From positions 26,786,599 through 26,850,598 of the forward strand of contig NC_088309.1 in NCBI RefSeq assembly GCF_910592395.1: a stretch of 64,000 nt of DNA, in the 5' to 3' direction. Shown piece after piece: positions 1 to 64,000 of this stretch. The translations under genes and the position numbers were made by a program. This DNA comes from Lineus longissimus (taxonomy: Eukaryota > Nemertea > Pilidiophora > Heteronemertea > Lineidae). The first letter of the stretch is position 1. The number at the start of each line of letters is the position of its first letter. The notes beneath the pieces were generated by a model that saw only the letters and a program-made list of their open reading frames with translations, was not told where the DNA came from and did not search any database.

Positions 1-1289
1 ATATCACTGGCATCTTCTCCATTCACACAGATGCCACCAACTCCAACTGTGGAAAAGTCCGTTTAGAGTACGCCCAGCTCATGGAAGCTTTCGCCTTTGC
101 AATCGACAGAGTGAAAATCGACAACCCCAAATGGCTGAACAAAGTAACGCTTGGAGCGGTTGGCTTTGATGACTGCTCGAGTGTATCCAGAGCCAAGGGT
201 GTGGTGGCGAACTTTCATAACAACCAATTGGACCTCAGGAACCCCGCGACGAGTCAGAAGATCCACCCAAATTCGGTCGAGGGATACGTTGCCTCCAGTG
301 CCAGTGACACCACGATATCTATTGCCGAGATACTGACACCACTCAGAATAACGCAAGTTGGATATGCTGCCACGTCAACAGAACTCTCCAACAAAGGTGT
401 TTACCCTTATTTCCTACGCACTGTTCCTTCTGATGACAAACAAGTCACGGCGATGATCAGGCTTCTAAAAGAAATGTCATGGAAATACGTCCAGACGATA
501 CAAGCTCCAACCAGCTACGGAAAAAATGCTGTCGCTGAGTTTCTGAAACAAGCGAAGCCTGCAGGGATCTGTGTAACCGCCAGTCACGAGTTCACATCGC
601 ACGGGAGTTACTTAGCAATCTTAGAGCGTCTGCGACAACGTCCACAAGCCAAAGTCGTCATCGTTTTTGCTGATACTGCAGATATCAACGGATTCCTGAA
701 GGCTGTTAAAGTGCAGAACGCTGGGGGTGAATTCCTGTTGTTTGGAGGGGAACTTTGGGGAACATCACCTCTTCCCATTGTCGATGCTGAAAATGTTGCA
801 GTCGGATCCCTCACTATGAAACTAAGGAGTCCTTTTATCGCAGAGTTTGACAAGTATCTCCGGGGACTGAAGGTTAATGCAAACAGCAGGAATCCATTCT
901 ACCGAGAGTGGTACCAGGCCACCTTTAACTGCTATATCGATGTCCAAAGTACAACAGTTTACCCCAAGCCATGTAACACGACCTTGACGATCCCAGACTC
1001 ACCAATGTTTTACCAGTCCCAGTTTGCATACTACACCATAAATGCTGTGTACGCCATTGCGATGGGGCTGGACGAGGCCTTGAAATTCTACTGCGGGTCG
1101 ACGTACACCAGTATTTGTAAAGAGTTCGTGAATGCTGCCAACAAGAAACAGCTATTATTCGACAAGATTAAAGCTGCTGATTTCCTAGATATTGATAAGA
1201 AGACTTTCAAGTTCATTGACGGCGAAGGGAACGCTGAATACGAGGTCCACAGCTACTGGGGAAACGGTACTGGCAAAGGTTATCAGAAG
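1..1289 (+). CDS. Gene A exon: VFT2 domain
   Basis: Whole flytrap in one exon, open from the window edge (frame from base 3) to a GT donor after GYQK at 1289, phase 0. Lobe 1 contains ALGFDDCSS-like text (GAVGFDDCSS) and the binding-loop region ATSTELSNKGVYPYFLRTVP, with the mGluR1 Thr188-equivalent Thr and an Asp after P-S. Lobe 2 has SYGKNAVAEF (Tyr236-equivalent present) and GGELWG, with Glu where mGluR1 has Asp318. RNPFYREWYQ matches the conserved mGluR lobe-2 helix. Confidence 0.85.
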
Positions 1290-4200
1290 GTAGGTTGAAG
1301 ATTTGCCTCGTCCCCAGCGCGCTATTTTACACGCTGACAATGGTTTTATATAGTTGTGATATGTGGCCGTGGTTTATGTGCGAACTACGTGTTTATCTAG
1401 AAAGTTCTTCACGAGACGAATAAGCTTTAAAATCAATGATCAGTTCTACGGTCTGCATTCAAGTCAAAGGCCTGATCATTGACTATCAGAAAACATTCAT
1501 GGTACGCATTTTTTAACTACAGTATTAATTCCGATTATCAGCTGCTTTTAGAAGAGCAACTAGAAGGGAACTTGTACGGATTGGTGATGAGAGTGAACGG
1601 CTTTGGTCTGTGTTGTATTGGTCATTTGGTAAAATTTCTGCATTTGTATGACAAATGCTTTGAGTTGGTTCATAGCATCTATACAACATGTATGCTTCTT
1701 GATCTTTTTCTTTGAAACAATATCTTCTCAGATCGTTATTGACACAGGTAACGATAGGATTTTTTAGTTGATTCATAGCAGCTCTTTGTACTTTCTACAG
1801 GTTGCCTCGTATGTCGTCGCACAGAATGACTGGGGGCAGAAGCCAGACAAATCAAAGATCCACTACTACAACAACAATCCCATAATTTCCGAGTGCAGCA
1901 GCGGACTCGCTTGCCAGTCATGCCTCTCCAAGTTCCAGACAAAGTTCCTACACATACCTGGTGACGTGTTACTAGCTGGCCTCTTCCCAATTCACAACTC
2001 CGGGAGTAACATCTATAGCTGTGGTGGGATGAAGCCTTTTAATGGATTCCAGTACCTCGAGACTATGGCCTTTGCCGTAGATCAAGTCAACAATGGGTTG
2101 GCTCCGGTCAAATTGCAGAATGTTACACTCGGCGCCGTCGGCCTTGACGACTGCTCCAGCGAGTACCTTGCCTCAAGTCTTGTCTCCAGCATACACTCTG
2201 GTACTCTGCTGCTCAGCAAGAATGGCATTACGGTAGATCGTCAGAAGATTCGAGGCTTGTTGACCTATGGTTCTGGGATGTCAATAAAAGTTCAAGAAAT
2301 TGTTCGGGGACTTCGCATGGCGCAAATCAGTCCGAGCTCCACCAGTACCCGACTCAACGACCCGCTTCTCTACCCTATGTTCTACAGGACAGTCCCGATG
2401 GACGACACACAGGTCAGGGCGATTGCAAGATTGGTGAAAACTGTTAAGTGGTCATGTGTACAGACAGTCCATTCTCCCACCATTTACGCTAAAGACGCCA
2501 TCTTAGCATTCAAAGCGGCTGCTAAGGCAGAAAAGATATGCGTTTCTGCCTGTTATGAACTTTTCACTGACGGCACCTATGACCAGATCATACAGAAGCT
2601 TGCCGACTCATCTACGAAAGCTGTGGTGGTATTTGCCCAAGCGGATACCTATGTGCGGAACCTTCTCGAAGCTCTTCGACAGGCCAAGCTCAACAAGACA
2701 GTCGACCTCACTTTCATTGCCAGCGAATCATGGGGGCAATTAAAAGCTGTAGTAAGAGGCTATGAATCAGTCGTTCCTAACACCATGACTATGAAAGTTC
2801 AAGCGCCTAAAGTCCCTGGATTCGATACATATGTCCAGACACTTAGGGTGACCACTGGTAGTAGGCCTAATAGAAACCCGTGGTTTAATGAGTACTACCA
2901 GATGATATTCGACTGCTACCTAACGGACAAGTCCTTGTACAGTACTAAATGTGCCAGCACATCTCAATCCCTCACGACATCAGCCAAGTATGAGCAAGAG
3001 AACTGGGTTGTCAGCACTATGGACGGCGTTTATGCCTTCACTGCAGCACTGCATACAACTTTACAACAGGTCTGTGGAAATAACTATTCAGGTAAGACGT
3101 GCTGTCCACATTAAGTCTCTGTCTGTTGGAACAACTTCAAGTACATGTAGTTGGAAAGCCTATTTTTAAAAATTTCAACCTCCCTACTCTGCATGTATTT
3201 ATTCCATAAGCAGTTTGTATGCTACACAAGACCAATATTAGCAGCTTGAAATAATTGCACCTTCGATTGTAATCCATTTATTTATAATTTTTCATTGAAT
3301 ATGTAGTAAGAGATAGATTCACGCGTGATCCTCAGTCTTTGTAATTTAGATATCATATTGTGATTTTATTAAGCTTTCGGAATGACTACCCAAAGCAACA
3401 GAATCAGAAACAAAATGAAGATGTAAAAGCAGGTGTTAACTTCAATAGGACTTCCTATTTCCAGGTGTTTGTTCTACTTTCGTGCAAGATGATGACATCA
3501 ACCTGAAGATCTTCCGTAACCTCCAAGGAGTCTCCTTCACGTCTCCAGGCGGTGGGACCTTCACCTTCAACGCAAACCGAGCCAGGACCACAGGTTATGA
3601 TGTTGCGAAAGTTGACGCTACTAATAGTGCTAACCCGTACAAAGAGGTACGTAAATCCTATGCCCGTGTTACATAAGGTCACTGCTACCAGCCCCGCTCT
3701 TTTAGTGAAAATGACTGTATGCTGTGTACCAGCGGTTTTTCTAATGAACAACAGGAAGGGCTCGTATATGGAGAAGGCATTAACAGGAACGAATTATAAG
3801 TACTGTACTTCATTATTTCTATATCATATCCCGAAATACACTGTTCAACTGTTTCAGGTGGGTAAGTGGGGCAACAACGCTCTTACTGTAAGTGACCCAA
3901 CTCTATCCACCAGCTACACCAGTGTGCCATCGAGATGTGCCCCTTGTATCGAATGCCCCTATGGCCAACAGGCTCGCGACAAGGAAAAGTTTGCTTATCT
4001 AAATGGAGATATTCTGATTGCAAGTAAGTTGTCCGAAATTCTTGATATATTGGTATGTTCTATCGCATGACTGAACTATACTGTAGGTTTACTAAGTTTG
4101 AGAGGTTGGCAAAGTTTTTAGTATGCCATGTACAAAATCAGCGACAATTTAATGGCAGCTTTAAAGCTTTGATGAGTAAGTGGTTATGTCTGGGTCTTCA

Positions 4201-7200
4201 AGGCCATGTTTATTCTTTGAAATTTGAATTTGATTTGGATTTTCCAATTATATTGAAATAGGCAAAATCGGTGATTAATATGAATTTCATTTTTCATTTT
4301 TTATTTTGTTTCTAGTCATCATTGGACAATGATATCTAAACATTTACGTGACTGAACCTGATCATGGATATGATATCATATCTATGTTTTTAATGCATAC
4401 CTTTGTCATTTTCAGACGTAGTTGATGTTCACGTGGCCGGCAAGGAGGCATTCTCCTGCGGTCAAATCAATATGGAATTTGGCGCCCCACTGGTCGAGGT
4501 CTTCAACTTCGCCATTGAGCAAGTCAACAAGAAACAGGGAATATTCGCAAATGTCTTACCTGGGGTCAGCTTGGGTGGTATCACAGTGGATTCTTGTAAG
4601 AGTGCAGTCAGGGCAGGTAACTTGGTGGCGGACTTTCACAGTGGTGTGATCACATTACAGGACGCTGGTGGCCAGGTCGTCGAACCGGATCGAGTGCAAC
4701 TGTGGATTGGTGGCCAGACAACTCCCGAGTCCATTGAGATGGCTGAGGTTCTTAAGATCCTTGGGATACCGCAGATCAGTTATGGAGCGACTGGGTATGC
4801 TTTGAGTGACAGAGACAAGTACCCAAACTTTCTACGAACGGTCCCCGCAGATGACAAGCAGGCCCGCGGTTTGATCAGCTTCGTCAAGACATGGAACCTT
4901 GTGAATGTCCAGCTTGTATCCAGCCCCGATCCCTATGGTAACTACATGTCCAGGGAGTTCATCCGCCTTGCCAAGGTCAATGGTATCTGCATTACAAACG
5001 ATATTGTGTTTCAAGGGAATGGCACCTTCACTGAAAGCTTGGCGGATGAGGTAGTGCAGACACTTCTCAAGAATCCTGAGGCTTCCGTTGTACTTGTCCT
5101 CCTTCGCGATGATTATGTCAATGGCTTCCTGAGAGCGCTCGACAGGGGCACCGGCAGGCAGCGCAAGTTTTTCCTCATTGGAACAGACACCTGGGGTGAT
5201 CTCCTTAGGCAGACGACAGGAGTGAGTGAGACAATCCTCCTCAACGCTGTAACCTTCAATGTTGAGACTGCAGACATCCCCGAGTTTGACACGTACCTAG
5301 ATGCTAAAAACCCAAACAACTATTTTCGCAACCCCTGGTTCAATGAGATGTATGAGGCAGCCTTTGACTGTACTATTCCTAACAACATCGCCAGTTATGC
5401 CCGCACTTGTTCCAACACACAACTCGGAATACCTCGGCTATGGAATTACACCCAGGATCCATTCGCTCTTTATATGGAGAATGCTGTTTATTCGGCAGCC
5501 ATTGGCATCCACCATGCTCTGACTGAGATCTGTGGCGAGAATTACGTTGGCGCATGCCCGGATTATGTCGTGGCCGGAGAGAAGCGACAGCGGATCAGGC
5601 ACGCTATGAAATTGGTCAACTTCATTGATGCGACCGGGCAGCCATTCAAGTTTGTCCTCAATGGAGAGAGCGTCCGGGGTTACCACATATATCGCCTGGA
5701 GAAAGAGGCTGTGGGTGGCAATCTTACCTACAAAAATGTAAGTAAATACATGTACATCTATGTATGTCAGTCTATTTGAGACTTACCAGATGCCCTAACA
5801 GCTGCAGTACACCCTCCCGAAGCATCCCGATTTCGCCGTTCTAAATATTCGTTCAACTGGTTCAGGAAAGAGGGCTAGGACGGGGATGCTCTATAACAGC
5901 CACAAGCAAATCATGCCAAGCTCATTTGAAAGCCTGAAATTTATGTGTATATATTTCATAAACACTTTCTTAGTGCCATTTCATCGTCTTATCAATGCAC
6001 TACCACTATTCCAACAAAGTGATTCCGAACAGCCATGTTTGATGGCAACGTTTTAAGGTCACACGTGAAGTATAGATGTTTTTCTTTTCTCCTTAAGCCT
6101 GGCGTTATTTCAGTATTCGCACCAGGCCTGGCGTTATTTCAGTATTCGCACCAGGTTACACGATCTTCATAGGATATACATGTATTATTAAAGTCATCTT
6201 TCATTTCTTTGCAGATTGGGAGTTATAATGACACCAACCTCCTTAAATTGGACATCACCTACAACCCCAACTGGTTTTCCAACTGCTCTGACAATAGATG
6301 CAAAGCCTGCCCTAATCTGGTCCCGAAGCTCTCGAGATTCATGCAGCGAAGGAGCTATCGTGACCTTAACCTCGTCGCCTTCTATAATGTGCATCACTCC
6401 GGCAGCAACTACCTTGGCTGTGGCAAGATGAACATAGTCTACGGCTTCCAGAGAATGTTAGCTTTCTTCTACGCAATAGAACTCATCAACAACAACACTT
6501 TAAACGAGTTAGATTCAACAATGAAACTCAGTGGTTTAGCCATTGACTTCTGTGAAAATCCCGCCCAGCTGCGACAGGACTTATTCACCTACTTGAATGG
6601 TGATGGCCTTTGTAACTACGCTAACTACACCGAAATGCTGTATCCTTGGACAAGTGTTGCCTACATGACCACCGGTGCCGCCTATTCTATCATAGGAGAC
6701 GAGTTTTTTACCCCACTTGGACTAACCGCCATTAGCCCCATTGCTACTGCTGTTGATTTGAGTGACAAGAACTTGCATCCTTTCTTTCTGAGGACAGTAC
6801 CACCAGATACCTTACAAGCAAGAGCTATGGACGAAATCCTCAATCTGTTTGGATGGAACTATTTCATGGGTGTAAACACTGATGACGAATATGGCCGCGG
6901 TGCTATGGAAGCCTTGGTTAACCTAGTATCCAATAGGGGTAACAAGTCCTACTGTGTTGGTGCTAGACACACTATCCCAAAAGGTGCCTCCATGGAACAG
7001 GTGAAAGAGATCGTCAGGGACTTGGACAGAAAGCGATTTGGTCGGGTTGTCATTCTGTTCACAAACGTAAAAGACACACGCAAGATCCTTCAAGCTACCA
7101 AGGACCTGAACCTCATTGGTCGGTTCATATGGTTGGGGAGCGAGTCCTGGGCAACTGATGCAAACATTCCACGTGGCTTGGAGGACGTAGCCCGAGGAGC

Positions 7201-9544
7201 CATAACGTTGGAGATCCGATCAGAGCCGGTGCCCGGCTTTGTGAAGTGGATGAAAGAGATCACGATCAAGAACACAAAGAACATCCCCATTGACTGGTTA
7301 CAAGAGTACCTTCAACACATGTTCAAATGCAGGATCGAGAGCAGTATTGTGGTGCAGACTCAATATGCTCGAATGTGTACAGACAATGAACGTATATTAG
7401 ACTTCATGATAGAACCGGACCCCGCAATTTTACACACCATCATATCAGCCTATGTTGTCGCATGGGGACTGTCCAGCGCCAGGAACAAGGAGTGTAAGGG
7501 AGAAGCTATTGATGACTGCTTATGGAGAGTGAAGAGATCTGAGCGTAATAGGATCATCTATGAATCACTGCGTGCAGCACAGTTGAGGGTCCTACCAGAA
7601 CAATTGAAGAATGACTCCTTCCAATTCAAGTTCACAGAGCAAGGCTATGGTGACCTTGGCTACAGTATCTACAACTACGTCCGGCGTCCAGGATCCAAGA
7701 CAGACTACATCTACAAAAAGGTACTTTACACAATATTCTACACTACAGGCCCGAGTGCTGTTTGAAGTACGTTTTGTATTTGCAGTAATTAAAGCTGTGT
7801 AAAAATAGGTTGGTGATGTTCCCTTATCACGGAATATGACCAAGTTTAAACATTGCTGGTACATTCCTTTAAAAGGGGCTAACAAATGTAACAAAAATTG
7901 TCCCTTTCAGGTCGGCTTCTGGATGGAGGAACTTGAGATGCCCAAGACCAGCTACCAAGGTTACTCAGAGACAGGGGGAGCATACACCGCCATACCTATT
8001 TCGACCTGCCCTCGCGATGTGAAATGTGCCTGTTTAACAGGTGGGACTGGAACCTCGACCATCGTAGAGAGATTGTACCCTCCACCAGCAAAGAACGAGA
8101 ACTACCATAAAGCATGGGGTGTCGCTGCTGCAACTCTGAGTGGTCTTGGCATTTCCATAGCTCTTATCATGTTCTTCTACTTCTTATTCTTCTACCCAGT
8201 GCGTGGAGGCACATCCGTCCTCGGCTACCTCCTGCTGTTTGGCTGTGTCTTGGTCTACGCGACCAACTTCGCCTTCTTGTTCCACGCCTGCCCTCAAGTC
8301 TGCGCCATACGGAAATTTTCCCTTGGGATATCCTATTCGTTCTGCTTTGCCGCTCTCCTAACCAAGGCACTGAATACAGTCAGGGTAGACACATATGATG
8401 ACAGGTTCCAAGCACCTTATAAACGTTTCACACATCCCCTCGGATTATTCAGCATTGCAACTGGCATAGCTTTCGTACAGATCATCATTGCGACAGAGTG
8501 GCTGATCCTTCGTCCACCAGATATGGAATACGTATCCTACTTGGGCCAGTCGTACCCGCGCTGCGCACCAAGTGATTTCTACAATGAGGAGCTCCTTCTC
8601 AGTTTGGTCTATCCGATGTTTCTGATAGCCATGACTCTCTTCTTCTCAGCACTGACATGGCGCTCGGAGGACAACTGCAAGGAATCTCGATGGATCTTGG
8701 TCGCCAGTTTCTTCTGTGCTGCCTGCTGGTTAATATGGACGATCGTATCAACCAAGACACAGTTTAAGTACCGAGATGGAGCGGTGGTTGTGGGCAACAT
8801 CATCTGCGCCTCGCTCATGTTGATCTGCATCTACGCCAGGAAGATACACTTCTTTAATAAGTACCAGAAGGAGAAAAAGCAGCAGAAGAAAGAGGAGAGG
8901 GAAATGAAGGAATACCCAGGTAAGATGATCAGAGGGTCATCCACATATTAAACAGTTAGCGGTGAAATACACTTTTAGCTGTTAGTCGCCTCCTCAACAG
9001 AGTGACAAATAAACAAACTATGGCTACATAGAAAATATACCTCTCATTACCAATAAAGAAGAGGCCTATTTCTTATCAATTCCAGCTGAGTAAATTGCTG
9101 TCAAAAGTCGATTGGCTGCACTGCGAAGTGTTTCATTCAACTTCATGATCAGCATTTAGACTTGTCTCAAACTCTAATATTTTTCGTTTTTCAGATGATG
9201 ACCTGTATGGTAATGTATATGAATCTGTGCCGCGACCAGCAAGTGAAAGGGGATCGAAATATCGTAAGTTACATACACCGAAAGCTCATAAACTGGTTAT
9301 CTGTCCGATTTGAAGTCATTGGGAGACTTGGTTGATTATTAATGGTGAATCATATTCCAGTCGTAGTTACTCGTCTGGTCGTAGACACCTTTCGAGCTCT
9401 ACCAGTTTTCTCATATCATAGTGTCCTTTAGGGAAAACAGCCAAAGGCCAGATCAGTACAGTATGCGTTGCCTTGCTTCCGATTCTGCGGTTCTTCTACT
9501 TCTTATTGTACTCAAGGTCGTTTTATTGTGTTTCAGATGCATAA
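1..9544 (+). CDS. Receptor gene A: multi-VFT class C GPCR (5' end outside window)
   Basis: Plasma-membrane class C GPCR with several ligand-binding domains in series. Exons by splice signal and phase: <1-1289, 1801-3091, 3465-3646, 3858-4023, 4416-5737, 6215-7720, 7911-8919, 9195-9263, 9537-9544; all junctions keep frame and give 2279 visible residues. In order: four mGluR-like Venus flytraps (equivalent to VFT2-VFT5 of gene B), one 7TM domain and a short acidic, tyrosine-containing tail ending SKYHA-stop. Each VFT shows the family landmarks LSD-x-PxFxRTVPxD (lobe 1/hinge) and RNPW/F-x-E (lobe 2). The window opens inside the first strand of VFT2 (ITGIFSIH), so only a little of that domain is missing, but a signal peptide and a VFT1 are expected upstream by analogy with gene B. 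Introns are 190-511 bp. Ligand and G protein are unknown. Assignment to class C is firm; the fusion of all exons into one gene rests on phase continuity and the matching structure of gene B. Confidence 0.85.
1801..4023 (+). CDS. Gene A exons: three-Cys linker, VFT3 and next linker
   Basis: Three exons (1801-3091, 3465-3646, 3858-4023). The first opens with a 60-residue linker holding CSSGLACQSC, then VFT3 (VLLAGLFPIHNSG onward; SSTSTRLNDPLLYPMFYRTV; RNPWFNEYYQ). The second encodes the C-terminal lobe crossing and ends NPYKE. The third is the linker VGKWGNNA...CAPCIEC leading into VFT4. The 1291-nt first exon is exactly the same length as its counterpart in gene B. The Tyr-Gly of the pocket loop is Tyr-Ala here (TIYAKDAI). 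Confidence 0.85.
4416..5737 (+). CDS. Gene A exon: VFT4 domain
   Basis: Single 1322-nt exon between a TTTTCAG acceptor and a GTAAGT donor, entering in phase 1 and leaving in phase 0. It encodes a complete flytrap: SCGQINMEFGAPLVEVFNFA at the start, ISYGATGYALSDRDKYPNFL in the ligand loop (Thr kept), SPDPYGNYMS (Tyr kept), IGTDTWGD (Asp318-equivalent kept) and RNPWFNEMYEAAFDC. Among the visible VFTs this one keeps the mGluR amino-acid pocket best. Confidence 0.87.
6098..6155. repeat. Perfect 29-bp tandem duplication in gene A intron
   Basis: Two identical 29-bp copies (6098-6126 and 6127-6155), each containing TTATTTCAG, lie 60 bp upstream of the VFT5 exon acceptor. Perfect identity in an intron implies a recent event. 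Confidence 0.9.
6215..7720 (+). CDS. Gene A exon: linker and VFT5 domain
   Basis: Single 1506-nt exon, phase 0 at both ends. It starts with linker IGSYNDTNLLKL...CSDNRCKAC, then the membrane-proximal flytrap (NLVAFYNVHHSGSNYLGCG; ISPIATAVDLSDKNLHPFFL; DDEYGRGAME; LGSESWATD). Thr, Asp and Tyr of the pocket are retained, and Glu replaces the Asp318 equivalent. It aligns along its length with VFT5 of gene B. Confidence 0.87.
7911..8919 (+). CDS. Gene A exon: seven-transmembrane domain
   Basis: 1009-nt exon. The linker CPRDVKCAC is followed by TM1 (WGVAAATLSGLGISIALIMF), TM2 (LGYLLLFGCVLVYATNFAF), TM3 starting at the conserved Cys (CAIRKFSLGISYSFC) and ending in LLTKALNTVRV, which matches the mGluR TM3/ICL2 LVTKTNRI region. 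TM4 (FVQIIIATEWLIL), ECL2 with its Cys (YPRCAPSDF), TM5, TM6 (CAACWLIWTIVS) and TM7 follow. A basic lysine-rich helix (KYQKEKKQQKKEEREMK) begins the cytoplasmic tail. The C-terminal donor AG|GTAAGA is used; reading through it would add only GKMIRGSSTY-stop. Confidence 0.88.
9195..9544 (+). CDS. Gene A terminal exons: cytoplasmic tail
   Basis: Exon 9195-9263 reads DDDLYGNVYESVPRPASERG then SKY. It joins in phase to an 8-nt coding end at 9537 after TTTCAG, giving H-A-stop. The D-x-YG motif and two closely spaced tyrosines resemble the gene C tail. The last tiny exon is the least certain part; the same phase and a His-like join occur at the gene C terminus, which supports it. Confidence 0.6.
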
Positions 9545-9983
9545 TGTGGCATTCGGCAGTATACCTTGTCCAGCTTTACACGCTTAGTATCGATACAGTC
9601 TCCCTCCAACTGGTAGAACCGATGGTATACTAAGGGGTCTTTTGGCTTCCCCCTTTCTCCCAGTTTTCCGAGATTCTTAAAAACCTCTAGCCTTTTTTCT
9701 GAAAGACTTCTAAGGGATAGTAGAAAAAATAAGGTTTTTCAATCATCTCAGCAGTTAATAGACCAACGTTGAATTGACTTGTTAGTGTATGAATAATCAT
9801 TTTTTATTTCCCTTCAAACTCCGTCCAGCAATCTATAGTGATTTTAATTAGATTCTTAGTGAGATTTTTAATTTATTCTTTAGAGTATTTGTTCAACGTG
9901 TATTTTGTATATATGGCATAAACAGTGTCAGTGAAAAAACAGTGTCATATTGTAAAGATATTTTGTAGCTTTCATATAATAGA

Positions 9984-9989
9984 AATAAA
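9984..9989 (+). terminator. Poly(A) signal, gene A
   Basis: AATAAA in an AT-rich stretch about 440 nt after the gene A stop; the first good canonical signal on this strand after the gene. Confidence 0.5.
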
Positions 9990-12603
9990 TATTTTTACCG
10001 AATACACGACTTCTTCATTGTGATTAACAAGAATGCTCCAGACACGTCTTGGTATCACCTGTAATAAAGACGAATGCCACTGACATACTCTGGGATATCA
10101 GGTCGTGATGGGAAATACTCCAGGCACATCCAGGTACATCCGGTCAAGAATGCTCAAGATATACCTATAACCCTGTTCTATCCGGTCAGGAAATGATAAG
10201 ACCTCAGACACACCCCAACACATTCAGTCATGAAAGGAGAAGGCTCGAGACACAATGTTCAAAGTTGCCTCAAGACTGATTTGCTCCGATGTGTCTGTTG
10301 ATGGAGACTGTACCCAAGGTCAAGTCGAATATTATCAACTGACTCCCATTATTTATTTCCTGAATATCCATTGTCTTGGGAGAATGGTTTGCTGGATCTG
10401 GTTTGTCTCGGGAGACTGGTGTAGTGTGTAGAAGGGAGAGGATACCGATGATCTAAGAGGACCTGGGTCTTGAATGTCTCGATCAGGAGAATGGTGACAT
10501 TTGTTTAAGGAAGAGGACCCAAGATTGAAAGGTCCTTGGTCTTATCAGGGTTGTCTCCAATGAGTGGTATAGTTTGTGAAAGGAAGAGGACCACGAAGAT
10601 TGAGTGGTCTTGGATCTGGGTTATCGCAGGAGAGTGGTGTTGTTTGTAAAATGCAGAGGTCCCGAAGATCGAGAGGCAGGTCCAACTCGCCAGTGGAAAT
10701 GCTAATTGCAGTCATTCTGATATCAGAGTTGTTTCTCCTTTATCAATGCAATGCACAATGCTCCTGAAATGCATTTTGTCCCCAAGCATTTTAATTTCAA
10801 GAGCTGAGAGTAATTCCTGCTGATTCTTTAACTCAAGCAGGAAACAACGTACTTAAAATAGTGTGAATATTGTTTATTAAAATTAGTTACAGACATTCTT
10901 TACACATTTCAATTTTACTATACATACATTGTCACAACCAGTGAATAAGGTCATAGCATACGAAAATGAATATGGTTATGGACAGCTGTCCCGCATCAAT
11001 CCGGACTGCTAGCAATTTGGAAGGAAACTCTCCCATATGGATTGTGCCCAGACAGAAGTTTCGTTTTTGCCACTAGTGACTGTGAAGGTGTTCAAAACGT
11101 TCAAATGTGTCATCGGTATCCACTCATTTATGTTTATATCAAATTTCATTAATACTGTCGTTTATTCTCTTTACCATATCGAAATATATGGGCAGAAGAT
11201 CGTGTAAAATAACAGTTTCCGATCATGCATATTCAGGCCCCCTTAGTCCATTTGGGTGTGCGGGTGGGTGCGGCTTGTCATGCTATTTACAGCTAGCTAG
11301 AAAGATGATATGTCCGCTCGAGACGGACTGCGAGATTTGAAGCAAATTCTTCCGAAACGTTGGCATTTACAGAGTGATGTCAGTTAATAAGGTTAACTGG
11401 GCCTAGTTTTATGCATCTTTGATTTGCTGCTGCAACTGTCTTCACACCCTTGTCCTGCTGCTCCAGGGTAGGTGAATAAATCCGCGACGAAACAATCGAT
11501 TTCAGCTGTGTTATGTCACTACGAGTATGACTGTTTTAACTAAATCTCAATCACAACCGACCAATATTCAGTTCACCTTTTAAATGTTCAACTAATAGAT
11601 TGTTTAATTTTCAATTTATGGCATATCTTAAGAACGGTATCTAAATTTGTACACTACATAAAATCTAAAATAAATTACAAAAACATAAAAATATAACGAT
11701 AGCATATGTCGCACGAGCAGTACCACTTTAATACTTGCACAAGGTTGCGCTACGTGTATTAAAGATATATAGGCCTGTGACTGAACAGTTGTCGTTTTCC
11801 AGTGGCTTGCACCTTCAAATCAATTTTGTTCCAAGTCATCAATAAGGTTGTCTCTAGGACATTGCTGATTTGCTGTCTGAAAATAGATGAAAAGTACAAT
11901 GCATCTTTGCTACCAGGTGGGTTCTACGGGATAAGATCATTTGCTTATTGAGCTATCGACTGCCAATGGCAAGAAGAGACATGTCCCTGCTTATACAACA
12001 ATAACGAAAGAAACGACCCTGGTATCTTCTCTTTTACCGGTGTTACGTTTTCGAATGTTTCTGTTTCTGAGTGTTACCCCTCATTGTTTGGGAACGCTGT
12101 GTTTCAACAATTGAAAAGTTATGGTCTCTCGAAGTATATCGTATGGAACGCTGAACTACACCAGTATCAAAATGAATTGTCTTGTATTAAGCGTCACAGG
12201 TGTAATAATGATCTCTTGCCTGTTGCTTAATGTGGCTAAGAGATGTAGTGCTATCCTGCAGGTGATCGTTGCCATCATCAAAAATTTTCGGCTTGTTTGG
12301 GTTTTTTGTGCCGAGTCTCGATTTTCTTAATTCATTTCTTACCTTTTGTAGAATGGACGGAATGTTTTTCACTATCCTTGTCGGGGTAATCCAGACCGTC
12401 CGCTGGAAAGGAGATGAAATAACAATGATATTTCATCATATGTTAGATAAGGAAAAAAGATGGGACATCGCGACTGTAAAAGACCATGTCATAGCCTCTA
12501 CTAGACCCTTGTCACGGACTGACTGGTTATCACAATGTTTTGGGCTGCATTGCATACTGTATATCAGCCTGAACTCACTTTGGTACCTATATCTGAGTTG
12601 TAT
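9990..12603. other. Intergenic DNA between convergent genes A and B, with degenerate repeats
   Basis: No convincing coding sequence on either strand. 10370-10690 holds about four degenerate units built on 'ggagag/aTGGTG...TTTGT..aaggaagAGGaccc.agattgag.gGTCTTGG'. 10030-10200 has shorter related words (CTCCAGACAC..., TCCGGTCA). Possible gene B poly(A) signals on the minus strand are TTTATT at 11161-11166 and near 10872. Confidence 0.5.
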
Positions 12604-13632
12604 TTAAAAATCTTTCAAACAGCTAATGCACCTACCCAACTTTGTTTTCTTTTCCTTCTGGGCTTTCCTGTACTGGTTAAGTAGATGGCACTTCCTGAAG
12701 AAGACAAACCCAAGTAGCCCGAACCCAGAGAACAAGTTTCCTATTGCTGTGGCTCCATCCCTGTACTGCATGTCTGTCATGGTGGAAACGATACACCAAA
12801 CCAACCAGGACCCCATTACGAAGGCGGACCCACCCATGATCCAGCGAGCCTCGTGGTTATTCTCCTTGACCGGCCAGCAGATTCCGGCAAAGAAGGTCGT
12901 TAGACACATCAAGAAGACAACGTAAAGGCAACTGAGAACAAGGCCCTGGTTGTAGAACCATTCGGGTGCACATCGCGGCCATTCCTGTCCATTGAAGTTG
13001 ATGTATTCGATTGTTGGCGGTTCTATGATCAACCATTCGGTTCCTATGATAACCTGGACCAAGATTAAACAGATGGCAATCATCATCAGGCCGGCTGGAT
13101 GCGAGAAACGTCGTCTGCTGTTCACTACGAAGTCGTCTTTCATGAGCCCTGTAATGCGCCAAGTGTTCATGACCTTAACACACATGGGTGCAAAGATCAT
13201 CGCGTAAATGACACCCTGGCAGAATCTGCGAACGCCACACGTGATCGCGCAGGCGTGGACAAGGTAGGAAAAGTTGAAAATGAACATTAGCATGAGGGAG
13301 AAGAGGCAGAAGAAACCAAGACTCTGGGTACCACCCTTCTTTGGATAGAAGCAGATGAAGTGGAAAAAGAGAATGAAACACATGAATGCTCCGATGATGT
13401 TGAGGCAAGCCAAAGCTATCCCAAGTGGCGCTTTGAACGGCTCCTCTTTAACCGGTGGCGGAATCAGTGTACTGTTTTCCGGTTGAGGTATGACTTTCTC
13501 ACAGCCACAGCTCGGGTCGCTGCTGGGGCAAGAAGACGTGGGGATGGCGTTCGGTGGGTACGGAAGACCAGTGGCCTGGTAGGTTTTGTAATTGGTTGTG
13601 TTGATATTCAGCGAACCAGACCATTTGCCCAA
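12604..13632 (-). CDS. Gene B exon 12: seven-transmembrane domain
   Basis: Linker LGKWSGSLNINTTNY...CPSSDPSCGC, then TM1 (LGIALACLNIIGAFMCFILF), TM2 (LGFFCLFSLMLMFIFNFSY), TM3 from Cys (CGVRRFCQGVIYAMIF) to VKVMNTWRI, TM4 (ICLILVQVIIGTEWLI), ECL2 Cys (WPRCAPEWF), TM5, TM6 (VMGSWLVWCIVS) and TM7. It ends CLKDF-stop at 12604. A donor-like GG|GTAGGTGC at 12636 corresponds to the gene A tail donor, so a spliced tyrosine tail further downstream is possible; I could not find its exon. Confidence 0.85.
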   Translation of the reverse strand: MGKWSGSLNINTTNYKTYQATGLPYPPNAIPTSSCPSSDPSCGCEKVIPQPENSTLIPPPVKEEPFKAPLGIALACLNIIGAFMCFILFFHFICFYPKKGGTQSLGFFCLFSLMLMFIFNFSYLVHACAITCGVRRFCQGVIYAMIFAPMCVKVMNTWRITGLMKDDFVVNSRRRFSHPAGLMMIAICLILVQVIIGTEWLIIEPPTIEYINFNGQEWPRCAPEWFYNQGLVLSCLYVVFLMCLTTFFAGICWPVKENNHEARWIMGGSAFVMGSWLVWCIVSTMTDMQYRDGATAIGNLFSGFGLLGFVFFRKCHLLNQYRKAQKEKKTKLGRCISCLKDF

Positions 13633-16600
13633 CTGAAAAAGAGAAGCAGGAGCAGTGTGATTATCAAGGAGAGGTTCTATGACTGTAAGGACCTTGAGAA
13701 GATAAGATTGTTCTAATGTGGGGTACCTTTCTTTCTATGCAACGAGCTTGAATTGTAAGATCTCGTGTGAATTGGAGCTCAGAGCCTCATCCTTGCAGAG
13801 ACCCTGACAAATCACGATGGTTCTCTAAAGCCATGATAACAGAAATTCCTGGCAACTGAAAGAGGAAAAATGGTAAAAAAATACACACCTTCACAAATTT
13901 GTAGTCACTGCCGAACTTCTGTAGGTTATGAACGAAATAGCCAGTATTGCCATAACCACCAAGCCGGAAGAGGAACTTGAAATCTTCTTTGATGTCGTCT
14001 GGGAGGACGTCCAAATTGGCTGACTTGATGGCGCTGTAAATCTGGGTTCTTCTCACGTCTTCTAGCTTTATGTTTGTGCAGGCCCCAACTGTACAATTGG
14101 GGGATCTGTACAGGTCTGACATCCCCCTTGCGGTGATGTACGTAGCTATAATCGTCTGCAACACATCCGGGTTGTCTTGAATCATGCTTTGGGTCAAGAC
14201 GTCTGTGTTGGAACAAGGGACTTTGTATTGGTGTGCACGGACTAGGCTTCCTGTGATGTAACACTGGTGAGTATCTTGCCAAAACTGATGGAACCAATCG
14301 ATTGGGATTTTGTACTGATTCGTCATATTCAGACCTAGGGTCCAGGTCCTAAAATCGCTTACGCCGTAGTTGCGTATCGATAGAGTGATAGCACCACGTG
14401 CAACGCGCTCGACATTTTTGTGCACTGATAACTTGTTGGACCAGCCACGACCTGCGATGAAGATGAATCGATTTATCAGGCTGTAACCATGGGCAGCGTT
14501 CAAGATGAGAGTTGTGTCGCTTTCAGAGGTAAACATCACCAGAGCACGTCCGTACTTGTATTGGTAAGCCATAGTAGTAATGATGGAGGCTGCCTCTGCT
14601 GCAGTTGCGTCCTTCGGCACCATGAGACTCTTCCCCATACAGAGCGTACCATTGGATGATGCAACACTCGAGAGGATGGCGGCGATGTTGGCTTTACCAC
14701 ACGCATCATCACTGTACACAGCAAGAAAGTAATCCCATTTGAATTTAATGAGGATATCTGCGATAGCCTTTGCTTCAATGGTGCAAGGTGGGATAGTCCT
14801 CAGAAAGAATGGATGAGTGTTGTTGTCACTCAAAGCTGGAGAATCGGCCATTGGGCTGATGGAAGTGATCTTCTTAGGGCCGAGTATCTGGCTAGCTGCT
14901 GTACTGTAGGTGTCTCCCTGGGTCATGTAATTGACGACGGTCTCTGGTTTGATGAGGTCTGTGTACTTCGCATAGTAGCAAATGCCATTTCCAGAAAGGT
15001 ACGAATATAAGTCAATTCTCATTCTGTTGACGTTAGCACACGTATCAATGGCCAACCCTCCTATCTTCACGTCAGCGCTCCCAACTTTGCCAGCGTTGAT
15101 CTTTTCAAGTGCGTAGAAGAATGCCAACATTTGCTGAAAGCCTCCATTGATGTCTAGCTTACCACAGTTCAGGTAGCTCGGACCTGGCTCATGAATATTG
15201 AAGAACCCGACCATATTGATGTCCTTTGTACTGGGAACCTGCATATAGATAGACTTCTTCCTGGCTTTGTAGGGACACATGTTACATGATTCTTCGAAGG
15301 AGCAGTTGGAGTTCCATTTGAACTGGTAGTTAGACTGAAGGTTGAGGACAGATGTCTGGTTGTAGTCATCTACATATTTACCAATCTGAAAGACAAAATG
15401 AATATTAAAACGTGAATAAAGATTGATGCATTATGTTAATGTTCGAGCATAAATGTAGTAAACAAGGAAAGTTTTCATCTGGTAGTTCTGAAAGGCTTAT
15501 TAAATATGCACGAGTTTAAGCGGCTCAGCAGGCGTCTTGATACCTCATCAGTCTTTATTACGGTACAGGTAATTACGAGCGTAATGATAGGCGCCCTCGG
15601 TCGGCTGAAACCCTTGCAAACATTTGAGGCTTCAGCAGTAAAGCCCGCAGCTTACTAGCCGCCAACTTTGGCGACAAGATGCGTTCAGCTGACGCCTCTC
15701 GACGCCGAAGTTGGCGGCCAGTGGATCCCGGTCAGAGCATACCTGCCCAGAATCGGCGTCCAGTAGCGTCTTTTTCGCAACTTTAGGCTGCCATTTTGAA
15801 ATCATGTGACATCAAGACGCATACTGATTGGCCATAGCCTCGCCGCCGACGCCAATTCAGGCGGCAATCCGTAGCACACCTGGCTTCTTCTTGCGTTCAA
15901 ACACGGCGACACACGTCAAAAATCAAACATGTTAGATATTTGGCGTTTAGTTGCGGCAAGTCGCCTTCGCTGACGCCGTTCGTAGCAGAATAGGGATTTT
16001 TTTCAGGCGTTCAGGACTCTTGCGGCAAAAAACGCCAGTGAACGCCGAAGTTGGCGGCTAGTGTGCTGCTGGCTTAAAAGTGATTTCATTACAACAACAG
16101 AACAGTCAAGGCCGGTGTGACACTCACTAGAAAAAGGAACATATCATTTTTGGTGCAATACTCAATGGGTCGGATTCAGCCCAAGTGTAAATGTCCTCTA
16201 CAGCTCCCTTGCATTTAAGTCGAACAGTGCATCTCAACTTAAATGAACTATCTAGTGAAATATCTTGGTATCAGAGACTTTCCTAGCTTACCCTTTTATA
16301 AGCCAGTATGTTCCCTTGAATGGCCAACTTGTCAAGGCTGTAGACATCATATCCTCGAATGCTCTCTCCATCACCAACGAACTTGAACAGTTGGTTGGTT
16401 GCGTCAGTGAAGGACGTGTTTTGCTTGATACCCTGAAGGACGACCATCTTCTTATTCTGACTGGCTCTCCACTTGTCGCACAATCCTGTATGGTTTGTAC
16501 CGCAGAGGTCCTTGATAGCGTGGTTGATCCCAATAGCAGCGGAATACACGGCGTTGACGACGTACATCACTAGAGGGTCCTGTTTGTATTTTGCAGCAGT

Positions 16601-19600
16601 TGTCGTGACGCTTTCAGTCGTCTTAGGGCATGGTTTGGGGTACTGCAAGATGTTGCCAGGAAGAGTACATTGGAATACCTTTTCATAGTATTCGGAAAAC
16701 CACGGATTTCTGGTGTAACTGTTAGGAAATTTCGTCTTTAGGTATTTGTCGAAATCTTTAACTGGCGCAGACTCGAGATTGAAGGTGACAGTCCCGTCGA
16801 GGAAGCTCTCTGCTCCTTTGATTACTGTAGGATCATTGCCCCAGCCTTCGGAGGCAATAAACCTGAACTTGCCTACGGCTCCTTGGATACCAGTGGCCTT
16901 AACCGCCTTCAGAAACAAACTGATGTAGTCGTTGGGAAGGATGGTGACTACAACAGTTGCGTTCGGTCGATTAAGAAGTAAGTTAACAAGGTCTTGGGCG
17001 CTCTGAGGTGTGATGACGCCACGGTCTTGGAAGGTAATGTTCTGCGCAATGCATATGTCGTTTTTTTTTGCTATTCTGATCAGCTCCGTTGAGGCAGATA
17101 TTCCATAAGGATCTGGAGAGTTGATGACTTGGATATTATCGATGTCAAACTTCTTAAGCAGTGTCACAATGCCTTTCATCTGTTTTTCGTCTGACGGAAT
17201 GGTCCGGGTGAAGAAAGGATACTTCTTCCTGTCCTTGAGCTGCATGCCTGATGAACCGTAACTGATTTGTGGGATCCCGAGCACTGTTAGCACATCAGCC
17301 ATCTGCATGGAGCGGTCAGTCGAAGAAGCGCCAACATACGCAACGATCTTCTTGGGGTCAACTTTCTGGCCATTCTTTTCCAACGTGATCACACCACTGT
17401 GGAAGTCAGCGATGAGGTTCCCTGCTCGGATAGCACTCTCACATGCGTCAAGGCCAACACCACCCAGCTTGACGCCTTGAAGAATGTTGCCCCACCAGCC
17501 GCGTTTGCTGTTGACCTGTTCTATGGCGAAGTTGAAGGCTTCGATGAGCTGGAACCCGCCGACTCCATTCTTGACACCGGCACATGCGAATGGAAAGGTG
17601 TCACGAAGATGCACATCAAAGACACCTTAAAAGAGTTTAAAAAGACTTAAGTTATGCATCACCTGGGATAAAAAAGACTTTTCTACACTGGTGGTTTATT
17701 AAAGCAGGACATGATTAAAGGACATAACGAATAAGGACAAATAAGGGCAGCGTATGTGAGTGTACAATACTCTTGGATCGGTGTCAGAACCCTATGGCTT
17801 AACCGTGTGCATGTATGTTCGAATAGCATGGAACAGAACCGCGGATATGATGTTCATCGTACAAGTTCCTGACTTACCTCCAATCATGACGTCTCCCTCT
17901 ATTAAAGTGAATTTCTCCTTCTTGTCCGGCACGGAACCAATCTTACAAGCATCACAAGGACTGCAGCCAGTGGGGAGGTTCTGATAGTACTTTATCGTGG
18001 CATCGTGTTCAGGGAGTATCTCGGCTTGTGCACCATCCGACCGGCCAATCTAAGTAAGATTAAATCAGTGCATTCAGATTAACAAATGTCAACCTGTTGA
18101 GAGACGACAGACATGAATCTGCAGGACGCCATTGTCACACCAACTTAAAACTTCCCAGGAGCACGACAAAGAGCACTTCAAGGGGAGGTGTCCATGTATT
18201 CACTGAAAACGGCTTACTTCCTGTAAGCAAATCAAGGCAATAACAACAACTAGAATGTTGCTCCTCTTTGGTTGTGGTGGCCACAACAGATTCTGACAAA
18301 GGTTGAATATCCTGTCCTTGCCAAGCTTGGAATTTCTCAACGAGAAGATGTGATAACACGGCCCTCCCTGTCAAATCGTTTTCCACAATGTGATGTCACA
18401 TGAATTCACACTGTGTTTGGGATTATTTAGCCCAGTCGTTTTCACTTACTTTGGTGTATTTCTGTTGATACTTGAACACATCATACCCCATGCTTCCCGC
18501 TCTTTCATTGAACATAAATGTGTGGTTCTGGGGTTTCCAGAGGAAGTTAACCTTTGCAAGATTGTCAAGAATCTTCACATTGATGTCATCACCGGCAAAT
18601 TGGGCGCAGACTCCTAGAATCAAAATTTGATGTAAGTTTTTAATTAATGAACAGGTTTGAATTGTTGTCTCAAAAGGTGTTCCACCACGACGAAGTCGTT
18701 TATACCGAGATATGGTTTCAACTGTAAAAACAAATACAACTTGAGAGCTGGCATAACAATGTTGATAACAAGGAATTATTGGATGTAAAGCTGGCTGTAG
18801 ATGGAACTTGAATTAGCCTTTCTGATTGCGACATCTTATTTGAATGAGCCAAAGCTTCCCAATATTTCTGAAGGATTACGTGATTTAGACTTGCCCTCAC
18901 CTTTGCCTGAAGTGAAGTAGCTACCGCAGACTTCAGTCAGGGTGATTTTGATGGCCTGGGTGATGGCAAACACTGCGTCGATGGTGGACACGACCCAGTT
19001 TTCTTGTTCGAAGTTGGGTGACATCGTGAAAGAGGTGGTACCTTCATTGATGCAGGGTTTTCCGTACTTGGTTGCACTTCCTATGTCACATTGATAGAAT
19101 TGCTGGAAGGCTTCATCAAACCAAGGGTTCCTGCTATTCTTTGTGGCGTACTTGGTGCTCATATAGTTGGTGAATTCTGGAATGACAGGCGCTTGGACTT
19201 TCATGGTAACCGCATTTGCAGCCTGATTTTCGTAGCCACGTACAACTGCCTTAAGGGTCCCCCAGTTTTCTGACCCAATGAATTGTATATTCCCCGCCGC
19301 TGACACGTTCTTCTTTGCAGCCAACAACTTCGCGACGTGCTCTGGCTCAGCGATGACGAGGACTACTCTTGTGGTTGACTTCGCTAGCTCTACCATTATC
19401 GCATTCGCGTTACCACCATCAGCGTCCATTTCAAAGCAAGCAGGGATGCACAGTTTTTTATCCTTGGCGGCTCTCCTAAACTGAGAGAAAGCAGTCCTAC
19501 CATAGATGTTTCCGCTGTGCACAGTTTGGATACAGCTAACCCTGAGTTTGGAGATGAGTGCGGCCATTCCTGTCATTTGTTTGTCGTCTGGTGGTACGGT

Positions 19601-22600
19601 CCGGTAGAATGTACTGTACTCGACCTTGTCCTTGAGAACTGTGCTGGTGGCACTCGGGCTGACTAGCGGAAGCTGAAGCTGTCGTAACATCTCCCCGACC
19701 TTCATGGAGGTCAAACTGCCATAGGATAACCAGGCATGTATGCGTGTTGGGTTGATCGTCTGCCCGTTCTTGCTGAGTTGTAACGTCTGCGAATGGACTG
19801 TGGAAACCAGATTTGACGCCTGCATTTCACTTGAGCAATCATCCAATCCTACGCCGCCCAATTTGACGCCGTCTAATCTGACGGGGGCGCTGCCAGCCGC
19901 ACCTTTGTTGACCTCATCAATAGCCCAGGCAAAGGCTTCACTGTATTGGAATCCGTTGTAGGGTTTGATGTCCCCGCAAGTGTAAATGTTGCCTCCAGTG
20001 TAATGGATTGGAAAGAGAGCCCCGATGAGGATCTGACCATCCAAATGCATGACCTTACTGGTTAACTTCTGCAAACATGTCCGACAGGTGGTGCCACCGG
20101 CGCACTTCGAGACCACTGCTAGGTTGTTGTAAAACTCGGCCTGCGCTGAGTTAATATCGAGTCTGTTAGTGGCGAACTTGAATTCACCTAGCTAGAAATG
20201 AAAACATTAATTAAAATCATGGGATTTAGTTTGGATTAGTTCACCGTTTTAGATTTCTAGGATTTGGATTTTCTTGCCAGTATTTCTCTGTGTGTTTGAT
20301 AATGCATCCATCGAAAGGACGGTCGGCTATAAAGTCAGGCTTACCTTGTCGTATTGTTTGTTATTTTTGTAGTTGTAGATTTCATAAATGCCTTCCCCTT
20401 CTCTGTCTAAAAATCTGAATGGCTTGTTTGCCTCATCACTAAAGGCAGCCTTCTCGATCTCAGCAAGGAGCACCTCACCCCTGGTCGGGGCATTGATGAA
20501 TTTGTTGCAAACACCACTATACCCTGTACCACCACAGAAATGGGCTAAGGTCCTGTCAAGTCCATTTGAGATGGCGTAGACAGCATTGATGATGTAGTAC
20601 GCATATTCGTCTTGTTCGAAGTAGACCCCGTCTGTGATTGGTTGGTTCGTGCTGCAAGGTTTATGGTAGAATGGCTGGTGAGCTGCCGAGAGATAACAGT
20701 TGTGTGCCTCTTGATAGAACTCCCTGAACCACGGATTCTCGACATACGTGCTGACCTGAAGGGCCTTCAGGTAGTTCTCATATTTCGTTAAGAACGGTGA
20801 AGACAACTTGACAGAAAAGCTGCCAACAGCTGTATCTTCAAGCCCTCGAGTGACTTGCAGTGAGTTGCCCCAAGTTTCACTTCCAAAGAGGAGAAGCTGT
20901 CCTTCTTTCTTCAATGTCTTAATTGCCTGCAACAGCCCACGGAAATCTTCTATTTCACCAAAAACTACGACCACCATTGCTTCCTTCTTCGCAAGAAGTT
21001 TATTTACAATTTCTTCATACGATCCTTGTGTGCCGATTTCAAATTTCGCGGTAACGCACAAGCCTTCTGAAGCTGCCTGTGAGATGAACTCCCGTACTCC
21101 CTCACGACCGTAATCATCTGGAGCCTGGACAGCCTGGACGTAATCCCATCCCATCTGTTTCAGCGCCAGGACGATGGCTCTTGCTTGTTTGTTGTCCTTG
21201 GGTACAGTCCGCATGAAGTACGGAAATTTACTCCGGTCAGAAAGGGTGGTACTGGTGGACCTATAGCCGACCTGGGGCATTCTGATCTTGTTTAGCACCT
21301 CCGCAACAGTAATGGAGATCGTGCTGTCGTGAGCCGCCGTGTAGGCTACTGTGTTCAGTGGTTTGATCTCCTTCCCATCTGCTCCAATCACCGTGATTAT
21401 ACCACTGTGGTAATTAGACACCATACTGGACGCCAGAGCATTACTGCTGCAGTCATCGAACCCTAAAGCTCCGAGGCGAATATTTTTCAGAATGTTAGGA
21501 AATTTTGTTTTGACGTTCTTAATGGCGTAGATGAAGGCTTGCGACAACTGTGCCCCATCGGCTCTGACTCTGCTGCAGGTGATCCCGTTCACGTTGTTAT
21601 GAACCGAGAAGACGGCGTTGATGTAGATGTCCCCGAGAATTCTAAGGTACGTTGTTGGAGACTGAAAGGTCAGGCAGATACCACAGCCAGCTGGTGGACA
21701 GAGCGAGTCCGGTAGAGTCGGGAGAGCAGTTGTCCTGATTGCGTCATACATCTTGATTTTACCAGTGAACAAGTCGAGCTTCTGCTTGTAATAGTAGCCG
21801 ACCTGAAAAGATGATGTGATGCAGTTAGTACTGGGTGCACTTTCACTTTGAAATTAACGCATAAGAGTAGGGTATACATATATGATGCAAAATTTGATTC
21901 TGATGTTGACGAATTAACGGTCGTACAACGGTCTCCTTTGGGCAGAGTCATACATGGTGGGTGAAACCTTGCACGACTAGATGACTCAGATTAAGAGTGT
22001 CCCTTCTTCCTTCCTGTGTTATAACTGATTCGTACCTTCTTTGGTAACCATTTTCCTCCAATGTCGTTGTAGTTCCACACTTCAAGATAGGAGTTCATCC
22101 TTTCACCGGCGCCATCGAATGAGATCTTGTGGGCTGTGTTGGTAGGAAGCGCATTGGTTGTAAGACTTGGAAGACCTTCAGCAGATCCGAACGTTATATC
22201 GACTTTCTTTAGGTAATTATTGAAGAAATCATCTGTTGTCATTGCAGATACCGCTGGGCATGCTGGAGTAGAAGATCCGCAGCCTTTGTCTGACCGTGCT
22301 TTCTTCAGGGCGGCGGCGAATGTGTAGACAGCATCAATGGTGCTCAACGCATACTGGTTCTGGACATACTCGTCACTCTTCTGGGAAGGGCTGATGGTCG
22401 GGCAATTGGCTAGGGTGCCGTAAGGTGCATATGTCACACCTGGTAGCTTACAGTTATTGACGCTCATGTACCAGTCCGCATGCCACGGGTTACCAGCGTT
22501 GTTCTTTTCGTCCAAGGACAGCCAATACGTTTTGAACTCGGAACTCTCTCTGGAGCCTGGTGCAATGGACAGATACCCACGGGTGTTTTGGCTGCTCTTC

Positions 22601-24675
22601 GCGAAGTATTGGTTTCCTCCTATAGTACCAGAGAATAGCCACTGCAGCTTGCCAGTGCCGCCGACACTACTGGCCTGGTCTAACAGCGCTTTCGGGATGA
22701 TCGGAGAACCAAAATAGACCACAGCTGTGGCTGAACTTCCAGCCAGGCGTTCCAGGGTGCTTTTAACGACGGTTGGGTCGGTGTTTGCTGGATCAACTGG
22801 GATAGCTTGGGTAACGCAGATGCCATTGTCGAGGGCAAGCCTTAGAAGCTCGCTGTAACCATCTTTCCCGTAGACATCATTGCTGTAAACGAGGTTAATG
22901 AATTTCCATTTGAGTTTCTTTAGGACTTCCAATATGGCCTGAAGAAGAAAACAAACACAAATGGTTTTGTCAGTATGCTCGAAGGTATCAGTTCGATATC
23001 TACAATGATATTACTTATCATCTTGTCTAAAGGAACCCGTTGCAAATTGTGGTATGAATTTGGCTTAGAATGTTGGACAACTTACAATGTGTGACATTTC
23101 TCGATAAGAACAGAAACCCGAAAAGCTGCTCCGGAATGGTCGTTCAATTGAGAGTATATACGTATTTTGGTGTTAATCAACCATCTTGTTGACTTCAAAC
23201 AACAGGCACATTAATGGTGACCAAGAGGAAAACACAATAAATGACTGAATCTTACCGTGGCCTGCAGTGAGTCTGAAGGTATGGTTCGCATGAATGATGG
23301 GTATTTGGAGATATCACCAAGGTCAGTGCTGGTCGATGATGGTGAGACCTGCGCTCCCTTGAGCTTCCCCAGCCAGTCAGCCACGCTTGTACTCACGCCA
23401 CTTTTACTGGCACCAATGATACCTGAGGTAAAGTACAGTGGACAGTCAATCTTAAGAGGGCAACAAACTTCTTATAAACACTCGTGTTTTTTTATCGTTG
23501 GAGGAGAGGATCTATGGTATTTGATATAACACTCAAGTGCTTGTTCTAATATTGATATTACGCATCTTTTCAGACGATAGAGACTTTTTAAATCATTGTC
23601 TGATTGATTGTTTTTATCTCGATCCAGGTTGGCGTCTACTTCTAGGAAATTTAGAGAATATGGTAAAGCTTACCCAGAAACATCTTTCCAGAGGTGTTTT
23701 GGCAGAATCTGCTATTGGAATAATAATTCGGGTAGACCTGCATGATCTCCTTGGCAGCAATCTCTGGTCGCCCACATGTATCAAACACCTTCATCCCTGA
23801 AAAAAACATGACAGATGAGAGAGTTGGCCAGAGACCAGAGACGACGGCTTTGTTCACCAGAAATTGGAGACTCAATAGTTTCTTTACCAGAGACTGGAGA
23901 CTCGGCAGATACTTTGGTGGTCCAGAGATAGGGAAAACAGCAGATTGTTTACCAGCCTCTGGAGACACGACGGATTGATTGCCGAAAACTGGAGACGCGC
24001 ATTGTTTTCCAGAGACTGGAGACGTGGCAGATTTTGCACCAGACAAAGGAGGCTTTGCATATTGTTCGGCAGAGCTTGGAGATATGACGGACTGTTTGCC
24101 ATGGACCAACAAACCCTTCTCAAGACAGTCATCAGAAAAACGTCTTGTCATGAAAACTATTGAAATATATATTTACCTAGCTTTACCCCTGGTATGTAAT
24201 TTTGGCTGTTGATTTTATTGATTGCAAAACGAGCAGCTTCAAAGGACGGAAGAATAACTGGAAGATGAAGATGAGAATCGTGCCATATAAGACAGCTTTT
24301 ACGACTTATTCATATTTATATATATGCTTACATATATCACACTACGTACATATTGACTACTTAAGACTCGTTAAAATTTAGATTGACACAATCCTTGCGA
24401 TTACCGTGTAGATTTGTTGCTCCAGTAAGGTAAAAGATAATTAATGGAACTGTCCTGAAAGACCTGTCGTGATGCTCACCTGAATCTGGAGTACCACAGC
24501 CTTGGCCGTTCTGCCCTCGGTTGCGAAGACTAAACAGCCCAGCGATGAACGCATCAGCATTCCGTTCGATGATGACTGAGCTCTTGGTGTTGTCGCATGT
24601 TGACATGGAGAGGATTTGAGACGCCACCTTGGACACCAGCATGGCCAAGCAGAGTATATACAGGGACCTCCACAT
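12604..24675 (-). CDS. Receptor gene B: five-VFT class C GPCR
   Basis: Complete gene as modelled. Exons in order (minus strand): 24675-24480, 24257-24177, 23796-23674, 23422-23256, 22938-22036, 21802-20345, 20191-18901, 18613-18450, 18049-17878, 17625-16292, 15385-13889, 13632-12604. Total 8415 nt, 2804 residues, frame kept at every junction. Order: signal peptide, VFT1, VFT2, VFT3, VFT4, VFT5, 7TM. All VFTs are mGluR-like in the LxD-x-F-RTxP loop and the lobe-2 helix. Class C receptors normally have one VFT, so five is exceptional; length is about three times that of an mGluR. The start is Met at 24675 because it opens a hydrophobic signal peptide (MWRSLYILCLAMLVSKVASQ) just after a CCCAG acceptor-like site. 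It is transcribed convergently with gene A and divergently from gene C. Ligand unknown. Each exon is well supported; that one transcript holds all of them is inference from phase and from the shared layout with gene A. Confidence 0.85.
13889..15385 (-). CDS. Gene B exon 11: linker and VFT5 with altered pocket
   Basis: 1497-nt exon, phase 0-0. Linker IGKYVDDYNQTS...CSFEESCNMC, then a full-length flytrap (MVGFFNIHEPGPSYLNCG). At the four mGluR1 positions I could align it differs each time: Thr188 is Asp (PMADSPALSD), Asp208 is Cys (IPPCTIE), Tyr236 is Cys (DDACGKAN) and Asp318 is Arg (AGRGWS). The fold-defining parts are intact, so this looks like a structural or retuned module rather than a broken one. 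Confidence 0.86.
15655..16061. mobile_element. Foldback/MITE-like element in gene B intron
   Basis: About 407 bp in the intron between VFT4 and VFT5 exons, bounded by inverted CTAGCCGCCAACTT (left, 15655) and AAGTTGGCGGCTAG (right, ending 16061). A third, internal copy of GCCGAAGTTGGCGGC lies near 15700. The interior is rich in GGCGT/ACGCC words and has no reading frame of note. A non-autonomous DNA transposon is the likely source; no clear target duplication seen. Confidence 0.65.
16292..17625 (-). CDS. Gene B exon 10: VFT4
   Basis: 1334-nt exon (gene A counterpart 1322 nt), acceptor TCTTTTAAG, starting GVFDVHLRD, which aligns with VVDVHVAGK of gene A. Ligand loop ISYGSSGMQLKDRKKYPFFT has Ser for the usual Thr. 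SPDPYG and ASEGWG follow, then RNPWFSEYYEKVFQC. Complete domain. Confidence 0.86.
17878..20191 (-). CDS. Gene B exons 7-9: linker, VFT3 and following linker
   Basis: Exons 20191-18901, 18613-18450, 18049-17878. Linker LGEFKFATNRL...CAGGTTCRTC; VFT3 with PLVSPSATSTVLKDKVEYST, SGNIYGRTAFSQF, GSENWGTLK and RNPWFDEAFQQFYQC; C-terminal part GVCAQFAGDDINVKI to QKYTK; then linker IGRSDGAQAEI...CSPCDAC. The acceptor at 20191 overlaps a CTAGCTAG; the chosen AG is the only one that keeps frame. Splitting into three exons with phases 0-1, 1-0 and 0-1 is identical to gene A. Confidence 0.85.
20345..21802 (-). CDS. Gene B exon 6: linker and VFT2
   Basis: 1458-nt exon, phase 0 at both ends. Linker VGYYYKQKLDLF...CPPAGCGIC, then a whole flytrap (IYINAVFSVHNNVNG; GALGFDDCSS; VGYRSTSTTLSDRSKFPYFM; DDYGREGVREF; FGSETWG; VENPWFREFYQEAHNC). 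Thr, Asp and Tyr are kept and the Asp318 position is Glu. It aligns with the exon at the left edge of the window. Confidence 0.88.
22036..24257 (-). CDS. Gene B exons 2-5: VFT1
   Basis: Four exons (24257-24177, 23796-23674, 23422-23256, 22938-22036) complete the outermost flytrap: SFEAARFAINKINSQNY, then MKVFDTCGRPEIAAKEIM, then VSPSSTSTDLGDISKYPSFM (Ser-Ser-Thr pocket text kept) and a 903-nt exon with NDVYGKDGYSEL and GNPWHADWYM. The D318-equivalent segment is SGTIGG, so the acidic residue is absent. VFT1 is the only module broken by several introns, as in gene C, unlike VFT2, 4 and 5. Confidence 0.82.
23827..24100. repeat. ~39-bp-period minisatellite in gene B intron 2
   Basis: Degenerate tandem copies of a unit resembling CCAGAGACTGGAGACG followed by GCAGATTGTTT, about seven units. 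The period is a multiple of three, so the minus strand stays open (24151-23651) through the array into exon 3. It is still intronic: exon 2 has a good GTAAAT donor, and read-through from it meets a TAG within a few codons. Confidence 0.75.
24480..24675 (-). CDS. Gene B exon 1: signal peptide and first strand of VFT1
   Basis: Encodes the signal peptide and ADAFIAGLFSLRNRGQNGQG, which matches gene C (DYFYIAGLFSVREAGTAGGD), then ends in phase 1 at G|GTGAGC after CGTPDS. Strong donor; start choice explained under the gene entry. Confidence 0.8.
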
Positions 24676-24681
24676 TTTGAG

Positions 24682-26645
24682 CTGGGAAAGGGAACGAATC
24701 AAGTGAATGAGATCAAGAAGACACTAAAGATATCGGATGCACATTATTTCTAAGGCATATTCCTTAATTTATCAGTCGTTTGGGCTTCATTATAGATTTG
24801 CCTCTGAGTTGTGACATGCAGACTAGGCACATAGATAGCAGGGAAATCATATATGCTACAACAATATACATGCATGCAAGACAAACAGACATGAGAAAAA
24901 TAAGCATTATTTTACTCCAAGTTGTCGACCAGAGACATGGATGAAGAGCAGGGAAATCCTCTGTCTCTCTTGGCTGTGACACCCTGACAATGCAGGTAAA
25001 GCGAAGCTCAATGACACCGAGATTCAGTCTTGTCACAACCTAGCAAAGGCCAGTGGGATTTTGTGAACGCTGAGTTGACCAACACTGCTGACCAGTGGAA
25101 AGGAATTTCTCTGCTGTTTGGAGTCTCATGTCAACATCATCTACACTCTAGTTGGTGTTAAATGTTAAAGGACATAGTAGTATCGGAGATTTTTCGGGAA
25201 TTGATAAGTTAGCACCTCTCGGTATGTAATGTACCACATAGTATTGTATAATGCAGTAGCATTTGCATTGATTGTCACATCACACCGAAAAGTAAACACA
25301 GTCAAATATGCCATTTGCTCTCGTTTTCTAGCTATATCGCTATCCTTTAGATAAACTTACCTTTTAATTGGGCAGTTTCTGTTAAAGATTTCGAATTTCA
25401 GGCTTTTTAATTGAGATAAATCGAAATTGCTATCTATGGTTGGGCATACATGTCTCTATCATGTCAGCCATAGCCCTACCCAAGCACATTCATAGGCCTT
25501 ACTCACAGGTCTTTGAATTACCATACACAAGGCGAAGCCACACGAGTTTTCGCGTGAATCAAATTAGGTAATCTCAATATCAAAGGAGTTGAGCGTGGAT
25601 GACCTGCACGAAACCAGTCGATCGGGTTCTCAGCATTATCCTGATTTTATTGATATCTCTTCAATTGGCTTTTAAGGTGGTGGTCTAAGTTTTCCATGGT
25701 CATTGTTTGTTGCGCAGGTGAATAAACTTGATGGGTTCCCGGCCCAGTATTGAAGACAGGGCGTCGCGGGTCACCAGTGGTTGTGACATGCACTTGGGCA
25801 ATGAAAAGTCCTGTTCAGTGTGTGTCTGTATATGAAATAGCACAACTTAAATATTTGGAACAACTCCTTTGGAACAACTCCTATGCGTGATGGAATCCCG
25901 TGTCTGAATATCATTCTTTCAATACTCTACAATGTTGGGTGTTGCTAGAAACTGTTCTTTCGTTCTGTATTGGAATCAAGTCAAGGTTAGAATGTGTAGG
26001 AGTAGGCCGAGCTCTGGCAACTAAAGTGACGGCCGTTTCCTCGTCAATATGATATTAAATCTCCTCCATGAGACAACACAGTCCTCTATGACCCTCGAGT
26101 TGATACAACATGCATAAGTCGTTTGATGTTGGCCTCCTCGTACCACAGGTAGACACTGTATATCTTGTTGACAGTTGTCGTTTTCATGGCGTCATGGAGA
26201 ATGTATACTCAATACCCAATATCACCCTGAACTCAATCAATCAGAATAAGTTTTTATACGCCCTGTATTAATCACGTTTATTGAGCAAGTCCGCTTCCAT
26301 GAAAACATGTGAGATTTAATTTGATACAGCGTAGGACATATTACGCCGCCTGCCGCCCGACATGCTCCAGATCCTCTGGGTCATCGCCTGTGAAACTTGC
26401 TCAGCAAGTTTTCAAACATAACTCCTATTGAAAAGATATGCACATACATCTCTATAGCAAGCTTTCTAAACACATAACAGGAATACTTAAACCTATTCAC
26501 GATATATCATTGTCGACTATCAATACCATCGTTTATGACTTCTGTCTTTCTTATAGAAATCTTCGCCTGAAAGGCTGGGGTTGGGTAGGCTATGTAGGCA
26601 GTGCATAGGCCTTGGTGACATTTCAATGGCCGTACGGTGTCTGTC
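24682..26645. other. Divergent intergenic region, genes B and C
   Basis: About 2 kb between the 5' ends of two receptor genes. No coding sequence recognised. It probably contains both promoters; apart from the TATA-like box noted for gene C, I see no defined element. Confidence 0.5.
25361..25361 (-). other. Candidate 5' UTR splice donor of gene B
   Basis: Minus strand AAAAG|GTAAGTTT at 25361 could pair with the CCCAG acceptor-like site just upstream of the gene B start codon (about 24681). Suggested only by motif strength and by the similar leader intron in gene C. Confidence 0.3.
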
Positions 26646-26650
26646 GTTTC

Positions 26651-26706
26651 TTATTTAAACCCGAAATTCCATCTTTTACACTGAAGCAGCGCCACCAGAT
26701 TCCAAG
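26651..26706 (+). promoter_or_regulatory. Candidate promoter and leader exon of gene C
   Basis: TTATTTAA (26651-26658) sits about 30-50 bp before a possible non-coding exon that ends at CCAAG|GTAAGT (26706). The matching acceptor CCTTTCAG ends at 27189, directly against the ATG. Motif-based inference. Confidence 0.4.
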
Positions 26707-27189
26707 GTAAGTTCGAAAATAATTGAACGAACCAACTATTTATCCAATGATCGTTGTTTATATGAACTGCGAATGGTTATTCCAATTACCTAGACCTGCA
26801 TTCTCTGCTCGGGCTGGTTGTTCCATGTGCATTAATGTACATGTATCATAGTCATTTGTTAAGACGATTTGCTAAATAGTTCTCATCAGTTGTATACATA
26901 AGGCATCAAGAGACCAGCGCTGAACCTCTATCACCACAATTTTAAAGATGACTGGCGTTCTTGTGAGACATTATAGATATGTCAATACCACAACGGGTCC
27001 TGGCAGTTTACATACTTAACAAATACAATACAATAAATTGCCATGAGACAAGATTTCAATTAGTCTGATTAATTGTTGTGTTTTCAGACACAAATCATTG
27101 GCAATCCATAAGGCATTCCTCAAAAAACCCGTTGTAATATTGACAATGTAATTTTGAAATACTGTTACGTAGAACCCCTTGCCTTTCAG

Positions 27190-28035
27190 ATGAAGGCTGT
27201 ATTGTTGTGTTTGGCCATCCTGGTATTTGACCAGACTAGTGCTCAGTCCTGTCTAAGACAAGAGAATGTCGCTCAATGGCAGAAAGTCAAATCTAGCACG
27301 ACGTCAAGTGACTACTTTTACATCGCTGGCCTGTTTTCCGTCCGCGAGGCTGGTACAGCAGGGGGAGATTGTGGAAAATTCAGGCTGGCAGGGATACAGT
27401 TCTTAGAGGCATTCCTTTTTGCCGTCAGAAATGCCAAGGCCACGACTAAAGTTCTTAAAGGTCTGACTGATGTTGCCGCTATTGGATTCGACGTATGCTC
27501 AACGCCAGACATTGCAATTGAAAAGATCCTGAATTTTGAGAAATGCGTTATTCGTTACGGAGGAACGAATGGATACCCCAATGTTGAACCCTCGAGAACT
27601 TTCGCCTACATTGGTCCTGAACAGAACGTTGTAAGTGGAGTCTCAAAGCTGATCAGCTCTCTTCCCAAGGCAGACATCGCAGTTTCGTCTACCCAGTCTT
27701 ACCTGACAAAACCAGGCTGGTCCGCATACCAGTTTCGGACAGTCGCCAGTGATACCAAGCAACTGGCAGCCATCGTGGAGGTGCTGAAGATCCAGAAGGT
27801 TGCCGTGGTTCAGGTGGTCTACTCTAGCTCCATGATGGGCAAGAGCATGTACGAATCGTTCAAGATGTTGTCCAATGGTACCGTGTGTATTGAACAGGCA
27901 CTGATGGTGAATCCGAACGATAATATCGGCCTTTACAGGGACACGGTGAAGCAGCTCAAGTCCAAGAGGAAGACAAGGGCTGTCATCCTGCTTTTGGACA
28001 GCAAAATCACTGAGGACAAGGCAAAACCATATCAG
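27190..28035 (+). CDS. Gene C exon: signal peptide and VFT lobe 1
   Basis: 846-nt exon ending TAT-CAG|GTAAGC. DYFYIAGLFSVREAG starts the flytrap; GFDVCSTPDIAIEKIL is equivalent to VFDTCGRPEIAAKEIM in gene B VFT1, which makes gene C closest to VFT1 in this part. Confidence 0.85.
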
Positions 28036-31000
28036 GTAAGCAGATTCGTGGTACTAGGTGCTAAAGTTGGTGACGTTCCATCTCATACATTTGTACAAAA
28101 AAACTGCAGCTCCACTAATGGGCCACCTCCTTCTCCATTCAGCTTCCCTTTTTCCTACTCTTCTATCAGTTTCGTTTCTATTCAAGGGATGCGTGGTAGA
28201 TCTGGAAGATTTTGAATGTTACTTAGTAATAATGCGAACGCTCAAAAGACGCAATATGCACAATATTTCCAGCAAAACAAACTCCAACGCGCTGTCTCAA
28301 TGGAGATCAGGTGGCCTGACTCGCGTTCAGGAATGACCGAAATTGAAAGTATGTTGTATCCTTCTTTAAGGTGTGGAAAGTACTGCGTGCCACTGCTTTG
28401 GAGAGGGTACAAGGCTCGTTCACGTGGTATTCCACAGACGCGTGGGATCTCGATAAACTCGACCTGACCGGTGTGGAGACCGCCGCTCTGGGATCCATCG
28501 TCATCGCACCCAAACTAGGTGGAGAGGACAAGTTTCAATACGAACAGTTTTCAAAGGCTTTCAAGTAAGATTTGTGCCCGAGTTATTCCACAGGTACATA
28601 TTATACCTACATACCTACATACCTACATGAGGTGGCGCCGCTTGCAGTCGGTTCTTGGTTGTGACTTGTGTCTCCGCAAATACTTAATTATCAGAAGAGT
28701 TATGTCACTTGCCTCGCAATGCTAATCAAATGGATAAAGTCTTATTCAGTCTGGGTTAGACCTTTTATTTTTCTTTCTAGGGCACTAAGGCCGCGTGCAA
28801 ATATGGACAACCCTTGGTTTGACAGGTTCTGGGAGGAAAAATTCGAATGCTCATTGAGTCCGCCCACAGGAAAAGCATGTGATGCGACACATGTTGCTCT
28901 TTGGGAGCAATTGAAGATCGATAAAAGGGTATCTTATATCATCCAGGCGGTGAATGCTGTGGTGAAGGGGCTCGAGATCAAGAGAGCCGAAATCTGTGGA
29001 GGTAGGTGAAGCATAGGTTGTGACATTGTCTTCTTTATAAAACCCGGTTGTGCCATTGTTCTAATAATGTAATGTGCTATTGCAGGGTGTGCCATATGCT
29101 ACAGGGGTACCCATGTGTCTACTGGTGAGCCTTGTCTATGCAGGGTGTTATATTTAGTTACGTGGTGTACCATGTCTCGGTTCGATGTGCAATCTCCACT
29201 GGGCGTGATATGTTTCTCCTGAATGTGTCATGTCTATACAGGGTGTGATATGAAGCTACAGGGTTGCACTATGTCTCGTTTGGATGTACTTTCTCTCAGT
29301 GTCTTTCCTGGGTGTGCCATCCCACTCCAGAGTCTATCATGTTCTACAAGGTTTACCACATCTCCACTTGATAACCCTGTGTGATATCCCTACAGGATTG
29401 ATGTGTCATGTCGTCTGTACATGGTGTGCCTTGTCTCGACTGGATGGTTATGTCTCTGCTGGGTGTGCTCTGTCTTTACTAATCGTGTCGTCTCCCTATA
29501 TGTTGCATCATGCTTCTACAGGGTGTTCCAAGGCTCTACTGGATGTGCATGTCTCTGCCGGATGTGTTATGTCTCTGCTGGTTGTGCTGTCTCTACTGAA
29601 TGTATCATCTCTTGACATGGTGCACTATCTTTCTACAGGGAGCGCCATTTGGTGATATGAATAAAGTCTAGTAAACGTTTTTACTTCAGTTTTGTACAGA
29701 AAGGCCTAGTGTAAATGCACATGGAGTTTAAGATAAAAGCATTTGCTAGTCTTTATTCATATCACCCATTGTCTCTTATATTGGATGTGAATGTGCCTCT
29801 TCTCTCCAGGGAAAACAACTATTTCTTTAGGGTCCGATAGGTCTTCCCTGGATGTGCCACCCCACGACTGTAAATAGGGGAACAATAGGGAAACACTGAA
29901 AGAAGGGAAACACCGACAGATGTTACAGTGCAATTATAGCTGATAATTGCTCCGGTTTCTCATTTCAGTTCAAGACTGCTCATATATTTGCATCTCTTTC
30001 AGTGGCAGCTAACAGTAGCGATCTGTGTTCGATGTTTATGACGAGGGGGACAATAATGGCTGAGGTGGCGAGCTCCATCAAGACAAACAGCAAGAAAGAA
30101 CAGATACAGGTGTTTGACAGTCGGGGTGACGCCTTTACGACCATGCTCAGCATCAACAACATCAGGAAGGGACTTGGCGGTACACCTGACATAGTAGAGG
30201 CAAGCCGATTTTCCATCCCTACATCGTCAATAATTCAAGATGCCAGTACATGGGAGGAGGTGCTCAAGGGCCAGGTTTTCCTTTTCACTCAAGAGAATAG
30301 CCAAAAACCACAATGAGACTCATGGAAAATTGATTAGGATAGACAAGTTCAGAGTTTTACATTGGTCTTTTGGCCTTGTCAACCTCACACCATACTTAGG
30401 CTACGTATTGGTCAAATTTGCTACTAACACAATCATCACAATACTGCCCCTTGTCCTCCTTCTTGCACTGTCGGGCCTGGGCAGATAGGATGGTCGGGCT
30501 TCTTCTCAATGGAGAACTGATGAGCGATGCATGAGGAAGCTTCAAGCGAGCCTTTTCGGCAATAGTCCTCGTGCGCTACCTGAAATATTTCAATCTATTG
30601 TCTCAACTTTTTTTCTGATTCCTTTACCTCTTATTTTAGGTAATGTCGTACACTCAGCGAGGGAACTTGGTACCTGTAGTGGATCGGAAAAGTGATCCCA
30701 TCACCTACGACGACAAGTCCAATGAAATCATCAGGTTCGAATCAAAATGCGACTATCTCTGCAAGGTATGTGCTCCACCGACAATCGGTCCGATCGATCC
30801 AGTAGCGCCAACAGAAGACCCGAACCTGCCCACCACGCCTGGAGGCAATGCCAGCAACGTAACCATCGCCTACCGGGCCGTCAGGGACGACATCTGGGTC
30901 ATCCCCCTCATGATACTAGCCGGTCTTGGCATCTTCATCGTCCTCTGTTTCGAGATCTACGTCCTCTCCAAACTCATCGGCACCAAGGCGATTAGAATGT

Positions 31001-34000
31001 GGCGGACGATGTGGTTGGGCCAACTTCTACTGGTGGCAGTCATCCTGTCCTACATGGTTTGTTTCCTGTTCATTCCAACTCCAACTAAATGGACCTGTGG
31101 CTTGATCAGATTCGGTGTCGGGGCCAGCTATTCAATGATCTACGCCGTCCTGCTGGTCAAACTCATGATCATCCTAAGCTCCAAAAGTATCGGTTACCTA
31201 AAGGGCGTCTACCAGGTCCTGATGTTCCTGTTCGCTTGGGCGGTTCAACTAGTCATTGATGCAGAATGGCTAATTCTTGTCCCAGCCAAGGCAGATGTAA
31301 TCGATGGCAAATGGCAGTGCGTCCATCAGACCTTAGTCCCAGGACAAGAACGGTTGTACACAGCCCATGTCATCTCGTTAATCTACTGCATGTTACTGAT
31401 CGTCGTCTGTACCTTCATTGCCATCCGAACCCACGGTATCACCACTAATCACCGAGAAGGCATCTTTGTCGGCCTGGCCGCTGGCTTCTCAGTCCCACTC
31501 TGGCTGGCTTGGATCCTTGTCGGACAACTCAACGGGAACAGGGCTTTCGAAGACCCCGCTCTAGCTTACGGTCTCTTCCTGACGGCGACCCTGGTCCTAT
31601 TTGTGATGTTCCTGCCCAAGGTCCGCCAGCTGAACACCCTTGGTGTTGAGGGCATCTACCTAGAGGATGACAAGGACGACGACGCGGATGTCTACGGGAG
31701 TGTCTTGTACGGTCCACCAAGCTACAAGAGCAACAGGGCAGGATCTGTCTACATGATAAACGGAGATACCTACGCTAACGTCAACCCAGCCTTCCTCAAC
31801 AACACCATCGCTTCTCAAAACGATTACTCTTCGGATCCAAGTAAGTTGAGCTGTATTTACCTTTTCATTGCAAATTTGCTACACTTTTTAAATCATTAGA
31901 TTTTAATCTCATCTCTCTTTCCGTGAACTAAACTGTACTTGGTTTGCATTTTTGGGATCCCTGTCCCCAAAGCATACGTGTCTCACCAACGCAAGGATTT
32001 AAAATTGCTTGTCTTCAGGTCAATGCCATCCCAGATTTTTCCTTGATTTGTAAATTAAAGGGGGACAATGGGCAGGAGCTCGCGGTCCAATAGCTGGGGA
32101 GGTGTCCAGGGTATGATATGCACAGTTAGGGAAATGGGTCAAATCTTACTTTGTCCCGATGTTGCAGTCTTAATGTCGCAGGGAAAAATGCACTTCACTG
32201 TTAGGTCCTACGTGGCGACGGATTAATGTATGGTTATAGAGGAACCATGACCTTCAACACCTTAGAGTTTCAAAGTGCATAATATAATTATTTGTCTCTA
32301 GGACACTCGCCTATGACATTTAAAACTGCTATAAACTGATAAAAGTGTTCTTCCGGCAAGTCATCGTTAATAACCATTGGGTGTAGTATGCCCCTCCCCT
32401 GCCGGGCAAGCGTTATAAGTGCCGAGTCATAAGTATAGGGTGAAACGCTCTGAAGATCACGATGCCTTCAAGTGTAATGAATGAATGCCGATGCACGAGG
32501 ATGAGATAGCACAGCTATCGGCGCCTTTATGAAACTTAATCTGCCAGCTGTCTCCTGCCTAAAGTCTCCCTTACTTACTACGCATCATTGCTCCAGTCGT
32601 ATATCCTGCACGTTTCGTTTTAGATTATTCCAACGTCAGAGAGATGCGCCAGAAGAGTATGTTTGTAGATTCAATGCGTTAATATCTTCCTAGATAGAAC
32701 TGAAAACGTAGCTCAGTCAAAATTGGTCAATTGACCAATTTATGGTTGTTTCGTGTTGGTCAACTACTGGCGACCAAACTCCTTGGCCAGTTGACAACTT
32801 TTTCAGTCAAACTACCGGCAGGATTCGTCAGTTTTCGACCTCAATAGTCAATTGACTAAGCTGTAGTTCAGTCAAAATGCGAAAAACCAAGAACAAATTG
32901 CATAAAAGTTTTTTTGTCGTCTTGTATTTTTGGGCCCTGCTTAGTGTGGATCATTTCATTGATTATGACATGGTTTCTGTAAATTATAAAATCCTTTTCA
33001 TGTAAATGTTTGATTTCGATGTACATGTAGTATCAATTATCAGTGTGGGGATTCGAACAGCCGCCGGCAGATGCTTCTTTCCAAGAATGATAAATCTTAT
33101 TTCTGGCTCTGCCGAGAAACATGATTTTGCTCTGTTTTTTCACTTAAAGCTGAACTGTATGCACAAAACCAGAGCACCCCATGCGGTAATAGTAAGAAAT
33201 TCAAACGACCGAAAGGCCCTTCTGAATACGGTCTGAAACATGATAGACCTCCAATGCTTCGATGCGCTTGATTTCACAAACCAGCAAGCCGTGGGACGAT
33301 GCGGACCTACGCAGAGACTTCTGGAAGGAAAAAAATAAAACGGTCCTCTCATTGGGACTCGAACTCGAGATCTTATCCTCAAGGCCACTGGACTGCTTGA
33401 AATGCATGTCGTATTATACGCCTTTGTAGAATGTGCAAACATTTGTGTGTAATCTTTATTCAACATCTTTGAGCGGCTTCCAGTGGGCAACTGCAGGAAG
33501 AAAGTCATTTTTCTTCCCTGTGCATGATTATGTATGCGAGGTCTACGTTTTCTCTGAGCAATGTTCACCTTTGTCTTGGTATCTTCTTCTATTACATGTA
33601 CTTGAGGAAATTTCTGGTTCATCTCTCAAAAATAAAGCATAATCGCCATTCATATAAGATATATTTGCTGTCAGCAGGTCACAAGGAAGCCCCCCTATCA
33701 CAGACGGTTAGAGCGTTCGTATTCTGAGCCCGAGTTCCCGGGTTGGAATCCCTGGAGAAGATTTTGATTTTTTTTCTCTTCCATAATTTCTCTTCCATAA
33801 TTCTCCGAGACATGTAGCATCGTCATGTGGCTTGCTGGTTTGTGAAATCAAGCGCATCGAAGCATTGGAGGTCTATCATGTTTCAGGCCGTATTCAGAAG
33901 GGCCTTTCGATCGTTTGAATTTCTTACTATTGCCGCATGGGACGCTCTGGTTTTGTGCATGCAGTTCAGCTTTAACCATTTTGACTACCTTCACCACAGA

Positions 34001-35845
34001 TGCAGTCTAACAATAACGGAGCATTGCTGGATTCACATAGAACTAATTGCTCTTCTGACTGACAAACTTATATCATGCCTTACACGGGTGACGTTTGTGT
34101 CTGTTTCCGTTTTTGAGTGTTTACTCTGATTGTTTGGGAACACTGATAGATATCGAGATATATATAATGACACTTTCTGGCTTTTTTCAATTATGAAAAG
34201 TCATGGCCTCTCTGTAGCTATCTATTGTATAGAAACACTGAAATATGGGAAATACCCACAGATGTTACACCGGTACCGCTGATCCAATCTGGGTTTGGTA
34301 TTCGACCGAAAAGACAGGTACGAAATTTCATGACACCCAGCATTGATTGTACAAGGCGTTTTCTGCTGTAAATTTGTAAAAATATGCCCGAAGCCCGGCT
34401 GGGACCCCCTGAATAATGCCTGAAACCCTGGGACTGGCAATTGAGTAGTTAAGATTCGTAGACATTATTAGCTTTATGGAATAGGGGTGGTGAGATGCAC
34501 AGGTAATAGGGGTAGTATCAGTGCGGTAGTAGATCCAGCTCTGTATTTGTGGGATGTTCTCTGGTTGTGCTGTCCATGCAGGTTCGGAGGCAGTGGACGT
34601 ATCGAGAATTGCGGGGTTTTCGGTCGAAAAGCTAACCCAAATATCCACAAGCATTCTGCTGATTGATGTGCTGTGACATTATGACCAGGGTGTAAAGTTG
34701 TTCGAAGCAAAAACTGTACATAGGCTGACAGCTATAAATATAAATACAATGCTTCTAAAGGTTAGTCACCGCCTAATGCCGAAAAAGCATCGCTCGTAAC
34801 TCTCTGATGCACCCATATGATAGGAATGTCGCAATTGGGCCAATTAAAAAGGGCTAGCTTTTCAATGTGGTGCTCTTTCATGCTCCCTTTGACCACTTGT
34901 GTTATGTGATGATTCCGAAATATAGCCAGGGCAATCATTTCACTATCAGAACATTATGAAAGACACGACCCTTTCGCACTGTAAAGTCACCATGGAGCTA
35001 TCGCAATTTTCAACGCGTCGGCGACAGGTAGCGTTGTGTCTCCAGCTCCTGGCTGATTGACCAGTACTAATCTACAATATATCACTCTTCCATCCATTTT
35101 CAGACTCTTTGTATCTGCGTCACCCAAGGAGCGCCAAGGGTGGATCAGTGTACAGATCCACGGGGAGTATGTATGGTACTCTTGGGGCAGGCAGCAAGGT
35201 CCTCAGGCCAACCAGAGACTTGACAGGGCACTTCCCTCTCAACAAGAAGGCTCAATCTGAGTACGGTTATGCTACCACCAAGACCGTCAAAAGTGAAAGG
35301 TCTATCAAGACTCATGGGACCTTAAAACGTAAGTAGTCCGTCATTTACATCATGATGTACATTACCCCCCCCCCCCCCCCCCCGTAATTGATAAACTGAT
35401 GAGTGATAGTGACATGGGTCTTTTCGAAAATCAGCCGAGGACAAAGACGCTGTGCATGGAGAGACATCTTCAGGAGTCATGTTGAACTAAAGCGTCTCAA
35501 ATGAGCTGTCTTGGGAGAGACTGAATGTGACAGCAAGAAGTGTCTTTGTGAGATATGAATTGGGTGACATGAGACGATGTCCAAGTCTCAAATGTCTTGG
35601 TGAGACATCCAAGTCTTAAACGTCTTGCTGAGACATCCTATTTAAAAAAACACGTGGGATAGACACGTATTGGAAAACATCCATTAATTTCTATTACTGT
35701 CTCCCAGGACGCTTTCTGTGCTGGGGAGACATCTTTGAAAAGTTATGAACATGTCTGTTATTGAATATACGTCTATGATGTTCATTTACCTATGCACTTT
35801 CTGGTTTCAGGTGCTCACTCCCTTACCGACCTAGGGGCTTTGTAA
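27190..35845 (+). CDS. Receptor gene C: single-VFT class C GPCR, Boss/GPRC5-like 7TM
   Basis: Exons: 27190-28035, 28371-28564, 28781-29001, 30003-30259, 30640-31840, 35104-35328, 35811-35845; 2979 nt, 992 residues, frame kept. Signal peptide MKAVLLCLAILVFDQTSAQS, one mGluR-like flytrap, three-Cys linker CDYLCKVC, 7TM, long tyrosine-rich tail ending AHSLTDLGAL-stop. Start chosen at 27190: CCTTTCAG abuts it and it opens the signal peptide; an in-frame ATG at 27154 would lie in the leader intron. Pocket: VSSTQSYL (Thr kept), VASDTKQ (Asp kept), SSSMMGKSM (Tyr replaced by Met), YSTDAWD (Asp kept). TM6-TM7 (LWLAWILVG...FEDPALAYG...FLPKVRQL) recalls Bride-of-sevenless/GPRC5 as well as mGluRs. The end of the fourth exon is uncertain: GAG|GTGCTC at 30259 and CAG|GTTTTC at 30274 are both in phase. 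The 3.3 kb intron 5 is full of repeats. Confidence 0.83.
28371..30259 (+). CDS. Gene C exons: VFT lobe 2 and return strand
   Basis: Three exons (28371-28564, 28781-29001, 30003-30259). GSFTWYSTDAWDLDKL carries the Asp318-equivalent. MDNPWFDRFWEEKFEC matches the RNPWF helix. IQAVNAVVKGLEIKRAEICG matches the mGluR INAIYAMAHGL region. The third ends IQDASTWEE (or at GQ if the later donor is used). Confidence 0.75.
28605..28628. repeat. Microsatellite (ACCTACAT)3
   Basis: Three perfect 8-bp units directly after a gene C donor; intronic. Confidence 0.9.
29040..29640. repeat. Degenerate ~20-bp minisatellite in gene C intron
   Basis: Many imperfect copies built on GGGTGTGCCATGTCTCTACTG. Units vary strongly in length and sequence, so the array is old. 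No exon is predicted within it. Confidence 0.75.
29651..29766. mobile_element. Palindromic MITE, copy 1
   Basis: About 116 bp with ~32-bp terminal inverted repeats beginning GGTGATATGAATAAAG. The right end read in reverse gives GGTGATATGAATAAAGACTA. A second copy lies at 37362-37491, with the same interior word TTTTGTACAGAAAGGC. No coding capacity. Confidence 0.8.
30640..31840 (+). CDS. Gene C exon: linker, 7TM and proximal tail
   Basis: 1201-nt exon. VMSYTQRGNLVPVVDRK closes the VFT; CDYLCKVC linker; Pro/Thr stretch with N-glycosylation sequons; TM1 (IWVIPLMILAGLGIFIVLCF), TM3 from CGLIRFGVGASYSMIY, TM4 (WAVQLVIDAEWLILV), ECL2 Cys (WQCVHQTL), TM5, TM6 (FSVPLWLAWILVG), TM7. Tail: DDKDDDADVYGSVLYGPPSY and MINGDTYANVNPAFLNNT. 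Phase-1 donor at A|GTAAGT. Confidence 0.87.
33140..33403 (-). mobile_element. tRNA-derived SINE, copy 1
   Basis: Reading the minus strand from 33403: tRNA-like head with a B-box (GAGTTCGAGTCCC), a short T-rich spacer, then a ~180-bp body running GGCTTGCTGGTTTGTGAAAT to GCAT...TTCAGCTTTAA. The body matches copy 2 at high identity in opposite orientation. Translated frames over the body are not genes. Confidence 0.75.
33685..33976 (+). mobile_element. tRNA-derived SINE, copy 2
   Basis: tRNA-like head from 33689 (A-box region CAGACGGTTAGAGCG, B-box GGGTTGGAATCCC), T-rich spacer, then the same body as copy 1 (GGCTTGCTGGTTTGTGAAAT ... CAGTTCAGCTTTAA). Head sequences of the two copies differ more than the bodies. 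Confidence 0.75.
35104..35845 (+). CDS. Gene C terminal exons: cytoplasmic tail
   Basis: Exon 35104-35328 encodes a basic, Ser/Tyr-rich tail (YLRHPRSAKGGSVY, TGSMYGTLGAGSK, SEYGYATTKTVKSERS). Exon 35811-35845 after GGTTTCAG adds RAHSLTDLGAL and a TAA stop. Both splice phases are 1, as at the end of gene A. Confidence 0.75.
35366..35383. repeat. Poly-C tract
   Basis: Run of about 18 C in a gene C intron; length may be affected by sequencing error. Confidence 0.85.
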
Positions 35846-36789
35846 ACTTGCCATTGTGAGAGACAGACTGGGAAAGCCCAACAAACAGAATCCATGACTG
35901 AAGCACAATCAATCAACATTCAAAAGCTTTTCATATAGTGGACACTTATATTAGCCCCTTACGAGCCCAGTTTCAGACAAGTTCATCCAATGTGGCTGCA
36001 TTTGGCACCACAGAGGGGTGAAGCTAAAATAATGAGATGACTGGAAATGATCTTGTTTGGAGGCTTCTGATCTCCATTTTCACGTTTGTTTCCCAGCCAT
36101 TTCTTTGGAGACAAGTACCTAGATAAGAATCTACCTCATGGTAGGATACATCAATCTTGTTGTAATATTCCGACTTACTCCATTTGATGCCTACCTGTTC
36201 TAGATTTATGTTATTGACAGAGTGTTTCCTATTTCAATGCCTTCATCGATTTTCTGATATCTGAAGGAACAACAGCCACTTTCAAATCCGTCCAATTTTG
36301 TATCATGGGTAGTTTGTAATATTATTGTATGTAGGTAGTTTTACTGAAAACTAACAGAAATATGCCTCTGAAGTCACGACAAAACTGACAGGTTGTGTAT
36401 GTTTGTGGGCTTGGCTGAGTGGTGTCACAACCTCAGCACAACCAGAGAGATGAAGATTGTGAAGCGGTCTTATAGCCAAATCGCAGTGCTCTTGAATTGA
36501 GTTGGGTAGTTATCAGACCAATTCAGGCCAACTTCTTTACCCTGAATCCAATACTCCTATTTGCTCCAGACACTCTGGATATGCGTCAGGACACAGGCCC
36601 CCACCATTGGCAAGAGTTGCGAAGTGGTTTTAGATAAGTGTACAGAACTTTAAAAATGATTTAGCATTGTATCATAAGGTAATAAGTGTATTTATCATGC
36701 AATATCTGTTGTTTTTTTTTGTCTGGTTGTCTTATCTAGAGAAAGAGCCGTGATCTGGTCATGTTGTTCTGGTAAGTAGGTAAGTCAAT

Positions 36790-37330
36790 AGGATCTTGCG
36801 TAGCGCAAAATGTGTCCTGCTCACAGTCGCTTTCACGAAAAGTACTGTTTACAGAGCAGGGTCTTCAGCCCCGTCTTGAAACTGGCCACAGTACCACTCT
36901 CACGCACTGAAGAGTCAAATGAGTTCCACATTCTGCAACCTGGACTGCAAACGTCCTACCCCCAGATGTGACCAGTCCATAACGTGGTACAACAGTCTGC
37001 CCTCCAATTCGGAATAAGATCCACCATTCACTTCCTAGCCTTGGTACATCGAGGACCAAAGCCTTTGACTGAATCCAGCTCTTGCTTGGCACCCAATGCA
37101 ATTCCCGAAGCACTGGGGTTATGATGGTCTTCGCGACGGGTATCCATCATCATGTGAGCCCACCATTCTGAACTAGCTGTAACTGGTGGATTAGACTGTC
37201 CCCTAACCCGGCAAGGAGACTGTTACAGTAGTCCAGTCTCGACACTACCATTGTCTGCACAATGAGCTTTGTAGCACTAGTTGTTAAGCGTTTCCTTACT
37301 CGCTCCATGTCCCTCACGTGAAAGGTCGAA
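36790..37330 (-). mobile_element. L2/CR1-like LINE 3' end, degraded
   Basis: Minus strand frames contain the hallmarks of the C-terminal part of L2/CR1-type reverse transcriptases: VSRLDYCNSLLAGLGDSLIH, LHWVPSKSWIQSKALV, VVPRYGLVTSGGRTFAV, RMWNSFDSSVRESGTVASF, then KTGLKTLLCKQYF and a stop. These lie in different frames with stops between, so the copy is dead and 5'-truncated. Confidence 0.8.
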
Positions 37331-37361
37331 TTTCACTATATTGTTAACCAGGGAACTCCTC

Positions 37362-37491
37362 GACATTGGCTGATATGAATAAAGTCTAGCAAATGCTTTT
37401 ACTTCAATTTTGTACAGAAAGGCTCAGTGTAAATGTACATGTAGTTTTAGATAAAAGCATTTGCTCGTCTTTATTCATATCACCCAATGTC
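37362..37491. mobile_element. Palindromic MITE, copy 2
   Basis: About 130 bp, GACATTGGCTGATATGAATA at the left and its near-perfect inverse at the right (ending CCAATGTC). Same element as 29651-29766, adjacent to the LINE relic. Confidence 0.8.
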
Positions 37492-37849
37492 TTATCGAAC
37501 AACACTCCAAGGTTTCCAACAGGTCCCTTCGAGACCTCAACACAAACATGGGCAACTGAACTGGGAGTGAGCCAATGTTTGGGGTGTCCTTCTACTCTCT
37601 ACACTCGTCTTTGTAGGGTTGCCTCTTAGTTTGTTGATGGTAAACAAGTCCTTGCACAGACAACGTTCCAAATTATCTGTCTGTGAATGCAGCGGTTACG
37701 CAGCCTGATTCACCTTGGCTGCTATATGGAGCTGGTTATCGTCTGTAAATCCATGGCGAGGGGTGGAGAATGAGTGAACCAACAGACACAAGGACCCAAA
37801 GTCTCCATGAAGGACACGATCAGGTGGTTCCACGGACAAAAGACGTGGA

Positions 37850-38005
37850 TGGTGGTTGTTCCTCCATGGATAACACTTTGACAATGATGACCTTGATGGT
37901 TGTGTCAGGGATGACACTTGGTGTGATTGTAATCTGGACCATGGTTGTCCCAGGGACGACACTTGATGTGACAGCGAAGATCTGAACCATGGCTGTTCCA
38001 GGGTT
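37850..38005. repeat. ~46-bp tandem repeat
   Basis: Three to four degenerate units of GGTTGTCCCAGGGACGACAC followed by TTGATGTGA..., ACCAT. No coding potential recognised. Confidence 0.65.
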
Positions 38006-40068
38006 GAATGCAAGAAGATTGTTCTGCCCTTATGTGCCTCACAGGTAATTCATCAGCACAAGTGATCATCGGTTTTAAGTCAAGAACTAGTGCAAGCATG
38101 TAGATTTTGACCATGGTTTATTGTAAATGCCAATAAATAATTACACAAGACAATTTATCATTAATGATACACATACACATACATGTACTTCCACAACAAG
38201 TTGGATACAAGCAAGGAAACTATATTCTACTGACCATGCAACACACATACATTATTCCTATGAAGACTTAGGACCAAAAAGTACACTTGCAGGTAATGAG
38301 AGAGGCATTCAACCGTCTCCGTGGGTTATCTAAGATAATGTTATGTATCAGATGCAGCAATGAGCTGCAGAACACAGAGACATTGATCAGAATAATGAAT
38401 GCTAACATCAGTTACAGCTTTGAAGTTTTAGATGGCAGCACTGAAAGTTTTCAAGCCCATTCCCACGTGTATGTTGCAGTGAATAAAATACATGCAATAC
38501 GGGAAATCTTATCACAAGGCTGAAACACAAAGCATTGAATCTAATAGGTGTAATCTAACCTTAGACATCACATCACATTAAAAAGATTATTTATACATTT
38601 TGAACCGGAAGCAGTTACAGTTAACAGGCTCTGCAAGGCCAATGTAATAGAAGTTCTGGACAACGAACAAGTTTCTAGTTCTAGCACAGTTAGCCATTAA
38701 ACAGAATAGCCATACAAATTTACGGTCAAGGTGATCATGAACCACAGAAGCAGTCTGTCTCATCAGATCTAATCTAAATGCATTGATACTTTCATTGCTG
38801 AAACAACTACTAATCCAAAATGACAACTACCAGTAGGCTACTGTAAACCACAAAATTTGCTAAAAGTCACTTATTCCTTGCAAAATTGTAATTTGTGTAT
38901 TTGCGAAACTAAAAACGCTTGCGAATATTTCATGCTATACCGATGTTGAAAACTTGCAGTTACTCCTCGTCAGTTTAGTTTCTTGGTACAGGACTTTGGC
39001 TAGACCACAATACAAAGAAAACGATGTCACAGATTATATTATATATTCAGACAGCACCTTGATTGTCTTTGTCTTGAAAATGTATCTAAAACACTCACTT
39101 CGATGTTAAAATTGAGCTAATTCACAACCCTGACACGATGACAACACCAAGTTTTATGAAGAGAAGAACACATGAGAACTCCAAAAAAGAATCTATCCAA
39201 TCTGGGAATTTCACAGTCAACTTGTAGTATTATAAGCAGGGTTCACATCAGCAAAGCACAAACAAATTTTGGAAAGATTATGACAGACGTCACACTAAAT
39301 TGGCAGTCAAGCATTATACAAAGGATATTAACATGTAGGTCAGATCTGGTTTGAACGCATCTTGCCATGATTTTGATACACTAACTACATGTATAAATGC
39401 AGTAGTTGTAACATGGCCACTAGGGTGGTTGGTAGGTGGTATCTGGTAACACAAGACAAGGATGTAACTTTACAAATGGTCATTTCTCGGGGTAGGCATT
39501 ATAGAACTATTTACAAGGTCATAGCAGGATGTTTAGCTTGAGATCAAATAGATATCTCAAAGGGAATGCATTTCGTGTTGGAATTGGTAGCAGCAGAACC
39601 CAAAAGAGGGTTTTGTCCAATGCCTCGTTCAAATCAAGCCGCCAGAATCTCTACCACACCAATACATCTATACAGAACTACAATGTAAGGTATTCTGAGC
39701 ATTTTTTCGAAAGTTTTTTTTCCAAAATGTGACAAGTCTGAAGAATGACTCAGTCAAATGGTTTTCTCAAAAGCATCTTCAAAATGAGTAGTAATAATCT
39801 GCTCTCAATTTTAAAAGTGTTTCAAAATTTTCCCAATTACACTAAATTTTGTAACAAAGGTAACTTCTGACCATTTATTCTGGCAGATCTGACACTTAGC
39901 AGACGACACATCATGGTAGCAACGAACCACCAAGTTTAATCTCAATGAAAATAAATAAGTCTGTCAATCTCATCCAACTAGCAGATTCTTCTTATTGTGC
40001 CATGTTTATCTGACAAGTCCTACATGAATCCATGTGATCCAATCCTGTAGCAATTCCTATCATGATGT

Positions 40069-40167
40069 TCACTTGTTGTCTATCTCAAAATGCTTGTAGA
40101 TGCTGGTGACATAGCCCATGACCGCCTGCCAGTCTGGTCGCTCCATCGCTGCCATTTCATTGATTGA
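40069..40167 (-). CDS. SPECC1L: Cytospin-like exon 5: end of CH domain
   Basis: 99 nt: [32 protein letters not shown] and a TGA stop at 40071-40069. Confidence 0.93.
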
Positions 40168-43100
40168 CTGCAAAACATAAAGGTAAGCAAGGGCATATAA
40201 TGGGGGGGAAAGGCTAAAGTTGTCTGGCTTACAAGTCTCCTCAGATCAAAGATCAGCAACGATTCTGTTTAATTGCAAGTCATCTGGCCATCATCAAATT
40301 GACATGATGCAAAACACCAATCAAAAGCAATCTTGGCCAGTCATGAGTGTTTGTCTGAAACACTTACCAACAGTGGTGGTATCCCTATACTTTCTGCCGC
40401 CTTGAAAGCTAGTGTGAAGTTTCTTTTCTGAAAATGTGAAAAAAACATTTTTGAAACAAGCTGCACTGAGTCCATTACTGGTCTTGGGTTTGATTTGACC
40501 TTTGACCCAACCTAGAAGAGTAGAAACACTAAGTGAACATTCAACTTTGGCCTTAACTAATTTGACAGTGAAGTTTTTATACTCTGTAATTCTACAAAGA
40601 CAAAATAACTTCTCGTTACCAATTGGGCCAGAAGATGGCTCACCTTGTCGTGTGTATCCAACTCACTGTATGGTATTTTGTGGGGAAGATAGGAGTGCAT
40701 GATTGCACAGAATGCCAGGCCGTCGTTCCAACTGCTGCTAAAGTTGGTGATATCAATGTGCTGAAAAGAGAAGACCATTGGGATATTATTATCATTACTT
40801 CATTCAATCACTTCTATACGAAGGTATAATGCCTATGGGTTTCAACTGCTGCTCTCACACTTCAAGTCTGTAAATGAAATGGCAGGATCCTAAGGTTTGA
40901 TGAGAGACAACCATGTCAAATATAAGGCTGTTCATTTCTCATCACTGGAGTGGGTTCATTCTAAATTCATGCCCCCAGTACACTACTGTATGCTCATGGA
41001 TGTGCATTTATGATGACATGTATTGCACCCACTTGTATTGATTTCTGAAGCAGTTATATTGTGTGTGAGTGGATTGACGCAGAAATACTAAGCAAATCTT
41101 GGAATTTCATTAAGTATGCGCTGCAAAAAGCATGTTAAGGGTGTCCTACTAGTATAATACCGTAAAGAGAGGCATCGCAATACATGGAGGCTGACTCTGC
41201 TGCCTGGCTCCAACATTTTGGGGTTTACAGTATATCATACATTAATAGGACCCATAGGCACACAATTTTATCTTCTGTTGTTTACTACTACAGCTGACCT
41301 AGAGAGAAAATAATCACTTGGGGAAAAAATTCAACAGCAGAGCAACCGAATACCTGTACCCAACGTACAAACATACATGTACAAAACATGCAAGAATTAA
41401 TACATGAACTTTATAGGGAAACCATCATTGTTCAAATAAGACGGACTGTCTACTCTGCGGCAGGTGACACTAATCATCCTATTCGTCATCTTGCTGAGGA
41501 GATTGTTTGAACATGATGAAACATTACACCAACAAAAAAACTACGATAAAATAAACTTCTTTCATCGAATGGAGTGGCTTCTTTTCACCGTTGAGTCATT
41601 TTGGCCATCTGGACGGCAATAAGCGCTTAATACCACATGAAAGAAACATGAGAGCTAGGCAAAGACAATACACGGGAAAAACTGAAAGAGTAATTTTTGC
41701 AAGAGATAATGAAACAAAGGAGTTTGTTTCTTTGAAAACAGCACTGTTATTATATCATGGCTTTGGGTCAAAAGAAAATGATATCGTTGTTATGCAATAG
41801 GACAATACTTGTTAATATGTTGCCGGTGTTCTACTTCTACGTACCGAGTAATGTGCCGTTTTACTCTGACACCACTTGAGAAGAGCGTTTCGTTTGGATC
41901 CTCCTGTCTGCTTCACCAGGGTGGCCAGTGGGTCTTTACCTTGTTCTCTGAAAATGTAAGGCAAACAATGTCATTAGACTGGCTATGTAAAGTCTCAGAG
42001 AAGGAGTAGTGTAAGCTATGCCAACCATCACTAAATGTACCCTGTTTATAAAGCTGAGTTCTTGTATCAATAAAGGCGAGTTAACTACTACCGACTGGAA
42101 CTCTGTCTGGTCTGTTCACAGGCTAGTGCTACACTAGAAACTCCAAAAACGGTATCCTAAAATCACACTTGGGTATGAATACGAGACCCAGTTTCAAGTT
42201 AGAAGGTGAAGTCTTTCCTATAAACATCCACTGATGATCTCGCCAGGGGGTGAAATATCTACATGATGAAGGACATGATATCACACAATCCAGCAGCATG
42301 CCCCAGCCCCGCAAGCTGATCTTCAGATCCTCACGTCAGAATAATGCACTGGGAAGGCATTGCTTTGTACAAACTGGTGGAGTCGGATGAGGCATAACAA
42401 CAACATTTGGTCATCCTTGATTTATAGTACTAGTGGGGAACATAACGCAGCACCAGTCATGAATCTGAATCCCTGGGCCAATCTTTTGTAAGGCTGTTGA
42501 ACGGAGGTCAGGTCAGGTAGAAATGCAAGGAATATTTTACACCTAGCCTGGCATCTTTCCACAACGCAACTCTATCCTGTAGCCCAATGCATAAAATACC
42601 AACCCAGGCCGACACCAGAAAAGGTTTCAGTTGCAAACAGGACCCAGTTCACACTCGCAGCTTACCACCAACCAAATGCAGGTAAAAAATTGAACCACAA
42701 AAAAAACAGGGATCATCATGGTACCAAGAATCAAAACTGTCACCAAGGGAGAGAAAAAAATCCCCTAAATACATGTACCCTTCTCCAACATTCTTTTTTC
42801 ATTCACTTTTCAGAGCTGATACCTTGTGTCCAGTCTGGGGTAAGTCAAAACAAAATTCACAGTATCAATATCAAACGCATGACAAGGGCATACAGTGCCT
42901 GATACCTATTTTGATTTGAACTGTTAGTTAAAATGTTTCAACCCTGAGTTTCAAACAACCAAGCAACAAACATGCACCAAGTGTTGAGACGCAAACCTTT
43001 CAGCACCACAATCTAAGCTGGAACACAAATGACAGGCATTAGGTCCATGCAACTTTATCATGTTTATGAATAAGACTTTTTCTTTGGTAGACAGCATGAA

Positions 43101-46100
43101 CTGTACTGATGTCAGCCTAAATCTTTATTTGACAAGAGAGCCTGCGGGATTGAAATTGGTAACAATATATGTCAGACCACTTTCTAAGCAGGTCTTACAT
43201 TACAGACTGAAAATTTGAAAAGTCGGCGCTACCCCGACCAACCTCTCATCCCACGGTCCTGTTGCATCATGAAATGAATTATCACGAAGACAGAATATTC
43301 AAACCATGCGGTCAGTACTGAAACACTGTCAATGACTTGGGTAGATAGCTGAGGGGGTCATTGCATTCCTTGTACTGTGAGGAGAGATATAAACAGCAGA
43401 AGCAGAGAAGCTCTCAACTGTTTTGCCAATCACAGGCTGCCCACCACCTACTCTTTAGCAAAACCAAACACTGATGAATTGACACACGATTTGATTCATT
43501 ACATGGAGTGATGAAAATGCTTGTGACCGAGCAGGGAGGGGTCGGCGAATTGTGCTCTGAATTGAAAAGGAAACTGGGCAACATAATGTGTGGCTTTCAT
43601 TATAAAGAAGCCAACAGAAATATTTTGAATTACATGTTCTGGATAAAGCAATCAAGATTGAAGTGCTCAAGGGATTGTACGAGTCTTGAGCAATCTTAAA
43701 AATAACTGTGAACAGATGATTTCCAGCTCACTGAAGATGAAACCACACCTAGCTAAAGACCAGCTTGAGGGAGAACACAAGCATTTTGGTATGAAATGTG
43801 GTACAACTCTGTCACTACCAAAAACTGAACATTTAGAGCCGCATAGGAACTTCCCTTTGCGGACATCTCTGTTGACAGTCTGAACTTACAATACAAGTCT
43901 TAACTTGCAGCAGACTTGAACATAAAGAGCAGAAAAGTGCTCCAGAAATATAGTCTGCTCAACTTGGTAGTGACGGAGTTGAAAGCTTGGAGTGTTGGTG
44001 GAGTTATAGGTAGAGATTTACCTCAAGAGAGTCTCAAGATATCTGAAATGTTGTACACAGTAGTTATTGGTTTCATCTACTTGACTTGAGGACTAATCAA
44101 CTGACAAACATAGAATGTATACAACCAATCAGTCGGGGAAATAGCAAATACCAACTAGAAACATGAGAGAGAAGCGTCATTTAAGGCCCGGGATCTCGCT
44201 CCCAAAAATATCCCTACAGCTTACTTGAACTAAAATACTACTCCTCTGTCTACTTATCAAATCATGGAGTTCTAACCATTTTCATCACAAGAACCATAAG
44301 TAAGAAGTTGCATTAACAAAGATTGAAAAGTTTTAGCATGCTGGCCAGCTGGCTAATGGATTTTGATCAATACCTGGCTGACCTGATAACATAAATCAGA
44401 ATACATGTACTCCATCTTTCATGTTCAGACTGCCTTTGAAACTAATTCTCTGGGTTTAAAGAGGATTATCAGGGGCAATCCAGCAAGCTTCATCCCCTAG
44501 TCATTCAAGTTCACTTAGTTTAGATATTGTATTCAAGTTGCCTGCAGAGTATCTTTCATATTCAGTTGGGTGAATTAGGCATTCAACTGTAATTGAGGTC
44601 ACTGGAATTGCCAAGTACATGTAGTGTATCACACCATAAGGAAAAAGGCCTACATCTGACACATGTACAAGTCGGTGTTTATCTCTCATCCATTTGGGGA
44701 TCAATCATCCATCTCACAAGATGTAAAGATGTAACATTGTTCCAAACAGGTGAAAGAAGCTGTGGTATTGTGCTATCCACTCCACAAGGGCTACCTGGTG
44801 CACAGCTATGAGATGTAAACATCATACCTATGGTACATTCTGACAGTTCACAACAGAACATGAACAACCAAAGGCTTTTGAAAATTTGTAAACGTTAAGG
44901 AGAACTGTGTGCAAGTTCAAGCTCTCGCGCTCTGTATGAAACGAATGAAAGGTTTCAGTGATTACCACCAATCAATCACTCTGAATTTCTGACACAGCTC
45001 AAAATCTACCAAAATTGCCATTTTCATGAGGTCAGTATTAAATGATTTGATCATCTGATAGTTATCTGAAATGAAGATTCTCGATAACTGTCTGCTAATC
45101 ATGACCAGACCACTTCATACTTACGAGACACTGTTTCTCCTCAGTTCTGTGGACAATATGGATGTGATGGCTGGTGGCACCTTTGACCCATCAGGCTGAT
45201 CAACAGACCTGGGGGGTGGCGGACTAGCTTCTTCTGCAACGGTGAGTTTCTTGAGCGACGAAATCGGGTGAGCAAACGTATGTCCACGATTCAGCGGCGG
45301 TTTCCTGTCGTCGACTTCTGTCGTCTTCTTCAGAGCTGATTTCAGATGTACCTCAGAGGGGGCGCTGCTTCTTCGTTGATGTGGTTCTTTGGGTTTAACT
45401 GGTGATGATTCCCTCGGAGCAAACTCTTTTGGCGACACTGGGGGCTCAGTGACCGACCCACGCCTCTCCCCAGTACCAGCTGATGGAGAAGTATGACCAA
45501 CCTTCACATGCTGTTCTATTGAGCAGATCAATTTCTTTACGGACAGATTTTGCTTGCCATTTCCTGACCCAGGTGATTTTAGTGGGGGCCCACGTAAGCT
45601 TAAATTAGCTAGCTCGCGATCAACAGAGTTTTTCACCCTCCCCCTAAGTTCTGACCCAAACACTGCAGTATTTTCCTTATCAGATCCAACTTTTCGTAAC
45701 TTCTCTAAATCACCCCTGAGTTTATTCGTCTCAATCGATAAACTATTTATCTTTTCTTTGAGAATTGCATTCTCATTTAACACTTGTTCCATGTCCTCTT
45801 GAGTCTCTGTCTTGATATCGTTTGCGATGACAACAGCTTTTTGTAAATCTGACTGGAACTGTTTCCACTCAGCGATATCCTCCTCATGTTTGGCATTAAT
45901 CTCCCTAATCTCACTTTTATACTCTTCGTTCTTTAGAAGAGCCGCATCTAATTTGGCTTGTAACTCATTGGAAGAAGTGGCGACACCTTTCTTCTCCTCT
46001 AAGTACCGATCGCAATCCTGTTCTAACTGATCGATATGATCTCGTAACGTCTCCATCTCCTGTCTCAACTCCATCTTCTCTCCTATCACCTGCTGGATCT

Positions 46101-48039
46101 TGTATTCCATATCACTAACACTCATTTTGGCATTGTTCTTGATCACCTTCATTTCCTCTTCGAAAGAGGAGAGCAGTTCTTTTAACCGGGACACCTCGCA
46201 CTGACTATGAGCTAAGGCCTCCTGAACATCCGTCAACTTCACCTCTAACTTATCCTTCTCTTGGCGCGTATTATCAAGCAGTTCTTCAAGCTCAGTTTTA
46301 TCTGATGCATTCCTGAACTGTTCAAGTTCTGCTACTTTGGCTTTCTCATTATCTAACAATGTCTTATATCTTTGCAGCTCAATCTGTTCAGCTGCGATTT
46401 GTTCCTTCAACTCGCGACACATTTCTTCAGCATTTTTCTTATCAGCGAGGAAACTCTCGTTCTTATCCTCCAGCAGGTGGCTCTTGTCTTTCAGTGCATT
46501 TATGATATCCTGTTGATCACGACTCTGATTCTCAAGACCTTGAACACAATTGCACAATTCCATTTGTCTCAGTAACATCTCCTCTTTCTCAACCTGTGAA
46601 CTCTTGATAATGCCTAACAACTGGTACTCCCTATCATCTTTCGATGTATCATTCTCGCTTACCAATAATGACTTCAAATGTTCTATCTGCATCCGACAGT
46701 GTTCTAGTTTTTCTGTTTGGGCGCACAGCGACTCCAAGAGGACAGCCTTCTCATCGGCCAAGCGTTCATTCTCCAAGGTCAGTTCATTCACCATAGACTG
46801 CAGGTCCCCTAACTCCTGTAGTGTTGCCTGTAACTCCTCGCTTGTGCTATAATGTGTCTCTTCCATCTGAGTAATACGATCCTGGAGACACGAGACCGAC
46901 ATCTCACTCAGTCCATCGCTACCATGACTCTTATTGCTCTGTTTCTCCCAGTTACTATTCTCAAGAGAAAACGATGAAGGGTGTTCTGGGGTAACACATG
47001 CTAGATCATTGGCACTCAAACCAACATGACCAAAGTCAGCCGAATCAAGCGAGGCGAGATCTAACGCGTCCTCACTCCCCCTACTGGCCTGTTTAGAATA
47101 AGCCATCCCGTCGCTAGTAACACTAACACTGTCCTGTTTGAGAGCACGTTTCTCCTGCAGCATTGACAACTTTTCACTGTCAGTGATTTGTTCGACGCAC
47201 ACCCCGAGCTCGTGGAGGCGATCTTTGAGCAGACGATTCTCATTGCGTAACAGTTCTAATTCCTCATCTGGTTGATCGCTAATACACTCTTTTAATCTCT
47301 TTGTTTCGAATTTCAAACGCTCAATCTCAGTTTTACGATGCTCTGACACCTGCCTTAACTCCGATATCTTTCCCTCAAGAATCTTCTTCTCCTTTTCGAA
47401 GCTCGCCAATAGTTCAGCATTATACGCCATGATATTCGCTGGCGCGGAGGTGCGCTGGCTATGGCGCCCAGCCTTGTCACGGCTAACATTTTGAGTGCTT
47501 GATGCCCGCTTCACAGATGCAGGCATCTTGCTTATATTTTGTGTACTCGATGCTTTTTTCATTGCACCTGCCTGATCTATGTTCGGTGTACTTTTAGCCC
47601 TCTTGACAATATCAGATTTCAGTTTCTTAGGCGGGGATGTTGTTACTGCAACCGTTGCACTCCTTTCTCGCACCGCCTGGTTTTCTTTATTAAAAGTCGA
47701 TTTACCATTCACAGCCGCACCGACCTCCTCGTTCTTTGAAAGGCCAATAACAGACCGTGGTCGCTGTGTAGACTGCGCTGACGCTTTACGCCGTAATACA
47801 CTTGCGAGATTATCGTGACTTTTACTCATGTAGGATTTGCTGAGGGAACTATCGTTTTTCTTCCTAACAGCACCGTTGCGGAGTATTCTCTGTACCTCCT
47901 TCGGCTTCTCTGGCCCGTCACTATTACCTTTCTGTGGGGTATCGAAGTCCTTGCTCTGCTCTGGTGATGCTGTGGCCTTGGACTGACTAGGCCCAGTAGA
48001 AGACTTGAGGGGAGTCGTTGCTTTGGCATTTCGTTTCAT
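40069..48039 (-). CDS. SPECC1L: Cytospin/SPECC1-family protein
   Basis: Cytoskeletal cross-linker: cytospins bind actin through a C-terminal calponin-homology domain and bundle or link microtubules through long coiled coils. Exons (minus): 48039-45125, 41948-41846, 40760-40644, 40427-40368, 40167-40069; 1097 residues, close to vertebrate SPECC1L (about 1117). N-terminal 200 residues are basic and Ser/Lys-rich; coiled coil about 204-280 and 380-785; Ser/Pro-rich stretch to 971; CH domain at about 985-1097 with [56 protein letters not shown] and [20 protein letters not shown]. The CH motifs are unmistakable for this family. Whether it is the SPECC1 or SPECC1L type cannot be said; invertebrates usually have one gene. 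The start is the first Met of the long frame, right after a 5' UTR exon whose acceptor is at 48099. Transcribed divergently from PPM1D. Confidence 0.92.
40368..40427 (-). CDS. SPECC1L: Cytospin-like exon 4: CH domain
   Basis: 60 nt encoding [20 protein letters not shown], flanked by TTTTCAG and GTAAGT. Confidence 0.93.
40644..40760 (-). CDS. SPECC1L: Cytospin-like exon 3: CH domain
   Basis: 117 nt, [20 protein letters not shown] through [14 protein letters not shown] donor. Confidence 0.93.
41846..41948 (-). CDS. SPECC1L: Cytospin-like exon 2: start of CH domain
   Basis: 103 nt, [20 protein letters not shown] then [14 protein letters not shown]; donor TCG|GTACGT. Confidence 0.9.
41949..45124. 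other. Intron 1 (coding) of the cytospin-like gene
   Basis: 3.2 kb between exons 1 and 2. AT-rich; I see no exon, RNA gene or element in it. Confidence 0.7.
45125..48039 (-). CDS. SPECC1L: Cytospin-like exon 1: coiled-coil region
   Basis: 2915-nt uninterrupted coding exon, ending in phase 2 at TC|GTAAGT after ELRRNSV. Its junction with the next exon (completing Ser, then [10 protein letters not shown]) is in frame, so no exon is missing between them despite the 3.2 kb intron. Confidence 0.92.
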
Positions 48040-51000
48040 GGTGGTAGGATGAGATCAAGATGAGGGTATTGCCATACGGCAGACAACAGGTTACAGCACC
48101 TGCAAAATAGAAATAAGAAATTTCGTATTGTCAATTTTTGCCGCACTGTGTTGCTACAAACTAGCGGGAAAAGCAACAATGCAAAATGCCCATGTGACAT
48201 GCCAGACTGTCACTGCGTTAGGAGTAAGAGACGATAACATTAACAACCAGTAGTCAGGTATGTATCAGACTATATTCAAAATTGGCTGACATGGGAGTTC
48301 TAGGAGTGCAATCACGTATCCCAAACAACTTGAACAGCAATCTTTGCACAAATCACACCACACCTCCACACAAATCAAATCCACGAAGTAGACCAAATGT
48401 AGAGTCACAAAGATAAAATCCTAAGCAATCCTTTGGGAATGGAGATATTCGTATGACAGTCTGTACACGCCACTGGTGGGTACACAACTGGGGACTTGAA
48501 CAAGCCAGACAATACCAACCAGTGCCACCAATAGCCCATTACACATGCATAGACTACAAAAGATTGTTAAAGCAGGACAACTCGCCAGCAATGAGGACCC
48601 ATCAGAATTTAAAGATCAAGTAACAATGTAGACTGCTTTGACAAGAGTTCTTTTCAAAGTTATAATTTTATGGTAGTGTCATAGATTGTACAACGACGCC
48701 ACATTATCACCATTACTGCAGCAAAAACGTTCCATTGTGAGAAAGACGTGATATTAAGGAATGTTAAATATCAATGCAGGTCTGTCATCATTTTATTTTC
48801 AGGTTATCAACATTACATATATGTCGAGATATATGATGAACTACTTGGAAATGTTTTGAGTTGTGACACACACCTGAAATTCAATCATAAAATTGACAAC
48901 AAATAGGGTTTTTTTTCGTTTTAACACTTGAATAACAAAATGAGTTGAAAATAACCTTATTCATTCTAAGGAAGCTATCAAAATGCAAACAGTTGACAGT
49001 TATGTGACTTTTTATGGTACTTACACAATAATGCAGATGAAAGCAGATATATACGAGCCAAACATGGAAGCAGGTTTAACAACAATGGAAAAGAATGAGA
49101 CGTGGGCCAAAACTGCCAAAGTGATTCAGAGTCGATACTCGAATGTGTACCCAAGTCGACATGGCCTATACTTGTATTGGGTTCCCAGAAAACTAAATAA
49201 AAGTCTCAATTTTTCAATTATGTCGATTAGCTCCCTGATCAATTCGTCAATCTTGAAGAATGTGCTAAGTCATTATAAGACTGGACATTATTGAGGATCA
49301 TTGTCAACTTGAATTCCAATACGGTTTGTTATCATAGGGTATTGAACACCCTTAATACAAACTTATTTGAAGCGACATGTATTTCTTAGCCCGGAGAAAA
49401 GCTCATTATCCATGTTATCTTAGATCAACTAAGTTCAATCCGTACATAGCCCCCCCCCCCCCCCCCCCGGAACATCTCATCTCATATCACTCACTAAAAT
49501 TAGAGGATTGACCCTTTAAAGTCTAGGCTAAGAGTTTGCAGTAAATCTAATCAACAGCAATCAACATATTGCTCTTGAATGACTGAAACCTTGCCTTCTT
49601 TTGAAGGACCTGAATCTCACCTTTTAGAAGGTGCAGTCAGCTTGTGAAAGTAGACCTAAAATAAGATCCCGACCAAAAATAAGATTCCGACATCTGGTTG
49701 TCATCTCATTTGACAGATTGAAGGATGATTTTCAGCCGAAACAAAATTCCGAAAAAAGATCTATGCTGAAGGTGAGACAGGTGAAACATTTCGTTTCCTA
49801 CTAACTGCACTGCGGGTGCTACTGCTATACAATGAAGGCCAATGAATGTTGAAGGGGCAGCACCAAATTCATTGAACTTGCTCACAAGCACTTATGTAGG
49901 CCAGTGAGTTATTTTACTGCCAAGTCCATGTCCCAAATTCAACTACAAAGACACTAGGCCTCAATTACCTTCTTGCTGACCATGCATTGATCTTCATCGA
50001 CATGGACTTTTTTATCGAAACCCACCAATGCATCAGACCCCTTGGGCACGACAGTGTAACTGCATTATATTCTGTAAAACACTGACAGTGACATAATTGA
50101 TAGACTGTATTATAGGTCTACCAGATTCTGAGAGGAGTACACCATACCCCCCACCCCTAGCCCCATCGTACACAACAAACCGCCAGCCTTCAAAACAACC
50201 TCATCTACATGTAAACCCTGATGGTCAAAGGATAGCTGACATCTGGGTCCCAGCAGAATCCTGAAATAAATCCACTAACTAAGAAGATACCAAGCTGTGA
50301 TTACTGAATAATTTCTCTCTTCAAAAAAGATCCCTCAGGCCACATTTCATATTCACTGTAGTCACGTACATTACAGAATCATTACATTTGTTTGCACACT
50401 GCATCACCACACTCAAACGACTCACCCTCCATTGTTATCATTTCAGCTACTGCAATCATATCAAAATCCGGATGATATCACTCCAAAATATCAGAATGCC
50501 GGTCTTGATCCTCGCCAAAGACCCAAAGTTCCCGATCGTTACTGATTCTGTCCAAGTCAGCTCTTTCCTCCAGTGTATTCAGTATTGACCCAGGTAATGC
50601 ACCACTGTATCCCTGCAGTGTTACACTAACCAACCAGCATAACTGGCTCACATATTTTATTACAATAAGGTAAGCCGGCACTGTGTGCAAACATCTGTTC
50701 TAAATCAAGTACACCAAAAACATGTATGACTTGTTCCGACATAACTCAAATATAAAAATCATAAATATGCAAACAATTGAAAATATGCCAATAAATACAG
50801 AAATCCTATTCTAAAATCCACATAAGTATTTTGGGAACAAGACTGCCCTTGTTCAAGTCCTGTGTTTACACTGCTAATCAATTCAAACAGCTGGATTCTA
50901 ATTCTGATGGGACATTCACAGAACAAAAACAACAAAATATTGATCAATCATAATGATCTGTGTAAAAACACTAAGTCTTGTAGTATTAGTACACTCTGAA

Positions 51001-53452
51001 TCCAATTTTATGTGAAAAATTTTACAAGATTTTAAAACAGATTAATTTCAAAACCAGATTACTGTATCTGCTTGATTTGGGTATTAATCAGGATTAGATG
51101 TAATTTATTTAACTTCCATACTGACAATATCAAATTGAATGGGAAGTTAAGCTATAAACTGGCTCATAGACCAGCGACAACATTCAAACCTCTGCCGGCT
51201 TTCACATTGTATAGTCAAATTCAAAGACTTTTCATCTTCTGCTGTCTCTGAAATAGCAAAGACACCAACCCATGAACAAGGCCCTAACATGTACATTTTT
51301 AATCATTTTTAAAGAAGATTTCGGAATAGGAGGCATTTTTCATAAATCCAAAACCCTCGCAGAACATGATGACTCATTTCAGCTAATAGTAATTATCGTT
51401 GGAATTTAACGGATTCGAGCAATTATTCTTGTATTGCAGACTACTGTAGCTGGTAGCTTGGCCATTACAGAGCCATCAATGATTTATGAAGCTAATCAAT
51501 AATCATGACAATGGAGTCTCCATATCCATATACTGCCAGTGACTGGCTCAGAAACCAGCACAGTATAATGATAATCAATATTTCCAGACGGACCAGTGCT
51601 GCCATCAATTGGACGATCATAACACTTGCTAGAGATACCACACCGGCCTTATCATCAGTGTACACAATGCGGCCAACTGGATATTTGAAATGGACTCATC
51701 GAGGCCCTTGTCCAGGTATTTCAAATAGATACATGTAGGTTCATAAACAATGACAGGTTCATATAACACATGAACTCCCCAACAATAGGGCTTTGACTCT
51801 GTCCAAATCCCTGTCACCCTGAACATATGTATGCTTCTCTCGGAAAGCTTTTATTATCTAAGACAAAAATGTTTTTACCTCTTCTTGTTTTCTTATTTTT
51901 CTTTGATTTATTTCGGCTACTGGAAATGTACTAGCTCCAAAGATCTTTGCTTCATTCCATTTTTGATGAACAGCTCTCTTCTTAACCTGCATAAGGACGC
52001 AAACATTCCTGAAACGGTGGAATAAAAACAATAAGTGTTATGTAGTACTCGTCAACTACATTGTTATGCTTATGAGGCACCCTATATATTCCACCAACAG
52101 TGTACAGCTGCACAATATACAGATTTTACCATAACAATCAGGAACGTAGGAATTAAATGAAGGAAATGTGGAGTATAGATAATGAGTATGACACTCATGC
52201 ACATCAGCATGCAACATGATAATAACTTGAACATAGATGTAGGCCTGCCTATATCAGTGTAGGCCTAGGGCCTATGTAGTGTTGTTTCCCACTGATCGCG
52301 CCGATTGATTGAATAGGTCTTTTTCGAAGAAGACAAATATGGAATAGGGGCCAAAACAAATAAAATGCGCACTCAACTCAGAAAAGGATGCTCATAAGCT
52401 CAAGGTGAAATGCATGCCTGCCACCTGGTCTGCGCCAAAACAAACTTCTTCGAATTCGTCTATTGACGATTGATTGATAAGTCAAGACAGACAAAGCATC
52501 TTATCTTATAGCCTATGCCATGGCTAGCCTAAGCATAAATATATTATGTAATCAATGACAATCACAATGTATGGGTCATGGGTATGGCATGACCATCACT
52601 ATCCTATGACTATGAGCCAACTGATGCGGCTTCTTTTTTAACAGCTTTCCATTTAAAAACAAACCTGATATCTTAGTTGCCGGTTGCAACTAGTATTTCA
52701 CAACATATATTTCAAATCGGAATGATTATCAGGTTAATAGGTCTTATTTTACTATCAATGTTTATTGTGAAACGTTTGTTGTCATCGGGTCAAGGTCATC
52801 CCTGTACAGTTTTGGTCTCGAAAGATTTATGAACTAATTCTCATATGTAGCCAGTTGGTGGGCGAAAGCTAACATAACACATGGTGGCTCTACTTGACAG
52901 GTTGATGGTCAGTAGATTCATTTATCAAATTGGACGGTGGGCTGTAACATAGAGTTGAAATGTGATCCAAAATCCGGAACAAATTTGGTGATAGATAGGC
53001 ACACCCACTACATGCACTAAAATCACTGGTTGTGGCATAACACCAAACATGACCTACAACATGTTTTCGAGGGAGTAAGTATGTATCAAGTGAAATTACC
53101 TGATATTGTCAGGATGGAGTTGTGGGCTGGATGGTGAGGAATACTGGTTGTCCGAATGAGGAGCACCTGTTGGCAGATTATAATATATTTTAGTTCTTAA
53201 ATTCACCGATGAACGCCGCTTTCCAAACTATTTATCAATTGTTCGAGACTGATCTATAAAAGTTTGCTTAAACCCATATATGGCAAGTTGACCTTTACTC
53301 CCACGAAAAGGGCCAATCAGAAAGGCGAAGACATTCGTGTCTGAACGAATTCGTTCAATATGTAAATTTCATAATTGTGGACTTTCATGGACGGCGTAAA
53401 CGGACTTTTTATCATTGCTGGGATTTGTGTTGTCCTTTAGGACGATATCGTT
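48040..53452. other. Cytospin-like 5' region and intergenic DNA before PPM1D
   Basis: Acceptor CTATTTTGCAG on the minus strand starts the exon at 48099. A possible leader exon ends at ATCAG|GTAATT (53100, minus), which would leave only ~300 bp to PPM1D and a shared divergent promoter. 49451-49468 is a poly-C run. No gene recognised in between. Confidence 0.45.
49451..49468. repeat. Poly-C tract
   Basis: Run of about 18 C, the second such tract in the window. Confidence 0.85.
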
Positions 53453-56400
53453 ATGTCGGGGATCGGTTTGAATTTACGATGTTCCTACAAACTTAGTCAG
53501 GGTCAGAGGAAATATATGGAAGATGTGTATGTGACGAAGTTTCTCGAAGATGAGGAAGGAGAAGCCAAACTGGCCTTCTTCGCTGTGTACGACGGCCATG
53601 GTGGTCGTCATGCTGCTGAATTTGCCAAGCAAAGACTGCTTCAAGAAATCACAAGCCAGGAGTTATTTTGGTCTCATAATGATGACGATGTTCTTAAGGC
53701 AATAAAGATAGGTTTCAGTGTCACACACCAGTTGATGTGGAAGGAGTTAGGTGAGTCGGAGGTCTACAGTTGCGATCGTTATTCACGTTTGGATTCAATA
53801 TTTTGCTAACCTCGGTTTGGTTTCAGTCTGAATTTCGTTTGGCGCCTATTTCCTCGTTGGCGCAAAACATTGCCTGCTGGACTCCTCTTTCACCCGATCG
53901 CGTTATTATTACCACCAACATATACGTTAGGACGTAAAGAAGCTAATGATAGTTTAAATTTTATATCGGATTCTTATTTTCAATTGGGAATTCAGCGATT
54001 TTGGTATTGCTTTCTCATTTCCCAACTCCTTTACGTTTCTCTGACGGGTGACCTTTATCATGAACTGAATCATGTGACTTCACTGCTAGGAATGAAGAAT
54101 GTAAACATTGCCATGCTGTTGTTGTAGATCACGCTTTCTAAAAACTTTAGATGAAGTTGGATTGGAATGATTATTGACTCAAATAACGTTATATATCATT
54201 CTTCCCTGCCCTTTGCCTGCCCTTGGCATCCCATTGGCTTGGATCTTGCATCACTCATTCCACTGGATGATCAGGGGAGCCATCATTCAACAAGCATCAT
54301 ACAATATTAATTTCATAGCAATTATCATGGACATAGTCAAAGAAAGGTTTGACAAAGACAAACTGAAGCCCAAACAAAACAAACGCACTGGAGTGGATAC
54401 TCAGTGTGTGTCAGAAGACCTCAAATCAAAGTTAGATTTACAATACATCAAACAATGTCAGTTGAAAGACTTGTCTGCAAGTAGAGGACAAGCCCAAACG
54501 AACTTGGTCGAACCCATCACGGTCTGTTATCCTGACCTACCTTTCCACTTCCAGTCCAATCATTTGCCACGACTCCCAACTGTACAACCAGAGCCAGACA
54601 CCGGAAACTTGCGCCATAGTTCATAATCATATCTTTCACTTGTTGCAATATCATAATTGAATGGATTTCTCCCTGTCTTTCAGAAAACTGGCCTAAAACA
54701 TGGAGTGGGCGGCCAAGCACAGCAGGCACAACAGCTAGCGTTGGTATTATTCGAGATTGTAAACTGTATATTGGACATGTTGGAGATTCTGCCATAGTTC
54801 TGGGATCAAGAGATGTCGAAGGTCAACCACTCGTTGCAAAGAGATTGACAGAGGTAAATAATAACCTTAGCTTGTCAGGGCTATGTTCTTCAAGGTTAAA
54901 ATTACATGCACTGAATGTTCTCGCATCCAAAATGAAATTGAGTGTCATGTATGAACCATCACCAAGTACTCCTTTTCAATTTCAGGACCACAAACCAGAG
55001 TCCCCAGAAGAAAAAAAGCGGATTGAAGAGATGGGTGGTAATGTATTCAGCGGGAAGTCAGGAGTGTTGCGTGTTGTATGGAACCGCCCCGAAATATCAC
55101 ACAAAGGCCCAATTACAAGGAGGACACAATTAGAAAAGATTCCATTCCTAGCAGTAGCTAGGTCTCTTGGTAAGTTTCATTGCTATTATAATATCACCTG
55201 GCTTTACTATCCACAAGAGTATACTGACGAATCGAGATGGAAGAGGTTTATTCTAAGACTTGTCACCAGTAACTTCAACAAATATTTCAATAATTCTAAT
55301 ACTGGTAGAATTTTTCTCAACTTGTCCAGGTAGCACTTTGTACGATGTGTATGATGTAGCGTGTCGTGAGAAGTGACACGCATGCCTTGTCTGTACCTTG
55401 TAGCAGCCCAGTTTTATTTTAGGTGATGTTGTATTGGCACTTGTATTGTTTCAGGCGATCTTTGGAGTTACAATTACTCTAGTGGGGACTACGCTGTATC
55501 TCCGGAGCCTGATCTTCACTGCATGCAGCTCGACCCCAAGAAACATGTATGCCTAATCCTTGGAAGTGATGGCCTCTGGAATATGATGTCTCCTCAAGAA
55601 GCTGTTCATATTGTGGAACAAGTTGAGACAGAGGTTGAGCAAAGGTTTTTGCATGACCCGGTAAGTGTTTTCATCATTATATTTTACAAAATGTAGTATT
55701 ACCTCGAACTTCATCTGCAAATGAACAATCGCCAATTTAATTTGGCCTACACCCTTATAAAGGGTGTACCAAGCATGCAGTTGAGAGGCCTGAGATGGTA
55801 CATAAATGAACAGTACTGAATAAAGAAATCACAGATTCTTTTTTTGATATTGAATGTTTTAAATCATGCATTGTCTTTCTTGTCCCATTGCCTCAACCTA
55901 GGAGGTCATTATCATTCTGTATACTGAATGAGTAGAGATGACTTATTTGTGTGTTTCAATTACAGAATGTGACTGAAAACTACTGGATCAACCCATCAAC
56001 TCGACTTGTGGACACTGCACTTGCTCGATGGCACATGAATAGCATGCGTGCGGATAATACGACAGCCATCACAGTTATGATTGATCCCTATGGCCCAAGG
56101 AAAAGTGAACGGTTAATGCAACAGAGGAAGCATCTCATTGCAACAAGGAAGAAGAAAAAGGAGGAAAAGGTTTTCCCAAGTCGTGTAGAACCAGTTTTAT
56201 CGAAGTTAGACAGAGGATTACCATTTGTTGATCCCTTGGAATCACTTCCAACATTCGATGAGGTTGATGGACCAGCACCACCTGTAGTGAATCCTGAATC
56301 ACAACCAAGTTCTAGTAACCAAAGTGCTGGAAGTTCTCCGCGTAGTAAACCTTATGCGTTGACTAGAGTAAGCAATATGTCCCCAAACCCTGTGGTAGAG

Positions 56401-57045
56401 AATACCTCTGCACCTCCTGTTGCCTCAATGCCAGTGCCAAGTGGCTCCCCACACAACTTGCGAAATAAATCTCTGAAATCTGTATCTATAGACACCAGTG
56501 CATCTTCGGCGCAATCGCTAAGCTCCAGCAAACTTAGTAAAAACAATGCTGGAAAGCCTAACAATGACACTCTTGTGAAAACAAACACTGATTCAAAAAA
56601 ACCATCAGCGGTTAGTTCACCTTCACAAAAAGTGTCCCCTGATACAAAACTGTTACGGAATCACACCAAGTCACCGAAAGTGGAAGGCCGTTCTGCAAGA
56701 CAGAATAGTAACAGGACAAGTATGAGTTACACATGTGAGAACTCTGTCAAATCCCTAAGTTCACCACCGATTGTTGCTTGTAAAACTATCGACGGAGACG
56801 AGCCGTTGACACCTCGTCGAATGACCCGTGGTCTTCTCAAGGACAATGCCAATCATGTTGTTCCAGCAGTTCCTGTGGTGCACGAAGTGAGAGATATTGG
56901 ACAGAAAGAACAAAGTCCTAAACCGGTGCCAAGAGTCACGAGGCAGACACCATCAAGGACAAGGTTCACCAACATCAAGAGAAAGATTGCCGATACCCCT
57001 AGCCCGAATTTACGCCGAAAGAGAATGAAAGTAAATGTAAAATAA
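53453..57045 (+). CDS. PPM1D: PPM1D/Wip1-like protein phosphatase
   Basis: Mn/Mg-dependent Ser/Thr phosphatase of the PP2C family; PPM1D reverses stress-kinase and DNA-damage signalling (p38, ATM, p53 sites) in the nucleus. Exons: 53453-53750, 54684-54853, 54986-55169, 55455-55660, 55966-57045; 645 residues (human 605). Motifs: QRKYMEDV, FFAVYDGHGGRHAAEFA (metal-binding Asp and Gly), AGTTASVGIIRDCKLYIGHV then GDSAIV, DHKPESPEEKKRIEEMGG, NRPEISHKGPITRRTQ (basic B-loop typical of Wip1), FLAVARSLGDLWSYNY, ILGSDGLWNMM and RADNTTAITVMI. The last 290 residues are Ser/Pro/Lys-rich and unstructured, ending in a basic cluster (RRKRMKVNVK) that may serve as nuclear signal. The proline-rich loop near the human N-terminus is absent. 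Start: first Met before SGIGLNLRCSYKLSQGQ. Confidence 0.93.
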
Positions 57046-57233
57046 CATACATTGCATTTGTAGTTTAAATTGACAATGTTGACATGAATGTGTGTGATTG
57101 TGGTCATAACCTTTATATTAATGCATGCAGGAACTTGAGTTGAAGTTTACTAAGATGAATACACTGGTTATGTGCATTTCGTTTGTGAGGTCAAATGACA
57201 GTGCATGCAGTGCCATGGAGGAAGGTTTTTAAA

Positions 57234-57239
57234 AATAAA
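57234..57239 (+). terminator. Poly(A) signal, PPM1D
   Basis: AATAAA about 190 nt after the stop; a further AATAAA lies near 57490. Confidence 0.45.
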
Positions 57240-59440
57240 GTCGTAGTGTCATTTACAAGATTTTATAAGGTAGCATTGGTGTACATGTAAATATGAATGT
57301 TAGATTTTGGAGCAGGTTTTCTTGGTTATAAAACAGCTTATACATGTATTTCTCTACCAACCTACTTTTCAGAATGGTTCAACTGTCGGCTTTGGAGAAG
57401 CTGTTGGACACTTACAATGTTCTTTTTATTTATTTAAAGCTGGTTTAATTGTAAAATAGTATGTTTCGACAAATTTCTTATGTGATAAATGAAATAAAGG
57501 TTGTTTCAAATTCAAAGAATGGCTCAGAAAAACAGAGAAAGTTTGCTTCATGGTGATAACCAAACATTCCAGTTCAACTCTTCGCATGGCCTCCATCCTA
57601 TGATTTGGTTTATGACTTGATTCAGCAAAGATATTCTCTTTGTAATTGTAATTGTACATGTTCATTGTGGTAATACTATTAATAGTCTAATATAACCTGA
57701 GCTGTGAGACCAGACATTAATTTCAGGGATGTGAAACTTGTTTTCTACATTATCGTGCATGCATATATGTACCGGGAGTGGAAATGATCTGAGATATTGA
57801 ACTGAACTTGTTGATCTTCACAGACAAAAACGTGTCTGCACTCAGCTTGACAATGTACGGTAACCTATAGGTTGTCTCCTCATGAGTGATATGGCCACTT
57901 GCCCAGTATGGGCAAATTGTGTCACGTATCAAGAAGTTGCGGTCTCTTGGGCTTCCTGCCTAAAGGCCAATCACTCGGTGATTTTGCTATCACATTTACA
58001 GGTATAACAATAGACTCAAGAATTTCTCCTCGTCCACAGGGCAACCAACTACTTTATTGTGAAGTAACCCTCTGTCTGATAATTTGGTCGGGGCAATAGG
58101 ACAAGTAAGAAAATCAAACCCTGCGAGATCTTTGACTTTCACCACCAGACTACTGGTAAAAATCTTGTGTTCATGTACATCTATAATATTCATTATTTAT
58201 TTCACTTGTACATTTTATTGTAAATTGTAATTATGATTCATGATTTTTAATTTTATGCCTATAAATTATTGCACATTGATATTTTTAAGGGTTTGAGACC
58301 CTATCTGTATCTTGCTTTTGTACCGTTCTAATTTTATACTTAGATAAGCCATCAATGCTTATTTCAATCGAGGAAGGCATGTGACTCCACAGCCAGAGTA
58401 CACTTACTGTTTGCTGAACTATAATTGGTTACTCTCCACTCAAAAAGAAATTGTGCATACCTGAATTCAATGGAATTGGGCTTCTGGTGCTGATTGAATT
58501 TGAAGGCATTTGCATTCTTTGGCTACGTAAAAATACACGGATTTGCTGTAAAAATTGAAAGTGAATAGAACCCTTAAGATCATCAACCAGCAACGTTTGA
58601 GAGGAGGGCCTCCGTGAAATATTTTTTAGTATATCAGTTTGTCTTCACCGGGTGCCTTTCCTTTAGTTCTATTCTATCCAACAGTCTCCATGCATCAGAC
58701 TCTGTATACTATTGTTCTCTGTATATAATTAGTTAGTTTGTAGGAAAAGTGATGTGCTTTACAAGCCTGAACTTACCTGCAGTATGTCTGATTTGATTTA
58801 TGAACACTTCTCGGCAAGATCCTTGGTCAATTTATGACAACTTCGTCAATACCAGTATGTTACTATGTGCAATCTGGGGTACCATTCTTCAGATCTATGT
58901 TCATATATTTTATGTTAAAAACACATGTTCAGTGTTGGTCGAGTGATAAATTTACTGAAAACCACTAATACAAGATTTCGTGAGCTTTCTTTTTAGGTCT
59001 ATGGTATATTTTGAAATGCTCACTGTTGTTGGTCTTGTATCCTCCAATACAGATTTTGCTTTTTAAAACATGATTATCCATAACCCCAACTGTAATCAAA
59101 ACTCCTCCACTTTTCGGGACAAACTATTGACCTTCTTGGGTGACCATCTTGGGTGACCAGCTGAGTCTTTCACTCGTCTAGTCCAAGTACAATTACTCCA
59201 TGAACCGCTTCTATAACTTAAGCCATGTAGTTGTCATGTCCATGTATGAATGTGCTGCATGGGTTGTAATGTATTAGTTGTGTAAACGTATTAACTATCA
59301 CAACATGCTTTGTTGGAAAGCTATTTAAAATAAAATGTAAATTGCCATCTAGTTCGCTGTGTGTTGTTTCTCTATTGCTAGTAAGATTAACTCAGAATGT
59401 GACAGGATTTCAGTTGACCATCATCCAAGTCGCCCTGTCT
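57240..59440. other. PPM1D 3' flank
   Basis: AT-rich; may be alternative 3' UTR. I see no coding sequence, RNA gene or element. Confidence 0.5.
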
Positions 59441-59449
59441 CAAAAGAAA

Positions 59450-61560
59450 GAGACCGGTAATGAGTAGGGAACAGGAGTTGTCTCTAAGCCCAGGTTGGCT
59501 TGTCTTCGAGAGCAACCAGCGGCAGAAAGGGGCCCGGAGTTGTCTCAGGTCAAAGCAAGATATGATTAGGCTAGAGTTGTCTCTTTGCCATGGTTGGTCT
59601 GTCTTCAAGTGCGACCAGAGGCTGAAGGGTCTCAGTGTTGTCTCCGGCCGAGGACAGGTATGAGTAGGCTACAGGATACCAAGATTTGGGTTGTCTTCAA
59701 GAGCAACCAGCGGCACAAAGGGGCCCAGAGTTGTCTCAGGTCAAAGCAAGATATGATTAGGCTAGAGTTGTCTCTTTGCCGTGGTTAGTCTGTCTTCAAG
59801 AGCGACCAGAGGCAGAAGGGTCTCGGTGTTGTCTCCGGCCGAGGACAGGTATGATAAGGCGAGAGGAGGTATCTCTATGCCAAGGTTGGTCTGTCTTCAA
59901 GAGCGACTAGAGGCAAAATTGTCTCGGTGTTGTCTGCGGCTGAGGACACAGGTATGCGTAGACTACAGGAGTTGTCTCAATGCTCAGGTTAGGCTTGTCT
60001 TCAAGAGCAACCAGCAGCATAAAGGGGACCCGAGTTGTCTCCTGCCGAGGACACAGGTATGAGTAGGCTGCAGGAGTTGTCTCCATGCCAAGGCTGGGCC
60101 TGTCTTTTAGAGCGACCAGTTCAAGAGCGATCAGAGGCAGAAGATTCCTGGTGTTGTATCCGGCCAAGGACAGGTATGATTAGGCTTGAGGAGTTGTCTC
60201 AGGTCGAGGCAAGATATGATTAGGCTAGAGGAGGTACCTCTATGCCAAGGTTGGTCTGTCTTCAAGAGTGACCAGAGGCTGAAGAGTCTCGGTGTTGTCT
60301 CTGGCCGAGGACATATATGAGTATAGGCTACAGGAGTTGTCTCTAAGCCCAGGTTGGCTTGTCTTCAAGAGCGACCAGAGGCTTAAGAGTCTCGGTGTTT
60401 TCTCTGGCCGAGGACATATATGAGTAGGCTACAGGTGTTGTCTCTAAGCCAAGATTGGCTTGTCTTCAAGAGTGACCAGATGTAGAAGGTTCCCGTTGTT
60501 TCCTCTGGCCAAGGACCGATATGAGTGGGCAACTGGAGTTGTCTCAGGTCGAGGCAAGATATGATTAGGCTAGAGGAGGTACCTCTTTGCCAAGGCGTTC
60601 CGGCAGAAGGGTCTCGGTGTTGTGTCCCATCAAGGACAGGTGTGTGTGAGCAGACTAGGAGTTGTATCTATATGCCTAGGTTGTGCTTTTCTTCAAAAGT
60701 CACGATAGGCAGAGGGTCTTGGTGATGTCTCCAGCATAGGACCGGTATGAGTAGGCTACAGGACTTTTCTCAATGTCCAAGTTGGGCTTGTCTTCAAGAG
60801 CAACCAGCGGCGGAAAGGGTCCCGGAGTCGTCGAGGAAAGGTATGAGTAGGCTACAGGAGTTGTCTCAATGCCCAGGTTGGGCTTGTCTTCAAGAGCAAC
60901 CAGCGGCAAAAAGGGGCCCGGAGTTGTCTCCGGCTGGGGACACAGGTATGAGTAGGCTGCAGGAGTTGTCTCCATGCCAAAGTCGGGCTTGTCTTTTAGA
61001 GCAACCAGAGGCAGGAGGGGCCCGGTGTTGTCTCCAGCCTAGGATCGGTATGAGTAGGCAACAGGAGTTGTCTCAATGCCCAGGTTGGGCTTGTCTTCAA
61101 GAGCAACCAGCGGCAGAAAGGCGCCCGGAGTTGTCTCCTACCGAGGACACAGGTATGAGTAGGCTGCATGAGTTGTCTCCATGCCAAGGTTGGGCCTGTC
61201 CTTTAGAGCGACAAGTTCAAGAGCGATCAGAGGCAGAAGTGTCCTGGTGTTGTATCCGGCCAAGGACAGGTATGATTAGGCTGGAGGAGTTGTCTCTATG
61301 CCATGGTTGGTCTGTCTTCAAGAGCGACCAGAGGCTGAAGAGTCTCGGTGTGTTGTCTCTGGCCGAGGACAGATATGAATAGGCTACAGGAGATGTCTCT
61401 AAGCCCAGGTTGGCTTGCTTTCAAGTGCGACCAGAGGTAGAAGGTTCCCGGTGTTGTCTCCAGCCAAGGACAGATATGAGTAGGCAACAGGAGTTGTCTT
61501 AATGCTCAGGTTAGGCTTGTCTTCAAGAGCAACCAGCGGCAGAAAGGGGCCCGGAGTTCC
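59450..61560. repeat. Minisatellite, ~100-bp period, about 20 units
   Basis: Landmark GTCTTCAAGAGCGACCAG recurs every ~92-105 bp from 59497 to 61517, followed by GGCAGAAGGG, GTTGTCTC, a GAGGACAGGTATGAGTAGG segment and CAGGAGTTGTCTC. Two unit types occur (GAGCAACCAGCGGCAGAAAG and GAGCGACCAGAGGCAGAAGG), and there are local higher-order blocks. Because many units are ~102 bp, long in-frame stretches occur on both strands, but there is no gene structure. Confidence 0.92.
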
Positions 61561-61569
61561 CTTGGCCGT

Positions 61570-62742
61570 TGGGCGAGTATGATCCAGAGACCACAGTCAA
61601 GGGTAGAAAAGTTTGTCAGATCACTTTTTGGTTTGCAGGAGCTGCCTCATCAGAAATCAAGGAGAGAAACAACAAACTGTATGGTGTTATAGATTTGTTT
61701 TTAATAAAAACTGTCTGCCCACATAAACTGGCAGATACAGATACATGTACTCTTACAATACTTTAGAAGAGAATTCAGATGTACTCGGAATCATTGCAAT
61801 CAAAATGCTCTGTCTGAATCAATCTAGAGATCATAGCATTTTCAATGAAATGATCCAGATGTGTAAATTATGTGTGATTCTTGTAACATACATGTTGTGT
61901 AATTATATCAACTCGAAGTGAACCTGAATTAGTTGTCTGGGCTAATCTGTCCGAACCAAGGAAACCTCAATGATCAAAGCAAGTTAGCACAATGTTCAAA
62001 AGCATTAAGTATCAACATGCTAGCCATGGGTATTTCCTTTTAGGTCAGTTGTACGAACTGCTAGGTATACAGGAGATAAAAGTAAGGCCAACTCATTCAT
62101 CAAAAATTAAAGTTTCAACTGGCTGATTTGGAATGCCTCTAGATCGTAATTTCAAAGACGTCCCATTTCACAAAGCTACAAACCTCTACCACATATCAGA
62201 ACATGTCTATTTATAGCACCAATGCCAAGCCAGCCTGACCTCCTAAACTCAAGGCCTCCAAATAGAAATATAGGTAGGACAGCAAACAGATACGTGATGA
62301 GAGATTGATGCCTCACAGTCTTTTGGATAAAAGTATCAGTTAACCTTCAAAAAGTATGTGCTCACCTCAAGAGGAAATGAGGACACAACACAAGTAGACA
62401 AAAGTACTATACCCCAAAAGCACTAGAACTAGAATTGAAGGAAGGGACCGTGTTTCTTTTGTGAAGGTAAACGGACACTTTTACCCACTGTGTACGCACA
62501 CAATGCATGTCCTCTCACACAACTGTTACAGATAGCAAGTTCAGGGTATCACTACAGACCTTACATGATCTCAAGTCACATTGCAAGCAGTTCTTCAGAG
62601 CAGGACAAAGAGAGCACAATTTGTTGCATTCACTGATCAACATTTCTTTCGATGTACTCCAATATTTTTGTGACAAGTCCTCTATATTTCTTCAGTTTGT
62701 AGCTTGTGAAACGAGCGAATATTGTTCTGAACCAAGTCCTTC
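61570..62742. other. Non-coding, probable ARPC3 3' UTR
   Basis: Lies downstream of the ARPC3 stop on the minus strand. No other feature recognised. Confidence 0.4.
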
Positions 62743-64000
62743 TTACTGTCCTGGTGCTGATAAACTCTTGTCCATAAATTTCCTTTTTACAAAGCACATC
62801 CACCACTGAAATGAAATGACAGGTTTTGCATGAGCTTCTTAAAACATAGACTGTCGACAAATATTTGTGAACAGACCTACAATTTCTCGATGAGATAGCT
62901 ATTCCCAATTAAAATTGAATGATTTAAATATTGGTTCGTTGTAATGCACTAGATAACTTGTTGAAAACTGATCAGATACTTGTGCCGCCAGATTCAGATC
63001 AGCTGATCCTGGAATGATTGCTGTGAATTTGAGACTCACCTTGCTTGGTTTTTCATTAGGTTTTTCAAACACCTTGTCAAGTACGCGCTCGCCAGTTTCT
63101 TGTCGGAGTTGAAGCAGGTACGTCCTCATTGTTTCTGGAAGAGACCAATTGTTCATCAGTAAAGATAAAGGCTACACAGATTATCAACTTCTTCTTCATC
63201 ATTTGCTCTGCACTTGGATGTGTAAATCTGTATGGGTGACTCCTCCACCACAGTGGGCCGATCGGTTTTTGCATGCAACAGGGAATACTACAGCTTGGTG
63301 ACTAACTTACCTTCCTCATTTCTGTCAGCAGGTCGGCCGTATAAAGCATTGAGAGGAAAGCCAGCCTCGCCAGGGAGAGCAAATCTAGAGATTGCTAATG
63401 AATACATCTCCTTATTGCCATCATTTCGGTTGTTACACTATGAAGAAAAAAAAACTGCCTTAGAACTGTAGATATTAAGCACCTCGTATGAATATTCTCT
63501 TTGAAGTCGGAAAGATATTCATCAGTTACAGAAGCCTGATTTAGCAGTTATTTTCGGTTTTACTTTGATCCCCTGAAACTTCTTGTTCTTTCCTTGTCTA
63601 CAGTGCATGAATGAAGACAAAAGTCATTTGTTTTAGAGCTGGACAGTCAAGGAATACAACACCAGGAGGGCAGGATGCAAAACCTCACACTATCAACTTA
63701 CCTTTTGTAATTTCTTCAAACACTCTGTGATGTAGAGTGTAACGTAGATCAGAGTCCTATCAGCTTCACCCTACAAAAGGAAAGAATAGGAATTATTCAT
63801 AAGCTTCTTTTCATCTGTTAAAATTTAACTTCAGAATCATAACATTTTTTTCTTTTTTTCAGGGGCATTACATTAGAAAGCACATGACTGCAGTGCTACA
63901 CTTGAACCTTTGAAAGCATACATTCTATCTCTCAAGATAATGATCTCATTGTTGAAGGTTCCCACAACTATTTAGACAGAATATCCTACCTTTATTTCAA
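62743..64000 (-). CDS. ARPC3: ARPC3, Arp2/3 complex p21 subunit (5' part outside window)
   Basis: Subunit 3 of the seven-protein Arp2/3 complex that nucleates branched actin filaments. Exons (minus): >64000-63990, 63770-63702, 63437-63311, 63134-63040, 62805-62743. Protein: ...[90 protein letters not shown] and [20 protein letters not shown]-stop. Matches animal ARPC3 throughout (human: EKEMYTLGI, PGEPGFPLNAIY, YLQQLRQETG, WWTCFVKRQFM). All phases agree. About the first 60 residues are missing because the gene runs past the right edge. Confidence 0.95.

What the first reader, a model, noticed from the sequence alone, without database searches (positions are those of the whole stretch)
12604..24675. 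A class C GPCR with five Venus flytrap domains in series
Seen: twelve exons join in frame into a 2804-residue protein with a signal peptide, five mGluR-like flytraps and one 7TM. Known: class C receptors (mGluR, GABA-B, CaSR, T1R, GPRC6A) carry one flytrap per subunit and signal as dimers; I know of no described receptor with five. Inference: the receptor could bind several ligands, or use the outer flytraps as a stalk or as a built-in dimerisation surface.
Basis: partly seen in the sequence, partly recalled or inferred. Interest (0 to 1): 0.92.

Follow-up and report, generated by a model that had tools for sequence, protein, structure and literature searches.

The report
GPCR with five flytrap domains
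This animal genome carries two neighbouring genes for a glutamate-type cell-surface receptor that has five ligand-catching 'flytrap' domains in a row instead of the usual one, so a single receptor might read several chemical signals at once.

Summary
Twelve exons on the minus strand (24675-12604) encode 2804 residues: one N-terminal hydrophobic segment, five ANF_receptor (VFT) domains, one 7tm_3 domain. Key new evidence: a second complete gene (A), tail-to-tail on the plus strand and cut by the window edge (window -3809 to 8951), also has 12 exons and five VFTs, with 11 of 11 intron phases equal. A and B are 43.6% identical; VFTs in the same position share 39-47%, other pairs 18.5-33.8%. So the string predates the duplication and was kept. 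A genome-wide search (a lower bound) shows five-VFT arrays only at these two genes. Each VFT is followed by a three-Cys linker; the nine-Cys domain was not found. The loop cysteine that links mGluR1 subunits survives only in VFT1 and VFT5. Most amino-acid contact residues are kept in 9 of 10 VFTs and lost in B's VFT5. Best reading: a dimer tied at both ends whose VFTs sense amino-acid-like ligands. Expression, dimer state, ligands and spread to other species are untested.

The parts
24616..24675 (-). gene B: start codon and hydrophobic N-terminal segment (signal peptide, inferred; its end is approximate)
   Evidence: hydropathy only
24480..24675 (-). gene B exon 1 (VFT1)
24177..24257 (-). gene B exon 2 (VFT1)
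23674..23796 (-). gene B exon 3 (VFT1; loop-2 Cys124 at 23702-23704)
23256..23422 (-). gene B exon 4 (VFT1)
22036..22938 (-). gene B exon 5 (VFT1 lobe 2)
20345..21802 (-). gene B exon 6: three-Cys linker (21674-21700) + complete VFT2; best PDB match mGluR5 E 4.5e-63
18901..20191 (-). gene B exon 7: three-Cys linker (20075-20104) + VFT3
18450..18613 (-). gene B exon 8: end of VFT3
17878..18049 (-). gene B exon 9: three-Cys linker (17945-17965) and start of VFT4
16292..17625 (-). gene B exon 10: VFT4
13889..15385 (-). gene B exon 11: three-Cys linker (15275-15304) + complete VFT5; loop-2 Cys2099 at 14978-14980; ligand residues replaced (C2164 at 14783-14785, C2192 at 14699-14701); best PDB match mGluR4 E 8.6e-42
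12604..13632 (-). gene B exon 12: three-Cys linker (13501-13530), Pro-rich stretch, 7TM (12691-13437), short tail, stop
3..1289 (+). gene A exon 6 (VFT2; the exon starts outside the window at -177); exons 1-5 (VFT1) lie at window -3809 to -505 = C2:26782789-26786093
1801..3091 (+). gene A exon 7 (VFT3)
3465..3646 (+). gene A exon 8 (end of VFT3)
3858..4023 (+). gene A exon 9 (linker, start of VFT4)
4416..5737 (+). gene A exon 10 (VFT4)
6215..7720 (+). gene A exon 11 (VFT5; D208-, Y236-, T188-equivalents kept, S165-equivalent Ala)
7911..8951 (+). gene A exon 12 (linker + 7TM; the exact 3' end is less sure)
27139..31896 (+). gene C: related class C receptor with one, weaker VFT in pieces, a three-Cys linker and a 7TM; only partly modelled

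Best explanation
The locus encodes a real, conserved class C GPCR of unusual build: signal peptide, five repeats of [VFT + abbreviated three-Cys linker], one 7TM (shown by sequence and paralogy). The array was complete before the gene itself was duplicated (shown by tree and identity, given the sampling); that it grew by duplicating a phase 0-0 exon module is inferred from the equal phase-0 introns between modules. Inferred working: the chain forms a mGluR-like dimer whose subunits are cross-linked by loop-2 cysteines at both ends (VFT1 and VFT5), leaving VFT2-4 without that bond. VFT2-4, perhaps also VFT1 and gene A's VFT5, bind alpha-amino-acid-like ligands; closure is passed down the chain through the disulfide-tied linkers to VFT5 and the 7TM. 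In gene B, VFT5 has lost the ligand residues and probably acts as a relay or dimer clamp. The whole would integrate several extracellular ligands, or several copies of one.
Against: No RNA evidence. Ligand, dimer state and signalling are inferred from residues. The S165-equivalent is Ala in gene A VFT5 and Asp in gene B VFT5 (S or T in the other 8); the D318-equivalent is Gly in B VFT1, and the Trp after it is lost in VFT1 of both genes, so VFT1 and A VFT5 may not bind amino acids. VFT1 has a second extra Cys near the N terminus (C27 in B, C31 in A) that could pair with the loop-2 Cys inside the chain; and an earlier alignment without A1 did not place B's Cys124 at that column. In gene A 2 of the 4 module-opening exons tested do extend in frame to an ATG. 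TM7 lacks the 'PK' pair in A and B, present in gene C (motif recalled). The 7TM model is weak (pLDDT 52). Four terminal modules of ten carrying the Cys has chance 0.005, but 0.1 if A/B pairs count once.
Confidence: 0.72

Rival explanations
1. A row of separate single-VFT genes or pseudogenes that only looks like one reading frame; the true receptor is VFT5-7TM.
For: VFT2 and VFT5 are each one exon and VFT3, VFT4 two; single-VFT class C genes exist in this genome; AATAAA in introns 9 and 10; in gene A 2 of 4 module-opening exons tested reach an ATG upstream.
Against: No in-frame ATG before the module-opening exons of B (0 of 5) and only one stop, at the end; 11 of 11 phases and the order of the VFTs are repeated in gene A at 43.6% identity.
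Confidence: 0.05
2. Assembly artefact or very recent repeat expansion.
For: Tandem repeats are a known source of misassembly (general knowledge).
Against: VFTs within one gene are only 18.5-32.4% identical to each other and third codon positions are saturated between A and B; window and upstream stretch hold no N.
Confidence: 0.02
3. Real five-VFT gene, but the outer VFTs are a structural stalk or adhesion module and do not bind ligand; only one or two VFTs signal.
For: K409-equivalent is Lys in 0 of 10 and R78-equivalent is Arg only in VFT2, so glutamate is not the obvious ligand; VFT5 of B lost its site; VFT1 of B and VFT5 of A have single losses.
Against: D208 and Y236 equivalents are kept in 9 of 10 VFTs while the paralogues differ at over half of all residues; a mere stalk would not need them (inference).
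Confidence: 0.2

Closest known systems
Metabotropic glutamate receptors (mGluR1-8)
   Same: Best sequence matches in the PDB (VFT2 to mGluR5, E 4.5e-63; VFT5 to mGluR4, E 8.6e-42; 7TM to mGluR3, E 1.3e-12); VFT fold; lobe-2 Cys; loop-2 Cys in VFT1/VFT5; most amino-acid contact residues
   Different: Five VFTs instead of one; nine-Cys NCD3G domain not found, a three-Cys linker in its place; glutamate side-chain residues not kept
GABA-B receptors
   Same: Class C with VFT and no NCD3G (PMC12716839 section 9)
   Different: One VFT per subunit; the 60 listed PDB matches of VFT2 (of 101) and of VFT5 (of 91) are all mGluR or CaSR; here a Cys linker follows each VFT
BvgS/EvgS-type bacterial sensor kinases
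   Same: Tandem VFTs before a transmembrane signalling part; homologues predicted with one to five VFTs; membrane-proximal VFT2 of BvgS closed (PMC4352136 passages)
   Different: Bacterial histidine kinases; another binding-protein class (recalled); no GPCR domain: likeness of layout, not kinship
Venus kinase receptors
   Same: Invertebrate receptors with a VFT like that of class C GPCRs (PMC4026697, start of abstract in the listing)
   Different: VFT joined to a tyrosine kinase (same listing); 'two VFT' and 'multiple VFT' do not occur in the main text of PMC3703292
T1R / CaSR / GPRC6A
   Same: Class C, VFT ligand domain; CaSR is among the PDB matches
   Different: ANF plus NCD3G for T1R and CaSR (PMC12716839 section 9); lower VFT scores for CaSR; GPRC6A recalled only

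Membership tests
Class C GPCR | 7tm_3 seven-helix domain | tested here: met
   PF00003 E 2.6e-31, profile positions 3-251 of 251; seven hydrophobic segments
Class C GPCR | N-terminal VFT ligand domain | tested here: met
   PF01094, five stretches, E 9.7e-203
Class C GPCR | Single VFT per subunit (usual in described members; recalled) | tested here: not met
   Five in gene B and five in gene A. This is the departure; I take the family as defined by 7TM and VFT, so membership stands
Class C GPCR | Works as a dimer | not testable with these tools
   Only the loop-2 Cys position was seen in VFT1/VFT5
mGluR/CaSR/T1R subgroup | NCD3G nine-Cys domain before the 7TM | tested here: not met
   No PF07562 up to E 10 in gene B or up to E 1 in six exons of gene A, the 7TM exon included; three Cys in each of ten linkers
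mGluR | Glutamate side-chain residues (R78, K409 in mGluR1 numbering, recalled) | tested here: not met
   R78-equivalent Arg only in VFT2 of A and B; K409-equivalent Lys in 0 of 10 (Arg in A VFT1)
mGluR | Alpha-amino-acid contacts (S165, T188, D208, Y236, D318; numbering recalled) | tested here: inconclusive
   D208 and Y236 in 9 of 10, T188 as T/S in 9, S165 as S/T in 8, D318 as D/E in 8; B VFT5 fails all five, A VFT5 lacks S165, B VFT1 lacks D318
GABA-B receptor | VFT directly before 7TM without NCD3G | tested here: met
   but sequence nearest to mGluR, so not filed here

The most novel reading that the evidence does not exclude
Genes A and B encode the two subunits of an obligate heterodimer with ten VFTs, in which A carries the more ligand-competent membrane-proximal VFT5 and B a ligand-dead one (a division of labour like that of the two GABA-B subunits), disulfide-tied at both ends: a long multi-input chemosensor that computes over several amino-acid-like ligands before one 7TM pair.
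Probability: 0.2. Interest if true: 0.93.

Novelty: new variant of a known kind. Interest (0 to 1): 0.8.

Why it matters
Class C receptors are described with one flytrap per subunit, coupled to one 7TM (through a nine-Cys domain in the mGluR group). A natural receptor with five flytraps, only three-Cys linkers and inter-subunit cysteines only in the end modules would suggest that the signal of closure can travel through several domains, and offers a ready-made multi-input GPCR to test how ectodomain motion reaches the membrane.

Tried and rejected
Separate genes, artefact: see rivals. A disulfide between C2164 and C2192 locking VFT5 of gene B shut: considered; the AF2 model matches mostly open or antagonist-bound mGluR chains best, which gives no support; not pursued. 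Organism: no name is given; COX1 was not found in the assembly, so no mitochondrial clue. A whole-genome NCD3G count as a control could not be made. The 7TM model (pLDDT 52) was too weak to search. C14:11317010-11318489 shows two partial VFT hits that overlap in the profile; not followed up. Rfam: no match in the window.

Literature: nine searches answered; one search failed. The phrases 'two Venus flytrap domains' and 'multiple/several/tandem/three/five Venus flytrap' gave 2 papers, both on EvgS; 'multiple/tandem/five/several/additional VFT' or 'multiple ANF' gave 51, of which 30 were listed: BvgS and the bacterial cyclase CdgH (listing only) were relevant, the other 28 unrelated by title. 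Terms for tandem or repeated VFTs did not occur in PMC6307864, and 'venus flytrap' or ANF_receptor not in PMC4302439. Of the papers I saw search listings, passages, or one section (PMC12716839 section 9), no whole text. Only open-licence PMC papers are held and protein databases could not be searched, so absence from print is not proven.
Full report
CHECK. The minus strand between 24675 and 12604 holds 12 exons joined by 11 introns of 153-906 bases, all GT-AG, giving one frame of 2804 residues and a single stop. Pfam finds five ANF_receptor stretches (E 9.7e-203), five Peripla_BP_6 stretches (E 1.8e-37) and one 7tm_3 (E 2.6e-31), and nothing else up to E 10. Hydropathy shows one N-terminal segment and seven membrane segments at 2534-2774 (nine windows, two pairs merged), with nothing between.

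A SECOND GENE. Scanning the window with a profile of the five VFTs showed a further array on the plus strand, cut by the window's left edge, and a third, single-VFT gene at 27-32 kb. The window lies at C2:26786599-26850598 of a 391-Mb assembly in 30 contigs. Fetching 20 kb upstream completed gene A: VFT1 and the start of VFT2 lie just outside. Gene A is C2:26782789-26795549 (window -3809 to 8951), 12 exons, 2831 residues, five VFTs, one 7TM (Pfam on six of its exons). Genes A and B converge, 3.65 kb apart.

WHY IT IS ONE PROTEIN. A and B are 43.6% identical over 2767 aligned residues; intron phases agree 11 of 11, intron columns 10 of 11, the other differing by 3 columns at a gap. Corresponding VFTs share 41.9, 43.3, 47.1, 45.9 and 39.3%; other pairs among the ten share 18.5-33.8%. 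The tree pairs A1+B1, A3+B3, A4+B4, A5+B5 at 100/100 and A2+B2 at 99/98; VFT2-4 form a group at 97/95 (12 rows, only two mGluRs as outside reference; 87/97 in an earlier tree without A1 and with part of gene C). Codon positions 2, 1 and 3 are 64-70, 54-60 and 32-37% identical in the five units tested (VFT2-5, 7TM; VFT1 was not in that call), with four-fold sites in codons of identical residues 25-32% the same, near random. So the string existed before the A/B duplication and has been under selection as protein. In gene B none of the five exons that open VFT2-5 or the 7TM can be extended upstream in frame to an ATG. For gene A four such exons were tested (exon 6 was not) and two can be: exon 9 (six ATG in 117 codons, partly over exon 8 in another frame; B has no open codon there) and exon 12 (one ATG in 34 codons; B has 34 open codons without ATG). 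That argument is therefore weaker for gene A.

RARE IN THIS GENOME. A whole-genome ANF_receptor search gave 93 hits (exon by exon; 115 of 148 candidates were scored, so a lower bound); grouping hits on one strand within 15 kb gave five VFT copies at two places, genes A and B; one other group (C14:11317010) shows two partial overlapping hits, and the other groups imply one copy. Of eight other 7tm_3 exons whose 20 kb upstream I scanned (44 7tm_3 matches in all), seven show one VFT running in order through the profile and one shows none.

ANATOMY. Each VFT of A and B is followed by a linker with three Cys within 7-10 residues, ten of ten; gene C has a like motif, CDYLCKVC. The nine-Cys NCD3G domain is not found. 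The lobe-2 Cys, which in mGluRs pairs with the Cys-rich domain (recalled), is kept in ten of ten VFTs; one linker Cys could serve it and the other two pair together (inference). The Cys of loop 2, which makes the inter-subunit disulfide in mGluR1 (Cys140; PMC5457512, passage read), is present at the aligned position in VFT1 and VFT5 of both genes and absent from VFT2-4 of both. In an earlier alignment without A1 B VFT1 had Asn at that column and its Cys some residues on, so the VFT1 assignment rests on the fuller alignment. VFT1 also has an N-terminal Cys in both genes that could be its partner instead.

LIGAND SITES. With mGluR5 and mGluR4 as reference (mGluR1 numbering recalled), D208 and Y236 are kept in 9 of 10 VFTs and T188 as T or S in the same 9; S165 is S/T in 8 of 10 (Ala in A VFT5, Asp in B VFT5); D318 is D/E in 8 of 10 (Gly in B VFT1, Arg in B VFT5). 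B VFT5 fails at all five places and should not bind amino acids in the usual way; A VFT5 fails at one. The residues for glutamate's side chain are not kept, so the ligand is an open question.

MECHANISM. Shown: the gene models, their copies and residue patterns. Inferred: dimer tied at VFT1 and VFT5; middle VFTs close on ligand; linkers pass the motion on; B VFT5 as relay or clamp. Loss of ligand residues in one of two paralogues recalls the non-binding subunit GBR2 of GABA-B (PMC5457512 passage), hence the heterodimer idea.

KNOWN OR NEW. A recent survey states ANF plus NCD3G for mGluR/T1R/CaSR and ANF alone for GABA-B (PMC12716839 section 9). My phrase searches of open PMC papers turned up tandem VFTs only in bacterial proteins: EvgS, BvgS (homologues with one to five) and CdgH (30 of 51 rows seen). 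Protein databases could not be queried, so unnamed database entries of this kind may exist. I file it as a new variant of class C GPCR.

Noticed in passing
window 27139-31896, + strand: Gene C: class C receptor with signal-like N terminus, one weak VFT split over exons, a three-Cys linker motif (CDYLCKVC) and a 7TM that keeps a PK pair in TM7; a possible single-VFT relative of the ancestor.
   Followed up: partly
B VFT5, C2164 and C2192 (14783-14785, 14699-14701): Two cysteines stand where the ligand-binding Asp and Tyr are in the other nine VFTs; function unknown (disulfide, metal site or decay).
   Followed up: partly
A and B VFT3 (B C1196, C1228; A C1215, C1247): Two extra Cys shared by VFT3 of both genes and not seen in the other modules, perhaps an added lobe-2 disulfide.
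   Followed up: no
window 59495-61558: Large minisatellite array, units about 101-105 bases and multiples.
   Followed up: no
window 53441-57045, + strand: PP2C-type phosphatase gene in several exons (PP2C in two of three ORFs); PPM1D-like by recall.
   Followed up: no
window 45121-48054, - strand: 977-residue ORF, coiled-coil-like by eye, no Pfam family at E 0.1.
   Followed up: no
window 23820-24130 (intron 2 of gene B): Short repeats with GTCTCCAGTCTCTGG-like words seen by eye; not listed by Tandem Repeats Finder.
   Followed up: no
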